A program made the translations under genes and the position numbers. This document shows, piece after piece, positions 1-64,000 of a DNA stretch of 64,000 nucleotides; positions within the stretch are counted from its first letter, which is position 1, and each line of letters begins with the position of its first letter. The notes under the pieces are model-generated. The model made no database searches, was not told the DNA's origin, and worked only from the letters and a program-made list of their open reading frames with translations. The stretch lies in the NCBI GenBank assembly GCA_027972325.1, contig JAPMOS010000083.1, positions 106,415-170,414 on the forward strand, read 5' to 3'. The DNA is from Paratrimastix pyriformis (lineage: Eukaryota > Preaxostyla > Paratrimastigidae).

Positions 1-1
1 G

Positions 2-46
2 CGGGTCGGTTCAGTGGCAAACCTCATGAAATGTCGGGGCCGCTGA
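2..46 (+). pseudogene. C-terminal end of DIRS tyrosine recombinase (partial)
   Basis: Fifteen codons including the TGA stop at 44-46. The deduced tail (VGSVANLMKCRGR) is identical to the end of the tyrosine recombinase ORF of DIRS copy A, whose stop is at 5854-5856 on the minus strand. The rest of the gene lies beyond the window edge, so nothing can be said about its integrity. Confidence 0.75.
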
Positions 47-124
47 ACCTGACAAGGGGACCCCTAGGGGTTCCCCCCTTTGGCAGGCACGAGTTGGGAG
101 GCAGTGTGATTCCTTTGGCATGCT

Positions 125-237
125 GTCTATTTTCCTGGGGGTTTGGGAAGATGAAGGTCGTCGAGATTGATTACTCGTTCGCCGAGGCTCCGAGGCTGAA
201 GCGAGGAATCATCGAGACTCTTCTTCCCAAACCCCCA
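125..237. repeat. DIRS family 1 internal complementary region (copy C)
   Basis: The segment is the reverse complement of the element's left tip (151-200) followed by the reverse complement of its right tip (from 201), flanked on both sides by the shared CCCAAACCCCCAG block. DIRS elements use such a region, complementary to the joined ends, when closing a circular cDNA. The left tip matches 9056-9105 and 50877-50926; the right tip matches 1218-1242 and 4681-4705. Confidence 0.75.
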
Positions 238-266
238 GAAATACTCCCACCCGCCTCCCTGGTGGC

Positions 267-782
267 GTGGAGCACCACATGGCTTACAGCCCCACTGCCT
301 CACCACCTCCTGAGCCTGCCGACACCACCTTTGCTCTTCCTGCCATTTTGAGGGAGCAAAGGGGTGGGGAGGGAGACAGGTCATGTTACCTTTCCCCCCC
401 TCTGTCACAACACAACCACACTCGCCCGCACACAGCCCTCGCGCTGGACCCGGGCAAGGAACTCTCGGTCTACAACGCCAACCGGCGCCTGACCGCGGCC
501 AAGCGAGGCTACGATCACCCCAAGGCCGCTACGCGCCTCTTCACTCTGGAAGATGGGTCGAGGGTGGTCGTTTCCAACACCCACCGCGGCCGCAGTGGAC
601 ACTGGGTCTCGTCGCGCGGACGCGGAGGCTCTGCTGTTCGAGGCGCGACCCGAGGATGGTCTCGGGGTGCTACTCGTGGCCGTGGCCGTGGCCGTGGCGG
701 CCGCAAGTTCTTTTCGGCCGCCTCTTCTGCCCGTGGCAAGAGCTCCGCTGAGGAGTCTGCTGCGGAGGGGGGGAAGAAGTGA
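267..782 (+). CDS. Arg/Gly-rich (RGG-box) ORF between internal complementary region and right ITR
   Basis: A 171-codon ORF ending at TGA 780-782. The middle (about residues 65-105) carries NANRRL, a Lys/Arg-rich stretch and a FTLEDGSRVVVSNTHRG motif. The C-terminal third is a dense series of RG, GRGRG and RGG repeats followed by a Ser/Ala/Glu tail, a composition typical of RNA-binding RGG proteins. A second copy in DIRS A (minus, 5050-5633) keeps the same protein but is split by small indels. It lies outside the usual DIRS gene set, after the internal complementary region. I do not recognise the family. The start codon is uncertain because the frame is open upstream, and the similar copy is only weak evidence of coding because the DNA is nearly identical. 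Confidence 0.5.
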   Translation: MEHHMAYSPTASPPPEPADTTFALPAILREQRGGEGDRSCYLSPPLSQHNHTRPHTALALDPGKELSVYNANRRLTAAKRGYDHPKAATRLFTLEDGSRVVVSNTHRGRSGHWVSSRGRGGSAVRGATRGWSRGATRGRGRGRGGRKFFSAASSARGKSSAEESAAEGGKK

Positions 783-1106
783 ATGGAAGGCACTTCGTCC
801 CCCGGGGGTCTTTTCCTGAGGCTTCGCCCCCTCTGTATTTTTTCCTGATTTTTTGCGTGACCTGGTAAGCCGGAGGTTTCTCCACCCTCCTCTTTCCCTC
901 CGCAGACACATGCTTACCGGGGTGAGCTTCGGCGGCTCATGGGGAGGAGAAGTTGAATTTTATTGTGCCGATGTTTGATCAATCTTTGAAAGCCTCTTTT
1001 GTTTTGTCTCTCTCGTCTTTCTTCTCTACATTCTTTCTTTGGGATGCGTCTGGGCCTGACCACACCTTCCGGAGTGGTGCCCGGCCCCTTTGACGTGCTT
1101 ACGCAA
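783..1106 (+). other. 3' non-coding part of DIRS copy C with splice-acceptor-like tract
   Basis: No ORF is supported. At 864-905 a GTAAGC is followed by a long pyrimidine tract ending CCGCAG, which looks like a very short intron or a splice acceptor. The same arrangement (TTTCTCC, CCTCCTCTTTCCCT, then an AG) recurs in family Y at about 60835-60865, so the tract is conserved between otherwise different elements. The remaining sequence is T-rich. Confidence 0.35.
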
Positions 1107-1242
1107 GGGCAGGGTACACTATCCGTGTCAGCTGACATGGAATTTCTTTCTATTTGTGGTCAGTGCCGCTTTTTGCGTTGCCTGACGTGATGTCTATTTT
1201 CCTGGGGGTTTGGGAAGAAGAAGAGTCTCGATGATTCCTCGC
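1107..1242. repeat. Right inverted terminal repeat, DIRS family 1 copy C
   Basis: Inner block 1107-1217 is shared with 4706-4816 (inverted), 8945-9055 and 50766-50876. The outer 25 nt (1218-1242) is the right-end tip, found inverted at 4681-4705. The inner block contains the palindrome TGTCAGCTGACA and, read inwards, the motif CGCAAAAAGCGGCACTGAC, which has a close counterpart in family Y terminal repeats. Confidence 0.7.
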
Positions 1243-2108
1243 AACCCCGAAGGGAGAGAGAGCACAAAAGGTGACGTATCGATCGCCACTTCAGAGTGCT
1301 CAACCAATATCCCTCCCGCGAGAGGGAGGTGTGTGGTGGAGTGATCGGGGGTGGTTCACGGGGACAACGACCACGATGAAATCACATGAGCTGTCGTCAA
1401 ATCAAAACAGACGGCAGTGAAAGAAAAACCCCACCCCCCCATATGAACGAGGAGGAGGTATGGTGTCCACCACGACCACGATAAAGCCACATGGCTGTTG
1501 CCAACAAAACGGTGGTGAAAGACAACACCCCGCACCACGATGAAGTCCCGCGAGCTGTTGTCCATTCATAGCAGACCAGGGGGAAGACTCCTACAAGAGC
1601 ACAACGAGCAGGATGAACCCATAACCCATAAGTTGCAAGCAAAGTACCTGGGGTGAATAACCACACCTCACTCACCCCACCATGATTACCTAATCACATC
1701 TGACGAGGGTGAATGAGGGTGAATGAAGGGGGGACTCCGCGTAAGCCGGGAAGTATCACACACACGCACCCACACACGAATGAAGGGTGGTGACTTAAGG
1801 GCAAAACGGCCCCGATAAGGCCCCCCACACTGTTGTCAAAGGGAATCTAACAAGCTTGAAACCCAGCCACACATTGCCTCTCCCACGAGGCAGGCCAACT
1901 GACTTGTCAATCAGATCGTGTGGATGAAAAGGCAACAGTAACGCCAAGGCAGCACGTAGTAAGACAGCGCCGTGAAGACAAAATGCCCACCATCATTCAC
2001 TGTCTGTGGGTACACGTTGACGTCCAGCTGTCGAGAGTTCGCGGGGAAAGCAGAAACAAACAAACCCAGTGCCCCTCATCAGGCAGGGAGGTGGGTGGGA
2101 GACTTGTC

Positions 2109-2229
2109 TTGGTTTGGGTTTGTTTGGGAAGAGATTACTCGGCTATCCCACCATTCTCCTTCACGAGTTCGGAGAACGAGGGACAGCCTCGTGGGATAGC
2201 CCCAAACAAACCCAAACCAAGAAAGAGTG
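2109..2229. repeat. Internal complementary region of family Y (copy I)
   Basis: Two inverted blocks, TTGGTTTGGGTTTGTTTGGG on the left and its reverse complement on the right, enclose the joined complements of the two family Y tips. One tip is seen free at 62002 (read inwards TGGTGGGATAGCCGAG), the other at 54134 and, inverted, at 61257 (read inwards TTCTCCTTCACGAGTTCGG). They meet at about 2153. The copy at 59464-59580 is the inverse of this one. Confidence 0.65.
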
Positions 2230-2499
2230 AACACCATACCAAAGGAATAGCTTTCCCCACCTCTTAACTCGACAACAAGCTCCTCTCGGCCGATGAGCCG
2301 ACTCTACCCATGCCCATCCGGGTGTTGGGAGTGCGCGTGCCGGAGGGGCAGCACACCAGAAGGAGCATTAAACAGGTGAGACATACCCACTCCACAGTGT
2401 CCCCCCGCATGTGCCGGGGTCGCCCCCGAAAGGTGCCGAGTGCTGCCGTTGCTTCCGGCAGAGAGGCACAGCCCGCCTGGAAAAGGCATCAGTCGATGC

Positions 2500-3460
2500 G
2501 AATGCAGGCATGAACAGCCTCACACCGCCCCGAGCAAAACCCCACGATGATGGTGCTGGTGTGGTGGTTCCGATCTGAAGGTGCTGGTGTGATGCCGCTG
2601 CTGGTGTGAGAGTGAACGCCAGGAGGCATGTGGGGCACACAGGCCCGCCCCCAGAAGCATCACGCAGCTGTCCTGGTATGCCAGGACGCATTCAAGGGCA
2701 TGATGAGCACACAGGCCCGCCCTGAAAAACACCACTCCAGTGGTGCTGTGTGATGGTGTCGGCGTGATGCTGCTGCTGGTGTGAGAATGTACACCAGGGG
2801 GCATGTGGGCACACTCAGGCCCGCCCTGAAAAATCACTGCACTGGTGGTACTGATGATGCTGTTGGTGTGTGAGAGTGCACACCAGGGCTTATGGGGGGC
2901 ACACTCAGGTCCGCCCCCAGACGCCTCAAACAGATGTCCTGGTGCCAGGACCCATCCAAGGGCATGATGAGCACACAGGCCCGCCCTGAAAAATCACCGC
3001 ACTGGTGGTACTGATGATGCTGTTGGTGTGTGAGAGTGTACCCCCAGGTCCGCCCCAGACGCATCAAACGGATGTCCTGGTGTACCAGGACCCGATGCGC
3101 ACACAGGTTTCGCCCCGAGAAAACGTCAAACTGATGGAGCGTGTGGTGGTGATGGTGCTGTGATAATGCTACTGGCGTGAGAGTGCATCCAGGGGGCATG
3201 CTGGGCGCACTCAGGCCCGCCCCAGACGATGGTCTGCCAGGACAGATCCAAGGACATGATGAGCACACAAGCCCGCCCCAGAAAAGCACCAACTCTTGGT
3301 GCTGCCGTGCAGCAGTGCACCATAGGCCAGCAAGGCCGCCCTCAAGGACACCCCCACCGGGTAACAGTGTGGGTGCCCGTGAACACGCACTGGCTGATGA
3401 GTGCAAAGACACACTCGCGGCACCGCCCTTCATTGTGGCCGCGGAGGCATGAGTGGGTAA
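2500..3460. repeat. Minisatellite, about 165-bp degenerate units
   Basis: Recurrent blocks contain CATGATGAGCACACAGGCCC, GTGTGAGAGTGCACACCAGG and GTCCTGGTGTGCCAGGAC-like segments spaced roughly 130-260 bp apart. The array is homologous in inverted orientation to 58460-59130. Translated frames through it are repetitive and differ between the copies, so I treat it as non-coding. Confidence 0.6.
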
Positions 3461-4680
3461 ACATACCCCTGTGGATATATACACCCATTGGCATAGGGCA
3501 TTCGGATATACAACGGATCGCCCTCATGAGAAAGCCAGCGGTGCAAGTCTGCCAAGGTCCCAGTCTTGGGGTGACGGTCATAGGCAAGCACAGATCCACC
3601 CTCAGGTGTGGGTGTGACAGCGCACATGATATCAGACGAGCACCCACTGAGGAAAGAAGTGAAAACTATTAAGCTTGCTGGCGGTCAGTGAACTATCTCC
3701 ATTCTCTACACCTAGCAGTGCCGAAGTCCCAAAGTTGTTTCTGACCTGACCGCCAGCTTTGCTGGTGCCTCGATCCCAGTGTGTGAGACCCGTGGGTGCA
3801 TAAGTATGAGCGCCTGTTCCTGACGCCGAAGAGCATGTCCTCTCCCGGGGTATGGTCTCGCAGTCTGTTGTTGTTTCTGACCCAGTGAGAGTGGTCTGTG
3901 TGAGCATCCGTGCCCGGTGTGGGCGCAGACAAGCACATGTTCGCCAAACCAAATGCTCTTGGTAATGAGTGTCCGTGTGTGAGGTGTGAACTCTACTACG
4001 GGCAGCTCCCCAGTGGAGCAGAAATTCGATGGAATAATGCCACCTCGCTGTGGGCACCGCGGTCAAGTGCACTAGCCCTCAGTCTCGTTTATGAATGGAC
4101 AGAGTGACCCCAAGCAGGAGTGATCGTGATGGGTCCAAGACAGGGTGCTCGCCCTCCCGGGACGGAGCCCCCCCATCATGTCCCTTGGAGCAGGGGATGG
4201 GATGAGACGGAGTGATGGGCCGGGACAGGAAGGTGCACATGGGTGCTGCGACTGGTGTGTCACACAATGAGGAAGGAGAGAGAACATTCCGACGGACTTT
4301 CCCTCTGCTGCTGCCAAGGCAGTCGGCCCCCCTGTCGCGCCTGAAAGTTGACGGGGTATTTCTCGGCCGGTACGGCTGTTTGTGGGGTGCCCGGGGAGAC
4401 TGGATGGCCAATGTGAGCTCGACCCAAGGTGGTCACCATGTGCAGGGTCGCGAGGTTGTGACGCTCCTCCGTGCGCGATGGTCAAAGGAAGTGAACCCCT
4501 TCCGCATGAACGGTACAATGCGGAAAGTGCATCCCCGGGACTTGACAACCTGGTAGTAATTGCCCCAACTGTTAGCTGATGTGAAGCTGAAGAATGCTGC
4601 CGGACCGTTGGGGGACTCGGGGGGGGGGGGGGGTGAGGAGCCCCTTGTTCAAGAAACCCATGAGGGCATGCTTCCCCGTC

Positions 4681-4816
4681 GCGAGGAATCATCGAGACTC
4701 TTCTTCTTCCCAAACCCCCAGGAAAATAGACATCACGTCAGGCAACGCAAAAAGCGGCACTGACCACAAATAGAAAGAAATTCCATGTCAGCTGACACGG
4801 ATAGTGTACCCTGCCC
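4681..4816. repeat. Right (3') inverted terminal repeat of DIRS copy A
   Basis: The outer 25 nt tip (4681-4705) begins GCGAGGAATCATCGAGACTC. The inner 111 bp block (4706-4816) is the inverted partner of 8945-9055 at the other end of the same element. It is the mirror image of 1107-1242 in copy C. Confidence 0.75.
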
Positions 4817-5049
4817 GTAAGCACGTCAAAGGGGCCGGGCACCACTCCGGAAGGTGTGGTCAGGCCAGACGCATCCCAAAGAAAGAATGTAGAGAAGAAA
4901 GACGAGAGAGACAAAACAAAAGAGGCTTTCAAAGATTGATCAAACATCGGCACAATAAAATTCAACTTCTCCTCCCCATGAGCCGCCGAAGCTCACCCCG
5001 GTAAGCATGTGTCTGCGGAGGGAAAGAGGAGGGTGGAGAAACCTCCGGC

Positions 5050-5633
5050 TTACCAGGTCACGCAAAAAATCAGGAAAAAATACAGAGGGGGCGAAGCCTC
5101 AGGAAAAGACCCCCGGGGGACGAAGTGCCTTCCATTCACTTCTTCCCCCTCCGCAGCAGACTCCTCAGCGGAGCTCTTGCCACGGGCAGAAGAGGCGGCC
5201 GAAAAGAACTTGCGGCCGCCACGGCCACGGCCACGGCCACGGCCACGAGTAGCACCCCGAGACCATCCTCGGGTCGCGCCTCGAACAGCAGAGCCTCCGC
5301 GTCCGCGCGACGAGACCCAATGTCCACTGCGGCCGCGGTGGGTGTTGGAAACGACCACCCTCGACCCATCTTCCAGAGTGAAGAGGCGCGTAGCGGCCTT
5401 GGGGTGATCGTAGCCTCGCTTGGTCAGACGCCGGTTGGCGTTGTAGACCGAGTTCCTTGCCCGGGTCCAGCGCGAGGGCTGTGTGCGGGCGAGTGTGGTT
5501 GTGTTGTGACAGAGTAACATGACCTGTCTCCCCTCCCACCCTTGCTCCTCAAAATGGCAGGAAGAGCAAAGGTGGTGTCGGCAGGCTCAGGAGGTGGTGA
5601 GGCAGTGGGGCTGTAAGCCATGTGGTGCTCCAC
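5050..5633 (-). pseudogene. RGG-rich ORF of DIRS copy A, frameshifted
   Basis: Second copy of the Arg/Gly-rich ORF seen at 267-782. The N-terminal part (starting MEHHMAYSPTASPPPEP at about 5633) and the RGG-rich C-terminal part (5050-5520 frame) are in different frames because of several small indels, including loss of bases near 5430 and 5545. The run of RGRGRG codons has one unit more than in copy C, and the stop codon is bypassed. It sits between the internal complementary region and the right terminal repeat. Confidence 0.5.
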
Positions 5634-5660
5634 GCCACCAGGGAGGCGGGTGGGAGTATT

Positions 5661-5777
5661 TCTGGGGGTTTGGGAAGAAGAAGAGTCTCGATGATTCCTC
5701 GCTTCAGCCTCGGAGCCTCGGCGAACGAGTAATCAATCTCGACGACCTTCATCTTCCCAAACCCCAGGAAAATAGAC
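5661..5777. repeat. DIRS family 1 internal complementary region (copy A)
   Basis: On the plus strand the right-tip sequence (ending CCTCGC at 5702) is followed directly by the left-tip sequence (from TTCAGCC at 5703), flanked by TGGGGGTTTGGGAAG and CTTCCCAAACCCC. This is the complement of the element's own two ends joined. It is the inverted counterpart of 125-237. Confidence 0.75.
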
Positions 5778-5853
5778 AGCATGCCAAAGGAATCACACTG
5801 CCTCCCAACTCGTGCCTGCCAAGGGGGAACCCCTAGGGGTCCCCTTGTCAGGT

Positions 5854-7101
5854 TCAGCGGCCCCGACATTTCATGAGGTTTGCCACTGAACCGACCCGCC
5901 AACAGTGCCTCGTCGAAGCGATCCGTGACTCCTTCACTGTGCGACCATAGTGCATTTGGTAGGTGCTGGACCTGGAGCTCCAACGATACCTGGTCAGAAT
6001 CTGTGGCAGTGGAATGCCCAGTGCAGCGGCTTTCGACGGGGCGGCTGAGCGAATTGAATGGGCACCCCACTGCAGGGGAATGCCTGCCACCGTCATCGTC
6101 GAACGCACGCAGTTCCGGATCCAGTCTGCCGAGATGGCTTTGCCCACCCTGCACTTCACTGAATTATCCCGTGGAAAGACAAAGAAGCTGTCCGACACTG
6201 CCTGACCCGCAACCGCTGGTTCCGTCGGCCGCTTGGTCAGCCACTGTTTCATGGCGCAGTGGAGGCACAGTGGGTTGTCGGGAGCCCCGACCACCTGGAC
6301 CCATCGAATCTTGGTGTTGTGTGTCTCCTTCGGGCACACCTTCAGCCGAACTGAGTGCTCGCACCCCGGCTGGCCGAACTCAAAGCGTGAGTCGGAAAAA
6401 GAGATCGAGGTTGTGTCCATGACCCTCAACCCCGCGATCTCCAACAAGCTGGCGACTTTACCAATGAGCCGATTTTGGTCAAGGGTCGCATTGTCAGCCC
6501 ATTCCCCCTCGAGCAATTGAGGTCTGCTAGGTCCCAGATCGGACCGAGGTCTTTGCCCCCAGCCGGTTTGTCCTTCCCGATGCCGGTGACGACTTGTTTC
6601 ACCAGTTTGCCTTCCGGTGATAGAGGGTGGCCACTCATGGTGAAGTACATGGACAGTGCCGAGCGACGTGCCCTGCCGAGCCCGAGCTGAGGTCCCTCTC
6701 CATGGCCTCATCCGCAATGAACGAGGCGACCTGGACCTCATTCTGGTCGGTCGCCTCCGTGATCGGAGCCAGGTCTTTGAGCGCGCACCACTCTTCATAG
6801 CGGCGAATGATGTGTGAGTATTTCTTCGAGGTTTTCTCTGCCAATGACCTCTGAATGAAATAACCTGCCGCTGCCGACAGCTCCGGATGCTTAGGGGCCC
6901 AAGCAGGAGCCTCATCTGAGAGCTTTTTCCGGGCTGTGGGTGTGGGTGTCGCGCGTCCTGGGGCAGGACCTTTCTTGCCCGGGCGGAACAGAGTTCCGTC
7001 CACGGGTGTCCCCGCGGCGTTCTGGGCATCACAGGCCCCGCTCGTGGGTGCTTCCGACCGACCCGGGGGTTTGTCACACAGGACTCCGGGTGGTGCGTCA
7101 T
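5854..7101 (-). pseudogene. DIRS tyrosine recombinase (integrase), copy A
   Basis: The product would be the tyrosine recombinase that inserts circular cDNA. The N-terminal SAM-like half (FIQRSLAEKTSKKYSHIIRR, minus, around 6800-6870) and the catalytic half are in different frames. Catalytic features in the 415-codon frame: an IAGLR arginine, HSIRSAAPSKAAALG (the HxxR box), RYRWSSRS and the nucleophile region YQMHY. One C is missing near 6673 relative to copy B (GTGCCCTGCC versus GTGCCCCTGCC), which breaks the reading frame. A second frame change at the G-run near 6510 is shared with copy B. The C-terminus ends at 5854. The conserved R, HxxR and Tyr make the family assignment firm; activity is unlikely as read. 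Confidence 0.8.
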
Positions 7102-7333
7102 GGGAGTGGGGTGGTGGTGCTCTTTGAGCGCAGAGACGCTGCCAGCTCGGCTAAGGTCATGTCCTCTCCCGAGTCTGCGTCGACGTCTACAGCTCCCTGT
7201 CCCACTGTGGGATCAGGGGCTCGTTGCTCCCCACCAGGCCTCCGGGTCGTCGAAGATCCGGGCTGGACCCATGGGGTGCAGCTGTCGGTCCTGGAACTTC
7301 TGGACGAGGGTGAGATCCGGATTGGTGAGTGTT

Positions 7334-8901
7334 CCCATGCCGCGAGTCTCCCTGGGTGATGTTCCTCCATCGACCCGTCAGAGCCTGGACTGGACCCCCA
7401 GGCCCGCCCCGACTGCCCCACGGGCTTTGTTGCCTTGTCCTGCTCTGAGTGTGAGAGTGACTGTGCGGTAGGGCTCATACAGACTGCCTCTCCGAGTGCT
7501 GGCGACGACGCCTGCGAGGGTGTGATCACCGGTGCTGATACGTCCGGTGCCGGTGGAACTGGTGCAGAAGTTGTTTCCAGTTTAGCCACGGTTGTGCCGA
7601 GTGGAACACCACAAGGACTGGCTTCCCGGACCAAAGACTGATGAGTATCGAGTATTTCAGCATTGTGCGGTGCGAGTTGGTGAGCAGCAGACCCTTCACC
7701 TTTTTCTTCTTGTTGATTGTAACGTGTCTCTTGGCAAGACAACGCCACGGAGCGAGGAAAAGGAGGGGCTGCACCCGAATTGAATGCCAATGAGCCTTCT
7801 GTGACCCCAGTTGGTTGTGGGCTCTGTGATGATAAGGCCAACGAGGTTGGTCGAAAAGCGTGCGCCAACGGAGGACCCGAGGGCAGACAAAATTCTGGGG
7901 ACAGAAAGTGGGTTTTCTTGCGCCGTCTTGACTTTTAAATGACCCAGAGGTAGTCCGTGCTGTTTGACTTGGTGTTTTTGGAGTGCCCGTGTCCACACCC
8001 AGTGTGGCAGAGGAGGCCATGGGCAGACCCGGGTTTAGTGGCTTTTTCCTGGCCTCGGTGGCCGTCGTGGCTTTGTTCTTCAAAGCCTCCAGCTCGCTGG
8101 CCTCGATGATGCAGGCCTCGGGCATCTTCGTCCCGTCCTCCAGCCGGCACAGTGGGCGCCACTCGCTCCGGCGGAGGTCGCTAAGGGTCCTCGTCGTTTC
8201 CTTGAGGGCATCCAGAGCCAGGATGCCAAGGTTTCGAGCGGCCTCGAATGAGAGCTCAGACGGCGATGATGCCGTCGAAAGGTTGGCGAGTGCCACCAGA
8301 GTCTGTAGAGGGCGCATAGCGGAGAACACCCCTGCTGTAGCCCGAGCCAGCGCACTGTCCCGTTGAGTCGCCGCCTTCCGCAGGTCTGGATCAATGAGGC
8401 GTAAGGCACTCACTGGTGGTGCAACTGCAGGATCGGCCTTGCCTTGGTCTCGAAAGTTGGGAAACGCGCGGCCGACGTGAACAACGCGAGCGAATTCCTC
8501 TTGTGTCGGTGCTTCGTGTTGAAGACGATTGAATTGCAGCCCCAGCATCTGCAAAGTCTGTGCTTCTCTTTCTGGTAAGGTTGGAGGAGTCACCACCTTT
8601 TGTCGGGGCCTCCTTCGCAAAGATGTCCGGTAACTTGGCCGTTGGTTTGAAATAGATCTGTTGGAGAGTATCGAAGTAGTATTGTCCGACTTCCTCTTGA
8701 TCTTGATCGCTTTCACCTTCTTTTTCTTCAGGATTTGTTGCACCCAACAGAGAGCTGTCACCCTCCGCTCCAGTGTCGCCTTCAGGGTCAGGAGGTTGGG
8801 TTTGGGGGCCAGGGTTGGCCGGATGTTCAGGGTCAAGGGCGGGCCCCTGTTGCTGCTGGGTCTGTTGTTGTGGTGTTGCTTGTTGATCTGCTTGATCCAT
8901 T
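7334..8901 (-). pseudogene. DIRS ORF1 (gag-like), copy A
   Basis: The likely start is ATG at 8901-8899 (MDQADQQATPQQ), followed by a Gln/Pro-rich, then acidic N-terminus, a helical central region (LQMLGLQFNRLQHEAPTQEE and a Leu/Ala-rich block ending ALDALKETTRTLSDLRR) and a Ser/Thr/Pro-rich tail. Frames change at least three times, mostly at A/T or G runs. Position immediately inside the 5' terminal repeat and ahead of RT in copy B fits DIRS ORF1. No zinc knuckle is visible, so the gag role is inferred from position. Confidence 0.55.
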
Positions 8902-8944
8902 CTTTGCCCAATAGGGATGCGTCTTGAAGCGTGCGAAACGCAAA

Positions 8945-9105
8945 GGGCAGGGTACACTATCCGTGTCAGCTGACATGGAATTTCTTTCTATTTGTGGTCA
9001 GTGCCGCTTTTTGCGTTGCCTGACGTGATGTCTATTTTCCTGGGGGTTTGGGAAGATGAAGGTCGTCGAGATTGATTACTCGTTCGCCGAGGCTCCGAGG
9101 CTGAA
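8945..9105. repeat. Left (5') inverted terminal repeat of DIRS copy A
   Basis: Inner block 8945-9055 pairs with 4706-4816. The outer 50 nt (9056-9105) is the left tip, complementary to half of the internal complementary region. Identical apart from context to 50766-50926 in copy B. Confidence 0.75.
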
Positions 9106-10666
9106 CCCTTCCAGCTTGTGGTCCTGTTCTTTACGCTGTGCTCTCATCAAATCTCTCAATTGGGTCTTCTTCTCGTGCGTCTCCTCTGGCGCCATCCCCT
9201 TCCGCAGCAAGTCTCGCCTCAGGGCCTTCATCCTCCGGGTCTCCCAGTTCCGCTCCGCCGCTGCCACCCGCCTCTTTCCAAAGGTCCGTTCACCTGCCCC
9301 CTTCAATATCCCAGACATCTCCGTAAAGGTGTACACTCGCATCCCTCTGATCACCTTGCCATCCACTCCATCCAGCTGCTCCTCCTCCACCGTAGGCAAC
9401 TTCCCAACCCCAATCGCTCTCGCCACCAACCGCCTGTATCGTTCCACCTTCTCCACCATGGCTCGGTATTTTTCTTGGGCCTCAGTTTCCTCCACAAATC
9501 TGGGTTCTTGCCCCTCATTGTCTCCGTCCTCATCTTCTGTCTCATCCTCATCCCTCTTGCCCACCCTTGCCTCGTGTGCCTTCCTCCGCACCCTGTTCCT
9601 TTCCTCCTCCCGCTCAGCCTCCACTTTCCACTGTCTCATGTCCCCGGGTGATGGGCACAGGACAACATCACGCACCTGGGTCGGGGCCCCGGTCCCTACG
9701 CGCACTCCTCTAAGGTCCGTCATCGTCATGTGGTGGTCAGTGATTTTTTCCCATAAGATGTTGGTGTTGCGCCATGCCTGCCAGTTATGCAGGTATTCCC
9801 CCGCCATCTTCGGTGTTGCCAGAGCAATGTCAAGCCGTGAGCGCTGCCACACTCCCAGTCGCATCTTCTCGTACGTCACCTCATCCTCCCTGCCCACCAT
9901 CTTGCCAACATCCACCAATCCCATCTGCTCCTGTGTTTCTGACTGTCTTGCCAAGTCATTCATGTCACCCACCACCAACACCGCCATCCCAGCTGTGCGC
10001 GCCTCATCCACCACCCGCTCCACCGTGTCCACTACCCGTTTCTTCAATGCCTTATCGTCCCCATTGGGGTAATACACTCCCACAATGCGAATCTTCCGGT
10101 TGTCTTGGCACCAATCCATCCTCATAACATACCCAGGCATCTCCTCCTCCACAGCCTTCACTCCACACAACAACTCCCTCTTGTATGCTAACAGAACCCC
10201 GGCACTTGCATGCTCTGTGGGCGCAGGCGAGCTCTCGACGATCATTCCTCGCAGCCGCTGGCTCCAAGGAGCCCCCCCATGAGGCTCCTTCGTTTCTCCC
10301 AAGACCACAACATCCGCCTGCGACACCTCCACCAGGTCCGTAACATTGGCCCGCTTAATGGCGTTGCCCAACCCTCTGACATTCCAACTGACCACCCGCA
10401 CCAACCCTTTCCCCTTGATTGGCACCCCCTTCAGCACATCTGCCCTCTTCCAGTCCTCAATCCCCTCCTGCTTGTCTGACCCGGCCAGCGCATGCCACTT
10501 CTTCCTGTCCTCCTCCAACAGCAGACGCTCCTGCTTCCTTCTCTCCCTCTTGGCCATGTCCTTCTTGCTTACACCCTTCTTCCGCTTTCCCCTCGTGTCC
10601 TGTTGTCCATTCCCTATCACTGGTGCCACCTGATATGTCCATGCTCCGGGGTCACTGCACTCAGCC
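9106..10666 (-). pseudogene. LINE-A ORF2 segment: APE-type endonuclease, copy 1
   Basis: Nicks target DNA to prime reverse transcription. AP-endonuclease-like motifs are in order: SWNVRGLGN, ETKEPHGG, YYPNGDDK, GDMNDLA, SRLDIALAT and DHHMTMTDL. The first Gln of the usual QETK box is Gly here (copy 2 keeps Gln) while the metal-binding Glu remains. A basic Lys/Arg-rich stretch (about 10510-10600) precedes the domain and connects to the USP-like domain in copy 2. Downstream, a charged linker runs into the DIRS tip at 9105, so the frame continues a few codons into foreign sequence and stops. The endonuclease itself is in one uninterrupted frame. Confidence 0.85.
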
Positions 10667-10677
10667 GCCAATGCCGC

Positions 10678-12090
10678 GTGTGTGTGTGTTGGATACTTGG
10701 AGAAACCCCAAAAGGGGTCCCCCGCCCAACACCCCCTGTATTGATCAGCTCATAACGGGGGGTGCATCCCACCGAAGTGGGGGGGTAACATGCGATAAAC
10801 CACCAACCAACATGGACGACGCACTCGTCCACTGAAGACCGGCAGCAGACGCATGGAATGGAAGGAGCGGACAGGAGAGAGAGAACACGCAGAACCCCCC
10901 GCATCCATGAAACAAAAGAACGAAAAGACATTTTAAAAAGGCCTGAACGGGGGAGGTTTACTCCCGACATACCATCGTGCGTGGGTGTAGCACACATAGA
11001 CAGTGCTCGCGCGCAACCACGAGAAGTTCTCACCGCCGGTCCATCCGGGGTTGGAAAAGGAGGACGCCCGGCACGCACCACACGGACGCCAAGATCGGCA
11101 CACGAGATTGGGGAGGCAGAGGGAAGAGGAGGAGCAGATGGACGTGAAGGAGGGTCAGAAGGGCGAAGTGGGAGGAGGTGGTGGAGGGGGCGCCAGAACA
11201 CTCGACTTGGCCGCAGCCGGCTTGGTCGGAGCGGGGGCTGCCCGCGCAAACGGCCCCTGATCGCCTTCCATCCCGCCTGGGCGAGACCCAAGGCGGACTG
11301 CAGGAGCGGCTTCCCCTGCTCAGTCTGGACCGGACCAGGGGCCGGCACCGAGGCGGCAGGGGGGGGGCGGAGAGCGAGGGCAGCGTCACCTCCGGGCAGG
11401 TGTGGAGGTCGCCTCCGTACGCGCAGCCTTCTTGGGCGAGGGCGAGGCGAACCCCTTGCATCCGCGTGCTTCGGTGAGCGTGAACGGACGCGGGAGCGGG
11501 AGTCTTGTTGCGCCTCGTCGCCGATGAATCAGATGATGAGTGAGACCGGGAATGGACACGTCCCGGTCCCCCACCACATTGATGGGTACGCGTAGGAAAA
11601 CGTTCTGGCGAAGTTGGAGGTCAGACGAGTCGTCAGTTGAGGATGCCGAAGAGTGGCGAGAATGAGATGGTGGAGCGTCGTCTCGATACTTGAGATAGCA
11701 CTGCCACATAAACGAGGACAATAGTTTCTGGATCCAGACGGCAATGCGATCCCGAGACACAGCTGGAGAACAACCCTTCTGCAGCGATTCAATGATGCCC
11801 TTCAACAAGGTACTCGAAGGAAGCGCTCCCCAAATGCCCAAAGAGTTTGCAAAATTCATCCAGCATCGAATTCTTGAAAGTAGAAATGTGGTCAAGGTCG
11901 TAGAAGACCAGATCATCTTCCTCAGCGCGATTGAAAAATTCAATAAACACTTCGCGCTTGCCACATTGTGCGTGCTCTTTTAGAAAATGAGCTTGAAAGT
12001 CACTAAGGTGATTCTCCTCGGCAATATGCATGCACGAGGGAAGAACAAGCACGCAATTTGAATGTGCTGATCGGCTAGAACCCCGGGAGG
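10678..12090 (-). mobile_element. NA2, ORF1-only non-autonomous non-LTR element
   Basis: A 1413-bp insertion in LINE-A copy 1. It is flanked by an 11-bp target duplication GCCAATGCCGC (10667-10677 and 12091-12101); LINE-A copy 2 has the empty site near 28405. On the minus strand the 3' end is a (CA)n tail (plus-strand GTGTGTGTGTGT from 10678). It carries remnants of one ORF1-like gene and no endonuclease or RT, so it must be mobilised in trans if at all. Confidence 0.75.
11386..12052 (-). pseudogene. ORF1-like protein of NA2, frameshifted
   Basis: Two overlapping frames together give an ORF1-type protein: an N-terminal helical stretch (HIAEENHLSDFQ, then REVFIEFFNRAEEDDLVFYD) and, after a frame change near 11830, GIIESLQKG and IAVWIQKLLSSFMWQCYLKY. 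The region then becomes Ser/Arg/Pro-rich. The pattern resembles the N-terminal helical domain of the NA1 and LINE-A ORF1 proteins (IxxFxFxxLxxxxFW). Downstream (10617-11348) a Pro/Arg-rich tail with a VGWWF motif may be its C-terminus in yet another frame. No function beyond an ORF1/RNP role can be argued. Confidence 0.4.
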
Positions 12091-15000
12091 GCCAATGCCG
12101 CCGCCGGTCGTGGCTTCTCCGCTTTCACCTGTTGTTGCTTCCCTCCGGCCGGTTTCCGCGTCGCCACTCTGCCGATGGACGGTCTACCCCTCACCCCTGG
12201 CTGCCCAGTCCATGCCAACACCTCACCGGGATTCCTCACGTACACCATCAACCGTGTCCTCTCGTCCGGTCCCTCCCTCCGCGTCACCCTTGCATCGTTC
12301 ATCTCTTCCCACTCCACTTCGCCGCCAACCCTCCTGCATGATACCCAATGCCTCTTCCTTGGAAGGTATGTCACCCCGGCGACTGGCCACATCCCCACAT
12401 CTCCCAGCGTGATCTTATCCCACGCCACCGGCGTACCCTCATCGCCACGCACTTCCACCAGCACTCCATCGCCCACCCGACCCCATGCATGCCTCACATC
12501 AACGGTCCCTTCCCGTTTGCACATTGGGCAAGCCCCTCGACCGTCCATGGCCATCATCTCTTGCACACTACACGTCCCACCCACCTCCTTATACACAATC
12601 ACGTCCACCTTGTCCTCACTACGCCTCCACCCGCACGCTGCACATGCACTTGTCTGCAAATCAGTCGCCCCCATGTTGAACCGTCCCAATCCATCCCTAC
12701 ACCACTGCCGCAGAAGCTCACTAGCATCTCCCCACTCAAACCTCACCCCAGGCAACATGCCAATGTTCGGAGGAGGCGCAACGACACCCTCTCTCAGCGC
12801 TCGAGTCCACTCGTTCAGGTTCTGACAGGCCCCCTCCTTACCATCCTCCACCGTGGACCAACATTGCAACGCCGAATTGACCCAGCAGCAAAGTGCATGC
12901 GGGTTCGCAATGCCCCGACTCACAACACCATCGCTTCCATCCTCTTCTTCACCATCCCCTCCTCCCGGCTGCCCACCACCCATTCTGCTCCCTCCTTCCT
13001 CTGAACCACTTGTCCTCCACAGATGTCTCTTCCGCCCTGGTGCACCTGACCGCGCCACCCTCCTCCTTCCGATCGGGTTCTCTCCGCTCCACCGACGAGC
13101 CCCCTCCTTAATTTTACCCACCAATCCTTTCCTTTCCTCACTCTCTTCAACCCCTTCCTTACAGACCTCCACCATCCACTCAAACTTCCCAGCGATCCAC
13201 TCGATCACCCAGACCATAACTTCCCATCCTTCTTCACAATCGTTTCCCCTCCTTTTTTGATTGGTGCCCCAATAGATTTGCGTATCGCTCCTTGTTCCTT
13301 TCCTCGCCTCAGGGGGCGGCAGAGAGATTCGATCGAGCACAACCCACTGTCCCATTTTCTGCCAAATAGCCTTCCCCCCAGAGATTCGCTCGCTTTGAGG
13401 GGTCTCCGGGTCTTCCCCACTTTCCCATCCTTCTCTTTCAATTTCTCCCTTCACCACCTCAGGATGATTCAGAAAATTTTCTCCTTGGGAAAATTGTATT
13501 TCGTCAAATTGTGATTTTTCTTTGGTTCCACCACTACCATTTCCATTTGTCTCCACCAATTTTTCACCAACCTGCCCAACGCTGTCCCAAGTTTTCACCC
13601 CCATCCGGCGGATAGTCTCTGCCGCCAGCGCAACATCGGGTCGTCGGGAGCATGAGCACCTCCCTGCTGGCGGCCTTATGTGCGAATTTTTTTGGGTGAG
13701 TTGGGGATCATCGGGCTCCTCCCGATCAAGGACTTCGTCCTTTTCTGCCCACTGGGCAAGATTCGGGTCTTCGGACCGATACAAAATAAGGTGGCGCTCT
13801 TCGCTTCCTTGGGGCTGGCCACCCCAAAAATCTGTTACTCCCTTATTTTCTGCTTCTCTCTTTGCCTCTTGCGGGTTGGCTGCCAGGGGATTGGGGATCA
13901 ACGGCGTCCGCTCGAGGGCTCGCCACCCGTTCAACGGCGAAAGGAATGGGGCTCGCCACCCTCCCGAGAATAGCCATTGCTGCTCCCTGTCACCACGAAC
14001 CAGTACGTCTTGATCTCGGACCCGATTCTTCGGTTTCTCAGAGTTCTCCATCTCCCCATGATTTAGGTCCGTCCCTTCTTCTCTTTTTGTTTTGTTAACT
14101 CTTCTTCCCTCCTTCAGTGCTTTATCAAGATCGATGCAACCCACTCCTTGCTTGGCCCCTATCGCTTTCTTCTTTCCGTTATTCTCCCTACGGTCTGCCT
14201 TTTTTCCCCAGCTCAATTCGTTCTGAACATCCTCCTTTTCTTCCCAGATTGTGCTGTTTCGCCGCTCTACGTGACGAAGAACAAGAACGGATTCAAATAC
14301 TCCGGCATTCTTTGAAGTCTTCAAGTTATCCTTTTCACCTAGTACCACCATCCCGGCATTCACACACTGGTCAGCCTTCCTTCTTGCTCGATCCTGAACG
14401 AACCTTTCCTCCTCCCAGCCCCAGATTTCAGAGTTCCCCTGATTTACTTGCTTCCTTCCGACAGCATCCCTCCGCCCATTCCCATTACTATCATAAAGAA
14501 CAGCCCGACTCCTTGAATCGCTCGCTTCGCTCTTGACCTCATTTCTTTCCAGATCACCTCCAAGGGCAATGGGGGTGGCGGGAAGCGCTACCCTTTTTTT
14601 AGCAGGGAGGGCTCCTCGTTCAATAATCAGTAATTTTTTAACCCCATCCTGGTTTTTCCATTTTTTGAATATAATACCCACTATGCCCGTCCGGCGGACC
14701 TGACCCATCAGAAAATGCTCAAACCGGCATTCTGACTCATTTAAGTTAGTCCCCCAGTATAATTGCACCGCCTGATGTGTTGTGTTAGTCTGGATCAGCA
14801 TCATAGCTGGGGTGATAGTCACCCGACGGGTGGTAATAGCCACTGTCCCCGTCCGGCGGACCTGACCCATCAAAGAGTGCTCCAACAAGAAATCTAACTC
14901 ACCAGAGCTAGTCCCCCGATGAAATTGCCTCGCCTGACATGCTGTGCTATTCTGGATCAGCATCATAGCTGGGGTGGTAGCCGCCCGAGCGGTAATAGCC

Positions 15001-15659
15001 ACTGTCCCCGTCCGGCGGACCTGACCCATCAAAGAGTGCTCCAACCGGAAATCTGACTCACCAAAGTTAGTCCCCCAATGAAATTGCATCGCCTGATATG
15101 CCGTGTTATTCTGGATCAGTATCATAGCTGGGGTGATAGCCACCCGACGGGCGGTAATAGCCACTGTGCCCGTCCGGCAAACCTGACCCACCAAAAATTG
15201 TTCGAACGACCAATCCAACCCCACCAAGTTATTCCCCCGACAGAAATGCATCTCCTGATATTCTTTGTTAGTCCGGATCAGCATCATGGCTGGGGGGAGA
15301 GCCGCACTACGAATGGGGATAGCCACCATAACCGTCCAGCGGACCTGACCCATCCAAAAGTTGTCAGATTCAAAAACTAACACGCCAGAGTTAGTCTCAC
15401 ATGTGCCCTGAGTCGAACGAAAGGAAAAAGGTTCATCCAAACCAGTGTTAGAGAACTCGCACGCACAGGGGAGGGGAGGGAAGAAGAGAAAATGGAGGGG
15501 TAGAAGGAGGGGGACATGCATGCTAGTTATCTCAAACAAAGGTACCGAAACCCGCGCACCCCAGGTCGCCCCGGGGTTTGCAGAGACCGGTAAATCCCGC
15601 ACATAGGCGGGGTCCCTTCTGCTGTCGGGCTGCCCTCCAAAGAAGGAGGACCCCAACAA
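12075..15659 (-). CDS. LINE-A ORF2 N-terminal part with USP-like cysteine protease domain, copy 1
   Basis: An uninterrupted 1194-codon frame ending just inside NA2. The first third translates the 161-bp tandem repeats, followed by a long Lys/Glu/Asn-rich region without a recognised domain. Residues about 910-1130 look like a ubiquitin-specific protease (peptidase family C19): Cys box ALCCWVNSALQCW (catalytic Cys codon at 12885-12887), GDASELLRQW in place of the usual QDAxEFLxxL box, CAACGW and CPMCKREG as the two zinc-binding CxxC pairs, then RHWVSCRR with the His (codon 12348-12350) and WEEMNDARV with the Asn-Asp, ending RLMVYVR. In copy 2 the same frame continues into the APE endonuclease. 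Likely role: processing or removing ubiquitin from self or host proteins, inferred only from the fold. The true start codon is unknown. Confidence 0.7.
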   Translation of the reverse strand: MLGSSFFGGQPDSRRDPAYVRDLPVSANPGATWGARVSVPLFEITSMHVPLLLPLHFLFFPPLPCACEFSNTGLDEPFSFRSTQGTCETNSGVLVFESDNFWMGQVRWTVMVAIPIRSAALPPAMMLIRTNKEYQEMHFCRGNNLVGLDWSFEQFLVGQVCRTGTVAITARRVAITPAMILIQNNTAYQAMQFHWGTNFGESDFRLEHSLMGQVRRTGTVAITARAATTPAMMLIQNSTACQARQFHRGTSSGELDFLLEHSLMGQVRRTGTVAITTRRVTITPAMMLIQTNTTHQAVQLYWGTNLNESECRFEHFLMGQVRRTGIVGIIFKKWKNQDGVKKLLIIERGALPAKKRVALPATPIALGGDLERNEVKSEASDSRSRAVLYDSNGNGRRDAVGRKQVNQGNSEIWGWEEERFVQDRARRKADQCVNAGMVVLGEKDNLKTSKNAGVFESVLVLRHVERRNSTIWEEKEDVQNELSWGKKADRRENNGKKKAIGAKQGVGCIDLDKALKEGRRVNKTKREEGTDLNHGEMENSEKPKNRVRDQDVLVRGDREQQWLFSGGWRAPFLSPLNGWRALERTPLIPNPLAANPQEAKREAENKGVTDFWGGQPQGSEERHLILYRSEDPNLAQWAEKDEVLDREEPDDPQLTQKNSHIRPPAGRCSCSRRPDVALAAETIRRMGVKTWDSVGQVGEKLVETNGNGSGGTKEKSQFDEIQFSQGENFLNHPEVVKGEIEREGWESGEDPETPQSERISGGKAIWQKMGQWVVLDRISLPPPEARKGTRSDTQIYWGTNQKRRGNDCEEGWEVMVWVIEWIAGKFEWMVEVCKEGVEESEERKGLVGKIKEGARRWSGENPIGRRRVARSGAPGRKRHLWRTSGSEEGGSRMGGGQPGGGDGEEEDGSDGVVSRGIANPHALCCWVNSALQCWSTVEDGKEGACQNLNEWTRALREGVVAPPPNIGMLPGVRFEWGDASELLRQWCRDGLGRFNMGATDLQTSACAACGWRRSEDKVDVIVYKEVGGTCSVQEMMAMDGRGACPMCKREGTVDVRHAWGRVGDGVLVEVRGDEGTPVAWDKITLGDVGMWPVAGVTYLPRKRHWVSCRRVGGEVEWEEMNDARVTRREGPDERTRLMVYVRNPGEVLAWTGQPGVRGRPSIGRVATRKPAGGKQQQVKAEKPRPAAALALPGF
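14690..15400. repeat. Tandem 161-bp repeats upstream of LINE-A ORF2
   Basis: Five units (the last partial) start at the CTGACCCATC-like motif near 14700, 14864, 15022, 15184 and 15345, giving a period of 158-163 bp. Each has CATCATAGCTGGGGTG and GTAATAGCCACTGT blocks. Minus-strand translation stays open through all units, with 53-54 residues per unit, but the array could equally be a promoter-type monomer array. Copy 2 lacks it: 31672 joins sequence equivalent to 13842 directly to that equivalent to 15419. Confidence 0.75.
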
Positions 15660-16457
15660 TAAGGCACCCCTGGCACGGGTGGGTTATAGAGGGGGGAATG
15701 AGACGGTAGGGGGCAAGCAAAGCCTCACAGAAGTCAAGTGACATGGACAAGGCAGCCAAGTGGCAGAGCAAACGAAGAAGAAGAGCAGTAAGAATAAGCA
15801 GAACAGACGAAACAGACAAAGAAGCAGGAAGGGGGGGGGGGGCTCACATCACAGGGAGGACGGGACCCAATCCCCCACCTCCCCTCGCCCCTCCAGCAGT
15901 AGACCACCGCGGTAGGCGAATACCGGGTGATCCACCAACCGAAAGGACGGCGGGGGGCGGAAGACGAGGGGGGAGCAGGCAGCGCATGCAACAGGTCAGG
16001 GGTGGGAAGGAGACCCGCCCCCCCACCAAGGGGGGCGAGCTTGGGGGGGGAAAGCAGACCACCAGTGTCAGAAACAGAGCAGACAGGAGCAACAGACCCA
16101 GGCACAGGCAACACACTCACAACAGGCACACGGGGGACAGCAGTGGGGGTTGAAGTGGGGGTGGGGGGGGTAGGAACGGCGGGTGCCAGGGTCGGAGCAA
16201 CGGACGCCGGGGGGGGAGCCGGGGGACGCACCACCACCTTGAGGGGCTTCTTGGCCTCAGCCTTGGGCACCGAGGAGGCCCGCGGTTCGGCAACACCCTT
16301 GGGAACACGCGCAGGGGTGGGCGGGGCGTCAGGGAGGCCCTTGCGGCCCTTCTTGCGGCCCTTGGTGGGCGTGGTCTCCCACTCCGTTTCGTCGTCATCC
16401 ACGGAAGCAGCATCCACATAGCTCCCTGAGGAGACGGAGAGGGTCTGCGCCTGCTGG

Positions 16458-17900
16458 CGGTCGAAGACCACCCCCGCCCGGTGGCGCACCTCGGAGGCGG
16501 TGCTTCTCCCCAAGAAGGGCAAGCCACCGGGGGAGATCAGCTCCTGGCGGCACATTGCGCTCTGCGACGTCCTGGCCAAGATCTATGGGGCAATCCTCGG
16601 CCAACGACTGACGGTGCTGCTCGGCCACCGCGGCCGCCTCGCGGCCTCGCAACATGGCTTTTGCCCAGGGCTTGGGCCCTTGCTCCACGTGTCGACCCTC
16701 CTGGCCACGCTGGAAAGCCGCAATCGGGCAAAGGCGCCGCTCAGGGTGGCGTTCATTGACCTGCGGAATGCCTTCGGCAGCGTGGAGCGGTGGGTCATCC
16801 GGAAAGGCCTCGAGCTTGCCCGCATCCCTGAACACCTGCTGGCCGTGATCATGGAGATGCATCAGGGACTCCGTATGACCTGGCGCCTCCGGCCGGACGA
16901 CGCCGAGGGCATCGCCCTGGACCGAGGCGTCCGACAAGGCGATTCGCTCTCACCAATCATATTTCTGCTGGCGGTCGACCCACTCCTTCGTTGGCTGGCG
17001 ATGGCCGACCCAGCCCTGGGGACCTCGGCGCGGGGCTGGTCGAGGATCCCACGACCGCGGCAACAACCCAGGCAGTTGCCGACGACATCGCACTCCTCGC
17101 GCCCAGCGACGCCGCCCTTGCCGTCCTCTGCCACCGGGTCGACGCCTTCCTGGCTTGGGCACGCCAGTCGACCAACACCGACAAGTGCGCCCTGCTGGCA
17201 GTCGAAGGGGGTCAGCCGCACACCAGCGCCCGGGCACTCCTCCAAGGGAAGGCCATCCCAACACTGGGCTCCGCGGGGCCAGCGGATCCTACACCTACCT
17301 GGGCTACGACATCTCCCCGAGGGCCTCGCCGCCACGCACCTGCCGCGGGTGCTGGCCAACTGGGACAAGAGGCTGGCCCTGATCCACGGCTGCGCCCTCC
17401 CCCGCTGGCAAAGGTGGAGGCCACAAAGCAATGGGCCCTTCCGACTTTGGTGTACGGCCTTACCGCCGCGTGCCCGTCGGCCGACCTGTGCGCCAAGCTC
17501 GAAGACACCCTGGCTCGCTATGCGGCGGCCTGGTTCACGGGCCGCCCCCTGGGGACCGACAAGAAGTTCCTCCCCGGCGTCCCGCGGGCCTTCCTGTTCC
17601 TGCCCGGCCAGGGCCCCGGCCTCCCGCGCATCGAAGCCACCCTGCGTCAGGCCCACCTGGGCCTGGTGGCCCGGCTCCTCAACCCCCCGCCAGGTGGCCA
17701 CTTCCTCGACCAATGGGCCCGCCCCCACGCCTTCGCCCGCGTCCTGGTGGCCGCCGCCCGCCCCTCACTCCCCAGCCCGCCGCCGCGCCGCCGCAGGTCC
17801 TGCGCCACGGAGATCGCCGTCCCTGAGGCCCTGTGGCAATGGCTGGCGCACGACCAGGCCCGGCACGCCTACAGCCTCGTCCCCAACTCCCGGCGGCCAG
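16458..17900 (+). pseudogene. Reverse transcriptase domain of LINE-C, multiply frameshifted
   Basis: Non-LTR RT motifs appear in order but in three frames: AVLLPKKGKPPG, WRHIALCDVLAKIYG, QHGFCPGLG, AFIDLRNAFGSVERW, GVRQGDSLSPIIFLLAVDP (first frame), then QAVADDIALLAPSD carrying the catalytic Asp pair (second frame), YTYLGYDIS (third frame) and a thumb region ending ARYAAAWFTG. At least three frame changes lie between 17020 and 17400. The N-terminal endonuclease is missing because the element is 5'-truncated. Family assignment is clear; the copy is dead as read. Confidence 0.8.
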
Positions 17901-18019
17901 GCTGGCTCCTCCGGAACCAGCTCGTCCGGGGGGCCCACGTCTTCCCGCAGGGGGCCGGCCACCGCGACCGCCGGAAGGAGCTCCGCCTGATGGGTCTCGC
18001 GGAGCTGCTGCCCACCTTG

Positions 18020-19466
18020 CCGGCGGACTCGATACAGGTTTTCACGGACGGCTCCTTCGAGGTCGGACCCGAGGGGCTCCTGAGGGGGCGCGGCCGCCGT
18101 CCTGATCCACCCCGACGGCAGAGCGGTGGCGCTCCGCCGCACGCTCCTGTGGCCCACCAGCAACGCACAGGCCGAGGTGGAGGCCATCCGCCTGGCCGCC
18201 GAGCTGCTCAGCAGGGAGCGGGTGCCACCGAGCCGAGCCATCCTGCTCCTCTCCGACAGCTCATACGCCCTCGGCGCCCTTTGCCGGTCCTGTGGCCTGT
18301 CTCAGTGCCAGCAGACCGTCCTCCGGATCCGCGACGAGCTGCTCTCCCGCTGGCCGCGCCTCCTCTGTCACCACGTCCCATCACACGCCGACGTCGCCGT
18401 CCCCCATGCCCCCCAACTGTGGGGGGAACCTGCAAGCTGACCGCCTGGCGGGGAGGCCGCGGCGGCAGACCCGCCGCCCCGCCACCAACCCCGGAAGCCT
18501 GCCGCCCCCGCAACAGATCGGCCTCACCTGCCCAGCCCCGCTCCGGTTCCGGCCATCAGGACCGGTGGATGCGCCCTGCCGTTCCCTGCTCGACCGTTCA
18601 CCACCGCCGCGGCCCGGGGTTCTGCCTTGCCCTCCAATGTGAGGAAGACAGCCGCGAGTGGCTACAGCGCCGGAGCATGGCCTCATCGGGGTGACCCTCG
18701 ACACACTCGAGCAGAAGCTGGCCTCGGCGGCCTGGCGGCAGCTCGCGGCCCCCGCCTGAAGGTGCGCCGCCTCGTCTGGCTGCTCTTTGGCACGTTCCCC
18801 ACCCTGGCAACCATCCGCGCCCTCTACGCGGGCCAAGGGGCGCTGCCTGGACCACACCCTGCCCGCTCTGCCACGGGGCACCAGAGACCATGGCCCACCT
18901 GCTGTCGGCCTGCGGCAGGTTCCACCATTACTACACGGCCAGGCACGACCGTGCCGTCCGCCGCCTATGGGCCTGGTTCGGCGGCCAGGACGCCTGGGTG
19001 ATCCGGCACTACCTGGGGGTCTCGGCAACCAACCGTCAGCCGGCCCTCCCGCAACCCCTGCTGGATGAGATCCCAGCGGCCTTCCGAGACCTGCACCCGG
19101 ACCTGGTCCTGCAGTCTCGGGCCCCGACGGCGCCTGGTGGCTCGTGGACGTGGCCATCACAGGGGCGACAGCCAGGGTTGGCCCGCCCTGGCAGCGGGAA
19201 AAGCCACCCACTACGCCGAGCTTTGTCGGTCGATCTCGAAAGCCACCGGGCAACCCTGCCGCGTGGTCCCGGTCGTCCTCTCGGCGCGGGGAGTCGTCCC
19301 TCGGGCCACGCTGCAGGCCCTCTCTCGGACCACCCCGGCCTCCCCGCCTGAGATCCGGCTGGGCCTCCAGAAGTGCCTCTCCTCCCTCGCCACCCTGCTC
19401 GTGCGCGACGCCCTGGCCCTGATGACCATGCGGAACAGGGCGGCTGCCGACGAGCCGCACCCCTGA
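18020..19466 (+). pseudogene. RNase H and C-terminal zinc-finger region of LINE-C
   Basis: RNase H residues are visible across two frames: IQVFTDGSFE (first Asp, near 18040), then NAQAEVEAI (Glu), LLLSDSSYALG (Asp) and HVPSHADV (His) in the frame at 18126-18440. Further on, a CPLCHG-like pair followed by LLSACGRFHHYY suggests the CCHC finger common at LINE ORF2 C-termini (about 18870-18930). The frame breaks several more times before the last stop near 19466. This continues the same element as the RT region. Confidence 0.65.
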
Positions 19467-20115
19467 CACAAGGCACCCCCCACCTCCCCCGCCGCCCCCC
19501 TATCACCCACCCACTGGGGCTCCGCTCGCCGCGGCTGCCCCGGCCGAGGAGGGCCCAACACGAGGTCATTAGGCCCAGGGCCCCCATCGGAACGTGTAAC
19601 GCGCGACGCGAAGGCGGGAGTAAAGTTTCTCTTCGCCTGCGTCCTCGCAAATACACAGCATGTCTCTCAGAGTCACGGGGGTGTGGGATGCCCCCACCAA
19701 TGTGGCGCGGGGAAGGACTGGGAGGGCGGGTGTCCTTCGGGATGGACTTTGGGGGGGCTGGGGGCTCGGAGACACGCGCAACACCGTCAAAAGAACCATC
19801 AACAACACCAGTGGCACCAGTACGACGATCCACACAAGAAATAACAGAGGAAAACGGATTGACACAGGTGGTTTTGGGGCGAGGGTCCATCGATACATGT
19901 GATGTCACAACAGGGACTGAAGAATCGACCGGTTCGTCGAGTTTCTTCTTTTGTTTCATTTTCAAATCAAGAAAAGTGGGTGGAAGTGATAAGTGGGCAA
20001 CAGACGGAGGAGGACCATTGATGCTCCAGAAGATACACGCAGAGAGGATTTCAAAAACGAAGTCAAGCAAAATGGCATTGGGATCCTCTCCATCCGATTC
20101 GCTTTCATCAGAAAT

Positions 20116-20996
20116 GGGACTGGTTTCCGGAAAGTGGAACCTGCCTTCTTAGATGGCCGGCTAGCGCGAAAACGGGTCTGCGTGTACCCGGTTTTCAGGT
20201 GACCACCCTAGCGGCCCGCGACGGCCGGCCACGCCACCGCACACAAACCTCGGAAAAGCCCGCTGCGAGGCTATCCAAAAAGCAGAATGAGGAAAAATCT
20301 TCTGCGTGTACCGTGTTTTCTGAACTGCTAAACAAATGGAATGAAACAAAGAATTTTTTGAAACCGCATCATGGCAGAAAAGCCCGCTGCGAGGGGGTCG
20401 TGGGACCCCAACAAGATTTGAAAAAGGCCGGAGCGGCTTCAACCCGCGCTTCAGTATCTCTTCCTTTTTCGAACGCGTCATTTTTCCGCCTTTGGTCGCG
20501 GCGCCTTCTTTTTCTGGCTAATCTTTTGTTTCTTTTATGTTTCTGTACTTCATTGCTTCCTTTGCGAATAGATCGACGCTTTATCACTTTTTGAGGGATG
20601 GGAATCACTTTTCACTTTCCACCGAACACTTGCACTAGATCGTCATTTCATTCGCATCTTATCTATTCACACTCACATCCAGGTCATTTCCAGGTCTCAA
20701 CTCACTTCGGCCACTTCAGACATTCAAGTATCCTCATTTCACCGGCACCACTCGGCACGGGAGTCCCACTCAACACACCAAACCACTAGACCATGCTGGT
20801 ACTTCATGTTAGTTCGCCAAGCATTTGGATCGGAACACTTTTTTCCGAATGCAGAATCTTGATCAGCCCCCCCACCCGGGCCCAGGGCCCCTCGACCTTA
20901 GTGGCCCACCATCCCGTGCTCATCGTGTAAGGTCCGTTCGTTTGCATCAACAAAATTTTTTCCCCCCTCTGGTACCAAAATGTAGAAACCAGTCCC
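20116..20996. mobile_element. Small non-coding inverted-repeat DNA transposon (MITE-like)
   Basis: 881 bp with perfect 12-bp terminal inverted repeats GGGACTGGTTTC, flanked by a 4-bp duplication AAAT (20112-20115 and 20997-21000). The empty site is preserved in LINE-A copy 2 at about 40017-40021, which fixes the ends to the base. Internally AAAAGCCCGCTGCGAG occurs twice (near 20255 and 20380), as does CTGCGTGTACC (near 20178 and 20302). No transposase ORF is supported. The TSD length and TIR do not let me name a superfamily. Confidence 0.8.
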
Positions 20997-21257
20997 AAAT
21001 AATCTCAAGAATAGAGCCAAGGGTTTCACGATCAGGAATTCGGTGAAGGCACGATGCAATACACGCGATGACTTGAGCGTGCTTCACAGCACCCTTGAAA
21101 GAATAAGAGGACCCCAGAGGACAACGGGAAAGGTCAACAGTCAAAGATTCCAAGAAAGAGGAAGAAAAGAAAGGGAAAGAGTCAGAAGATCGATGTGATG
21201 CCTGAGCGGCAGCCACTTCAACAAGAAAGGATTGCCAATCAATGCTAGAAATATCCA

Positions 21258-21604
21258 TTGAAATAAGAAATAAGCCCGGCTGACGAAAAGAAGGGGCTCG
21301 AACGCAAGAAAAGCGGAGCGGAAAAAAGCGTTCGAAGGGTGGCTGGTGCCGGGGGGAGGAAGGAAAAAGGTTTTGCCGAAACCTTGTTGACGAGGGGGAC
21401 GAGGGGGGGCGGTTAAACAGCACGCATACATGCAGGAGTGAAAATTACTTTTTACTTTACTGCTTGGTACCATGCTCTCTCCCCACCCCCCCACGCATGC
21501 CCCCCACCCCAACAGGGTACGGAGACAGGCAGCCCGGGGCTTACGCCCCAGGCCCGCCCACCCCCGTGCAGAGGCGCCCGAAGGCACCCCCGCAGCGCAC
21601 CGGT
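21258..21604 (-). other. LINE-A copy 1 5' UTR / copy 2 3' UTR junction
   Basis: Between the ORF1 start of copy 1 and the ORF2 stop of copy 2. It contains C-rich and GGGGGG-rich runs, and a T/A-rich block around 21440. The same junction recurs at about 40258-40614, with homopolymer runs shorter there. The exact element border cannot be placed, because both junctions are alike and no empty site exists in the window. Confidence 0.4.
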
Positions 21605-24135
21605 TTATCCGGTCTCCCCCCCCGAGGGGGGGTGGCCCTTCAGCGCTTCTGCTACATCCTTTCTTTCCGCGGTCCTTTCCTTCCACTCTTTCCTCTTCAT
21701 TGACTTACCCCGCTCCTCCACCAACAGCATCATCATCCGCTTCCATGGCTTCAGGTACCGACCCACTTCTCGCTGAGTGTCCTCGTCCCAGAAGCCCAGC
21801 TCGGCTGCCATCCTGGTATAGTTGGCGTGCTCCTGTGTGTAGTCGCACCTGTCCCGCAGTCGCTGCGCCACCTTCCGGACCACTGCCTCGCCCATTTCCC
21901 GCACGTTCACCATGGGCCCAGGTCGTTTTCTCTCATCGTCGACAATGCTCTGGTGCGCAACCACATTGGCCCTCCCCGCCTGCCTCATCAGCACTGTGTG
22001 CAACTGCCTGAGTGCTGCCATGTCCATCGGGTACTGTTCCCGTGCTGCCTGGTTCTCAAAGAGCAGAATCCCCACCGTCCAGGGTGCATTCCGATGCCCC
22101 TTGTTCCCTGTCCGCCAGAACTCCGGGTCCCAGAACTGGAATGTGCCCACCTCCTTCTTCGGGTCCCTCTTCTGCACTGTCCTCCCCTTCAACACCATGC
22201 TCCCCAACCTGCCCCCTGTTGTCTCCATGATGAACAACTCCTGGAAGAACATCCCCGGCACCATGGCCAACCGCGCACCCGTCCTGTCATCCTCCCTCCC
22301 TGGTAATGTCGACCGTCGGTTGGGCTGTCCTTCCCCGTAAGGGACCACCGTCAAGCAGCGGAATGCCCGCTTACTCTGTTCCACTCGCCTCCCAATGGTT
22401 TCAAACATCTTGTCCATCTCCTTTTGGTCGTACTCCGGGTTTGCGTAACACAGCATTTCGCGATTGCGATCACTCAACGCCTTGTACCCGTCGTACTTTG
22501 CGCCATAGAAAAATGCATCGTCCTCATGAGGGGTGTAATATTCGGGGTAGGTTGGGTCAGCGTTCCCTGGATGTGAGAAGATAAGTGTTGACAAACTTCC
22601 AGCTTGTCGGAGAAGAGTGGAAATCTCCCACGGGGTCGCCCAACTCATCTTGCTGGTATATTTGCGCCCTCCCTGTTTCTGACCTGACTGACTCTCATTT
22701 GCTCTCACTAGCTTTGACTGCCCGCTTGGTTCGGGTTCATCTTCGGTGTCCTGTCGTGGTCGTTTCTCTCGCCCGTCTTCTCGGGCATTCCAAGATGAGG
22801 CTCCCCTTCGCTTGCCAGTCTCTCGAGGTTCTCGATTTTTCGAGACTTCTTTCGGTCGGTTTCGGTTTCCGCTCTCTTCTGCCGGTTTTGGCACGGCGGT
22901 CGAGTTCGATCGCGATTCCAATGCTGTCTTTGCTTCAGGTTTGCCAACCAGCACTTCTTTTCCTTCTTGATACCTATTGCACATATCCTCCACTTCTTTC
23001 ATGAAGATTTTCCAAAAGTCGGGCCACGATCTTCCGCGGAGAGATCGTCTTGCCCTTTCGTACAGCGCCCAGAAAACGTCTGTCTCAATCCTGCATTCGT
23101 CACTCACTTTTATGCACCCATTCACCTCTTCCAGCTTTTCCCGCTGTCGGATGGCAACTTTTTCGAGGCCGGTCAAGGGATCACCTCGATGCGCCCACCG
23201 GTCAAGCTCGGCAAGGTCCGTGTTCACCCTCCTCCACACTCTCTCCCTCACTTGCATGCTGCGTGGGCACCTGTGCACCAAATGATTAAGACTGTCTTTG
23301 TTCCCACACACCGGACACTCCCGCGGGAAACCCCCGTTCCACTTACTCGGCACGTTACATGTCAAATAGGCTTGAGACACCGTCATGACGTATGCATTTC
23401 TGCTTGTTGTGTGCACCATGTCCACCATGTTTCGCCACCCATTCCCACTCCGCGCGTTAATGACCACCAGTGCACCCCTCACCTGCTTCTTGGTCCCCAA
23501 ATTCTCCATCCTCTGCCTTGTCCACTCCGCCTCCAGGGCCCCTTTCTGTCCATCCACCACCGCCTTCACCTCCATCCCCGCACGCCCCACACTGTCTTTT
23601 GCCCCTCGGATGTACAGTCGCACCCCCGTTCGCGCCTCTGCCTGGGCTTCTTCCTGGGCTGCCGGGTCGAGATTCAGCTGCAGAGCCTCCTTGGCCGCTT
23701 GGTCTGCCTCCTTGTTGCCCCGAGCATCCGTGCTCTCTCCATCCTGGTGCCCCTTGATCCACCGAATGTGCACCCGACCCTTGTGTTCTGCCATCCGTCT
23801 CCCCAGTCGGCACAGCATGACCCACGTCTCTTGCTCCATCCTCGCCGCCTTGTTACCCCTCTGCTGTTGAATCTTCCGCACCCACGACATGGCCACCTTG
23901 CTGTCCGTCACCACCTCCACGTCCACTCCGTCTCCCGCCATTGCTATGGCCTCCGCCACTGCCTCCACTTCCGCTTCATTGTTGGTCTGGTGGGGTCCAG
24001 TCGACCTCGCCCTCTTGCGCACCACCAGCGTCACTCCATCCTCCATGAGCTCCACCACCCCGTACCCCGCCTTATGCTTACTCTTGTCCTTCTCTTTTGT
24101 CGCCGACCCATCCGTGTAGAAGGTTCTTTTCGGCG
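21605..24135 (-). pseudogene. LINE-A ORF2 C-terminal part: RNase H, zinc finger, PCIF1-like methyltransferase-type domain
   Basis: RNase H: TFYTDGSAT, NNEAEVEAVAEAI, VVTDSKVAMSWV and IRWIKGHQDGES with GNKEADQAA hold the expected Asp, Glu, Asp, His and Asp. A finger follows: CPVCGNKDSLNHLVHRCP (about 23260-23320). After a basic linker, about 250 residues (22620-21850) carry DDAFFYGAKYDGY, MLCYANPEYDQKEMDKMF, CLTVVPYGEG and WTVGILLFEN. This order and spacing recalls PCIF1-type adenine-N6 methyltransferases (ANPPF followed by a helix and a xxVVP strand), with NPEY instead of NPPF. That last assignment is my inference from motif shape. The frame is uninterrupted from about 24058 to the stop at 21605, and the same protein is in copy 3. 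Confidence 0.7.
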
Positions 24136-25850
24136 TCGCGCCCCCCGTCCGGTTCCCTTCCTGCTCTCGGTCCGCGACTTCTTTCGCCTCTGCCCTGCTT
24201 CCTCCTCATCCACCACCACCTCACCAGCATTGCGTCTTTTCACTTGCCTCTGTTTTCCCACCCTCTTCTGGCTCCTATCCCCCACCTCCTTATCGTGTTT
24301 TCTCTCTTCCACGGCCATCCTCCCATCTTCTTCTCCCGAAGTCTCATCGTCGTCCAGAATCATCATCTTCTTCTTCTTGCCATCTTTTTGCTTTTCAACA
24401 TCCATTCTGCCTTCTTCCTCCGAAGTGTTGTCATCATCCAGTACCATCATCCTCTTCCTCCCTTTGACCTCTTCCTCTTCCTCCTCCACCTCCACTACTT
24501 CCTCACTCATCCATGCCCACGACCCTTTGGCTCCCATCCTTCTTCAGCACCTGCTGTTGCAGTTGCGGCTGCCTCGGTTGCAACATCTGCTTCTGCTGCT
24601 TCTGCTGCTCTTGCAGTTGCGGCTCCTGCGACTGCTTCTGCTGCTTCAGTTTCGGCTCCGACTGGTGCGGCTGCTGTTGCTCTTGTTCCGCTGTGTCCGT
24701 CTCCTGTTCCTCTACGGTGGTCCGTTTCCTTGCCGGCATTCTAAAACCTGGCAGCAGCACTTCATTCCGTTCCCCCCCACACATTATTTTAGACAACTCT
24801 GTCCACCATTTGGGCTTAGGACCACTTCTCCCGAACCACTTCACCAGCCTCAACCCGTCATCTGTCACCAAGTCGTCCAGTGTCCTCTTTCCATGCTTCA
24901 CCAACATTTCCCTGTGGGCCTTCGACAGACACACCCCCACTTGTGCCACCATGCCTTCAATGCTGGCCCAGTCCTTCTTCTTCTCATCGATGAACTCCCT
25001 TCCCTTCTTCATGCCGGCCACAATCAGCGGGCACCCCTTTGCGTACTGAGGCTTCCTTGGCTTCCCCACATCCCCCTCTCCGTATGTTTCCTCTCCATCC
25101 ACCAGGTGTGGCTCCTTGCTGTCTCCGACCCGAAGGCCGACCTCCCGTCGTGCCATCACCCGAATCGACTCGGCCACATAACCATAGGTCCGTCTCTGTT
25201 TGTTATCCTGTGGGTATTCCAGTATATCTCGTTGCGCGCCCCATAATTTGGTGAGTGTCTGTATTTCTGCCCTCAGATTTTGTCCCAGCTCGGTGTCTGG
25301 CTCCGCCAACCTTCCCACCAGCTGCATGATAGCTGTCGTGTCGTGTACGTCCGTGGGTGACTTCACTCCCAGTCCGCCCAGCTCCTCCGGCAGAAAGACC
25401 AAGTCGGTCGGGTCTCTCCTCCCCAGCGAGGAGATGCAGTGTCGCATCACGTTGCTGTAAGCCCTCTCAATCTTGTCCAGCTCGTCCTTCTTGCTCGGGA
25501 ACTGCCTTGCACTGTACTGCAGAATGGGGGTCACACACTCGTTCAGCACCTGTATCACCACCGCAATGGGTAAAGTACGCTGTGTCAACCTCTCCAGGCG
25601 TCCCATAATTTTCTCCATCACCCTGCTCGTGTTGATTCGCATGTTCATCTCGCTGTTCAACCACACCCCCAAGTACCGAATGGCCCCTCCGCTTGGCTGC
25701 TGCTCAATGAGCTGCCCTGGTCCCACCCGAATGGGCACGCCAACCCCTCCCCTGACTGTTTCATTCGTGATGAAGTCACACTTCTTCCAGTTCAGCTGCA
25801 TCCCCGCCTGCTCAATCACCTCTGCCGCCGCTCTCTGGGTCACCCTGTGA
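24136..25850 (-). pseudogene. LINE-A ORF2: RT thumb and low-complexity linker, copy 2
   Basis: Begins just after the missing RT active site with RAAAEVIEQAGMQLNWKKC and IRYLGVWLNSEMNMR (the usual YLG motif after the YxDD box), followed by a thumb-like helical region (RLERLTQRTLPIAVVIQVL; ERAYSNVMRHCISSLGR). From about 24800 it becomes a Gln/Glu-rich linker with poly-Q runs, then in another frame (24031-24537) an acidic/Lys-rich region with two KKMMILDDDETSGEE-like repeats leading into RNase H. It links RT to RNase H; the frame changes once near 24520. Confidence 0.65.
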
Positions 25851-28800
25851 AATACCTCTCCCAATGTTGAATGGTTCTGTCACCCCATATGCTGTTATAA
25901 CCCGTGACTGCCTTCCCGTGTACAAGCTCCTCACATACTGCATGAACTTTTCCTCCGTCCCCATCCTTTCCAGTGCATCCATCAGTGCCCGCATGCTGAC
26001 CGTGTCATATGCCTGGCAATGTCCAACGACACCATCCAGAACTTCTTCTTTGCTCGCTTGGCCTCCGTTATGACACTGAGCACATTGCTAATGGGCGTCT
26101 CAATCCTCCTTCCGCGCAGGAACCCGAACTGCTCCGGCCCAAAGACCTTCCTGGCCTCCGTCTGCTCCTGGAACCTACGCGCAATGACGGTCTGCAATGC
26201 CTTCAACCATACTGAAATGAGTGTAATGGGTCTCCTCCCCATGGGGTCACCCGGGTGCGCCTTTCCTGGTTTGGTCAACATGTGGATGTTGCTCTGCTTT
26301 AACTCCGCAGGCACCGTGGCCGACTCCAACATGGCGTTGTACTGTTTGAGCATCCACTCCCACAACAGGGGGGGTCCCATGACCAACATCTCGGCTGTCA
26401 CCCCATCAGGTCCGCATGCCTTCCCCATTGCCAACTTCCTCACCAGCTGGGCCACTTCCTCCACGCCCTCCAAGGGCCTCATCACTGACCGAGTCTTGGC
26501 GTCCACTCCCATTTCGCCCTCCGCCTGACCACCATCCTCACCCATCCATATCTCCTCCACTGGGTGTTTTGCATCGTCTCTTCCCGTTTGGCTTCGAGGC
26601 GGTGCGAGGCTGTCCAACCTACGCAGCAAGTTCAACACATCCTCACTTTCAGCCTGTTCAGCTTCCCCCTTTTCGCTGGTCTGCCCATCCCTCGACCTCG
26701 CCTGCTCCTCCATCACCGCCCGCCATCCCTCCTTCACTTGTTGCGCATCTGAGGTCACCTCCACCACCTTCCCTCCAACATCCTTCCGGGCGAACGTTGT
26801 CACTGGGGTGTTGGGGTCACATAGAATTCCCCTGTATATGTGTCGCCTCTTCCCCTCCAGTTTGTGGTCCTGTTCCTTGCGCTGTGCCCTCGTCAGTTCC
26901 CTCAGTTGTATTTTCTTCTCGTGTGCCTCTTCTGGCGTCATCCCCTTCCGCAGCAAGTCTCGCCTGAGGGCCTTCATCCTCCGGGTCTCCCAGTTCCGCT
27001 CTGCCGCTGTCACCCGCTTTTTTCCAAAGGTCCGTTCCCCTGCTCCCTTCAAAATCTCGGACATCTCTGTGAAGGTATACACTCGCATCCCTCTGACCAC
27101 CTTGCCATGCACTTCATCCAGCTGCTCCTCCTCCACCGTCGGCAACTTCCCAACCCCAATCGCTCTTGCCACCACCCGCCTATATCGTTCCACCTTCTCC
27201 ATCATGGTTCGGTACTTCTCTTGGGCCTCAGTTTCTTCCACAAATCCGGGTTCTTGCCCCTCAGTGTCCCCCTCCTCATCTTCTGTCTCATCCTCATCCT
27301 TCGTTGCCATTCTTGCTTCGTGTGCCTTCCTCCGCACCCGGTTCCTTTCCTCCTCTCGCTCAGCCTCCACTTTCCATTGTCTCATGTCCCCGGGTGATGG
27401 GCACAGGACAACATCACGCACCTGCGTCGGAACCCCGGTCCCTACGCGCACTCCTCTAAGGTCCGTCATCGTCATGTGGTGGTCGGTAATTTTTTCCCAT
27501 AAAATATTGGTGTTGCGCCATGCCTGCCAGTTATGCAGGTATTCCCCCGCCATCTTCGGTGTTGCCAGGGCAATGTCGAGCCGTGAGCGCTGCCACACTC
27601 CCAGTCGCATCTTTTCATATGTCACCTCATCCTCCCTGCCCACCATCTTGCCCACATCCGCCAACCCCATCTGCTCCTGTGTTTCTGGCTGCCTTGCCAA
27701 GTCATTCATGTCACCCACCACCAACACCGCCATCCCAGCTGTGCGCGCCTCATCCACCACCCGCTCCACCGTGTCCACTACCCGTTTCTTCAGTGCCTTA
27801 TCGTCCCCATTGGGGTAGTATACTCCAACAATGCGAATCTTACGGTTGTCTTGGCACCAGTCCATCCTCATAACATACCCAGGCATCTCCACCTCCACGC
27901 CCTTCACTCCACACAACAGCTCCCTCTTATATGCCATCAAAACCCCCGCACTTGCGTATGTTGTGGGTGCAGGTGAACTCTTGACAATCATCCCTCGCAA
28001 CCGCTGGCTCCACGGAGCACCGCCTTGCGGCTCTTTGGTCTCTTGTAAGACCAACACATCTGCTTGCGACACCTCCACCAGGTCCGTGACATTGGCCCGC
28101 TTGATGGCGTTGCCCAATCCTCTGACATTCCAACTGACCACCCGCACCAACCCTTTCCCCTTGATCGGCACCCCCTTCATCACGTCCGCCCTCTTCCAGT
28201 CCTCAATCCCTTCCTGCTTGTCTGACCCAGCCAGCGCATACCACTTCTTCCTATCCTCCTCCAACAGCAAACGCTCCTGCTTCCTTCTCTCCCGCTTGGC
28301 CATGTCCTTCTTGCTTACACCCTTCTTCCGCTTTCCCCTTGTGTCCCCTACCCCTGGTGCTGCCGCCTGGTATGTCCATGCTCCGGGGTCACTGCACTCA
28401 GCCGCCAATGCCGCCGCCGGTCGTGGCTTCTCCGCCTTCACCTGTTGTTGCTTCCCATCGGCCGGTTTCCTCGTCGCCACTCTGCCGATTGACGGTCTGC
28501 CCCTCACTCCTGGCTGCCCAGTCCATGCCAACACCTCACCAGGATCCCTCACGTACACCATCAACCGTGCCCTTTCGTCCGGTCCCTCCCTCCGCGTCAC
28601 CCTTGCATCGTTCATCTCTTCCCACTCCACTTCGCCGCCAACCCTCCTGCATGACACCCAATGCCTCTTCCTCGGAAGGTATGTCACCCCGGCGACTGGC
28701 CACATCCCCACATCTCCCAGCGTGATCTTGTCCCATGCCACCGGCGTATCCTCATCGCCACGCACTTCCACCAGCACTCCTTCGCCCACCCGGCCCCATG

Positions 28801-29150
28801 CGTGCCTCACATCAACTGTCCCTTCCCGTTTGCACATTGGGCAGGCCCCTCGACCGTCCATGGCCATCATCTCTTGCACACTACACGTCCCTCCCACCTC
28901 CTTATACACAATCACGTCCACCTTGTCCTCACTACGCCTCCACCCACATGCCGCACATTCTCTTGTCTGTAGGTCAGTCGCCCCCATGTTGAACCGTCCC
29001 AATCCATCCCTACACCACTCAGCAGCCGCAGGAAGCTCACTGGCATCTCCCCACTCAAACCTCACCCCAGGCAACATGCCAATATTCGGAGGGGGCGCAA
29101 CGACGCCCTCTCTCAGCGCTCGAGTCCACTCGTTCAGGGTCTGACAGGCC
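25851..29150 (-). pseudogene. LINE-A ORF2: USP-like domain (C-terminal part), APE endonuclease and RT N-terminal half, copy 2
   Basis: One open frame of 1031 codons (25982-29077). Order: the second half of the USP-like domain (GDASEL, CAACGW, CPMCKREG, RHWVSCRR, EMNDARV), a basic linker (KRKKGVSKKDMAKRERRKQ), APE endonuclease (SWNVRGLGN, QETKEPQGG, GDMNDLA, SRLDIALAT, DHHMT), a spacer, then RT (GKACGPDGVTAEMLV, MLTKPGKAHPGDP, RRPITLISVWLK, FGFLRGRRIETPI, KFWMVSLDIA). A frame change follows, then GISQGDP. Directly after GDP about 80 residues including the catalytic YxDD box are deleted (near 25840), so this RT cannot function. The fusion of protease, endonuclease and RT in one frame is the key point. 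Confidence 0.8.
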
Positions 29151-30054
29151 CCTCCTTACCATCCTCCACCGTGGACCAACATTGCAACGCCGAATTGACC
29201 CAGCAGCAAAGTGCATGCGGATTCGCAATGCCCCGACTCACAACACCATCGCTTCCATCCTCTTCTTCACCATCCCCTCCTCCCGGCTGCCCACCACCCA
29301 TTCTGCTCCCTCCTTCCTCTGAACCACTTGTCCTCCACAGATGTCTCTTCCGCCCTGGTGCACCTGACCGCGCCACCCTCCTCCTCCCGATCGGGTTCTC
29401 TCCGCTCCATCGACGAGCCCCCTCCTTAATTTTACCCACCAATCCTTTCCTTTCCTCACTCTCTTCGACCCCTTCCCTACAGACCTCCACCATCCACTCA
29501 AACTTCCCAGCGATCCACTCGATCACCCAGACCATAACTTCCCATCCTTCTTCCCAATCGTTTCCCTCCTTTTTGATTGGTGCCCCAATAGATTTGCGTA
29601 TCGCTCCTTGTTCCTTTCCTCGCCTCAGGGGGGGCCAGAGAGATTCGATCGAGCACACCCCACTGTCCCATTTCCTGCCGAATAGCCTTCTCACCAGAGA
29701 TTCGCTCGCTTTGAGGGGTCTCCGGGTCTTCCCCACTTTCCCATCCTTCTCTTTCAATTTCTCCCTTCACCACCTCAGGATGATTCAGAAATTTTTATCC
29801 ATGTAAAAATTGTTTTGCGCAAGAAATTGATTTTTTCCTGGTTCCACCACTCTCAATTCCATTTGTCTCCACCAATTTTTTACCAACCTGTCCAGTGTTA
29901 TCCCAGGTTTCCACCTCGATCCGGCGGATAGTCTCTGCCGCCAGCGCAACATCGGGTCGTCGGGAGCTTGAGCACCTCCCTGCTGGCGGCCTTGTGTGCA
30001 AGGTTTCTTGGGTGGGTTGGGGGACATCGGGCTCCTCCCGATCAAGGACTTCGT
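29134..30054 (-). pseudogene. LINE-A ORF2 N-terminal region with USP Cys box, copy 2
   Basis: Carries the start of the USP-like domain (NPHALCCWVNSALQCW near 29190-29240) and the charged region before it. The frame is separated from the rest of the protease by loss of one C in a C-run near 29150 (GGCCCCTCC versus GGCCCCCTCC in copy 1). The upstream part, 29758-30054, matches copy 1 13460-13745 with small indels. It ends at the NA1 insertion. Apart from the indels the protein is nearly identical to copy 1. Confidence 0.65.
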
Positions 30055-30397
30055 CCTTTTCTGCCCTTGTTGTTGTTGTTGTGATACTATTTCGACTGCC
30101 AGTAACTGCGCGCAAAACACAGAAAACTGAAACAGAAGAAAATCCGTTCATCCGGTCGAAACCGGCGGGTAACATGCCGACCTACACCCCCTCAGGGGTA
30201 GGCGCACAGACGGCATGGCGGGAAAGAGAGAGACTGGAATGTCGCCAGGAAACAGAATCGTTCAAACACTTGACAGCAAACAGAAGGAACATCAAAAGAA
30301 AGAACGGGGCAAGGGGGGGGGACAAAAGGATCCAACACTGAGACACGGGACACGAGGAACAATGAAAGGGGGCGAAGGAAGCAAAAGACAAGAACAG

Positions 30398-31498
30398 TTA
30401 GAACGAAAAATATTCCCGAACCCAGCCTGAGGGGGGGGCGGAACCCATCCACCATGACCTACCACCTCGGTAGGACAGGCGCACGGGCCCCTGAATCCAC
30501 CACCCCCACACACGTTGCTCCCTTCCCAAAGGCCCACGGTTGGCAACAGGCGAGAGGTCGGAGAGGCTAATCTTCGGAGGCACGGCAGAAGCGGCATGGT
30601 CGGGCGTCGAGGTAGCACGAGCGGGCGCAGCAGGCACAGCAGACAAAGGGGACACACCAGCAGCAACAGAGGCAGCAACAGGGGCAACAACAGGGGCAGC
30701 AACAGGGGCAGCAACAACAGGGGCAGCAACAGGTGCAGGTGCAGGTGCAGGTGCAGGTGCAGGTGCAGGTGCAGGTGCAGGTGCAGGTGCAGGTGCAGGT
30801 GCAGGTGCAGGCGCAGGCGCAAAAGCCGGAGCATGAGATGAAGTCGGAGCCGGAACAGGTGCCGGCTTGGCGAATGGGTTCGCCAAGGTGAGAGGTGCTC
30901 TTGGGGCAGCGGAAGAGGCAAATGGATTGCTCGAAGAAGGGGAACGGGCTCTCTCCTTCTTCCCCGCTGGACGATCGCCATCGATGATCGGGTGGCGAGT
31001 TCCACCTCCACCTCCAAGTTGCTTTGGACCACGGTATGTAGTCTCCCCAACAGATAGGAGGACTCGTTCTGGCGGTGTGCGGTGTTTGTCCACAGACGAG
31101 CCGCGCGATGATTCTTGTGGCACGTGGCAGTCGAAAGTTCGCACATTCGATTGCTGGAACAATAAAGCCCCAAGAAGTTGGAAAATAAACTGGCTGATCG
31201 CTTCAGGCTGCTTCTTCGGATTGTCCTCCAGCAGCATGTGCACCGTGCGTTCGATGATCTCATAGCGTGGAGCACGGTGCTCATTGACGACCAATGAACT
31301 GAAGAGCTTCATAAGCTCCAAACGCATCCAAGGAGAGAGCTTGTCCAATGGAGCTGAAGAGGGGGACCACAGATGCCGACCCAACTCATCTTGAAGATAC
31401 TCTACCATAGGGTCGTCACGACTTTGGATCTCGGCGTGATCCATAATAAAGTTGGAATCGTCCTTACTGAGCTCGTCATGCTCAGTGGCGATCTCCAT
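30398..31498 (-). CDS. ORF1-like protein of NA1
   Basis: 366 codons, start ATG at 31498 (MEIATEHDELSKDD), uninterrupted. The N-terminal ~130 residues are helical and charged (VEYLQDELGRHLW; RYEIIERTVHMLLED; AISQFIFQLLGALLFQQ). A middle of Ala/Pro repeats is encoded by an AGGTGC-type hexamer array. The tail is Trp-rich (VWGWWIQGPVRLSYRGGRSW, WWMGSAPPSGWV). The helical block and the WW tail resemble LINE-A ORF1, suggesting the element is an ORF1-only satellite of a LINE. I do not recognise a named domain. The frames of the other two copies in the window are broken. Confidence 0.6.
   Translation of the reverse strand: MEIATEHDELSKDDSNFIMDHAEIQSRDDPMVEYLQDELGRHLWSPSSAPLDKLSPWMRLELMKLFSSLVVNEHRAPRYEIIERTVHMLLEDNPKKQPEAISQFIFQLLGALLFQQSNVRTFDCHVPQESSRGSSVDKHRTPPERVLLSVGETTYRGPKQLGGGGGTRHPIIDGDRPAGKKERARSPSSSNPFASSAAPRAPLTLANPFAKPAPVPAPTSSHAPAFAPAPAPAPAPAPAPAPAPAPAPAPAPAPAPVAAPVVAAPVAAPVVAPVAASVAAGVSPLSAVPAAPARATSTPDHAASAVPPKISLSDLSPVANRGPLGREQRVWGWWIQGPVRLSYRGGRSWWMGSAPPSGWVREYFSF
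30732..30811. repeat. Hexanucleotide (GCAGGT)n array in NA1
   Basis: About 13 perfect GTGCAG-type hexamers. On the minus strand they encode an Ala-Pro dipeptide run. The same array is at about 42973-43052 in the second NA1 copy. In the nested plus-strand copy (44190-44275) it has diverged, and the frame in use there reads His-Leu and Pro-Leu instead. Confidence 0.8.
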
Positions 31499-31575
31499 GG
31501 CCAGAAACGGGCAGAACGCGGAGCAAAGGGAACGTGCAACGCCGAGACTTCAACCGGGGGGGCCCTTTTCTGCCC

Positions 31576-31672
31576 GCTGGGCAAGATTCGGGTCTTCGGA
31601 CCGATGCAAGATAAGGTGGCGCTCCTCGCTTCCTTGGGGCTGGCCACCCCAAAAATCTGTTCTTCCCTTATT
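31576..31672 (-). other. Shortened inter-ORF region of LINE-A copy 2
   Basis: Matches copy 1 13745-13842, then jumps to sequence equivalent to 15419. About 1.57 kb, including all 161-bp repeats, is absent. The join reads CCCTTATTT followed by AAGGAAAAAGG. It therefore distinguishes copies with and without the repeat array. Confidence 0.6.
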
Positions 31673-32899
31673 TAAGGAAAAAGGTTCATCCAAACCAGTG
31701 TTAGAGAACTCGCACGCACAGGGGAGGGGAGGGAAGAAGAGAAAATGGAGGGGTAGAAGGAGGGGGACATGCATGCTAGTTATCTCAAACAAAGGTACCG
31801 AAACCCGCGCACCCCAGGTCGCCCCGGGGGTTGCAGAGACCGGTAAATCCCGCACATAGGCGGGGTCCCTTCTGCTGTCGGGCTGCCCTCCAAAGAAGGA
31901 GGACCCCAACAATAAGGCACCCCTGGCACGGGTGGGTTATAGAGGGGGGGAATGAGACGGTAGGGGGGGGGGGCAAGCAAAGCCTCACAGAAGTCAAGTG
32001 ACATGGACAAGGCAGCCAAGTGGCAGAGCAAACGAAGAAGAAGAGCAGTAAGAATAAGCAGAACAGACGAAACGAGACAAAGCAGAGCAGGAAGGGGGGC
32101 TCACATCACCCAAGAGGGAGGACGGGACCCCATCCCCCACCTCCCCTCGCCCCTCCAGCAGTAGACCACCGCGGTAGGCGAATACCGGGTGATCCACCAA
32201 CCGAAAGGACGGCGGGGGGCGGAAGACGAGGGGGGAGCAGGCAGCGCATGCAACAGGTCAGGGGTGGGAAGGAGACCCGCCCCCCCACCAAGGGGGGCGA
32301 GCTTGGGGGGGGAAAGCAGACCACCAGTGTCAGAAACAGAGCAGACAGGAGCAACAGACCCAGGCACAGGCAACACACTCACAACAGGCACACGGGGGAC
32401 AGCAGTGGGGGTTGAAGTGGGGGTGGGGGGGGTAGGAACGGCGGGTGCCAGGGTCGGAGCAACGGACGCCGGGGGGGAGCCGGGGGACGCACCACCACCT
32501 TGAGGGGCTTCTTGGCCTCAGCCTTGGGCACCGAGGAGGCCCGCGGTTCGGCAACACCCTTGGGAACACGCGCAGGGGTGGGCGGGGCGTCAGGGAGGCC
32601 CTTGCGGCCCTTCTTGCGGCCCACTCCGTTTCGTCGTCATCCACGGAAGCAGCATCCACATAGCTCCCTGAGGAGACGGAGAGGGTCTCAGAGTCACGGG
32701 GGTGTGGGATGCCCCCACCAATGTGGCGCGGGGAAGGACTGGGAGGGCGGGTGTCCTTCGGGATGGACTTTGGGGGGGCTGGGGGCTCGGAGACACGCGC
32801 AACACCGTCAAAAGAACCATCAACAACACCAGTGGCACCAGTACGACGACCCACACAAGAAATAACAGAGGAAAACGGATTGACACAGGTGGTTTTGGG

Positions 32900-33073
32900 T
32901 CGATACTTCCCAAAACTACAGTTATACTCTAGGGAACACTCCCGTGTTCCTCGGAGTAGAGAGTATCTCTACTCTTTGATGTAAGCGTTGCGATTATCAT
33001 CCCCCTCGCGCAATGAAAGAAAAGAAAAAGAACGGAGTACCGGCACAGATAGAGATGCCAACCCCGGTTCGCG
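32900..33073. repeat. Left inverted terminal repeat of DIRS2
   Basis: Tip 32900-32950 (TCGATACTTCCCAAAAC onward) is unique to the left end and to half of the internal complementary region. The inner block, from the palindromic AGTAGAGAGTATCTCTACT to TTCGCG, pairs with the right terminal repeat. Confidence 0.8.
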
Positions 33074-33403
33074 ATCGTTTTTCCCTCTGGCGAAACGCTT
33101 GTTTTCTCCCGTCCGAATGTCGAACTTTCCCATCTCTGGGTCTGTTCGCTTCGCACTGTTCCCGCTGCACCTTTTGCATTGGGACGGACTTGGAGCGCGT
33201 TCGCCTCATTCATTACATCGCCCCCCTTTTCTGGTTTTTCCGCGCAGTTCTTCTGAACGTGCTGCGACTGCTCTTGGGGGCTCTGAGGCTTTGCCTCTTT
33301 CGGTCCTGACGTCTGTGTCGACGTTGGCGACGATCATTATTGCATTTCTTTCAGTACTCCTGGTCCGGTTGCGGCTCTACCAGTCTCGGCAAGGCCTTCA
33401 CCG

Positions 33404-34531
33404 TTGCCGTTACCTGCGGAGTCAACTCCGGTGCCGAGGTCGGTGTTCGGTATTGTCACCGCTCATTCATCTCATTGCCACAGGACCCCTCCTGTGAGTT
33501 CTGCCGGCCAGGACCTAGTTCCTGTCGTACGTGTTACGGAATCGCCACTCCCGTCTCCGGGCGTGACCGATCCGGGCAATCTCCATTTTGTTTTGCGGCC
33601 CATTGGGTCCGGGGCTCAGGCGGTGACGCCCGCCCCTCGAGTTCCTTCGCCGAGGACGCCGCCTCTTCCGCGGTCCTCTTCGCCGCCCGCGCGATCTCTT
33701 TCGCCGCTGAGCGCTGCTGGGCGTCCGCGCACGGAGCTGGGCAGGGCGATGCTCGCTCCGCCGGCCGCTGCCCGTGGCCGTCTCCCCGGCGTCTCTTCGC
33801 CGTTGGGGCAGCCGTCTTCTGACCGGCGGGTGCCAGCCTCTCCGGCCTCGTGCCCCACCCCTCATTCGGCCCCGCCGATCCATTCGCATCCGGCCGCTCC
33901 GTTGCCGGCGCTTCCCAAGCAGCAGGCGACACCGCGGCGGTACTTGACCAGCGTTCCGCGGCCCCTGAAGGGGGCCTCTGTACGGCCGGTGGCTCAGTCG
34001 GAACCTCGGCCGGCGCCTCCGCGCCCGGCTCCGATCCCATCTCGGTCGGAATCCTTACCTCGTGACCCGGTCCACCCTCGGGCCGGTTCCCCTCCTGACC
34101 CGACCATCGCCCGGTCGGCGTCCGTGCCCCGCGACGCCACCCCTTCGCGGCCGGCGTCCGGGCGTCCCGACCCGCTCCACTCTCGAGCGGCGTCGCCCCG
34201 TGACCAGTCCCCGTCCCGGCCGTCGTCCCATTTGGCCCGGCGTCGGGGTCCCCTCAGCCACCTCCGTTCCGTCGTCGGCGGTCGCCCAGTCGGGGGTCGG
34301 GCTCCCGCTCGGGGGCTTCGGGGTCTCCCTCGCGATCGTCACGCTCGTCGCGCACGGAGCGGTCCTCGCGCTCCTCGCGCTCGGGTTCGGGGGGCCGCTC
34401 TCGGGCTTCGTCTCGGGCCTCGCGTTCGGGGTCGTCGGCGGCCTCGCCGAGCCGGCGCCCTCCGGCTTCTCCGCGGGCGGCCGTCCGGGACGGCCCTCTG
34501 GCTGCCGCTCCGGATGAGCTGCAGAGACTGA
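33404..34531 (+). CDS. Pro/Arg/Ser-rich N-terminal region of DIRS2 ORF1 (frame uncertain)
   Basis: An open frame of 375 codons rich in Pro, Ser and Arg (PSPRTPPLPRSSSPPARS and similar). The region is open in more than one frame because of its GC-rich composition, so which frame is real is uncertain. It directly precedes the coiled-coil part of ORF1. It is most likely the disordered start of the gag-like protein or leader sequence. Confidence 0.35.
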   Translation: MPLPAESTPVPRSVFGIVTAHSSHCHRTPPVSSAGQDLVPVVRVTESPLPSPGVTDPGNLHFVLRPIGSGAQAVTPAPRVPSPRTPPLPRSSSPPARSLSPLSAAGRPRTELGRAMLAPPAAARGRLPGVSSPLGQPSSDRRVPASPASCPTPHSAPPIHSHPAAPLPALPKQQATPRRYLTSVPRPLKGASVRPVAQSEPRPAPPRPAPIPSRSESLPRDPVHPRAGSPPDPTIARSASVPRDATPSRPASGRPDPLHSRAASPRDQSPSRPSSHLARRRGPLSHLRSVVGGRPVGGRAPARGLRGLPRDRHARRARSGPRAPRARVRGAALGLRLGPRVRGRRRPRRAGALRLLRGRPSGTALWLPLRMSCRD

Positions 34532-35747
34532 GGGAGCAGAATCAGTCGTTGATGACGCGTATGGCGGCTCTGGAGGCGCGTTCAGCGGCTGGCCCAGAGG
34601 ACATCCCTGCCCCGAAGGAGCCCTTTGCGAAGCTCCTCCGAAGGGAGAGAGTCCTGGAGGAGCGGTTGAAGCTCCAGGCCGCGGGGGTGCGTATGCCCCT
34701 CGCGGCCTTGGTAGACTTCAGCGAATTTGGCCTGGACGTGGCCTTTGATGATGCCGTATACCCGCCGGACTATATCGCTGCGGTCCGTGCGGCGGTTGGG
34801 CCGGTCCGGGTTCCCAACTTGCATGCGGACGTACCTCCCGCGATCATGGAGGAGCGTCAACGCACGTCCCTGACCCGCCTTCTTTCGGCCCCGCGGCCAT
34901 TGGGGTTCCCATCTGGAGCCCCAATCCTACCGCCCTCCGGTGAACTACTTCTTGGACTCGGTCGGCAAGAGCCGACGCGAGCGTCTCGAAGCCGGGGCTA
35001 AGAGACTCCAGACCCATCTCGGGTTCCTTGTGCTTGAGTCACGGGAGGTGGAACTTTCCCGGTTGGCTGTTCTAGGCCACCGGAAGTCGCTGCTCCCGAT
35101 GCTGGTGGGGCTGGCGGGTGGGAATGAGGAGCGGGCGAGGGAGGCCCTTGCCCACCTCCTGCCCCCTCTGGATGATGCGGTCAACTTCTTGACCGCACTC
35201 CAAGAAACAACTTGAAGTCGAAATCGCCCTCGACTCCGCCCGGCTCCGCCAGACCTTGGAGCCCTATGTCTCGTGGGGCAAGCTTAAGACTTGGTCGGCC
35301 AAAGCTGCGGCCGACCGGGCGGGCGCCGGCGGGCAGCCTGCCATGCTTGCCCAGTACCCCGACCCGGCGCGCCTGCCGTGGTCGGCTGAGGTGATTAACT
35401 CCCACCTTGAAGCACTCAAGGCGAAGTCGGAGACCCGCAAGCTCGAGAAGCGGACCGACGAAGCCGAGGGGGAGGAGGCCGACGAGTCCGACCGCTCGCG
35501 GGAGCGAGAGGGCGGCAAGACTCGTGGGCGAGGTGAGCACCGGGACCGCGGCTCCTCTCGCCGCGACCGGGGCGGTGACCGGCGGGACCGCGGTAGTGAC
35601 CGGCGGGACCGTGGGCGAGACCGCGGTGGACGCGGGGGCCGGGCTGGGTACCGTGGGGGTGCTCGCCTGAACAAGCGCCCGCGCCATGACTCGGCGCCCA
35701 ACCATGCGGCTCCGCGCCAGCACCAGGCCGCCGCGAAGAAAGAGTAG
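34506..35747 (+). pseudogene. DIRS2 ORF1 (gag-like) with coiled coil and RG-rich tail, frameshifted
   Basis: A leucine-heptad segment (DELQRLREQNQSLMTRM, about 34512-34562) starts the conserved part. Then come LLRRERVLEERLKLQAAG, FGLDVAFDDAVYPPDYIAAVR, and in a second frame (34940-35215) RERLEAGAKRLQTHLGFLVLE and LLPPLDDAVNFLTAL. A third frame (35256-35747) has WGKLKTW, LEALKAKSETRKLEKRTDE and a long Arg/Asp/Gly tail (RDRGGDRRDRG repeats), ending before RT. Two frame changes (about 34930 and 35220). The basic tail fits nucleic-acid binding by a capsid-type protein. Confidence 0.6.
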
Positions 35748-36057
35748 GTAACTGCCCCATCTTCCCCCCCTACCACTGTTTTTCCTTGCGGGTATGCAAT
35801 AAGAAAGACCTTGGTCGTTCCGACTGGTCTCCCGCAGGAAGAGGGTGGGGGGGAGGGTGGGGGTCTGGTACCGGTTCCCTTGGCCCGAGGGGGGGTGGAG
35901 GACCTCTTTGTGGGTCGGTTCCGCACCCCTGAGGAGCAGGCGGCGAGTTTGGGATTGTCGTCGGACGCCCTCAAGCTAGGCGGGGCCCTGGACGATTTCT
36001 CCATCTGTCCCCCCACTGGAGGGCCCAGATGGCCCGGGGCTGGGCGCTCCGGGTCTC

Positions 36058-38187
36058 TTGGCCGAAGAGCTCTGGACCAAGTCGGGTTCAGTTTCTCTCG
36101 AGCAGGCACTGGCGCTCAACCAGGCGATGGCCAGCTCGCAGCCAGTGGGGGGGCGTCTGAAGTCGTTCCTCGCGGCCTGGGACGCACTGCGCTTCCAGAC
36201 CGAGTGGTGCCACGATCTGGTGAAGGAGGGCCTTCGCCTAGAGTGGGTCTCGCACCCTCCGGAGCACTGCATCCGGACTTCGCAGATCCCGTTGTCGGAC
36301 GAGGACCTGCGGGCACTCGGGGAAGAGATCCAGGCCTTCAAAGAGGCAGGCGCGGTTGCCGAGGTGGCGCCCTCCTTTGCGAGGGCGATCCTTCCCCTGT
36401 TCACAGTCCCCAAGAAGGACGGGGGTCGGCGCGGCGTCATCAACGCGGCTCCCCTGAACGAGTTCGTCAGCTGCGACCATTTCAGGGTGGAGGCCTTGTC
36501 CACGGCGGCGGCGCTGGTGGGCAAGGGGGACTGGATGTTAAGCCTCGACTTCTCCAAGGCTTATCTCCATGTCCCACTCCCCCTGGAGACCTCCAGATAC
36601 CTCTGCTTCAGTTGGGAGGGCAGGGTGTACGCCTTTGTGGCGATGCCCTTCGGCCTAAATACGGCTCCACGCACATTTACAAAAATGATGCGGGTTCCCA
36701 TGGCAGAGATCCGGTTCAAAGGGGTGAGGATCTCTATCTATTTGGACGATATCCTGGTGGTAGGATCGTCCAGGGAAGAGACCGTGCGGCACACGGTTTT
36801 CGCGATCCTCCTTTTGACCGAGCTGGGGTTTGGCTTGAACGCCAAGAAATGCACACCGGCTCCGGTGACCTGCCTGGAGCACCTCGGTTTGCAGATCGAC
36901 TCGGTGCGCATGGCGTTCAGGGTTCCGTCTCACAAGGTCAGGGCTACTCTTTCCTTGGTCGAGGCGGCCCTGTCCAGGGGGCCGGAACGGCCCTTCAGAG
37001 CACGGGAGTTAGCGAGACTCGCTGGCTCCCTGTCCTGCCTCCGGGAGGCGGTCCTGCCTGCCCATCTTTACCTGTTCAACTTGAACCGGTTGGCCTCCAA
37101 GACGAGGAGGTGCCCCGGCGGTTGGGAGGCAGTGGCGCTCCTGGACGATCCATCGCGTGCGGATCTCCGCTGGTGGCGGGACAATTTGTCCCGCTGCAAC
37201 GGCGCGTCGTTCGCCCCGCCGAGACCCCAGGTGGTGATACAGACGGATGCGTCCTTCTTCGCCTGGGCGGGAGTCCTCCGCACACGGAGGGGGGAGTATC
37301 GCGAGACGAGGGGATTGTGGCCCCTCGAGCTGGATCCCCACTCGATCTCACCCTTGGAGTTGGAAGCGGGCTTCCTCACGCTGCGCACCTTCGCCGACGC
37401 TGTGAGGGGTCAGCAGGTGCTTTGGCGCTGCGACAACTCCGCGGTCGTCTGGGGGGTCACGAAGTGGAAGTCGACCTCGCCGGAAATGAATGCGGGGTTG
37501 CGGCGTCTCTTCGACCTCGTCTCCGAGCTGGGCATTCGGCTCGTGGCGGTTCATGTCCCAGGCCGGACAAACTACCGGCCCGACTTCCTGTCTCGGTGGC
37601 TGGACCCGGAGGACTGGAAGATCCACCCAGTGGTCTTCCGCCTGGCGATGGATCTTCTGGGCCCGTGCGAAGTCGACGCTTTCGCCACCCAGGGCAATCA
37701 CCTCCTCCCGAGGTGGTGGTCTCGTTTCCCCGCTCTCGGGTGCGAGGCGGTGGATGCTCTGAAGCAGGATTTGGGGGGAGTGACGTGCTGGTGCAACCCC
37801 CCGTTCTCCCTTCTGCTGCCCCTGCTCAGACGCATTGCGGCGCAGCGGGCGTCGGCGGTGGTCTGCGTCCCCTTCTGGCCGACGCAGCCGTGGTGGCCAC
37901 TGCTCCTGACTCTGCTGGTCAGACCCCCGTTGCTGCTTCCCCAGTCGCCGGCCCTCTTCCTGCCGCAGTCGATGGCCAATCAATCCCCGCTGGGGACTCC
38001 GCCTTGGCCAGCGTGGGTGGTCCGGGTGTCGGGCCACCCGGTCAACCGAAAGAAGGCCAGGGCCCGCTTCGGACAGGCTCTGTCGGTCCCGGTGGACGAT
38101 CTGATCGGTCGCCTGCCCCTGGGCTGGGGAGAGAGGACGACGAGTGGTCCTGTCCCAGCTGTTGGGTCGATTGCTGCGACTCGCTAG
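36058..38187 (+). CDS. DIRS2 reverse transcriptase - RNase H - adenine methyltransferase-like polyprotein
   Basis: 709 codons, uninterrupted. RT: FTVPKKDGGRRGVINAAPLN, MLSLDFSKAYLHVPL, MPFGLNTAPRTFTKMM and ISIYLDDILVVG (catalytic Asp pair), then GFGLNAKKC. RNase H: VIQTDASFFAWAG, ISPLELEA, LWRCDNSAVVWG and HVPGRTNYRPDFLSRW. The Dam-like methyltransferase domain typical of DIRS elements follows: CEVDAFATQGNHLLPRWWS, then TCWCNPPFSLLLPLL with the NPPF motif, and a FWPTQPWW box. The start at 36058 is the first in-frame codon offered after the gag stop and may be upstream. The adjacent recombinase begins about 90 nt after the stop in another frame. All catalytic residues that I can check are present. 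Confidence 0.9.
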   Translation: MAEELWTKSGSVSLEQALALNQAMASSQPVGGRLKSFLAAWDALRFQTEWCHDLVKEGLRLEWVSHPPEHCIRTSQIPLSDEDLRALGEEIQAFKEAGAVAEVAPSFARAILPLFTVPKKDGGRRGVINAAPLNEFVSCDHFRVEALSTAAALVGKGDWMLSLDFSKAYLHVPLPLETSRYLCFSWEGRVYAFVAMPFGLNTAPRTFTKMMRVPMAEIRFKGVRISIYLDDILVVGSSREETVRHTVFAILLLTELGFGLNAKKCTPAPVTCLEHLGLQIDSVRMAFRVPSHKVRATLSLVEAALSRGPERPFRARELARLAGSLSCLREAVLPAHLYLFNLNRLASKTRRCPGGWEAVALLDDPSRADLRWWRDNLSRCNGASFAPPRPQVVIQTDASFFAWAGVLRTRRGEYRETRGLWPLELDPHSISPLELEAGFLTLRTFADAVRGQQVLWRCDNSAVVWGVTKWKSTSPEMNAGLRRLFDLVSELGIRLVAVHVPGRTNYRPDFLSRWLDPEDWKIHPVVFRLAMDLLGPCEVDAFATQGNHLLPRWWSRFPALGCEAVDALKQDLGGVTCWCNPPFSLLLPLLRRIAAQRASAVVCVPFWPTQPWWPLLLTLLVRPPLLLPQSPALFLPQSMANQSPLGTPPWPAWVVRVSGHPVNRKKARARFGQALSVPVDDLIGRLPLGWGERTTSGPVPAVGSIAATR

Positions 38188-38276
38188 GGCTGGAGGCGAC
38201 CGAGCTCGCCCGCCCCAGTCCGGAGCGGGCGGGTACCGCCACCTCGGCGGCGGGAGGGTTCGTCCCTCAGTTGCCC

Positions 38277-39211
38277 ATGGGCCTTTCGGAGAGGGCGCGC
38301 CGCCTTATCGGGGCGCGTTTGGAACCCTCGACTCAGAAAGCCTATGCGGCGGCTTGGAAGCGCTATACCACTTGGTGCGCAGCTCGGGGCAGGGACCCTT
38401 GCCTTCGGGACCGGGTGGGGCTTGCAGTCCAGACAGCCAATTTTGTGGCGGATGAGCAGGCCGAGTTGCAGCTGGGGTACTCTGCATGCAAGTCTCGCGT
38501 GGCAGCGATCTCCACCAATTTGAAGCCGATTCTTGGCTTCGCGGTCGGGGAGGAACCCTCAGTGTCGGCCCTCATGACGGGTGTCAGGAAGGTCCGCCCG
38601 GAGCTTCCGCGGTATGCGGAACACCCTGATCTGGGGGTGATCTGGGCGCTCTTGGATCGTTGGGGCCCAACGATGCCTTGGAAGATTGGCAGTTGGTCGC
38701 GAAAGTGGCGACCCTCCTGCTCATCTTTGGGTTGCGGAAAGCGGACCAGGTCAGAATTGATCTGACCAGGTCTGACATTGGCAAGGACGCTCTCCGTTTC
38801 CGAGCTCTGACGAAGGAAACGAGAGCGATGCTCTGGGTTACCCAGCCCATCCCAGCCTGCCCCACCCATCCTTTCAGGTGCGCGGTGGCGGCAGTGGACG
38901 AGCTTCTGGATCGTCGCCCCTTGGCGGCCCCCCCGGAACCGCTGTTTGTCAGCTTCCGGGATGGTTCCCCTTGTACGGCCAAGTGGTTGGGGTCGTGCGT
39001 GAAGCGGTTGATGATCGCCGCGGGGATTGATCCCAAGAAGTTTAAACCCCACTGCCTGAGGGGCATGGGCTCGTCGAGGGCGCTGGAGGCGGGGATACCA
39101 GAGCCCCTGGTCCTTCTTCAGTTCCGTTGGAGCAGTCGCTCCGATACCTTCTCGCGATTCTACTTGAGAAGCAGTAAGGTGGCCGAGCTTGGCGCGGCCA
39201 TTTACGCCTGA
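38277..39211 (+). pseudogene. DIRS2 tyrosine recombinase (one frame change)
   Basis: Starts around ATG 38277 (MGLSERARRLIGARLEPS). The N-terminal DNA-binding half (TQKAYAAAWKRYTTWCAARG, SACKSRVAAISTNLKPILG) runs in frame to LLDRWG at about 38665. The catalytic half continues in the -1 frame: LLLIFGLRKADQ (Arg), FKPHCLRGMGSSRALEAG (HxxR), FRWSSRSDTF and SRFYLRSSK (Tyr), ending TGA 39209-39211. The frame change lies at a GGGG run. DIRS family 1 copies A and B change frame at the aligned position, also at a G-run. Except for this single shift the gene looks intact. Confidence 0.8.
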
Positions 39212-39432
39212 GATTCTTCGCCCCGTGCTGGGGTGCCCGGCGATGATAGCTAACTTTAAGCTTTCACCGGTTTGTTGAGTTCTTTCGTGTGTTCACTTGG
39301 TTGAGGAATACGAGTGCGGTGCTGAGCATCGCTTCGTGTGACTCTCAGTCCTGTCAGGGACTTGACCTCCGCTAGGCGCGGCTCTCTGCGCGGTTGGGTT
39401 GGGCTTGATCTCATGGCTTGGGATCTTTTCTC

Positions 39433-39565
39433 CATCAAAGAGTAGAGATACTCTCTACTCCGAGGAACACGGGAGTGTTCCCTAGAGTATAACTGTAGTT
39501 TTGGGAAGTATCGACCCAAAACAGAGAGTTATACGAATATGGAGGAGTAGAGAGTATCTCTACTC
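39433..39565. repeat. Internal complementary region of DIRS2
   Basis: Reading plus: the complement of the left tip ends at TATCGA (39514), then CCCAAAAC, then the complement of the right tip (AGAGAGTTATACGAATATGG), bounded on both sides by the palindrome AGAGTAGAGATACTCTCTACT-like blocks. This is the joined-ends complement that defines DIRS elements. Confidence 0.85.
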
Positions 39566-39633
39566 GGTCCCACCCATCCTCCCAGCGAGCTGCCCCGAAC
39601 TTGGAAGAAAGGAGTGCGGGGATATTTCATCTT

Positions 39634-39788
39634 CGCGAACCGGGGTTGGCATCTCTATCTGTGCCGGTACTCCGTTCTTTTTCTTTTCTTTCATTGCGCG
39701 AGGGGGATGATAATCGCAACGCTTACATCAAAGAGTAGAGATACTCTCTACTCCTCCATATTCGTATAACTCTCTGTTTTGGGGGGAG
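39634..39788. repeat. Right inverted terminal repeat of DIRS2
   Basis: Inner block from CGCGAACCGGGGTTGGC to ACTCTCTACT is the inverse of 32951-33073. The outer tip CCTCCATATTCGTATAACTC then reaches GTTTTGGG at the LINE-A border. Confidence 0.8.
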
Positions 39789-40449
39789 GGTCCATCGATA
39801 CATGTGATGTCACAACAGGGACTGAAGAATCGACCGGTTCGTCGAGTTTCTTCTTTTGTTTCATTTTCAAATCAAGAAAAGTGGGTGGAAGTGATAAGTG
39901 GGCAACAGACGGAGGAGGACCATTGATGCTCCAGAAGATACACGCAGAGAGGATTTCAAAAACGAAGTCAAGCAAAATGGCATTGGGATCCTCTCCATCC
40001 GATTCGCTTTCATCAGAAATAATCTCAAGAATAGAGCCAAGGGTTTCACGATCAGGAATTCGGTGAAGGCACGATGCAATACACGCGATGACTTGAGCGT
40101 GCTTCACAGCACCCTTGAAAGAATAAGAGGACCCCAGAGGACAACGAGAAAGGTCAACAGTCAAAGATTCCAAGAAAGAGGAAGAAAAGAAAGGGAAAGA
40201 GTCAGAAGATCGATGTGATGCCTGAGCGGCAGCCACTTCAACAAGAAAGGATTGCCAATCAATGCTAGAAATATCCATTGAAATAAGAAATAAGCCCGGC
40301 TGACGAAAAGAAGGGGCTCGAACGCAAGAAAAGCGGAGCGGAAAAAAGCGTTCGAAGGGTGGCTGGTGCCGGGGAGGGGGAAGGAAAAAGGTTTGCCGAA
40401 ACCTTGTTGACGAGGGGGACGAGGGGGGGCGGTTAAACAGCACGCATAC

Positions 40450-42325
40450 ATGCAGGAGTGAAAATTACTTTTTACTTTACTGCTTGGTACCATGCTCTCT
40501 CCACCCCCGCATGCCCCCACCCCAACAGGGTACGGAGACAGGCAGCCCGGGGCTTACGCCCCAGGCCCGCCCACCCCGTGCAGAGGCGCCCGAAGGCACC
40601 CGCAGCGCACCGGTTTATCCGGTCTCCCCCCCCGAGGGGGGGTGGCCCTTCAGCGCTTCTGCTACATCCTTTCTTTCCGCGGTCCTTTCCTTCCACTCTT
40701 TCCTCTTCATTGACTTACCCGCTCCTCCACCAACAGCATCATCATCCGCTTCCATGGCTTCAGGTACCGACCCACTTCTCGCTGAGTGTCCTCGTCCCAG
40801 AAGCCCAGCTCGGCTGCCATCCTGGTATAGTTGGCGTGCTCCTGTGTGTAGTCGCACCTGTCCCGCAGTCGCTGCGCCACCTTCCGGACCACTGCCTCGC
40901 CCATTTCCCGCACGTTCACCATGGGCCCAGGTCGTTTTCTCTCATCGTCGACAATGCTCTGGTGCGCAACCACATTGGCCCTCCCCGCCTGCCTCATCAG
41001 CACTGTGTGCAACTGCCTGAGTGCTGCCATGTCCATCGGGTACTGTTCCCGTGCTGCCTGGTTCTCAAAGAGCAGAATCCCCACCGTCCAGGGTGCATTC
41101 CGATGCCCCTTGTTCCCTGTCCGCCAGAACTCCGGGTCCCAGAACTGGAATGTGCCCACCTCCTTCTTCGGGTCCCTCTTCTGCACTGTCCTCCCCTTCA
41201 ACACCATGCTCCCCAACCTGCCCCCTGTTGTCTCCATGATGAACAACTCCTGGAAGAACATCCCCGGCACCATGGCCAACCGCGCACCCGTCCTGTCATC
41301 CTCCCTCCCTGGTAATGTCGACCGTCGGTTGGGCTGTCCTTCCCCGTAAGGGACCACCGTCAAGCAGCGGAATGCCCGCTTACTCTGTTCCACTCGCCTC
41401 CCAATGGTTTCAAACATCTTGTCCATCTCCTTTTGGTCGTACTCCGGGTTTGCGTAACACAGCATTTCGCGATTGCGATCACTCAACGCCTTGTACCCGT
41501 CGTACTTTGCGCCATAGAAAAATGCATCGTCCTCATGAGGGGTGTAATATTCGGGGTAGGTTGGGTCAGCGTTCCCTGGATGTGAGAAGATAAGTGTTGA
41601 CAAACTTCCAGCTTGTCGGAGAAGAGTGGAAATCTCCCACGGGGTCGCCCAACTCATCTTGCTGGTATATTTGCGCCCTCCCTGTTTCTGACCTGACTGA
41701 CTCTCATTTGCTCTCACTAGCTTTGACTGCCCGCTTGGTTCGGGTTCATCTTCGGTGTCCTGTCGTGGTCGTTTCTCTCGCCCGTCTTCTCGGGCATTCC
41801 AAGATGAGGCTCCCCTTCGCTTGCCAGTCTCTCGAGGTTCTCGATTTTTCGAGACTTCTTTCGGTCGGTTTCGGTTTCCGCTCTCTTCTGCCGGTTTTGG
41901 CACGGCGGTCGAGTTCGATCGCGATTCCAATGCTGTCTTTGCTTCAGGTTTGCCAACCAGCACTTCTTTTCCTTCTTGATACCTATTGCACATATCCTCC
42001 ACTTCTTTCATGAAGATTTTCCAAAAGTCGGGCCACGATCTTCCGCGGAGAGATCGTCTTGCCCTTTCGTACAGCGCCCAGAAAACGTCTGTCTCAATCC
42101 TGCATTCGTCACTCACTTTTATGCACCCATTCACCTCTTCCAGCTTTTCCCGCTGTCGGATGGCAACTTTTTCGAGGCCGGTCATGGGATCACCTCGATG
42201 CGCCCACCGGTCAAGCTCGGCAAGGTCCGTGTTCACCCTCCTCCACACTCTCTCCCTCACTTGCATGCTGCGTGGGCACCTGTGCACCAAATGATTAAGA
42301 CTGTCTTTGTTCCCACACACGGACA
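40450..42325 (-). mobile_element. LINE-A copy 3, 3' fragment
   Basis: The 3' end of a third LINE-A, directly upstream (on the minus strand) of copy 2's 5' end. Near-identical to 21431-23325 of copy 2, but many C-runs and G-runs are shorter by one or two bases. Truncated at 42325, within the zinc-finger region, by the 3' tail of a NA1 element. The flanks of that NA1 differ, so the missing 5' part of this LINE is not found on the other side. Confidence 0.75.
40707..42325 (-). pseudogene. LINE-A ORF2 C-terminal fragment, copy 3
   Basis: About 539 codons beginning in the finger (VCGNKDSLNHLVHRCP) and running through the basic linker and the PCIF1-like domain (YANPEYDQKEMDKM, CLTVVPYGEG, GILLFEN). 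The protein is the same as in copy 2 apart from one residue (DPMTG for DPLTG). A missing C near 40720 shifts the last ~35 codons out of frame (GKSMKRKEW is lost). High conservation of the C-terminal domain between copies argues little about selection because the DNA itself is nearly identical. Confidence 0.65.
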
Positions 42326-43453
42326 TGTTGTTGTTGTTGTTGTGATACTATTTCGACTGCCAGTAACTGCGCGCAAAACACAGAAAACTGAAACAGAAGA
42401 AAATCCGTTCATCCGGTCGAAACCGGCGGGTAACATGCCGACCTACACCCCTCAGGGTAGGCGCAGACGGCATGGCGGGAAAGAGAGAGACTGGAATGTC
42501 GCCAGGAAACAGAATCGTTCAAACACTTGACAGCAAACAGAAGGAACATCAAAAGAAAGAACGGGGCAAGGGGGGGGACAAAGGATCCAACACTGAGACA
42601 CGGGACGAGGAACAATGAAAGGGGCGAAGGAAGCAAAAGACAAGAACAGTTAGAACGAAAATATTCCCGAACCCAGCCTGGGGGGGCGGAACCCATCCAC
42701 CATGACCTACCACCTCGGTAGGACAGGCGCACGGGCCCCTGAATCCACCACCCCACACACGTTGCTCCTTCCCAAAGGCCCACGGTTGGCAACAGGCGAG
42801 AGGTCGGAGAGGCTAATCTTCGGAGGCACGGCAGAAGCGGCATGGTCGGGCGTCGAGGTAGCACGAGCGGCGCAGCAGGCACAGCAGACAAGGGGACACA
42901 CCAGCAGCAACAGAGGCAGCAACAGGGGCAACAACAGGGGCAACAGGGGCAGCAACAACAGGGGCAGCAACAGGTGCAGGTGCAGGTGCAGGTGCAGGTG
43001 CAGGTGCAGGTGCAGGTGCAGGTGCAGGTGCAGGTGCAGGTGCAGGTGCAGGCGCAGGCGCAAAAGCCGGAGCATGAGATGAAGTCGGAGCCGGAACAGG
43101 TGCCGGCTTGGCGAATGGGTTCGCCAAGGTGAGAGGTGCTCTTGGGGCAGCGGAAGAGGCAAATGGATTGCTCGAAGAAGGGAACGGGCTCTCCTTCTTC
43201 CCCGCTGGACGATCGCCATCGATGATCGGGTGGCGAGTTCCACCTCCACCTCAAGTTGCTTTGGACCACGGTATGTAGTCTCCCCAACAGATAGGAGGAC
43301 TCGTTCTGGCGGTGTGCGGTGTTTGTCCACAGACGAGCCGCGCGATGATTCTTGTGGCACGTGGCAGTCGAAAGTTCGCACATTCGATTGCTGGAACAAT
43401 AAAGCCCCAAGTTGGAAAATAAACTGGCTGATCGCTTCAGGCTGCTTCTTCGG

Positions 43454-44903
43454 TTTCCCCAGAGCAGTCACGTGCGTTTGTCTCGCGTTCCGCCCGTTGC
43501 TCTTGGCCATGGAGATCGCAACTGAGCATGACGAGCTCAGTAAGGACGATTCCAACTTTATTATGGATCACGCCGAGATCCTTAGTCGTGACGACCCTAT
43601 GGTAGAGTATCTTCAAGATGAGTTGGGTCGGCATCTGTGGTCCCCTCTTCAGCTCCATTGGACAAGCTCTCTCCTTGGATGCGTTTGGAGCTTATGAAGC
43701 TCTTCAGTTCATTGGTCGTCAATGAGCACCGGGCCCCACGCTATGAGATCATCGAACGCACGGTGCACATGCTGCTGGAGGACAATCCGAAGAAGCAGCC
43801 TGAAGCGATCAGCCAATTTATTTTCCAACTTCTTGGGGCTTTATTGTTCCAGCAATCGAATGTGCGAACTTTCGACTGCCACGTGCCACAAGAATCATCG
43901 CGCGGCTCGTCTGTGGACAAACACCGCACACCGCCAGAACGAGTCCTCCTATCTGTTGGGAGACTACGTACCGTGGTCCAAAGCAACTTGGAGGTGGAGG
44001 TGGAACTCGCCACCCGATCATCGATGGCGATCGTCCAGCGGGGAAGAAGGAGAGCCCGTTCCCCTTCTTCCAATCCGTTTGCCTCTTCCGCTGTCCCAAG
44101 AGCACCTCTCACCTTGGCGAATCCATTTGCCAAGCCGGCACCTGTTCCGGCTCCGACTGCGGCTCATGCTCCGGCAACAGCAACAGCACTGCACCTGCAC
44201 CTGCACCTGCACCTGCCCCTGCTGCACCTGCACATGCCCCTGCCCCTGCCCCTACCCATGCCCCTGCCCCTGTTCTGGTTCCTGTTGCTGCCGCTGTTGC
44301 CCCGGTTGTTGTCCCTGTTGCTGGTGTGTCTCCATTGTCTGCTGTGCCTGCTGCGCCCGCTCGTGCTACCTCGACGCCCGACCATGCCGCTTCTGCCGTG
44401 CCTCCGAAGATCAGCCACTCCGACCTCTCGCCTGTTGCCAACCGTGGGCATTTGGGAAGGGAGCTACGAGAATGGGGATGGTGGATCAGGGGCCCAGTAC
44501 GCCTGTCCTACCGAGGTGGTAGGTCATGGTGGATGGGTTCCGCCGCCCCACAGGCTGGGTTCGGGAATATTTTTCGTTCTAACTGTCTTTTGCATCCTTC
44601 GCCCCCCCTTTTTTTTGTTCTTCTTGTCCCGTGTCTCAGTGTTGGATCCCTTTGTCCCCCTACTGGCCCCGTTCTTTCTTTTGATGATGTTCCTTTTGAT
44701 TGCTCAAGTGTTTGAACGATTCTGTTTCCCGGCGATATTCCAGTCTCTCTCTTTCCCGCCATGCCGTCTGTACGCCTACCCTGAAGGGGTTTAGGTCGGC
44801 ATGTTACCCGCCGGTTTCGACCGGATTAACGGATTTTCCTCTGTTTCAGTTTTCTGTGTTTTGCGCGCAGTTACTGGCAGTCGAAATAGTATCACAACAA
44901 CAA
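43454..44903 (+). mobile_element. NA1 copy 3, nested inside copy 2
   Basis: 1450-bp plus-strand insertion with a 10-bp target duplication GCTTCTTCGG (43444-43453 and 44904-44913) and a CAACAACAA tail at 44895-44903. The body is clearly diverged from the outer copy (leader, Ala-Pro region and tail differ), so it belongs to a subfamily. Its insertion must postdate that of the outer NA1. Confidence 0.85.
43509..44580 (+). pseudogene. ORF1-like gene of nested NA1 copy 3
   Basis: Starts at ATG 43509 (MEIATEHDELSKDD) and follows the NA1 protein closely through DELGRHLWSP. One base missing near 43645 shifts the frame, which continues at SSAPLDKLSPWMRLELMKLF and AISQFIFQLLGALLF. Later shifts (around 43968 and 44170) move the Ala-Pro region into His-Leu/Pro-Leu frames. 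The tail EWGWWIRGPVRLSYRGGRSW appears in a third frame near 44470. Confidence 0.55.
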
Positions 44904-45252
44904 GCTTCTTCGGATTGTCCTCCAGCAGCATGTGCACCGTGCGTTCGATGATCTCATAGCGTGGAGCACGGTGCTCATTGACGACCAATGAACTGAAGAG
45001 CTTCATAAGCTCCAAACGCATCCAAGGAGAGAGCTTGTCCAATGGAGCTGAAGAGGGACCACAGATGCCGACCCAACTCATCTTGAAGATACTCTACCAT
45101 AGGGTCGTCACGACTTTGGATCTCGGCGTGATCCATAATAAAGTTGGAATCGTCCTTACTGAGCTCGTCATGCTCAGTGGCGATCTCCATGGCCAGAAAC
45201 GGGCAGAACGCGGAGCAAAGGGAACGTGCAACGCCGAGACTTCAACCGGGAT

Positions 45253-47240
45253 ACCCATCGAATCTTGGTGTTGTGTGTCTCCTTCGGGCACACCTTCAGC
45301 CGAACTGAGTGCTCGCACCCCGGCTGGCCGAACTCAAAGCGTGAGTCGGAAAGAGATCGAGGTTGTGTCCATGACCCTCAACCCCGCGATCTCCAACAAG
45401 CTGGCGACTTTACCAATGAGCCGATTTTGGTCAAGGGTCGCATTGTCAGCCCATTCCCCCTCGAGCAATTGAGGTCTGCTAGGTCCCAGATCGGACCGAG
45501 GTCTTTGCCCCCAGCCGGTTTGTCCTTCCCGATGCCGGTGACGACTTGTTTCACCAGTTTGCCTTCCGGTGATAGAGGGTGGCCACTCATGGTGAAGTAC
45601 ATGGACAGTGCCGAGCGACGTGCCCCTGCCGAGCCCGAGCTGAGGTCCCTCTCCATGGCCTCATCCGCAATGAACGAGGCGACCTGGACCTCATTCTGGT
45701 CGGTCGCCTCCGTGATCGGAGCCAGGTCTTTGAGCGCGCACCACTCTTCATAGCGGCGAATGATGTGTGAGTATTTCTTCGAGGTTTTCTCTGCCAATGA
45801 CCTCTGAATGAAATAACCTGCCGCTGCCGACAGCTCCGGATGCTTAGGGGCCCAAGCAGGAGCCTCATCTGAGAGCTTTTTCCGGGCTGTGGGTGTGGGT
45901 GTCGCGCGTCCTGGGGCAGGACCTTTCTTGCCCGGGCGGAACAGAGTTCCGTCCACGGGTGTCCCCGCGGCGTTCTGGGCATCACAGGCCCCGCTCGTGG
46001 GTGCTTCCGACCGACCCGGGGGGTTTGTCACACAGGACTCCGGGTGGTGCGTCATGGGAGTGGGGGTGGTGGTGCTCTTTGAGCGCAGAGACGCTGCCAG
46101 CTCGGCTAAGGTCATGTCCTCTCCCGAGTCTGCGTCGACGTCTACAGCTCCCTGTCCAACTGTGGGATCAGGGGCTCGTTGCTCCCCACCAGGCCTCCGG
46201 GTCGTCGAAGATCCGGGCTGGACCCATGGGGTGCAGCTGTCGGTCCTGGAACTTCTGGACGAGGGTGAGATCCGGATTGGTGAGTGTCTGCCAACCCCAC
46301 TCGAGGTGTGCCCTGGCTTGCCGGACTGGGTCCCCGACACCTGTGTCACACAACACTCCCAGTGTGGGGCCCAATTCCCTTGAGGTTGCGTGTCGTGCCT
46401 GCCAGGAATGTGTTCTCCTGCCGTGGTAGGGTCAGGGGTGGTGCCACTGCCATGTGCAGCATCACTGGCCACCACGGTGCCGATGTCCACACCGGGGTGA
46501 GGAGAAGAGCCTCCCCGCTGCTCCCTCAACCGTTCCAAGACTCTGAGGATGAGCGAGAACGGTGGGTTTATCCACGGCACTTCTGAGGCTAGGTTCTGCC
46601 GGAAGAAGTCCACTCCCGCCGCTCCCGGTTCCTTGACCAAGGACCAGAACCGTGGGCACAGGTGGTTTCGCGCCGATGCAAAGGCGTCCACCGTCGGCTT
46701 CGTCCTGAGCTTCACCACCGCCCTGAAGAGGGCTGGGTGGAGCTGGTAATCTTCGGCGTCGACCCACCGCGAGAGCCTGTCCGCTCTCACGTTGTCGGTG
46801 CCGTGAATGTGCTCTGTGGTGAGGGTGATCTGGTGTGTCTGGCAGAACTCCCAGAGTTTTCTCAACCGGGTGTTGAGCTGCTGGCTCTGTGACTTGAGTC
46901 TGCCGACTGACCACACGACAGACGAATTGTCCGAGAACCAAAGTACGGACTTGCCCGTGACCTGTTCCCGGAACAGGTGGAGTGACCTGATGCCCGCTTC
47001 CAATTCGAGCGGGTTTATTGAACTGATCTCCTGCAGGTCCGTCACTCTCCACAACTCGTGTGCTGGGATGCCCTGCTCGATGCTCTGTGCCGGAGTCCTC
47101 AGCACTGCCCCCCAGCCCATCTCGGCTGCATCCGTGGTCAGGATCAGCTCTGCTGGTGGGGTCCGAAGTGGGGTGCTGGTGGGGTACTGTGCATGTTCCC
47201 ACCACTCCAAGTCCCTGTGTGACTCCTCCGAAAGGGTCAC
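45253..47240 (-). pseudogene. DIRS family 1 RNase H, methyltransferase and tyrosine recombinase N-terminal part, copy B
   Basis: In one 620-codon frame (45378-47240): RNase H motifs LILTTDAAEMGWGAVL, INPLELEAGIRSL, LWFSDNSSVVWSV and HIHGTDNVRADRLSRW; the Dam-like region PTVDAFASARNHLCPRFWS and WINPPFSLILRVLE (NPPF motif); a Pro/Ser-rich linker that probably contains another frame change; then the recombinase N-terminal domain AAAGYFIQRSLAEKTSKKYS and ALSMYFTMSGHPLSPEGK. The frame leaves the recombinase at the G-run (minus GAGGGGGAATGGG, about 45457) and the DNA ends before the catalytic His and Tyr. Order matches DIRS2. Confidence 0.75.
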
Positions 47241-48180
47241 CAGTGCGTGCCATCCCCTGCGCCTTGATCGCCGTGGACAGGTCGATGTTCAGGTTGCGCA
47301 GGTACAAGCAGGCCGGGCGAATCGTCTCCCTGCATGACGACATGAACCCGATCACCGCTGCCAATGATTTGGCTTTGATGGTGGTGCACTGTTGGGTGTT
47401 GTGCGCCATCTCTCTCACCTTCTGTGCCTTCTCGGGTGGGAGTGAGAGTGTCATCGCTCGAGTGTCGAGGACAAACCCCAGGAACTCCAGCATTTGAACT
47501 GGTTCCACTTGGGTTTTGTCCCAGCTGATCTCGAACCCGAGTGAGAGAAGGTGACGAAGGAGTGCCAGTGTATGCAGCTTGGTCTCCTGTGGTGACCTGC
47601 CCAACACCAGGAGGTCGTCGATGTAGTGGACTACCAAGATGCCGTGTCTCCGAGCTTCCTTGATTGCCACTCTCATGGTCTTTGTAAAGATTCTGGGAGC
47701 CACATTCAGGCCGAATGGGAGGGCTTGGAAGCGATATTCCGTGCCCTCCCATTCGACTCCCAGGTATTTCCGGTGAGGTGGAAAGATCGGGATGTGAAAG
47801 TATGCATGTTTCAAGTCGATCTTGGTGGCCCACATCATGGGCTCCACCACGGCCCTCACCGTCTTCCACCCTCCATTTTGAAGGAGGGCAGAAGATGAAG
47901 TGATTCAAGGCGGTGAGGTCCAGGATCAACCTCCATTTCCCGCCGGGCTTGGGCCGCCCAAAATGGGAGATCTCATCCCTTTGTCCGACCCCCTGGATCG
48001 TTTTCAGTGCCGATATCCCAAGGTACTCCTGGACCACCGCCTCCAAGCCCAGTTTCTCCTCCCCACCAAGTGGTAAGGGTCCCGGGACCACGTCCCCGGG
48101 TTGGGTGGGGTCCCTTGAACGGGATGTGAAACCCTTCCGATACCACCTGTGCCACTTCCCGAGGTGGTCTGAGGGCCAAC
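47241..48180 (-). pseudogene. DIRS family 1 reverse transcriptase, copy B
   Basis: RT motifs: GKWRLILDLTALNHF (about 47930), WATKIDLKHAYFHIP, FQALPFGLNVAPRIFTKTM, ILVVHYIDDLLVLG (catalytic Asp pair) and GFEISWDKTQ, with thumb/connection to RNase H (GFMSSCRETIRPACLYLRNL). Motif-bearing frames change near 47880, and the RT and RNase H frames differ at about 47240. Similar to the DIRS2 enzyme in all motif positions. It is the only RT of family 1 in the window. Confidence 0.8.
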
Positions 48181-49405
48181 CACTCCTCCCGGTGCCGAGC
48201 CAGCCTGCCTGCCAGTGGTCCCCGAGGTGGGTGCTGTGCCAGCAGCCGCAGTTTGGCCTGCTCCCGGTCCCATTGAGGGTCCAGTCCGAGAAGGAAGGGT
48301 CCCTCCCCAGGGGTTGGGACTGTCCCTCCCCGAGCTGAGCCCCTTGGGCCGTGTTATGGGGTGAGGCAGAGTTTCCCCTGAGGGGTGGGGGTGAGTGGGT
48401 TCCCGAGTTGGGTGCCTGCCCTCCCGGGACTTGGCACCCTCCTCCGGTCCCGTGACGGGGTTGTGGGGAGAGCGGGAACAAGACGGGGCGGAGGGGTGAG
48501 GGAGTGCATGAAGGGTGGTGCAGGTGTGCTGGACAGACTGCTGCCGCCCTCCCTTGCTCTGGTCCCACTCCCGGGCCAGGTAGGTCTTGCCCTGCCATTT
48601 GATCTGGCCGTTTTGGGGGTTACTTTTATCGGCGCCACCCCCAGGGGCGCCTGGTCCCCCACCCCCGCACCCGTACCGGAGGGGTGGTGGGGACGCGAGT
48701 CGCTGCCTCCGCCACTGAGGTGCATGAGCTTCACCGCCAACGCTAGCGGAACGTGTGAGTGGGTGTTTCCGGGACCCTGCCTCGCAGACCTCCCCGCGTG
48801 TCCCCGCATTGGGGAGTGTGACCGCCTCTGACTGTGTATCGGTCCGTCTCGGGTTCACAAACCCCTCGCCCAAGGTCGGCGGATCCTTCTCGCCGGTCTC
48901 TGTGTAGCCCCCACGTTCGGGACCTCCTTGGGTGACGCTCGCCCCGCTGAGGTGACGACGCTAACCTGGGGTGTGAGTTGCTGTTCCGAGTCCCCAACCT
49001 CGCAGACCTCCATGAGGGTTTCAGGTTTGCCCGACGAGATCGCCTCCGCATGTCCTTCCGTCAGCACCGTGTGCTGCCCCTCTTGGGGTCTCTCCGGTGA
49101 GTGCCTGCCTCACCTGGGGTAATGTCCTCGCGCGGAGGGTTCCGGTGGGTAGTGTTCCCATGCCGCGAGTCTCCCTGGGTGATGTTCCCTCCATCGACCC
49201 GTCAGAGCCTGGACTGGACCCCCAGGCCCGCCCCGACTGCCCCACGGGCTTTGTTGCCTTGTCCTGCTCTGAGTGTGAGAGTGACTGTGCGGTAGGGCTC
49301 ATACAGACTGCCTCTCCGAGTGCTGGCGACGACGCCTGCGAGGGTGTGATCACCGGTGCTGATACGTCCGGTGCCGGTGGAACTGGTGCAGAAGTTGTTT
49401 CCAGT
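48181..49405 (-). other. ORF1-RT linker of DIRS copy B, no recognised domain
   Basis: Pro/Gly/Arg/Thr-rich sequence open in several minus frames between the gag-like ORF and RT. About 48220-49150 is deleted in copy A together with RT. I can assign no motif to it. Confidence 0.35.
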
Positions 49406-50721
49406 TTAGCCACGGTTGTGCCGGAGTGGAACACCACAAGGACTGGCTTCCCGGACCAAAGACTGATGAGTATCGAGTATTTCAGCATTGTGCGGTGCGA
49501 GTTGGTGAGCAGCAGACCCTTCACCTTTTCTTCTTGTTGATTGTAACGTGTCTCTTGGCAAGACAACGCCACGGAGCGAGGAAAAGGAGGGCTGCACCCG
49601 AATTGAATGCCAATGAGCCTTCTGTGACCCCAGTTGGTTGTGGGCTCTGTGATGATAAGGCCAACGAGGTTGGTCGAAAAGCGTGCGCCAACGGAGGACC
49701 CGAGGGCAGACAAAATTCTGGGGACAGAAAGTGGGTTTTCTTGCGCCGTCTTGACTTTGGAATAACCCAGAGGTAGTCCGTGCTGTTTGACTTGGTGTTT
49801 TGGGAGTGCCCGTGTCCACACCCAGTGTGGCAGAGGAGGCCATGGGCAGACCCGGGTTTAGTGGCTTTTTCCTGGCCTCGGTGGCCGTCGTGGCTTTGTT
49901 CTTCAAAGCCTCCAGCTCGCTGGCCTCGATGATGCAGGCCTCGGGCATCTTCGTCCCGTCCTCCAGCCGGCACAGTGGGCGCCACTCGCTCCGGCGGAGG
50001 TCGCTAAGGGTCCTCGTCGTTTCCTTGAGGGCATCCAGAGCCAGGATGCCAAGGTTTCGAGCGGCCTCGAATGAGAGCTCAGACGGCGATGATGCCGTCG
50101 AAAGGTTGGCGAGTGCCACCAGAGTCTGTAGAGGGCGCATAGCGGAGAACACCCTGCTGTAGCCCGAGCCAGCGCACTGTCCCGTTGAGTCGCCGCCTTC
50201 CGCAGGTCTGGATCAATGAGGCGTAAGGCACTCACTGGTGGTGCAACTGCAGGATCGGCCTTGCCTTGGTCTCGAAAGTTGGGAAACGCGCGGCCGACGT
50301 GAACAACGCGAGCGAATTCCTCTTGTGTCGGTGCTTCGTGTTGAAGACGATTGAATTGCAGCCCCAGCATCTGCAAAGTCTGTGCTTCTCTTTCTGGTAA
50401 GGTTGGAGGAGTCACCACCTTTTTGTAGGGGCCTCCTTCGCAAAGATGTCCGGTAACTTGGCCGTTGGTTTGAAATAGATCTGTTGGAGAGTATCGAAGT
50501 AGTATTGTCCGACTTCCTCTTGATCTTGATCGCTTTCACCTTCTTTTCTTCAGGATTTGTTGCACCCAACAGAGAGCTGTCACCCTCCGCTCCAGTGTCG
50601 CCTTCAGGGTCAGGAGGTTGGGTTTGGGGGCCAGGGTTGGCCGGATGTTCAGGGTCAAGGGCGGGCCCTGTTGCTGCTGGGTCTGTTGTTGTGGTGTTGC
50701 TTGTTGATCTGCTTGATCCAT
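49406..50721 (-). pseudogene. DIRS family 1 ORF1 (gag-like), copy B
   Basis: Same protein as in copy A: start MDQADQQATPQQ at 50721, acidic stretch, helical core (LQMLGLQFNRLQHEAPTQEE; ALDALKETTRTLSDLRR), then MPEACIIEASELEALKN and a Ser/Thr/Pro tail. Frame breaks occur near 50545, 50420, 50155 and 49560, mostly at homopolymer runs and not all at the same places as in copy A. This suggests an original continuous ORF of about 430-450 residues. Confidence 0.5.
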
Positions 50722-50765
50722 TCTTTGCCCAATAGGGATGCGTCTTGAAGCGTGCGAAACGCAAA

Positions 50766-50926
50766 GGGCAGGGTACACTATCCGTGTCAGCTGACATGGA
50801 ATTTCTTTCTATTTGTGGTCAGTGCCGCTTTTTGCGTTGCCTGACGTGATGTCTATTTTCCTGGGGGTTTGGGAAGATGAAGGTCGTCGAGATTGATTAC
50901 TCGTTCGCCGAGGCTCCGAGGCTGAA
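50766..50926. repeat. Left (5') terminal repeat of DIRS copy B
   Basis: Inner block and 50-nt tip are identical in layout to 8945-9105 of copy A. The element ends at GAGGCTGAA and LINE-B continues at CTCTTTGCC. Confidence 0.75.
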
Positions 50927-51906
50927 CTCTTTGCCTCCATCGTCATCATTTTCGCCAATTCCCCAAAGTCCTTCGGGTTAGCCCTTTTCATTCTATCTTG
51001 ATATTCTTCAATCTGTCGCCCCGTCTCCTCATTCCTTTCTGATCTACCTCCAGGTAACTTGATCTTTTCAATTTCAACCGATTGCCGGTATCCTCTGGCA
51101 ATTTTCCTAAAATCCACAAAAATAATGGAGTGATCCGACAATGCATTCCACTCCACCTCTTCATTCCTGAAGATCTGCATTTTAATGAACAGCTCCGTAG
51201 CTACTTCTTCACAACCCAACACCGCGTCAATTTTATTTTCATGCACCACTCCTTCTCTCACTTCCCTTCTTGTTACAGCCTCCTCAAGGCCAACCAGCGC
51301 GCTTAAATCCACGAGATCTAACCCCTTCAGCCTCTGCACTTCCTTCACCATTGCATTCCCGTCCATCCCCAACACAATGACCTCTCCCTCCTCCTTTAAT
51401 TTACCGATAATCCTTTTCCCCTCAAACTCCACCTTCCTTTTCATCTCAGCTTCACTGCTATCTACCGGATAATACATATTTACAAAGGCTACCCTTACTT
51501 TATTAAGAATCATATGCACCACCATCAAGTATCCCTCACATTCTGCCACCTTCTCCACACCCACCACAGAGTTTTGCAATTCTTTCTTCACCATGATTAC
51601 CACACCACCCTTTCCGTTTGCATTCCGAACGCATGCTCCATAAGAAACAAAACTCCGAGCAAAAAGCGACGTCTTCACAACGTGAAGCTTTGTTTCTTGG
51701 AGCATAATCACGTCCGCCCCACTATCTTCAGCTATCATTTTCACGTTTTGCCTCTTCTCGAGCATTCCTAATCCCCGGCAATTCCAAGACATTACCCGAA
51801 ATAAATTCCCCTCTTTTTCCTCCAGCCCCATCACGAGGGCCGTTTTCTCTATCTTCTCACTCTTTTCCGTCACCCCCACAATTCTCTCCGCCATCATTTC
51901 ATTCAT
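50927..51906 (-). pseudogene. LINE-B ORF2: APE-type endonuclease (C-terminally cut by DIRS B)
   Basis: An open frame of about 325 LINE codons (frame start 51906, MNEMMAERIVGVTEK). Motifs: MSWNCRGLGMLEK, VIMLQETKL, YGACVRNANGKGG, NMYYPVDSS, VLGMDGNAMV, ENKIDAVLG and SDHSIIFVDFR, the ordered AP-endonuclease-like set of LINE ORF2 proteins. In place of the usual GDxN it has MDGN. The charged linker (EYQDRMKRANPKDFGELAK) is followed by foreign DIRS sequence. It is in the same relative position as the LINE-A endonuclease. Confidence 0.85.
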
Positions 51907-52023
51907 TATTGCCTTCTTCGTATCAGCGTCTAGCCGCCGACCCCTTTTTTAGTACAAAACTCTTTGCCCTTCTTCAGTCCTTGAAGGGGCTTATTCCAAC
52001 CCTCTCATTTCTCCCTTGCTGGA

Positions 52024-53032
52024 TCATCCCCTACTAACTATGTTCTTCCTTCGCGCTTCTCCCAACCTCCTAATTTTTCGAGACCCTTCCCCAAAAGCGA
52101 CACTTGCACTCGCATTCAGGCCCACTCTTCCAAATGCCGGCCCACAAAATGATTTCTCCATTTTCGTACATGACATACCATTTTCGAATAAACAAAAATA
52201 TCCCCTTGTCCCATCTCCTCTCTTGTTGTTGGGGCACATAATGAGTCATTGAAAGTCCACCACTCCCCCCTCAATCTTCTTTTTGACAAACCCAATGTCG
52301 AGGTTTCCTTTCCTCCTACCTAAGAAGCTCATGAAGGCAACCGGAAGATACCTTTCCCCACCAATTCTTATCTCATCCGCCACAACTTCCCACGCCCCTT
52401 GACCTACATACTTATTGCGAACAACCTCAATCAAAACAAAATCCTCCGCCTCCACAATCATGCTAGATCTTTCATGACTTGTATTTTTCTCACAAATGGG
52501 ACAATTCACTTCAATCCGCTCAATCTTTTCCAATTCGTTTATCATCTCACTCATCCGATTCCCTGCCCAGGCTGCTTGAAGACACACTCTCTCTAGCACC
52601 CTAGGATGCTCCACCACAGCACCACATTCCTTACCCCCAGCTTGAGATCCCAGACAACGATCCATCCTAGCCAGGCCTACTGTCGTCCTCCTCCCCCCAG
52701 CATATATGTCCAGCATCTTTATAAGTGCTTCCCCAGCCTCGCCGTCATGGTATTCATCAAATTTACAAGCAACATCCTCAACCCAAACCTTATTCTGAGT
52801 CGACCAATCAATCCCTCCCTTTCGAATAGTATCAAAGCCTCAAACCACTATCAACTATCACTTCTGCTGCTTGAATTGCAGCAGTGATATAGCAACGATG
52901 GCCGGTGGAATTAGTTATCCCACAGTACCCAGGCTCCATGACGCCAGCCCCCCCTCTATTCTTCCCATCCTCGCTCTGACCAGCTCCGCCCCCTGCACTC
53001 CCAACACAAATCCATCCATATTCGACTGCCAC
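52024..53032 (-). pseudogene. LINE-B USP-like cysteine protease domain, frameshifted
   Basis: Pieces in three frames rebuild the USP order seen in LINE-A. Cys box: GITNSTGHRCYITAAIQAAE (near 52900), matching the family's GLxNxGNTCYMNxxLQ pattern with Cys retained. QDA-like box: DGEAGEALIKML (about 52720). Zinc pair: CPICEKNTSHE (about 52490). Strands: VLIEVVRN and LPVAFMSFLGRR. Then, one base out of frame, RHWVCQK (His, near 52300) and in a further frame EWWTFNDSLCAP (Asn-Asp, near 52255), ending IFVYSK. Length from Cys box to end is about 290 residues, close to LINE-A. Catalytic residues are present but the copy is broken by at least three small indels. Confidence 0.6.
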
Positions 53033-53112
53033 TTCACCCCTCGACTATTGACCCCAAACCGTACACACCCATTTCGCTTTTCAATCCAATTTAGCTCATC
53101 CCCCTGCTTCAT

Positions 53113-53908
53113 TCAAGCACACCCTCCAACATTCACCATAAATTTCCCCACATCACCCCCAAAGGCGTCAAAGACCAATCCGCTCTTCTTCATCAATCGA
53201 GACCACGAACAAACGGGGCGGGGCCTCTCTTGCGTTCGGCCTTTACACTGAGCCCGTCGATAAACTTCCCAAGAGCCCTCAGCCGGTCCCACACCTCCTG
53301 GGTGGTCACCGTGACCCTGACTTGAGACGTAGGTAAATTGCTGGTAGGCTCCTTGATTCTTTCCACAGACTCGATCGGAATGCCGAGCTCGTCCATCCTG
53401 GTTTTGATTGCATCTTCTGATACGTTCAGAGGGACCCCGTGGATCCACCACGTCGGTAGGGTTGTATCCGGTGCAGTGTATCTGATTGGGACTTGCGACG
53501 GCGGCGGCAGAACCCGAGGCAGGAGCTTCGCAACCTCGCCAATCACCTGGGGGGGGGGGAATCACTGCGAAGGGGACAGTGATCGCAACAATGTCCCCCC
53601 CCGAAGGCATGGCCTTCGGAGGCCAGACCAGGATTTTGCCTCCTGGGATGGCCGTTCTCCGCAAGAGATCCGAGAGCGCTCCAGTGAGAGGCTATCGACA
53701 AGTCAGGATTCATCCAACAGAAAAAATTCCAGACCGCAGCTGCCAGTTTTGCAACCTCCATGTGGGCCAAAATCTTCGCCCGTGAATTTTCATTCTGATG
53801 TTCATGCCTTGCCATAAGGAGTGCACGTTCACGTTCGAACTGCTCATCAGACAGCTCAACGACTTGAGCAGCACCCTTGATCCCAATCAGCCGTGCAACT
53901 TCAGGCAC
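53113..53908 (-). pseudogene. LINE-B ORF1 with RRM-like domain
   Basis: In the frame 53193-53546: TTLPTWWIHGVPLNVSEDAI, KTRMDELGIPIESVERIKEP and SQVRVTVTTQEVWDRLRALG, a beta-alpha-beta-beta-alpha pattern like the non-canonical RRMs of LINE ORF1 proteins, then the basic KAERKRGPAPF. Upstream in another frame (53543-53908) lies ELSDEQFERERALLMARHEH, a helical charged segment, broken at a G-run near 53560 (nine Gs on the plus strand). Downstream the frame shifts again to SRLMKKSGLVFDAFGGDVGK. Probably the RNA-binding protein of LINE-B; it lacks similarity to LINE-A ORF1. Confidence 0.5.
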
Positions 53909-54133
53909 ATTGACACCTCCTCCTTCAACTCGACAATAGAGAGTGTGAGCCTTCTCACCCCAGAGAAAGAAGAATTGGCCATTAGGTCACCCCGCAGTTT
54001 CCGAGGAAAATTTCCCACAAATTTGCCAAAAAACTTCCACACTTCAAAACAGACAACCACCACTCCCTCTGGCACCAGCCACCACACAAATTCCCCACCA
54101 CATCCTTCCATCCCCAAACCATCCTCTGAGCAG
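53909..54133 (-). other. LINE-B 5' region
   Basis: Minus-strand frame open with FEVWKFFGKFVGNFPRKL and FSGVRRLTLSIVELKEEV segments, possibly the start of ORF1 in another frame. It ends at the family Y tip. No start signal can be chosen. Confidence 0.25.
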
Positions 54134-54467
54134 TTCTCCTTCACGAGTTCGGAGAACGAGGGACAGCCTTCGTGGGATAGCCCCAAACAAACCCAAACCA
54201 AGAAAGAGTGAACACTTGCACAGCAAGCACGCAAAACGGCACTGACATCCAAAAATTTATCAAAAGAATTTGACATGTCATGTCAGTGCCGGCAGTCGAC
54301 TTGTCCTTTTGCGCAATAAGCAAATCGCAACGCATCTTTTATTCCCGGGTTTTCGGGTTTCTTTGCTTTCAAGAATTTTCGAATAGTTACTCGAGAGCTC
54401 TGAAGACCTTGCATTTTGTTTCGTCGAGTTGGGTTGACTTTTGGAATGATCTAAGAGATGTCGGCCA
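54134..54467. repeat. Family Y terminal repeat, right-tip type
   Basis: Tip 54134-54182 followed by CCCAAACAAACCCAAACCAAG and about 270 bp shared nearly exactly with 62035-62318. It contains GGCACTGAC, the interrupted palindrome TGACATGTCATGTCA and GCAGTCGACTTG. The inner motif CGCAAAACGGCACTGAC parallels the DIRS family 1 terminal repeat. Confidence 0.65.
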
Positions 54468-56438
54468 ACGTGCCGCTCCTTTGGCGCTCTGAAAGTGCTG
54501 GCCTTATTTCAATTGATTTTTCAAGGCCGCCTTGTCACTTTTCAACCCCTGCCTTGTAGCCTTGAACGACTGATCTCATTGATCAACTCATCGCGTCTCT
54601 CTCTTCCCACCTCCTCGTGGGTCGCCGCGTTTTACTTTGTGAGGGTTACAGGCCCTTTTGCCGGCCTCTCAACTCTCCCGGACGGACTGGAGAAGAATCA
54701 CCTGGAATCTCAGAATCTGGGTCCTCCTTTCCGGGTCTGTGGCGTCACAATAGCACTCGCTTTATATTTTGTCTTTTACAAACCAAAAACGGAAGGAAAC
54801 AAAAACTTCCAAACAAAGATCAGAAAAAACCAAAACGGAAAAGCAAAGAAAGATAGTCTTTATTCCGTTTTCGTGACCGTCCTGCGTGCAACTTTGAACT
54901 GGCTGAGCTCGTTGGGCTTGGGCCAATTTGCGCCATCCTCCGCAAAGACTTTCGGTTGGGGTATCACCCCAGTTTCCTTTGGAATGGCACTGTTCGTTGG
55001 TGCCTGGTCACCGTGACATGCGCTGGAATACTCATTGCTTCGGGACGAAGGATGCCTGCTTGAGGTGTCGGTTCAGTTTCAAAGCAACCTTGATACATAC
55101 GTTCACTGACAGACCCACCAGACCACCACGTCACGTTTTGAGCGAATCAGTTTGATACTCTGCTCATTCGGCCCCACGGGGCTCGTTCGACACGCCAGCA
55201 ACCTCTGTTGTACAGTCTGTTTAATTCCTTTGAAGGAATTTATTCACTGGTCGATTTGACTTTGCGGTTGAAAGGGCTGACGAATCAGTTCGATACTCTG
55301 TTCGTTCGACCCCACGGTGCTCGTTTGGCACAACAACAAACTTTTTCATACAGTCTGTTCAATTCCTTTGAAGGAATTTCATCACCAGTGTCATTTGACA
55401 GGCGGCTTAGAGGATCTCGGAAATGCTGGTGGTCTCTCTTCTGGCCATGTCTCAGACTCTGCGGAGCCACTCAGTCTGTCGAAACACCTGGTTGGCAAAT
55501 ATTTCAGGCCAAAAATCCTTCATGGGTTTTTCAGGATCGAACAATGAGATGAATGGAATGCTGGGTCAACGGTTATCCGGCGAGGGACGCCCGTGCACTC
55601 GCTCTGGGCCCACGTCAGTGGATGACCTCCGCTATCAGCGTTTAGTCCACGTGTGACTCTGAAATTCGCACGATTACTGGTCACGCGCGCAACTCATTTC
55701 GCGCTCAAGTTCTTCTCAAGCCGGTCTTCCATCTGGGGTTGATTGACCTGGTCGCTCGGGAGGGAGAATATAGCGAACGCTCCGAGTCACTTCTGAACAA
55801 TCGACCAGTTGTCTTGTGGGTCTGCACTTGGCATCTTCACGTCGCCCTCTTCATTCCGTGGCCATTCTTTGTGCCAGAGGGCAAACCTCCCACTTCGAAC
55901 CTCTCACTTCGCCAGAACGTTTGGCTTCGACCATCTTCGCGTGGCCGTGTTGTCGCGGAGCCCATGTTGTCGCGGGGCAAGGCAGGAGGTCCCATGTCCA
56001 CCACGCACCGTTCGACCAGGGAGCCGACTCATGGCCCTGATGATCTGCGGGCACACAGGCGCGCACGTTCCTGCGGCACAACTCGCAGGATTTTACAACA
56101 ACGCACACTGCGAGCTTCTCCCTCTTCAACACACACTGGCGGTTGCAAGAGAGGAGCTTCATCTATTTTGGGCGCGCACCAGGGGAGCAGCCAACTCCCC
56201 GGTTTCGGATCGGAGACACGATGACTCGGTCCGGACTCCATGTCCCACATGGAACCATGGCGGTCGCCACACCACGTTTCAGAGGTCTTATACTCTTTCG
56301 GAACCGAGGGAAACACCCCCCGTTGCTCTTTCACACGAAATACGTTTAGGAGGGAAGCATCGTGTGCTCGACATGCCTGGGCCACCACCCCGCGCGGGAC
56401 CGGGTGAGCATGACGTTCCCCCTGGGGGGGGAAGGGCC
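54468..56438. other. Family Y internal sequence, no supportable gene
   Basis: Mixed composition with short overlapping frames on both strands. None carries a recognisable motif or is conserved in another copy. It includes the 138-bp tandem duplication. I see no gene here. Confidence 0.4.
55143..55415. repeat. Two-copy tandem duplication, 138-bp period
   Basis: CGAATCAGTTTGATACTCTG (55143) recurs as CGAATCAGTTCGATACTCTG (55281); TTCCTTTGAAGGAATTT, itself a palindrome (AATTCCTTTGAAGGAATT), recurs in both units. The units differ at several positions, so the duplication is not very recent. Confidence 0.8.
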
Positions 56439-58137
56439 TGATCTAACAGATGTCCCCCAAGAGGAGGAGACGTGTTCTAGGGAACGGGTCTGTCTTTCCT
56501 CAAGTCCAGGATCGCGAGCTTCCAGGACACACACATAGGCCCCACTGTCGAGTTCTCTACTTCGACCATGCACACCAGGGTTGTCCACCCCCTCGTGACG
56601 GGGGTCTGCATCTGGCCTGGGGACTGGCTCCCCCTTTTGCAAAAATGTGAGCGGTCAGGTACCCGACACACGTGAAGGAGAATGGAACGTGTGACGGAGT
56701 GCCTCGTTACAAAGTCTGGCTTCGTGAAAGAGCCCTTCCCTGACTCTGGGTGCGTAGAGACGAGCGTGAGGTCATCGCAGTTGTCCTCTTCTCCTGGCCC
56801 ATTGGACCCACAACACCCGACGGGAGTGTCCCTGGTACCGTTCCTCCCGGGGGACAACATCGCCCGGACAAGAGTCATGCTCACCGCGGACCCCACCAGA
56901 AAGGCTCCCATGACCCACGGGCTGCTCAACAACTCCTCAGTTGCCCAAGCCCAAGATCGTGAGCGTCCTGAACTCACACGTTGGCTCTTCTGTGGCCAGG
57001 GCATCCATGCTGAAAGGGGCGAGTGCCCCACTTCGGCCATGCACATCGGGGTCTCGTTGCGGGGTTCTTCGCGCGGATTGGGGACTGCCTGCTCCTTTGC
57101 AAAATGTGAGCGTCGGGTCAACGAACGCACGTCCTCGTCCCCTACACCCGATCGATGAGACTGACACACTGGCGGCCGTTCCCTTTGGGACCCCCATTGG
57201 GGGCACGGGAGGAGCGCCCCAGGGGTCCGGCGCTCTACAAGTGGGGCCCCAAATGAAGGTGGTGCAGCCGCAGCTTCCACCCGGCGAACGGCGAAGGGTG
57301 GTGGGACTAGGCGCCAGCGGCCGAGGGCGCTCTACAAATACCCCGTTCAACTCTCAGCCTGGGCACGAGACGTCGGGCAAGCTTGACGGGAGCAGAGAGG
57401 AAAGTCTGTCGTCGCATCCTCTCTCCGCCCTCTTGGGTGAAACACCACTCGTGATCTCTGCGCACTCTCCCTCCTCCGAGTGCGTGCCCTCAGCACCCAC
57501 GTACACCTTCCAGTCCCTGCCCATCTTTCCGGCTCATCCCATCCCCACCTCCGAGGGCCATGATGGGGCGGCTCCGTCCCGGGAGGGCGAGCATCCCTGT
57601 CTTGGACCCATCACGATCACTCCTGCTTGGGGTCACTCTGTCCATTCACAGGCAAGGCTGAGAACAGTGCACTTGTCCGCCTTGCCCACAGCCGGGTGGC
57701 ATTATTCCATAGTATTTCTGCTCCCCTACTCGGTGCTCTGCGGTGCTGTCCTGCCTGGAGTGGGATCACACTTCACACACGGACGCGAACTATACTGAGA
57801 GCATTTGGTTGGGCGGGCCTGTGTTTGTCTGCGCCCACACCCTCACACAGACCGTACAGGGTCAGAAACAACAACAAACTGTGAGACGTCAGGGACGCGC
57901 GCATACTTGTGCACCCACGGGTCCCACGCTCGGGGATCGAGAGGTCCCAACAAGCTGGCGGTCAGGTCAGAAACAACTTTGGGATTTCGGCACTGCTAGG
58001 TCTAGAGATTGGAGAGAATTCACTGACCGCCAGCAAGCCTCATAGTTGCACGTCGTTCCTCAATGGGTTCTCTTCCGATCCCGTGTGCGCTGTCACACCC
58101 GCACCTGAAGTCGTGTTTTTTCCAGGCGGGCCCTCTC
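56439..58137. repeat. Left arm of a 1.7-kb inverted duplication
   Basis: Inverse of 62328-64000, identical over long stretches (for example the whole of 56941-57798). The part from 57340 is also homologous to 3590-4360. Both strands are open for 250-285 codons because of GC richness. I find no protein motif and do not call these frames genes. Confidence 0.85.
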
Positions 58138-58459
58138 TGTGACACATCTGGCACACCAACACCAGTGTTCGGTGTTTTTTCTTTGGGGTAGGCCTGCGCT
58201 TGCCCATGACCATCACCCCAACACTGGGACCCTTGTGTGATTTCAGCGCGTATCTGCTCGTTTACGTGCCCGCACCGCGGGTTTTCTCATGAGGGCGCTC
58301 CGTTGGATTTCCGGATGCCCCTCTGCCTCGGTGTGTACGTTGACTCACCAACACCGTGACGATGGCATGCATGCACCGCTGGTTTTTTCAGGAGGGCGAT
58401 CCGTGGTATGTTCGGATGCGGTGCCCGTGGGTACACCAACACCGGGAAAAATTGGTGCT

Positions 58460-59130
58460 ATGCACTTGAGGGGCTTGCACCTGTTCATGCCCCGGTATGT
58501 TCATCAGGGGGCGGGCCTGAGTGCGCCCAACATGCCCCTTGGATGCACTCTCACACCGGCAGCATCATCACAGCACCACCACCAGCACACGCACCATCAG
58601 TGTGGCGTTGCTCAGGGCGGGCCTGTGTGCTCATCATGCCTTGAATGGGTCCTGGCACACCAGGACATCTGTTTGATGCGTCTGGGGGCGGGCCGGAGTG
58701 TGCCCCACATGTCCCCTGGTGTACACTCTCACACCAACAGTATCATCAGCACCACCAGTGTGGTGACTTTTCGGGCGGGCCTGTGTGCTCATCATGCCCT
58801 TGAATGCGTCCTGACAGCTGCTTGACTGCTTGAGGCGTCTCAGGGCGGGCCTGTGTGTGCCCACATGCCCTCTGGTGTGCATTCTCACACCAGCAGCAGC
58901 AACACCAACACCATCACCCAGCACCACCAGAGTGGTGTTCTGTCGGGGCGGGCCTGTGTGCTCATCATGCCCCTGAATGCGCCCTGGCACACCAGGACAG
59001 CTGCGTGGCGAGGCGTCTGGGGGCGGGCCTGTGTGCCCATATGCCTCCTGGTGTTCATTCTCACTCCAGCAGCAGCATCACACCCACACCAGCGCATTCA
59101 GGCCAGAATCACCACACCAGCACCATCAGA
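58460..59130. repeat. Minisatellite, about 160-170-bp units
   Basis: GGGCGGGCCTGTGTGCTCAT recurs at about 58615, 58773 and 58945, alternating with GGTGTRCATTCTCACACCAG blocks and CACCAGGACA. Inverted homologue of 2500-3460. Confidence 0.7.
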
Positions 59131-59463
59131 GTGGGGCTTTGCTGGGGGCAGTGTGATGCTCGATGTTTCATGCCTGCTCTCGCATCGACTGATGCCTTCT
59201 TGTCTGTCGGAAGCAGTGACAGCACTCGGCACCTTTGGGGAGCGACCCCGGACACACGCGGGGGGACACTGTGGAGTGTGTACCACCTCTCAGCTGTTTG
59301 ATGCTCGTTCTGGCCCTCCGGCACGCGCACTCCCAACATCAGGATGGGTATCCGTAGAGCCGGCTCATCGGCCAAGAGTGTTGGGCGGAGCATCCCGTTA
59401 GCCGGGTCACGTAGAGTGCGGAAGGGGGGGGAAAGCTATTCCTTTGGTATGGTGTTCACTCTT

Positions 59464-59580
59464 TCTTGGTTTGGGTTTGTTTGGGGCTATCCCACGAAGG
59501 CTGTCCCTCGTTCTCCGAACTCGTGAAGGAGAATGGTGGGATAGCCGAGTAATCTCTTCCCCAAACAAACCCAAACCAAG
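59464..59580. repeat. Internal complementary region of family Y (second copy)
   Basis: CTTGGTTTGGGTTTGTTTGG, complements of the two tips meeting near 59533, then the inverse block CCCAAACAAACCCAAACCAAG. Exact counterpart of 2109-2229 in inverted orientation, with one extra base in GCCTTCGTGG-type sequence. Confidence 0.65.
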
Positions 59581-60403
59581 ACAAGTCTCCCACCCACCTC
59601 CCTGCCTGATGAGTGGCACTGGGTTTGTTTGTTGCTGCTTTCCCCGCGAAGCTTCGACTCAACGTGTACCCCATGGTCATGAATGATGGTGGGCATTTTG
59701 TCTTCGCAGCGCAATCTTCGTACGTGCTCCCTTGGCTGTACTGCTGCCTGTTCAACCCCACAATCTGATTGACAAGTCAGGAGGGCTGCCTCGTGGGGGA
59801 GGCGAGTGTGGCTGTTGTTCAACCTTGTTTGGTTCCCTTTGACAACAATGTGTGGGGTCTCGTCGGGGCCTTTTGACCTTGAGACACCACCCTTCATGCA
59901 CCCTCATTCACCCTCGTCTGATGTGATTGGGCATTCATGGTGGGGGAGTTGTGGTCATTCACCCCCAGCTACTTTGCTTGAACAACAGCCTATGGTCATC
60001 CTGCTCGTTGTACTCTTAAGACATCCATCATGCACCTTCATAGCGGTGTGGGGTGTTGTCTTCCTCCTTTTCTGTTCTGAATGGGCAACAGCTCGAGGAA
60101 CTGGTGCGGGGTGTTATCTTTCACCCCCGTTTTCGTTTTGTTGTGGCACAACTGTGTGGCTTTACCATGGTCGTGGTGGGCACCATGCATCCTCCACATT
60201 CAGAATGCGGGGGGGTCGGGGTTTGTTATTCACCGTCGTCTGTTCTGTTTTGACAACAGCTCATGTGATTTCATCGTGGGCGTTGTGCCCGTGAACCACC
60301 GCGCTCACCCCACCGCACACCTCCCTCTCGCGGGAGGGATATTTGTTGAGCACCCTGAAGTGGCGATCGATACGTCACCTTTCGTGCTCTCTCTCCCTGC
60401 GGG
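59581..60403. other. Family Y sequence shared with copy I, non-coding
   Basis: Inverted homologue of 1250-2108. Contains two or three degenerate units of about 110 bp with TTGACAACAGCTCATGTGAT-like and GTGGTCGTGG motifs. Frames are open on the plus strand but not conserved between the two copies. Confidence 0.45.
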
Positions 60404-61257
60404 GTTTGCGTTTTTGGTGGGGGCTTGGGTTCTTTATACAGAACTCGACGCCTGCACGGCAAGGGTGCCTCCACCGCTTCACCGGCGCCGGTCGGCGACT
60501 GGTGACGAAGAAGCCGCGAGCACGGGGGCGAGAACCCTCCTGGGATCTGCGAGGCAAGGTGCCTGTCGCGGCTCCGTCGTGCTCTGCGTTTCTCTCGACG
60601 CGTGCCTTTGGCCCGCGGCATGTCGGACAACGAGTCCTCTCGCTGTTTTGTCCGATCTTCTTCGTTGTTTTTATTTGCGGGGGGTCCGACCCGTTGAGGG
60701 AAGGATTCCCTATGGAGGGTGCCGAGTACGGGAAGACTCGGTGCCCTCGGGGCCTTTGAAGGTTTCGCCCCTCCTTTTGTTTGGCTTCTTCTCTCCCACC
60801 TGTTTTTGCTGACCGGTTACAGCGGTGCGTCGGGGTTTTCTCCAGCCTCCTCTTTCCCTGACTAGACGTGCACCCCCCGGGGCGGGTCGCGACCCGCTTG
60901 AGGAGATGTTTGGGGTTCGCATGGTTGATCATGAATCTCTCTTCTTCGTTTTCATTGAAACCTTCGGGAGCTGGGACTCCCAACTGGATTGTTTTTACTG
61001 CGTTGCGCGGTACTGACTCCCTTCCCACCTTTCTCTGCGTCGGTGGCTGGCGTGTCGTCGTCCGAATGGGCTTATGCTTAAAGGACAAGTCGACTGCCGG
61101 CACTGACATGACATGTCAAATTCTTTTTGATAAATTTTTGGATGTCAGTGCCGTTTTTGCGTGCTTGCTGTGCAAGTGTTCACTCTTTCTTGGTTTGGGT
61201 TTGTTTGGGGCTATCCCACGAAGGCTGTCCCTCGTTCTCCGAACTCGTGAAGGAGAA
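60404..61257. other. Family Y end fragment with terminal repeat (61082-61257)
   Basis: Ends with the terminal repeat and right tip. Upstream is a T-rich region with CTCCAGCCTCCTCTTTCCCT ending in TAG (about 60842-60864), the counterpart of the splice-acceptor-like tract in DIRS family 1. A 244-codon minus frame (60375-61109), Lys/Arg-rich, overlaps it. It has no recognised motif and no second copy, so coding is not supported. The overall layout (T-rich tract, then terminal repeat) mirrors 783-1242. Confidence 0.4.
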
Positions 61258-62001
61258 GGAGGTTTGCCCCCGGGTTAGAGCCGCAATGAGGAGCTTTTTT
61301 GCAACTCATATCGGGCTATTGGGGGGTTGCCATTTGAAGGATTCTTTGTTCTTTGTCTTGTGATCTTTTGCATCTTGTTTTTGTTTTTCTCTTTTTGCCG
61401 CTGGCCTGCGGGATATAAAAAAGGCAAAGGATTGATGAGGATATATTGTGGAAAACTGAAAAACCAATTGAAATCGATTGAATTACGAAGAATACTGCGT
61501 GCAGAGTAAGACATTACAAAGTCAGGGAAGGCTTCGCGGAAAGGAAAGTTGGGGTTGTTCACAATGGAAAAAACGGTCTTGAAATCTTGGACTTGCCCAG
61601 AAAAACGGAACGTAGAGATGGAGAAAAGCATGTGGCGTGGTGGATTAGGACGAAAAGAAAGGAGTGGGACGGAATGCGAAATAATCCATTGAAAAAAGTG
61701 GGAGATGGTTGCCGGTCATTGATAAAGAAAGGAGCTATCTTGAGAGAGCCGAAATGGAAGAGGAGAAGATCCAAAAAAAGGGGAAAAGAAGCTATAAGAA
61801 GAATAAACAAGATAAGGCAAGGACGAAACCAGGATATCTTGAAGACCTCTAATGAATGGTTGCAGAAAGTGTGGAGATGTCTCTGGTGGGCTCTTGAAGG
61901 TAATCAGAGGATGAGGGAGTCGTTTCAAAAAACAATTCAGGAATCTTCAAAAGGCATCCGTTCGTGGATGGAATGTTGGCCGTATTCTAAACGCGACGGA
62001 A
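61258..62001 (+). other. AT-richer island between two family Y tips, with a basic ORF
   Basis: Distinctly more AT-rich than its surroundings and not repeated elsewhere in the window. A plus-strand frame of 141 codons (61587-62012) is strongly basic with many Trp (KHVAWWIRTKRKEWDG, KWKRRRSKKRGKEAIRR, WLQKVWRCLWWALEG). The frame runs a few codons into the Y tip, so its end is artificial. It may be a fragment of another retroelement ORF, possibly LINE-B, or host DNA; I cannot decide. Confidence 0.3.
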
Positions 62002-64000
62002 TGGTGGGATAGCCGAGTAATCTCTTCCCCAAACAAACCCAAACCAAGAAAGAGTGAACACTTGCACAGCAAGCACGCAAAAAACGGCACTGACATCCAA
62101 AAATTTATCAAAAAGAATTTGACATGTCATGTCAGTGCCGGCAGTCGACTTGTCCTTTTGCGCAATAAGCAAATCGCAACGCATCTTTTATTCCCGGGTT
62201 TTCGGGTTTCTATGCTTTTTCAAGAATTTTCGAATAGTTACTCGAGAGCTCTGAAGACCTTGCATTTTGTTTCGTCGAGTTGGGTTGACTTTTGGAATGA
62301 TCTAAGAGATGTCGGCCAGAGAGGGCCCGCCTGGAAAAAACACGACTTCAGGTGCGGGTGTGACAGCGCACACGGGATCGGAAGAGAACCCATTGAGGAA
62401 CGACGTGCAACTATGAGGCTTGCTGGCGGTCAGTGAATTCTCTCCAATCTCTAGACCTAGCAGTGCCGAAATCCCAAAGTTGTTTCTGACCTGACCGCCA
62501 GCTTGTTGGGACCTCTCGATCCCCGAGCGTGGGACCCGTGGGTGCACAAGTATGCGCGCGTCCCTGACGTCTCACAGTTTGTTGTTGTTTCTGACCCTGT
62601 ACGGTCTGTGTGAGGGTGTGGGCGCAGACAAACACAGGCCCGCCCAACCAAATGCTCTCAGTATAGTTCGCGTCCGTGTGTGAAGTGTGATCCCACTCCA
62701 GGCAGGACAGCACCGCAGAGCACCGAGTAGGGGAGCAGAAATACTATGGAATAATGCCACCCGGCTGTGGGCAAGGCGGACAAGTGCACTGTTCTCAGCC
62801 TTGCCTGTGAATGGACAGAGTGACCCCAAGCAGGAGTGATCGTGATGGGTCCAAGACAGGGATGCTCGCCCTCCCGGGACGGAGCCGCCCCATCATGGCC
62901 CTCGGAGGTGGGGATGGGATGAGCCGGAAAGATGGGCAGGGACTGGAAGGTGTACGTGGGTGCTGAGGGCACGCACTCGGAGGAGGGAGAGTGCGCAGAG
63001 ATCACGAGTGGTGTTTCACCCAAGAGGGCGGAGAGAGGATGCGACGACAGACTTTCCTCTCTGCTCCCGTCAAGCTTGCCCGACGTCTCGTGCCCAGGCT
63101 GAGAGTTGAACGGGGTATTTGTAGAGCGCCCTCGGCCGCTGGCGCCTAGTCCCACCACCCTTCGCCGTTCGCCGGGTGGAAGCTGCGGCTGCACCACCTT
63201 CATTTGGGGCCCCACTTGTAGAGCGCCGGACCCCTGGGGCGCTCCTCCCGTGCCCCCAATGGGGGTCCCAAAGGGAACGGCCGCCAGTGTGTCAGTCTCA
63301 TCGATCGGGTGTAGGGGACGAGGACGTGCGTTCGTTGACCCGACGCTCACATTTTGCAAAGGAGCAGGCAGTCCCCAATCCGCGCGAAGAACCCCGCAAC
63401 GAGACCCCGATGTGCATGGCCGAAGTGGGGCACTCGCCCCTTTCAGCATGGATGCCCTGGCCACAGAAGAGCCAACGTGTGAGTTCAGGACGCTCACGAT
63501 CTTGGGCTTGGGCAACTGAGGAGTTGTTGAGCAGCCCGTGGGTCATGGGAGCCTTTCTGGTGGGGTCCGCGGTGAGCATGACTCTTGTCCGGGCGATGTT
63601 GTCCCCGGGAGGAACGGTACCAGGGACACTTCCGTCGGGTGTTGTGGGTCCAATGGGCCAGGAGAGGACAACTGCGATGACCACGCTGTCTCACCCAGAG
63701 TCAGGAAGGCTCTTTCACGCCAGACTTTGTAACGAGGCACCTGTCACACATTCCATTCTCCTTCACGTGTGCGGGTACCTGACCGCTCACATTTTGCAAA
63801 AGGGGGGAGCCAGTCCCCAGGCTGCCAGATGCAGACCCCCGTCACGAGGGGGTGGCAACCCTGGTGCATGGTCGAAGTAGAACTCCCGACAGTGGGCCTA
63901 TGTGTGTGTCCCTGGAAGCCAAGGACCGGACTTGAAGGAAAGACAACCTGTTCCCTAGAACACGTCTCTCCTCCTCTTGGGGACATCTGTTGATCAGGCG
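62002..64000 (+). mobile_element. Family Y element, left end and body (runs off window)
   Basis: Begins with the left tip TGGTGGGATAGCCGAGTAAT, continues through the terminal repeat to 62318, then enters the right arm of the 1.7-kb inverted duplication (62328 to the window end). The terminal repeat is shared with 54183-54467, but the tip is the alternative one, which confirms that family Y has two different tips as predicted from its internal complementary region. Confidence 0.6.
62328..64000. repeat. Right arm of the 1.7-kb inverted duplication
   Basis: Inverse of 56439-58137. Identical through about 63515, then increasing numbers of 1-4 nt deletions in short repeats toward the window end (for example GACCACGCTGTCTCACCC where the other arm has several extra bases). 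The spacer between the arms is about 4.2 kb. Confidence 0.8.

Follow-up and report, generated by a model that had tools for sequence, protein, structure and literature searches.

Proteases related to the one described here are already in print for other transposons. The NeSL/Utopia LINEs likewise encode an N-terminal cysteine protease of the ubiquitin/SUMO type ahead of the reverse transcriptase (RT) (PMC4640811). As far as the excerpted text of that source goes, however, their protease is Ulp1-like and an RLE lies at the C-terminus, whereas in the elements studied here the protease is USP-like with zinc-type CxxC pairs and an APE endonuclease (EN) is N-terminal to the RT (PMC4640811). Membership in NeSL/Utopia was rejected since the proteases of the sister subfamilies match the Pfam UCH family and the endonuclease is of the EEP/APE type. 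Deubiquitinase-type domains with conserved active sites also occur in Helentrons/Helitrons (OTU, VTD) and in Ginger1/Mutator (OTU, Ulp1), and VTDs have been demonstrated to cleave ubiquitin (PMC9741609, PMC2836005). Unlike the present elements, Helentrons/Helitrons, Ginger1 and Mutator are DNA transposons with other protease classes. The same protease class is joined to a mobile-element enzyme in Trichomonas vaginalis, where XP_001314237.1 combines transposase_11 with Peptidase C19. That protein, known here from a passing mention, is a DNA-transposase fusion and not a retroelement (PMC2836005).

We analyzed a window of 64,000 nucleotides, the whole stretch of DNA considered here, from Paratrimastix pyriformis. 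This organism belongs to the Preaxostyla, within the Metamonada. A first-pass annotation of the window had proposed that ORF2 of a LINE, named LINE-A, contains a domain resembling ubiquitin-specific proteases (USP, peptidase C19) fused to an APE endonuclease and an RT. In the translation of 12075-15659, the motif chain that it described on the minus strand between 12240 and 12950 is present in the order claimed, with CCWVNSALQ, GDASELL, CAAC, CPMC, HWVSCRR, EMNDARV and RLMVYVR (Table 1). In this domain of LINE-A copy 1, the putative catalytic residues are Cys 21, His 200 and Asn 217, and the four zinc-type cysteines are residues 102, 105, 140 and 143. The 5′ part of the open frame consists of a tandem repeat and a further N-terminal region of unassigned type. 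On the other side of the domain, the frame quits the LINE soon after the USP domain because ~1.4 kb is inserted there: the frame exits right past AAALA and the LINE picks up ~1.4 kb away. GCCAATGCCGC is found at 10667-10677 and at 12091-12101, and it is single and insert-free in the intact copy L009. An Rfam scan of the whole window gave no match.

Table 1 Positions of the USP-bearing LINE features in the window
Feature	Position	Strand	Remarks
USP-like (C19) domain, LINE-A copy 1	12222..12947	−	242 aa, generous cut
Putative catalytic Cys codon, copy 1	12885-12887	−	counted from residue 21
Putative catalytic His codon, copy 1	12348-12350	−	counted from residue 200
Putative catalytic Asn codon, copy 1	12297-12299	−	counted from residue 217
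Open frame with USP domain, LINE-A copy 1	12075..15683	−	translation
162-bp tandem array, 5′ region of LINE-A copy 1	14672..15361		4.3 copies
Insertion between USP and endonuclease, LINE-A copy 1	10678..12090		GCCAATGCCGC flanks both ends
Endonuclease (APE/EEP) part, LINE-A copy 1	9076..10749	−	Pfam Exo_endo_phos E 3.8e-9
Cys-box frame (GIANPHALCCWVNSALQ), LINE-A copy 2	29134..29766	−	
Remaining USP domain, endonuclease and 5′ RT in one frame, LINE-A copy 2	25982..29155	−	EEP 4.8e-11
USP-like domain, third LINE, subfamily E	52119..53044	−	B/B2/C HMM: 65.1, 25.1 and 24.8 bits
Endonuclease frame, subfamily E LINE	50809..51948	−	directly 3′ of USP domain; Exo_endo_phos E 3.9e-8

The window contains a second LINE-A copy, whose domain had been annotated as continuing in frame into the endonuclease. 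This holds from mid-domain through the His box and on into the start of the RT, but the Cys box and the remainder of the domain are in separate frames, so that copy 2 is frameshifted. Its RVT_1 match (E 1.2e-5, 25.6 bits) is under the cut-off of 29.6. Hence, neither of the two LINE-A copies of the window is intact. A third USP-LINE (subfamily E, 50809-53044), absent from the first-pass annotation, turned up by profile search. Its USP-like domain is split over frames that hold the Cys box, the middle part and a WWTFNDS box, and the middle frame by itself has no Pfam match.

Intact relatives were found elsewhere in the genome, in an assembly of 56.06 Mb and 495 contigs. The window domain used as query gave 18 genome matches, including L009 (A_C190; 88% identical) and L010 (A2_C452; 47% identical), which represents subfamily A2. 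Both loci have a stop-free frame, of 1940 and 1678 aa, respectively, in the order USP, endonuclease, RT. EEP and RVT_1 are matched at 2.9e-10 and 2.9e-32 in L009 and at 1.1e-10 and 1.3e-31 in L010, and the best PDB match of the EN-RT part of L009 is the LINE-1 ORF2 protein (3.6e-28). With an EEP/APE endonuclease and then an RT following in a single frame, the domain sits in a LINE ORF2. The proposed fusion of the USP to an APE endonuclease and RT is thus found in stop-free frames outside the window; five of ten frames checked contain USP, endonuclease and RT motif without a stop (A_C190, A2_C452, B_C471, C_C77 and C_C444). B_C471 has an RNase H besides, and B_C170 contains USP, endonuclease and part of the RT.

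When the genome was searched with Pfam UCH, 115 matches came up, some of which resemble ordinary host USPs; many lie on separate contigs, in long frames, and cover the His-box end of the model only. At 12 UCH-matching places that were read, 11 show a USP domain that falls into subfamily B, C or D, and one (L026) resembles a host gene. The start of the endonuclease follows in the same frame at nine of these 11 places, and the frame stops earlier in L022 (D) and L027 (B). The endonuclease match of subfamily D is weak (E 0.1). Two further places, 66-67% identical to B, constitute B2. Overall, the USP-related domain is a standing part of a LINE superfamily with seven subfamilies, A, A2, B, B2, C, D and E.

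Copy counts are lower bounds and refer to matches, not elements, since one frameshifted copy yields several. The USP query of subfamily C gave at least 162 matches at E ≤ 1e-3 (149 of 503 candidates scored), that of subfamily D at least 27, about half of which are distant C, and the middle part of subfamily E at least 136, mostly distant B/C. At least 149 matches were obtained with the LINE-A RT (140 of 755 candidates scored). These USP and RT match counts agree with a dispersed multi-copy LINE, many copies of which are broken or shortened. We checked three related RT loci for which no USP was listed. C71 and C333 have a frameshifted USP upstream, and no USP was seen within the 1.2 kb read at C31, the most distant RT (46%). 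The P. pyriformis assembly was built from Nanopore reads and polished (PMC10703272), so that assembly errors may account for some of the frameshifts in repeats.

We aligned representatives of subfamilies A, A2, B, B2, C and D. Of 207 ungapped columns, 23 are invariant, and the nine named USP hallmarks are all among these 23. Random drawing would give this with p ~5e-10, which is no blind test because the nine hallmarks were named after inspection of the alignment. In the Cys box, C21, L27 and Q28 are invariant across the six subfamilies. A75 is invariant in the (Q)DAxE(F/L)L box, which reads GDASELL in A, DDAEQLL in A2 and EDARELL in D; the B/C version is less canonical (GDAGDAV/GEAEEAL). Between the DA and His boxes, the zinc-type CxxC pairs are formed by the invariant residues C102, C105, C140 and C143. 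Subfamilies A, A2, B2 and C have Asn at the third catalytic position, where B and D have Asp; in USPs, this residue is likewise N or D. The Cys-His spacing is 173-194 and the His-Asx spacing 15-17. The oxyanion-hole Asn of USPs is located five residues before the Cys. Here, an Asn is found six residues upstream of the Cys in A/A2/B/B2/C and a Gly in D.

A loss of the Cys and His in most copies was not seen. The Cys is kept in 16/16, the His in 15/16, and the N/D as well as D218 in 16/16 stop-free domains, which were hand-chosen from six subfamilies, are not mutually independent and leave decayed copies outside the count. In C_C358, the His box is lost through a local frameshift. This retention is accompanied by an identity between distant subfamilies that drops to 21-29%.

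The domain is very probably related to USPs. Its assignment to the USP/C19 class in the first-pass annotation is upheld by the sister subfamilies, most clearly by D, in both Pfam UCH and the PDB, whereas LINE-A itself is without a match in either library. With the Pfam UCH model (PF00443, gathering cut-off 23.9 bits), four of ten cut-out domains score over the cut-off, namely both D domains (7.6e-9 and 7.8e-9), B_C170 (3.6e-6, 27.2 bits) and C_C444 (3.2e-5, 24.1 bits). B_C334 and both B2 domains are below it, and the three others (window A, A2 and C_C358) have no UCH match. On whole ORFs, D is over the cut-off twice, and B and C are below (22.9, 20.8, 20.1 and 17.4 bits). The UCH match is confined to the C-terminal part (model 197-254). 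In the PDB, a single D sequence matches USP15 at 3e-7, with the DA box in register, and 26 of its 28 matches are USPs. By this direct test (Pfam, PDB), the subfamily D domain is a predicted USP. A profile of ten domains, D included, reaches USP15 at 1.8e-11, and the best 60 of its 89 PDB chains at E ≤ 10 are USPs and bacterial TssM.

LINE-A is connected to this group through its relatives. The LINE-A/A2 domains alone have no Pfam UCH match at E ≤ 10, the A/A2 profile has none in the PDB, and the sole PDB match of a single LINE-A sequence is USP2 at E = 2. LINE-A would belong to the USPs on the basis of profile comparison with B/C/D, the nine shared hallmarks and the same place in the ORF. Compared with the B/C/D profile, the A/A2 profile gives a probability of 97.6 and an E of 4.5e-12 over 223 columns, with the motifs in register. 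With an HMM built from B/B2/C/D, A2 reaches 25.3 bits and the A domains 13.8 and 12.6, whereas no shuffle out of 8000 exceeds 11.4. Conversely, the A profile scores C_C101 at 18.5 bits (best shuffle 10.4), and D and C are connected by blastp at 1.3e-8. When D was left out, LINE-A scored 12.3 and 10.6 bits with the B/B2/C profile, below the 17.1 attained by a single shuffle out of 8000. The D-only profile gave A2 6.5 bits versus 13.1 for the best shuffle, and A was unlisted.

The order of the Cys, DAxELL, two CxxC, His and N/D-D boxes is the same in USP15 and USP2. The LINE domain differs from cellular USPs in its size (~235 aa), its Cys-His distance and its being part of an RT protein. Cellular USPs have a longer domain and a longer Cys-His spacing. 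The ten-domain profile also matches TssM (PDB 8ssi and 8pz3, 1.1e-5 and 1.3e-5), which we take to be a small bacterial USP-type deubiquitinase. TssM is a bacterial protein, and no link to a mobile element was seen here.

Searches for the domain in other sequences were mostly negative. A protein search with the LINE-A domain region gave nothing at E ≤ 10 among 2435 candidates, and of 7997 scored in a search with a USP-EN-RT protein of LINE-C, the two that matched were distant RT proteins lacking UCH. Phage records contained no match to the domain. A profile scan of viral contigs raised 14 stretches, none of which was confirmed. The sole profile match among 8000 candidates scored was PAPYR_11614, a "USP domain-containing protein" of P. 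pyriformis. Piece by piece, it resembles subfamily D copies in this genome, with best identities of 96% (1-135), 87% (114-217) and 99% (215-326), so that PAPYR_11614 is a mis-modelled LINE-D. No 100% match to it was found in this genome among the 123 of 360 candidates scored, and its own locus was thus not located. Annotators should take note, as at least one LINE-D fragment is labeled "USP domain-containing protein" in public databases. Salpingoeca rosetta, weighed as an alternative host, was set aside because its reported non-LTR families are limited to two partial SLACS families (PMC6875170).

Purifying selection on the USP domain is clear, with dN/dS values of 0.09-0.18 in A and B. By NG86, dN/dS is 0.09 between the window copy and A_C190 (dS 0.35), 0.11-0.17 among B and 0.16-0.18 between B and B2 (dS 1.3-1.5). 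In subfamily C, 14 of 15 pairs have NG86 values of 0.11-0.41, and YN00 gives up to 0.52 for some. Near-identical pairs are uninformative (C358-C488, 0.57 at dS 0.012; B2-B2, 0.49 at dS 0.019; D-D, 1.14 at dS 0.006), and the comparison of A with A2 is saturated. The endonuclease and RT are likewise constrained. The USP evolves faster, the identity between B and C being 0.59 for USP, 0.72 for EN and 0.89 for RT. The USP is co-inherited with the RT, and the two trees have an identical topology for six copies (A, A2, B, two C and D). Because these topologies agree, a single uptake of the USP is most likely, at a time before the A, B/C and D RTs had diverged to 52-59% identity, after which the USP would have traveled with the RT.

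On balance, we favor reading the domain as a compact, active cysteine protease of the USP class (peptidase C19) that makes up the N-terminal part of ORF2p in a superfamily of APE-type LINEs and would protect or license the LINE RNP. We infer a USP-like fold and an activity against ubiquitin (isopeptide) bonds, and intact copies are likely to be catalytically competent. Protection or licensing of the RNP as its main role is a less secure proposal, falling just short of an even chance. Because the protease is tethered to the endonuclease and RT, we propose that ubiquitin is removed in cis. The protease would strip ubiquitin from ORF2p and the LINE RNP, a step of which we are less sure, and ORF2p would thereby escape proteasomal turnover until insertion. 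Alternatively, the substrates could be chromatin or repair proteins where the target is nicked. A protective role like the first of these has been suggested for the Helitron deubiquitinases by the authors who described VTDs; in the excerpted text, the reasons why transposons carry deubiquitinases are given as suggestions only (PMC9741609).

The main rival is offense at the target, where the tethered protease, as a mobile USP1-like activity, would deubiquitinate host chromatin or repair proteins that would otherwise abort TPRT. In mammals, mono-ubiquitination of FANCD2 is needed for LINE-1 suppression (PMC10584689), repair factors are possible targets of OTU/Ulp1 in the view of the Ginger authors (PMC2836005), and tethering to the EN would put the protease at the nick. 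However, no target is known in this host, and we regard this explanation as rather unlikely. Pfam FancD2 has no match in this genome, but none in 14 control genomes either, and is therefore uninformative. Viral-style polyprotein processing, in which the protease would cut ORF2p between itself and the endonuclease and have little to do with ubiquitin, is improbable. In pattern-found copies of B, C and E, GPAFGG (GPAFGR in E) directly follows the domain, and a Lys/Arg-rich stretch then precedes the EN, but none of the A, A2 or D loci examined shows the motif and the linker is just 42% identical between A and A2. In addition, human L1 ORF2p functions uncut and USPs are isopeptidases, both of which count against such processing.

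Comparably improbable is a pseudo-enzyme or binding module, with the USP fold retained for binding ubiquitin or a partner without cleavage. The shifted or missing oxyanion-type Asn would fit this explanation, as would the decay of many transposon copies, including the His box of C_C358. Against it stands the retention of Cys and His in the chosen stop-free domains despite the low identity between subfamilies. That the domain is not a USP but a papain-fold protease of another class (Ulp1, OTU, VTD, Josephin), or an unrelated zinc domain whose motifs match by chance, is very improbable. LINE-A by itself finds no family, and there are weak matches to Josephin (18 residues, E 0.026-0.18) and to zinc ribbons; however, both D domains, B_C170 and C_C444 exceed the UCH cut-off and PDB matches are nearly all USPs. 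The Asp-x-His signature of VTDs, as given in the excerpted text (PMC9741609), is missing here, the residue two before the His being K, Q or G in the alignment.

The first-pass annotation had raised the possibility of a new retrotransposon-encoded USP. No USP in a retrotransposon was found in the top-ranked literature matches, in a search that left subscription journals mostly, and Repbase entirely, outside, and no literature pairing "Paratrimastix" and "retrotransposon" was found. USP-type proteases in transposons at large have some precedent in the Trichomonas transposase with Peptidase C19 (PMC2836005). Returning to the preferred reading of an active, RNP-protecting USP, its role can be addressed by a single Cys mutation, because the domain is fused to EN/RT, deeply conserved and present in several stop-free copies. 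Tentatively, and with somewhat less than even confidence, an ancient LINE clade of this metamonad lineage would have captured a USP once, before its RTs diverged to ~52% identity, and would have kept it active in cis, where it would be needed for retrotransposition. The presence of deubiquitinase-type domains across unrelated kinds of transposons points to ubiquitin as a widespread restraint on mobile DNA. If the single-capture scenario is true, the LINEs of P. pyriformis would encode the first USP known from a retroelement and would argue that LINEs are restricted by ubiquitin outside animals too.

Two of the USP-LINEs (APE-type LINEs with a USP-like domain before endonuclease and reverse transcriptase), LINE-A copy 1 and the subfamily E copy, both run into the words FSLGASANE, where two repeat pieces stand (7364-9110 and 49188-50931) that are 98-100% identical. 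Judging from these sequences, both LINEs seem to have been interrupted by insertion of one same element. Just upstream of the E LINE, a frame ending near 53195 resembles, by eye, an ORF1 with an RRM-like stretch. The window also carries other elements (see table), including DIRS-like pieces in which the tyrosine-recombinase-like match is weak; 45350-46287 also contains pieces of 6398-7332 at 100% identity.

Features of the window and TTAGGG-type arrays at genome loci (L0xx)
Location	Strand	Feature	Details
14672-15361		Tandem array in 5' region of LINE-A copy 1	162 bp unit, 4.3 copies
50809-53044	-	Subfamily E copy, the third USP-LINE	Frameshifted
45378-47904 and 5854-7212	-	DIRS-like pieces	Matches of RT, RNase H-like and (weak) tyrosine-recombinase-like type
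16425-17990	+	RT belonging to a different element	RVT_1 1.6e-12
21605-24205	-	RNase H	6.1e-19; weak PCIF1_WW match
40707-42347	-	Weak PCIF1_WW match	As in 21605-24205
L010 7749-8068		TTAGGG-type array
L013 54-71		TTAGGG-type array
L014 6878-6895 and 8707-8962		TTAGGG-type arrays	Contig end
L015 7880-8120		TTAGGG-type array	Contig end

Elsewhere in the genome, a LINE reverse transcriptase at G000:C31:43491-44279 (contig position) shares 46% identity with LINE-A, and no USP was found in the 1.2 kb examined upstream of it (locus L055); it possibly comes from a related LINE devoid of this domain. The public protein PAPYR_11614, named "USP domain-containing protein", joins a USP tail to endonuclease pieces and, on its sequence, is a mis-modelled LINE-D fragment. 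Finally, the telomeric arrays at L010, L013, L014 and L015 are close to LINE-A2 copies, and telomeres, or places near them, may be insertion sites of LINE-A2.
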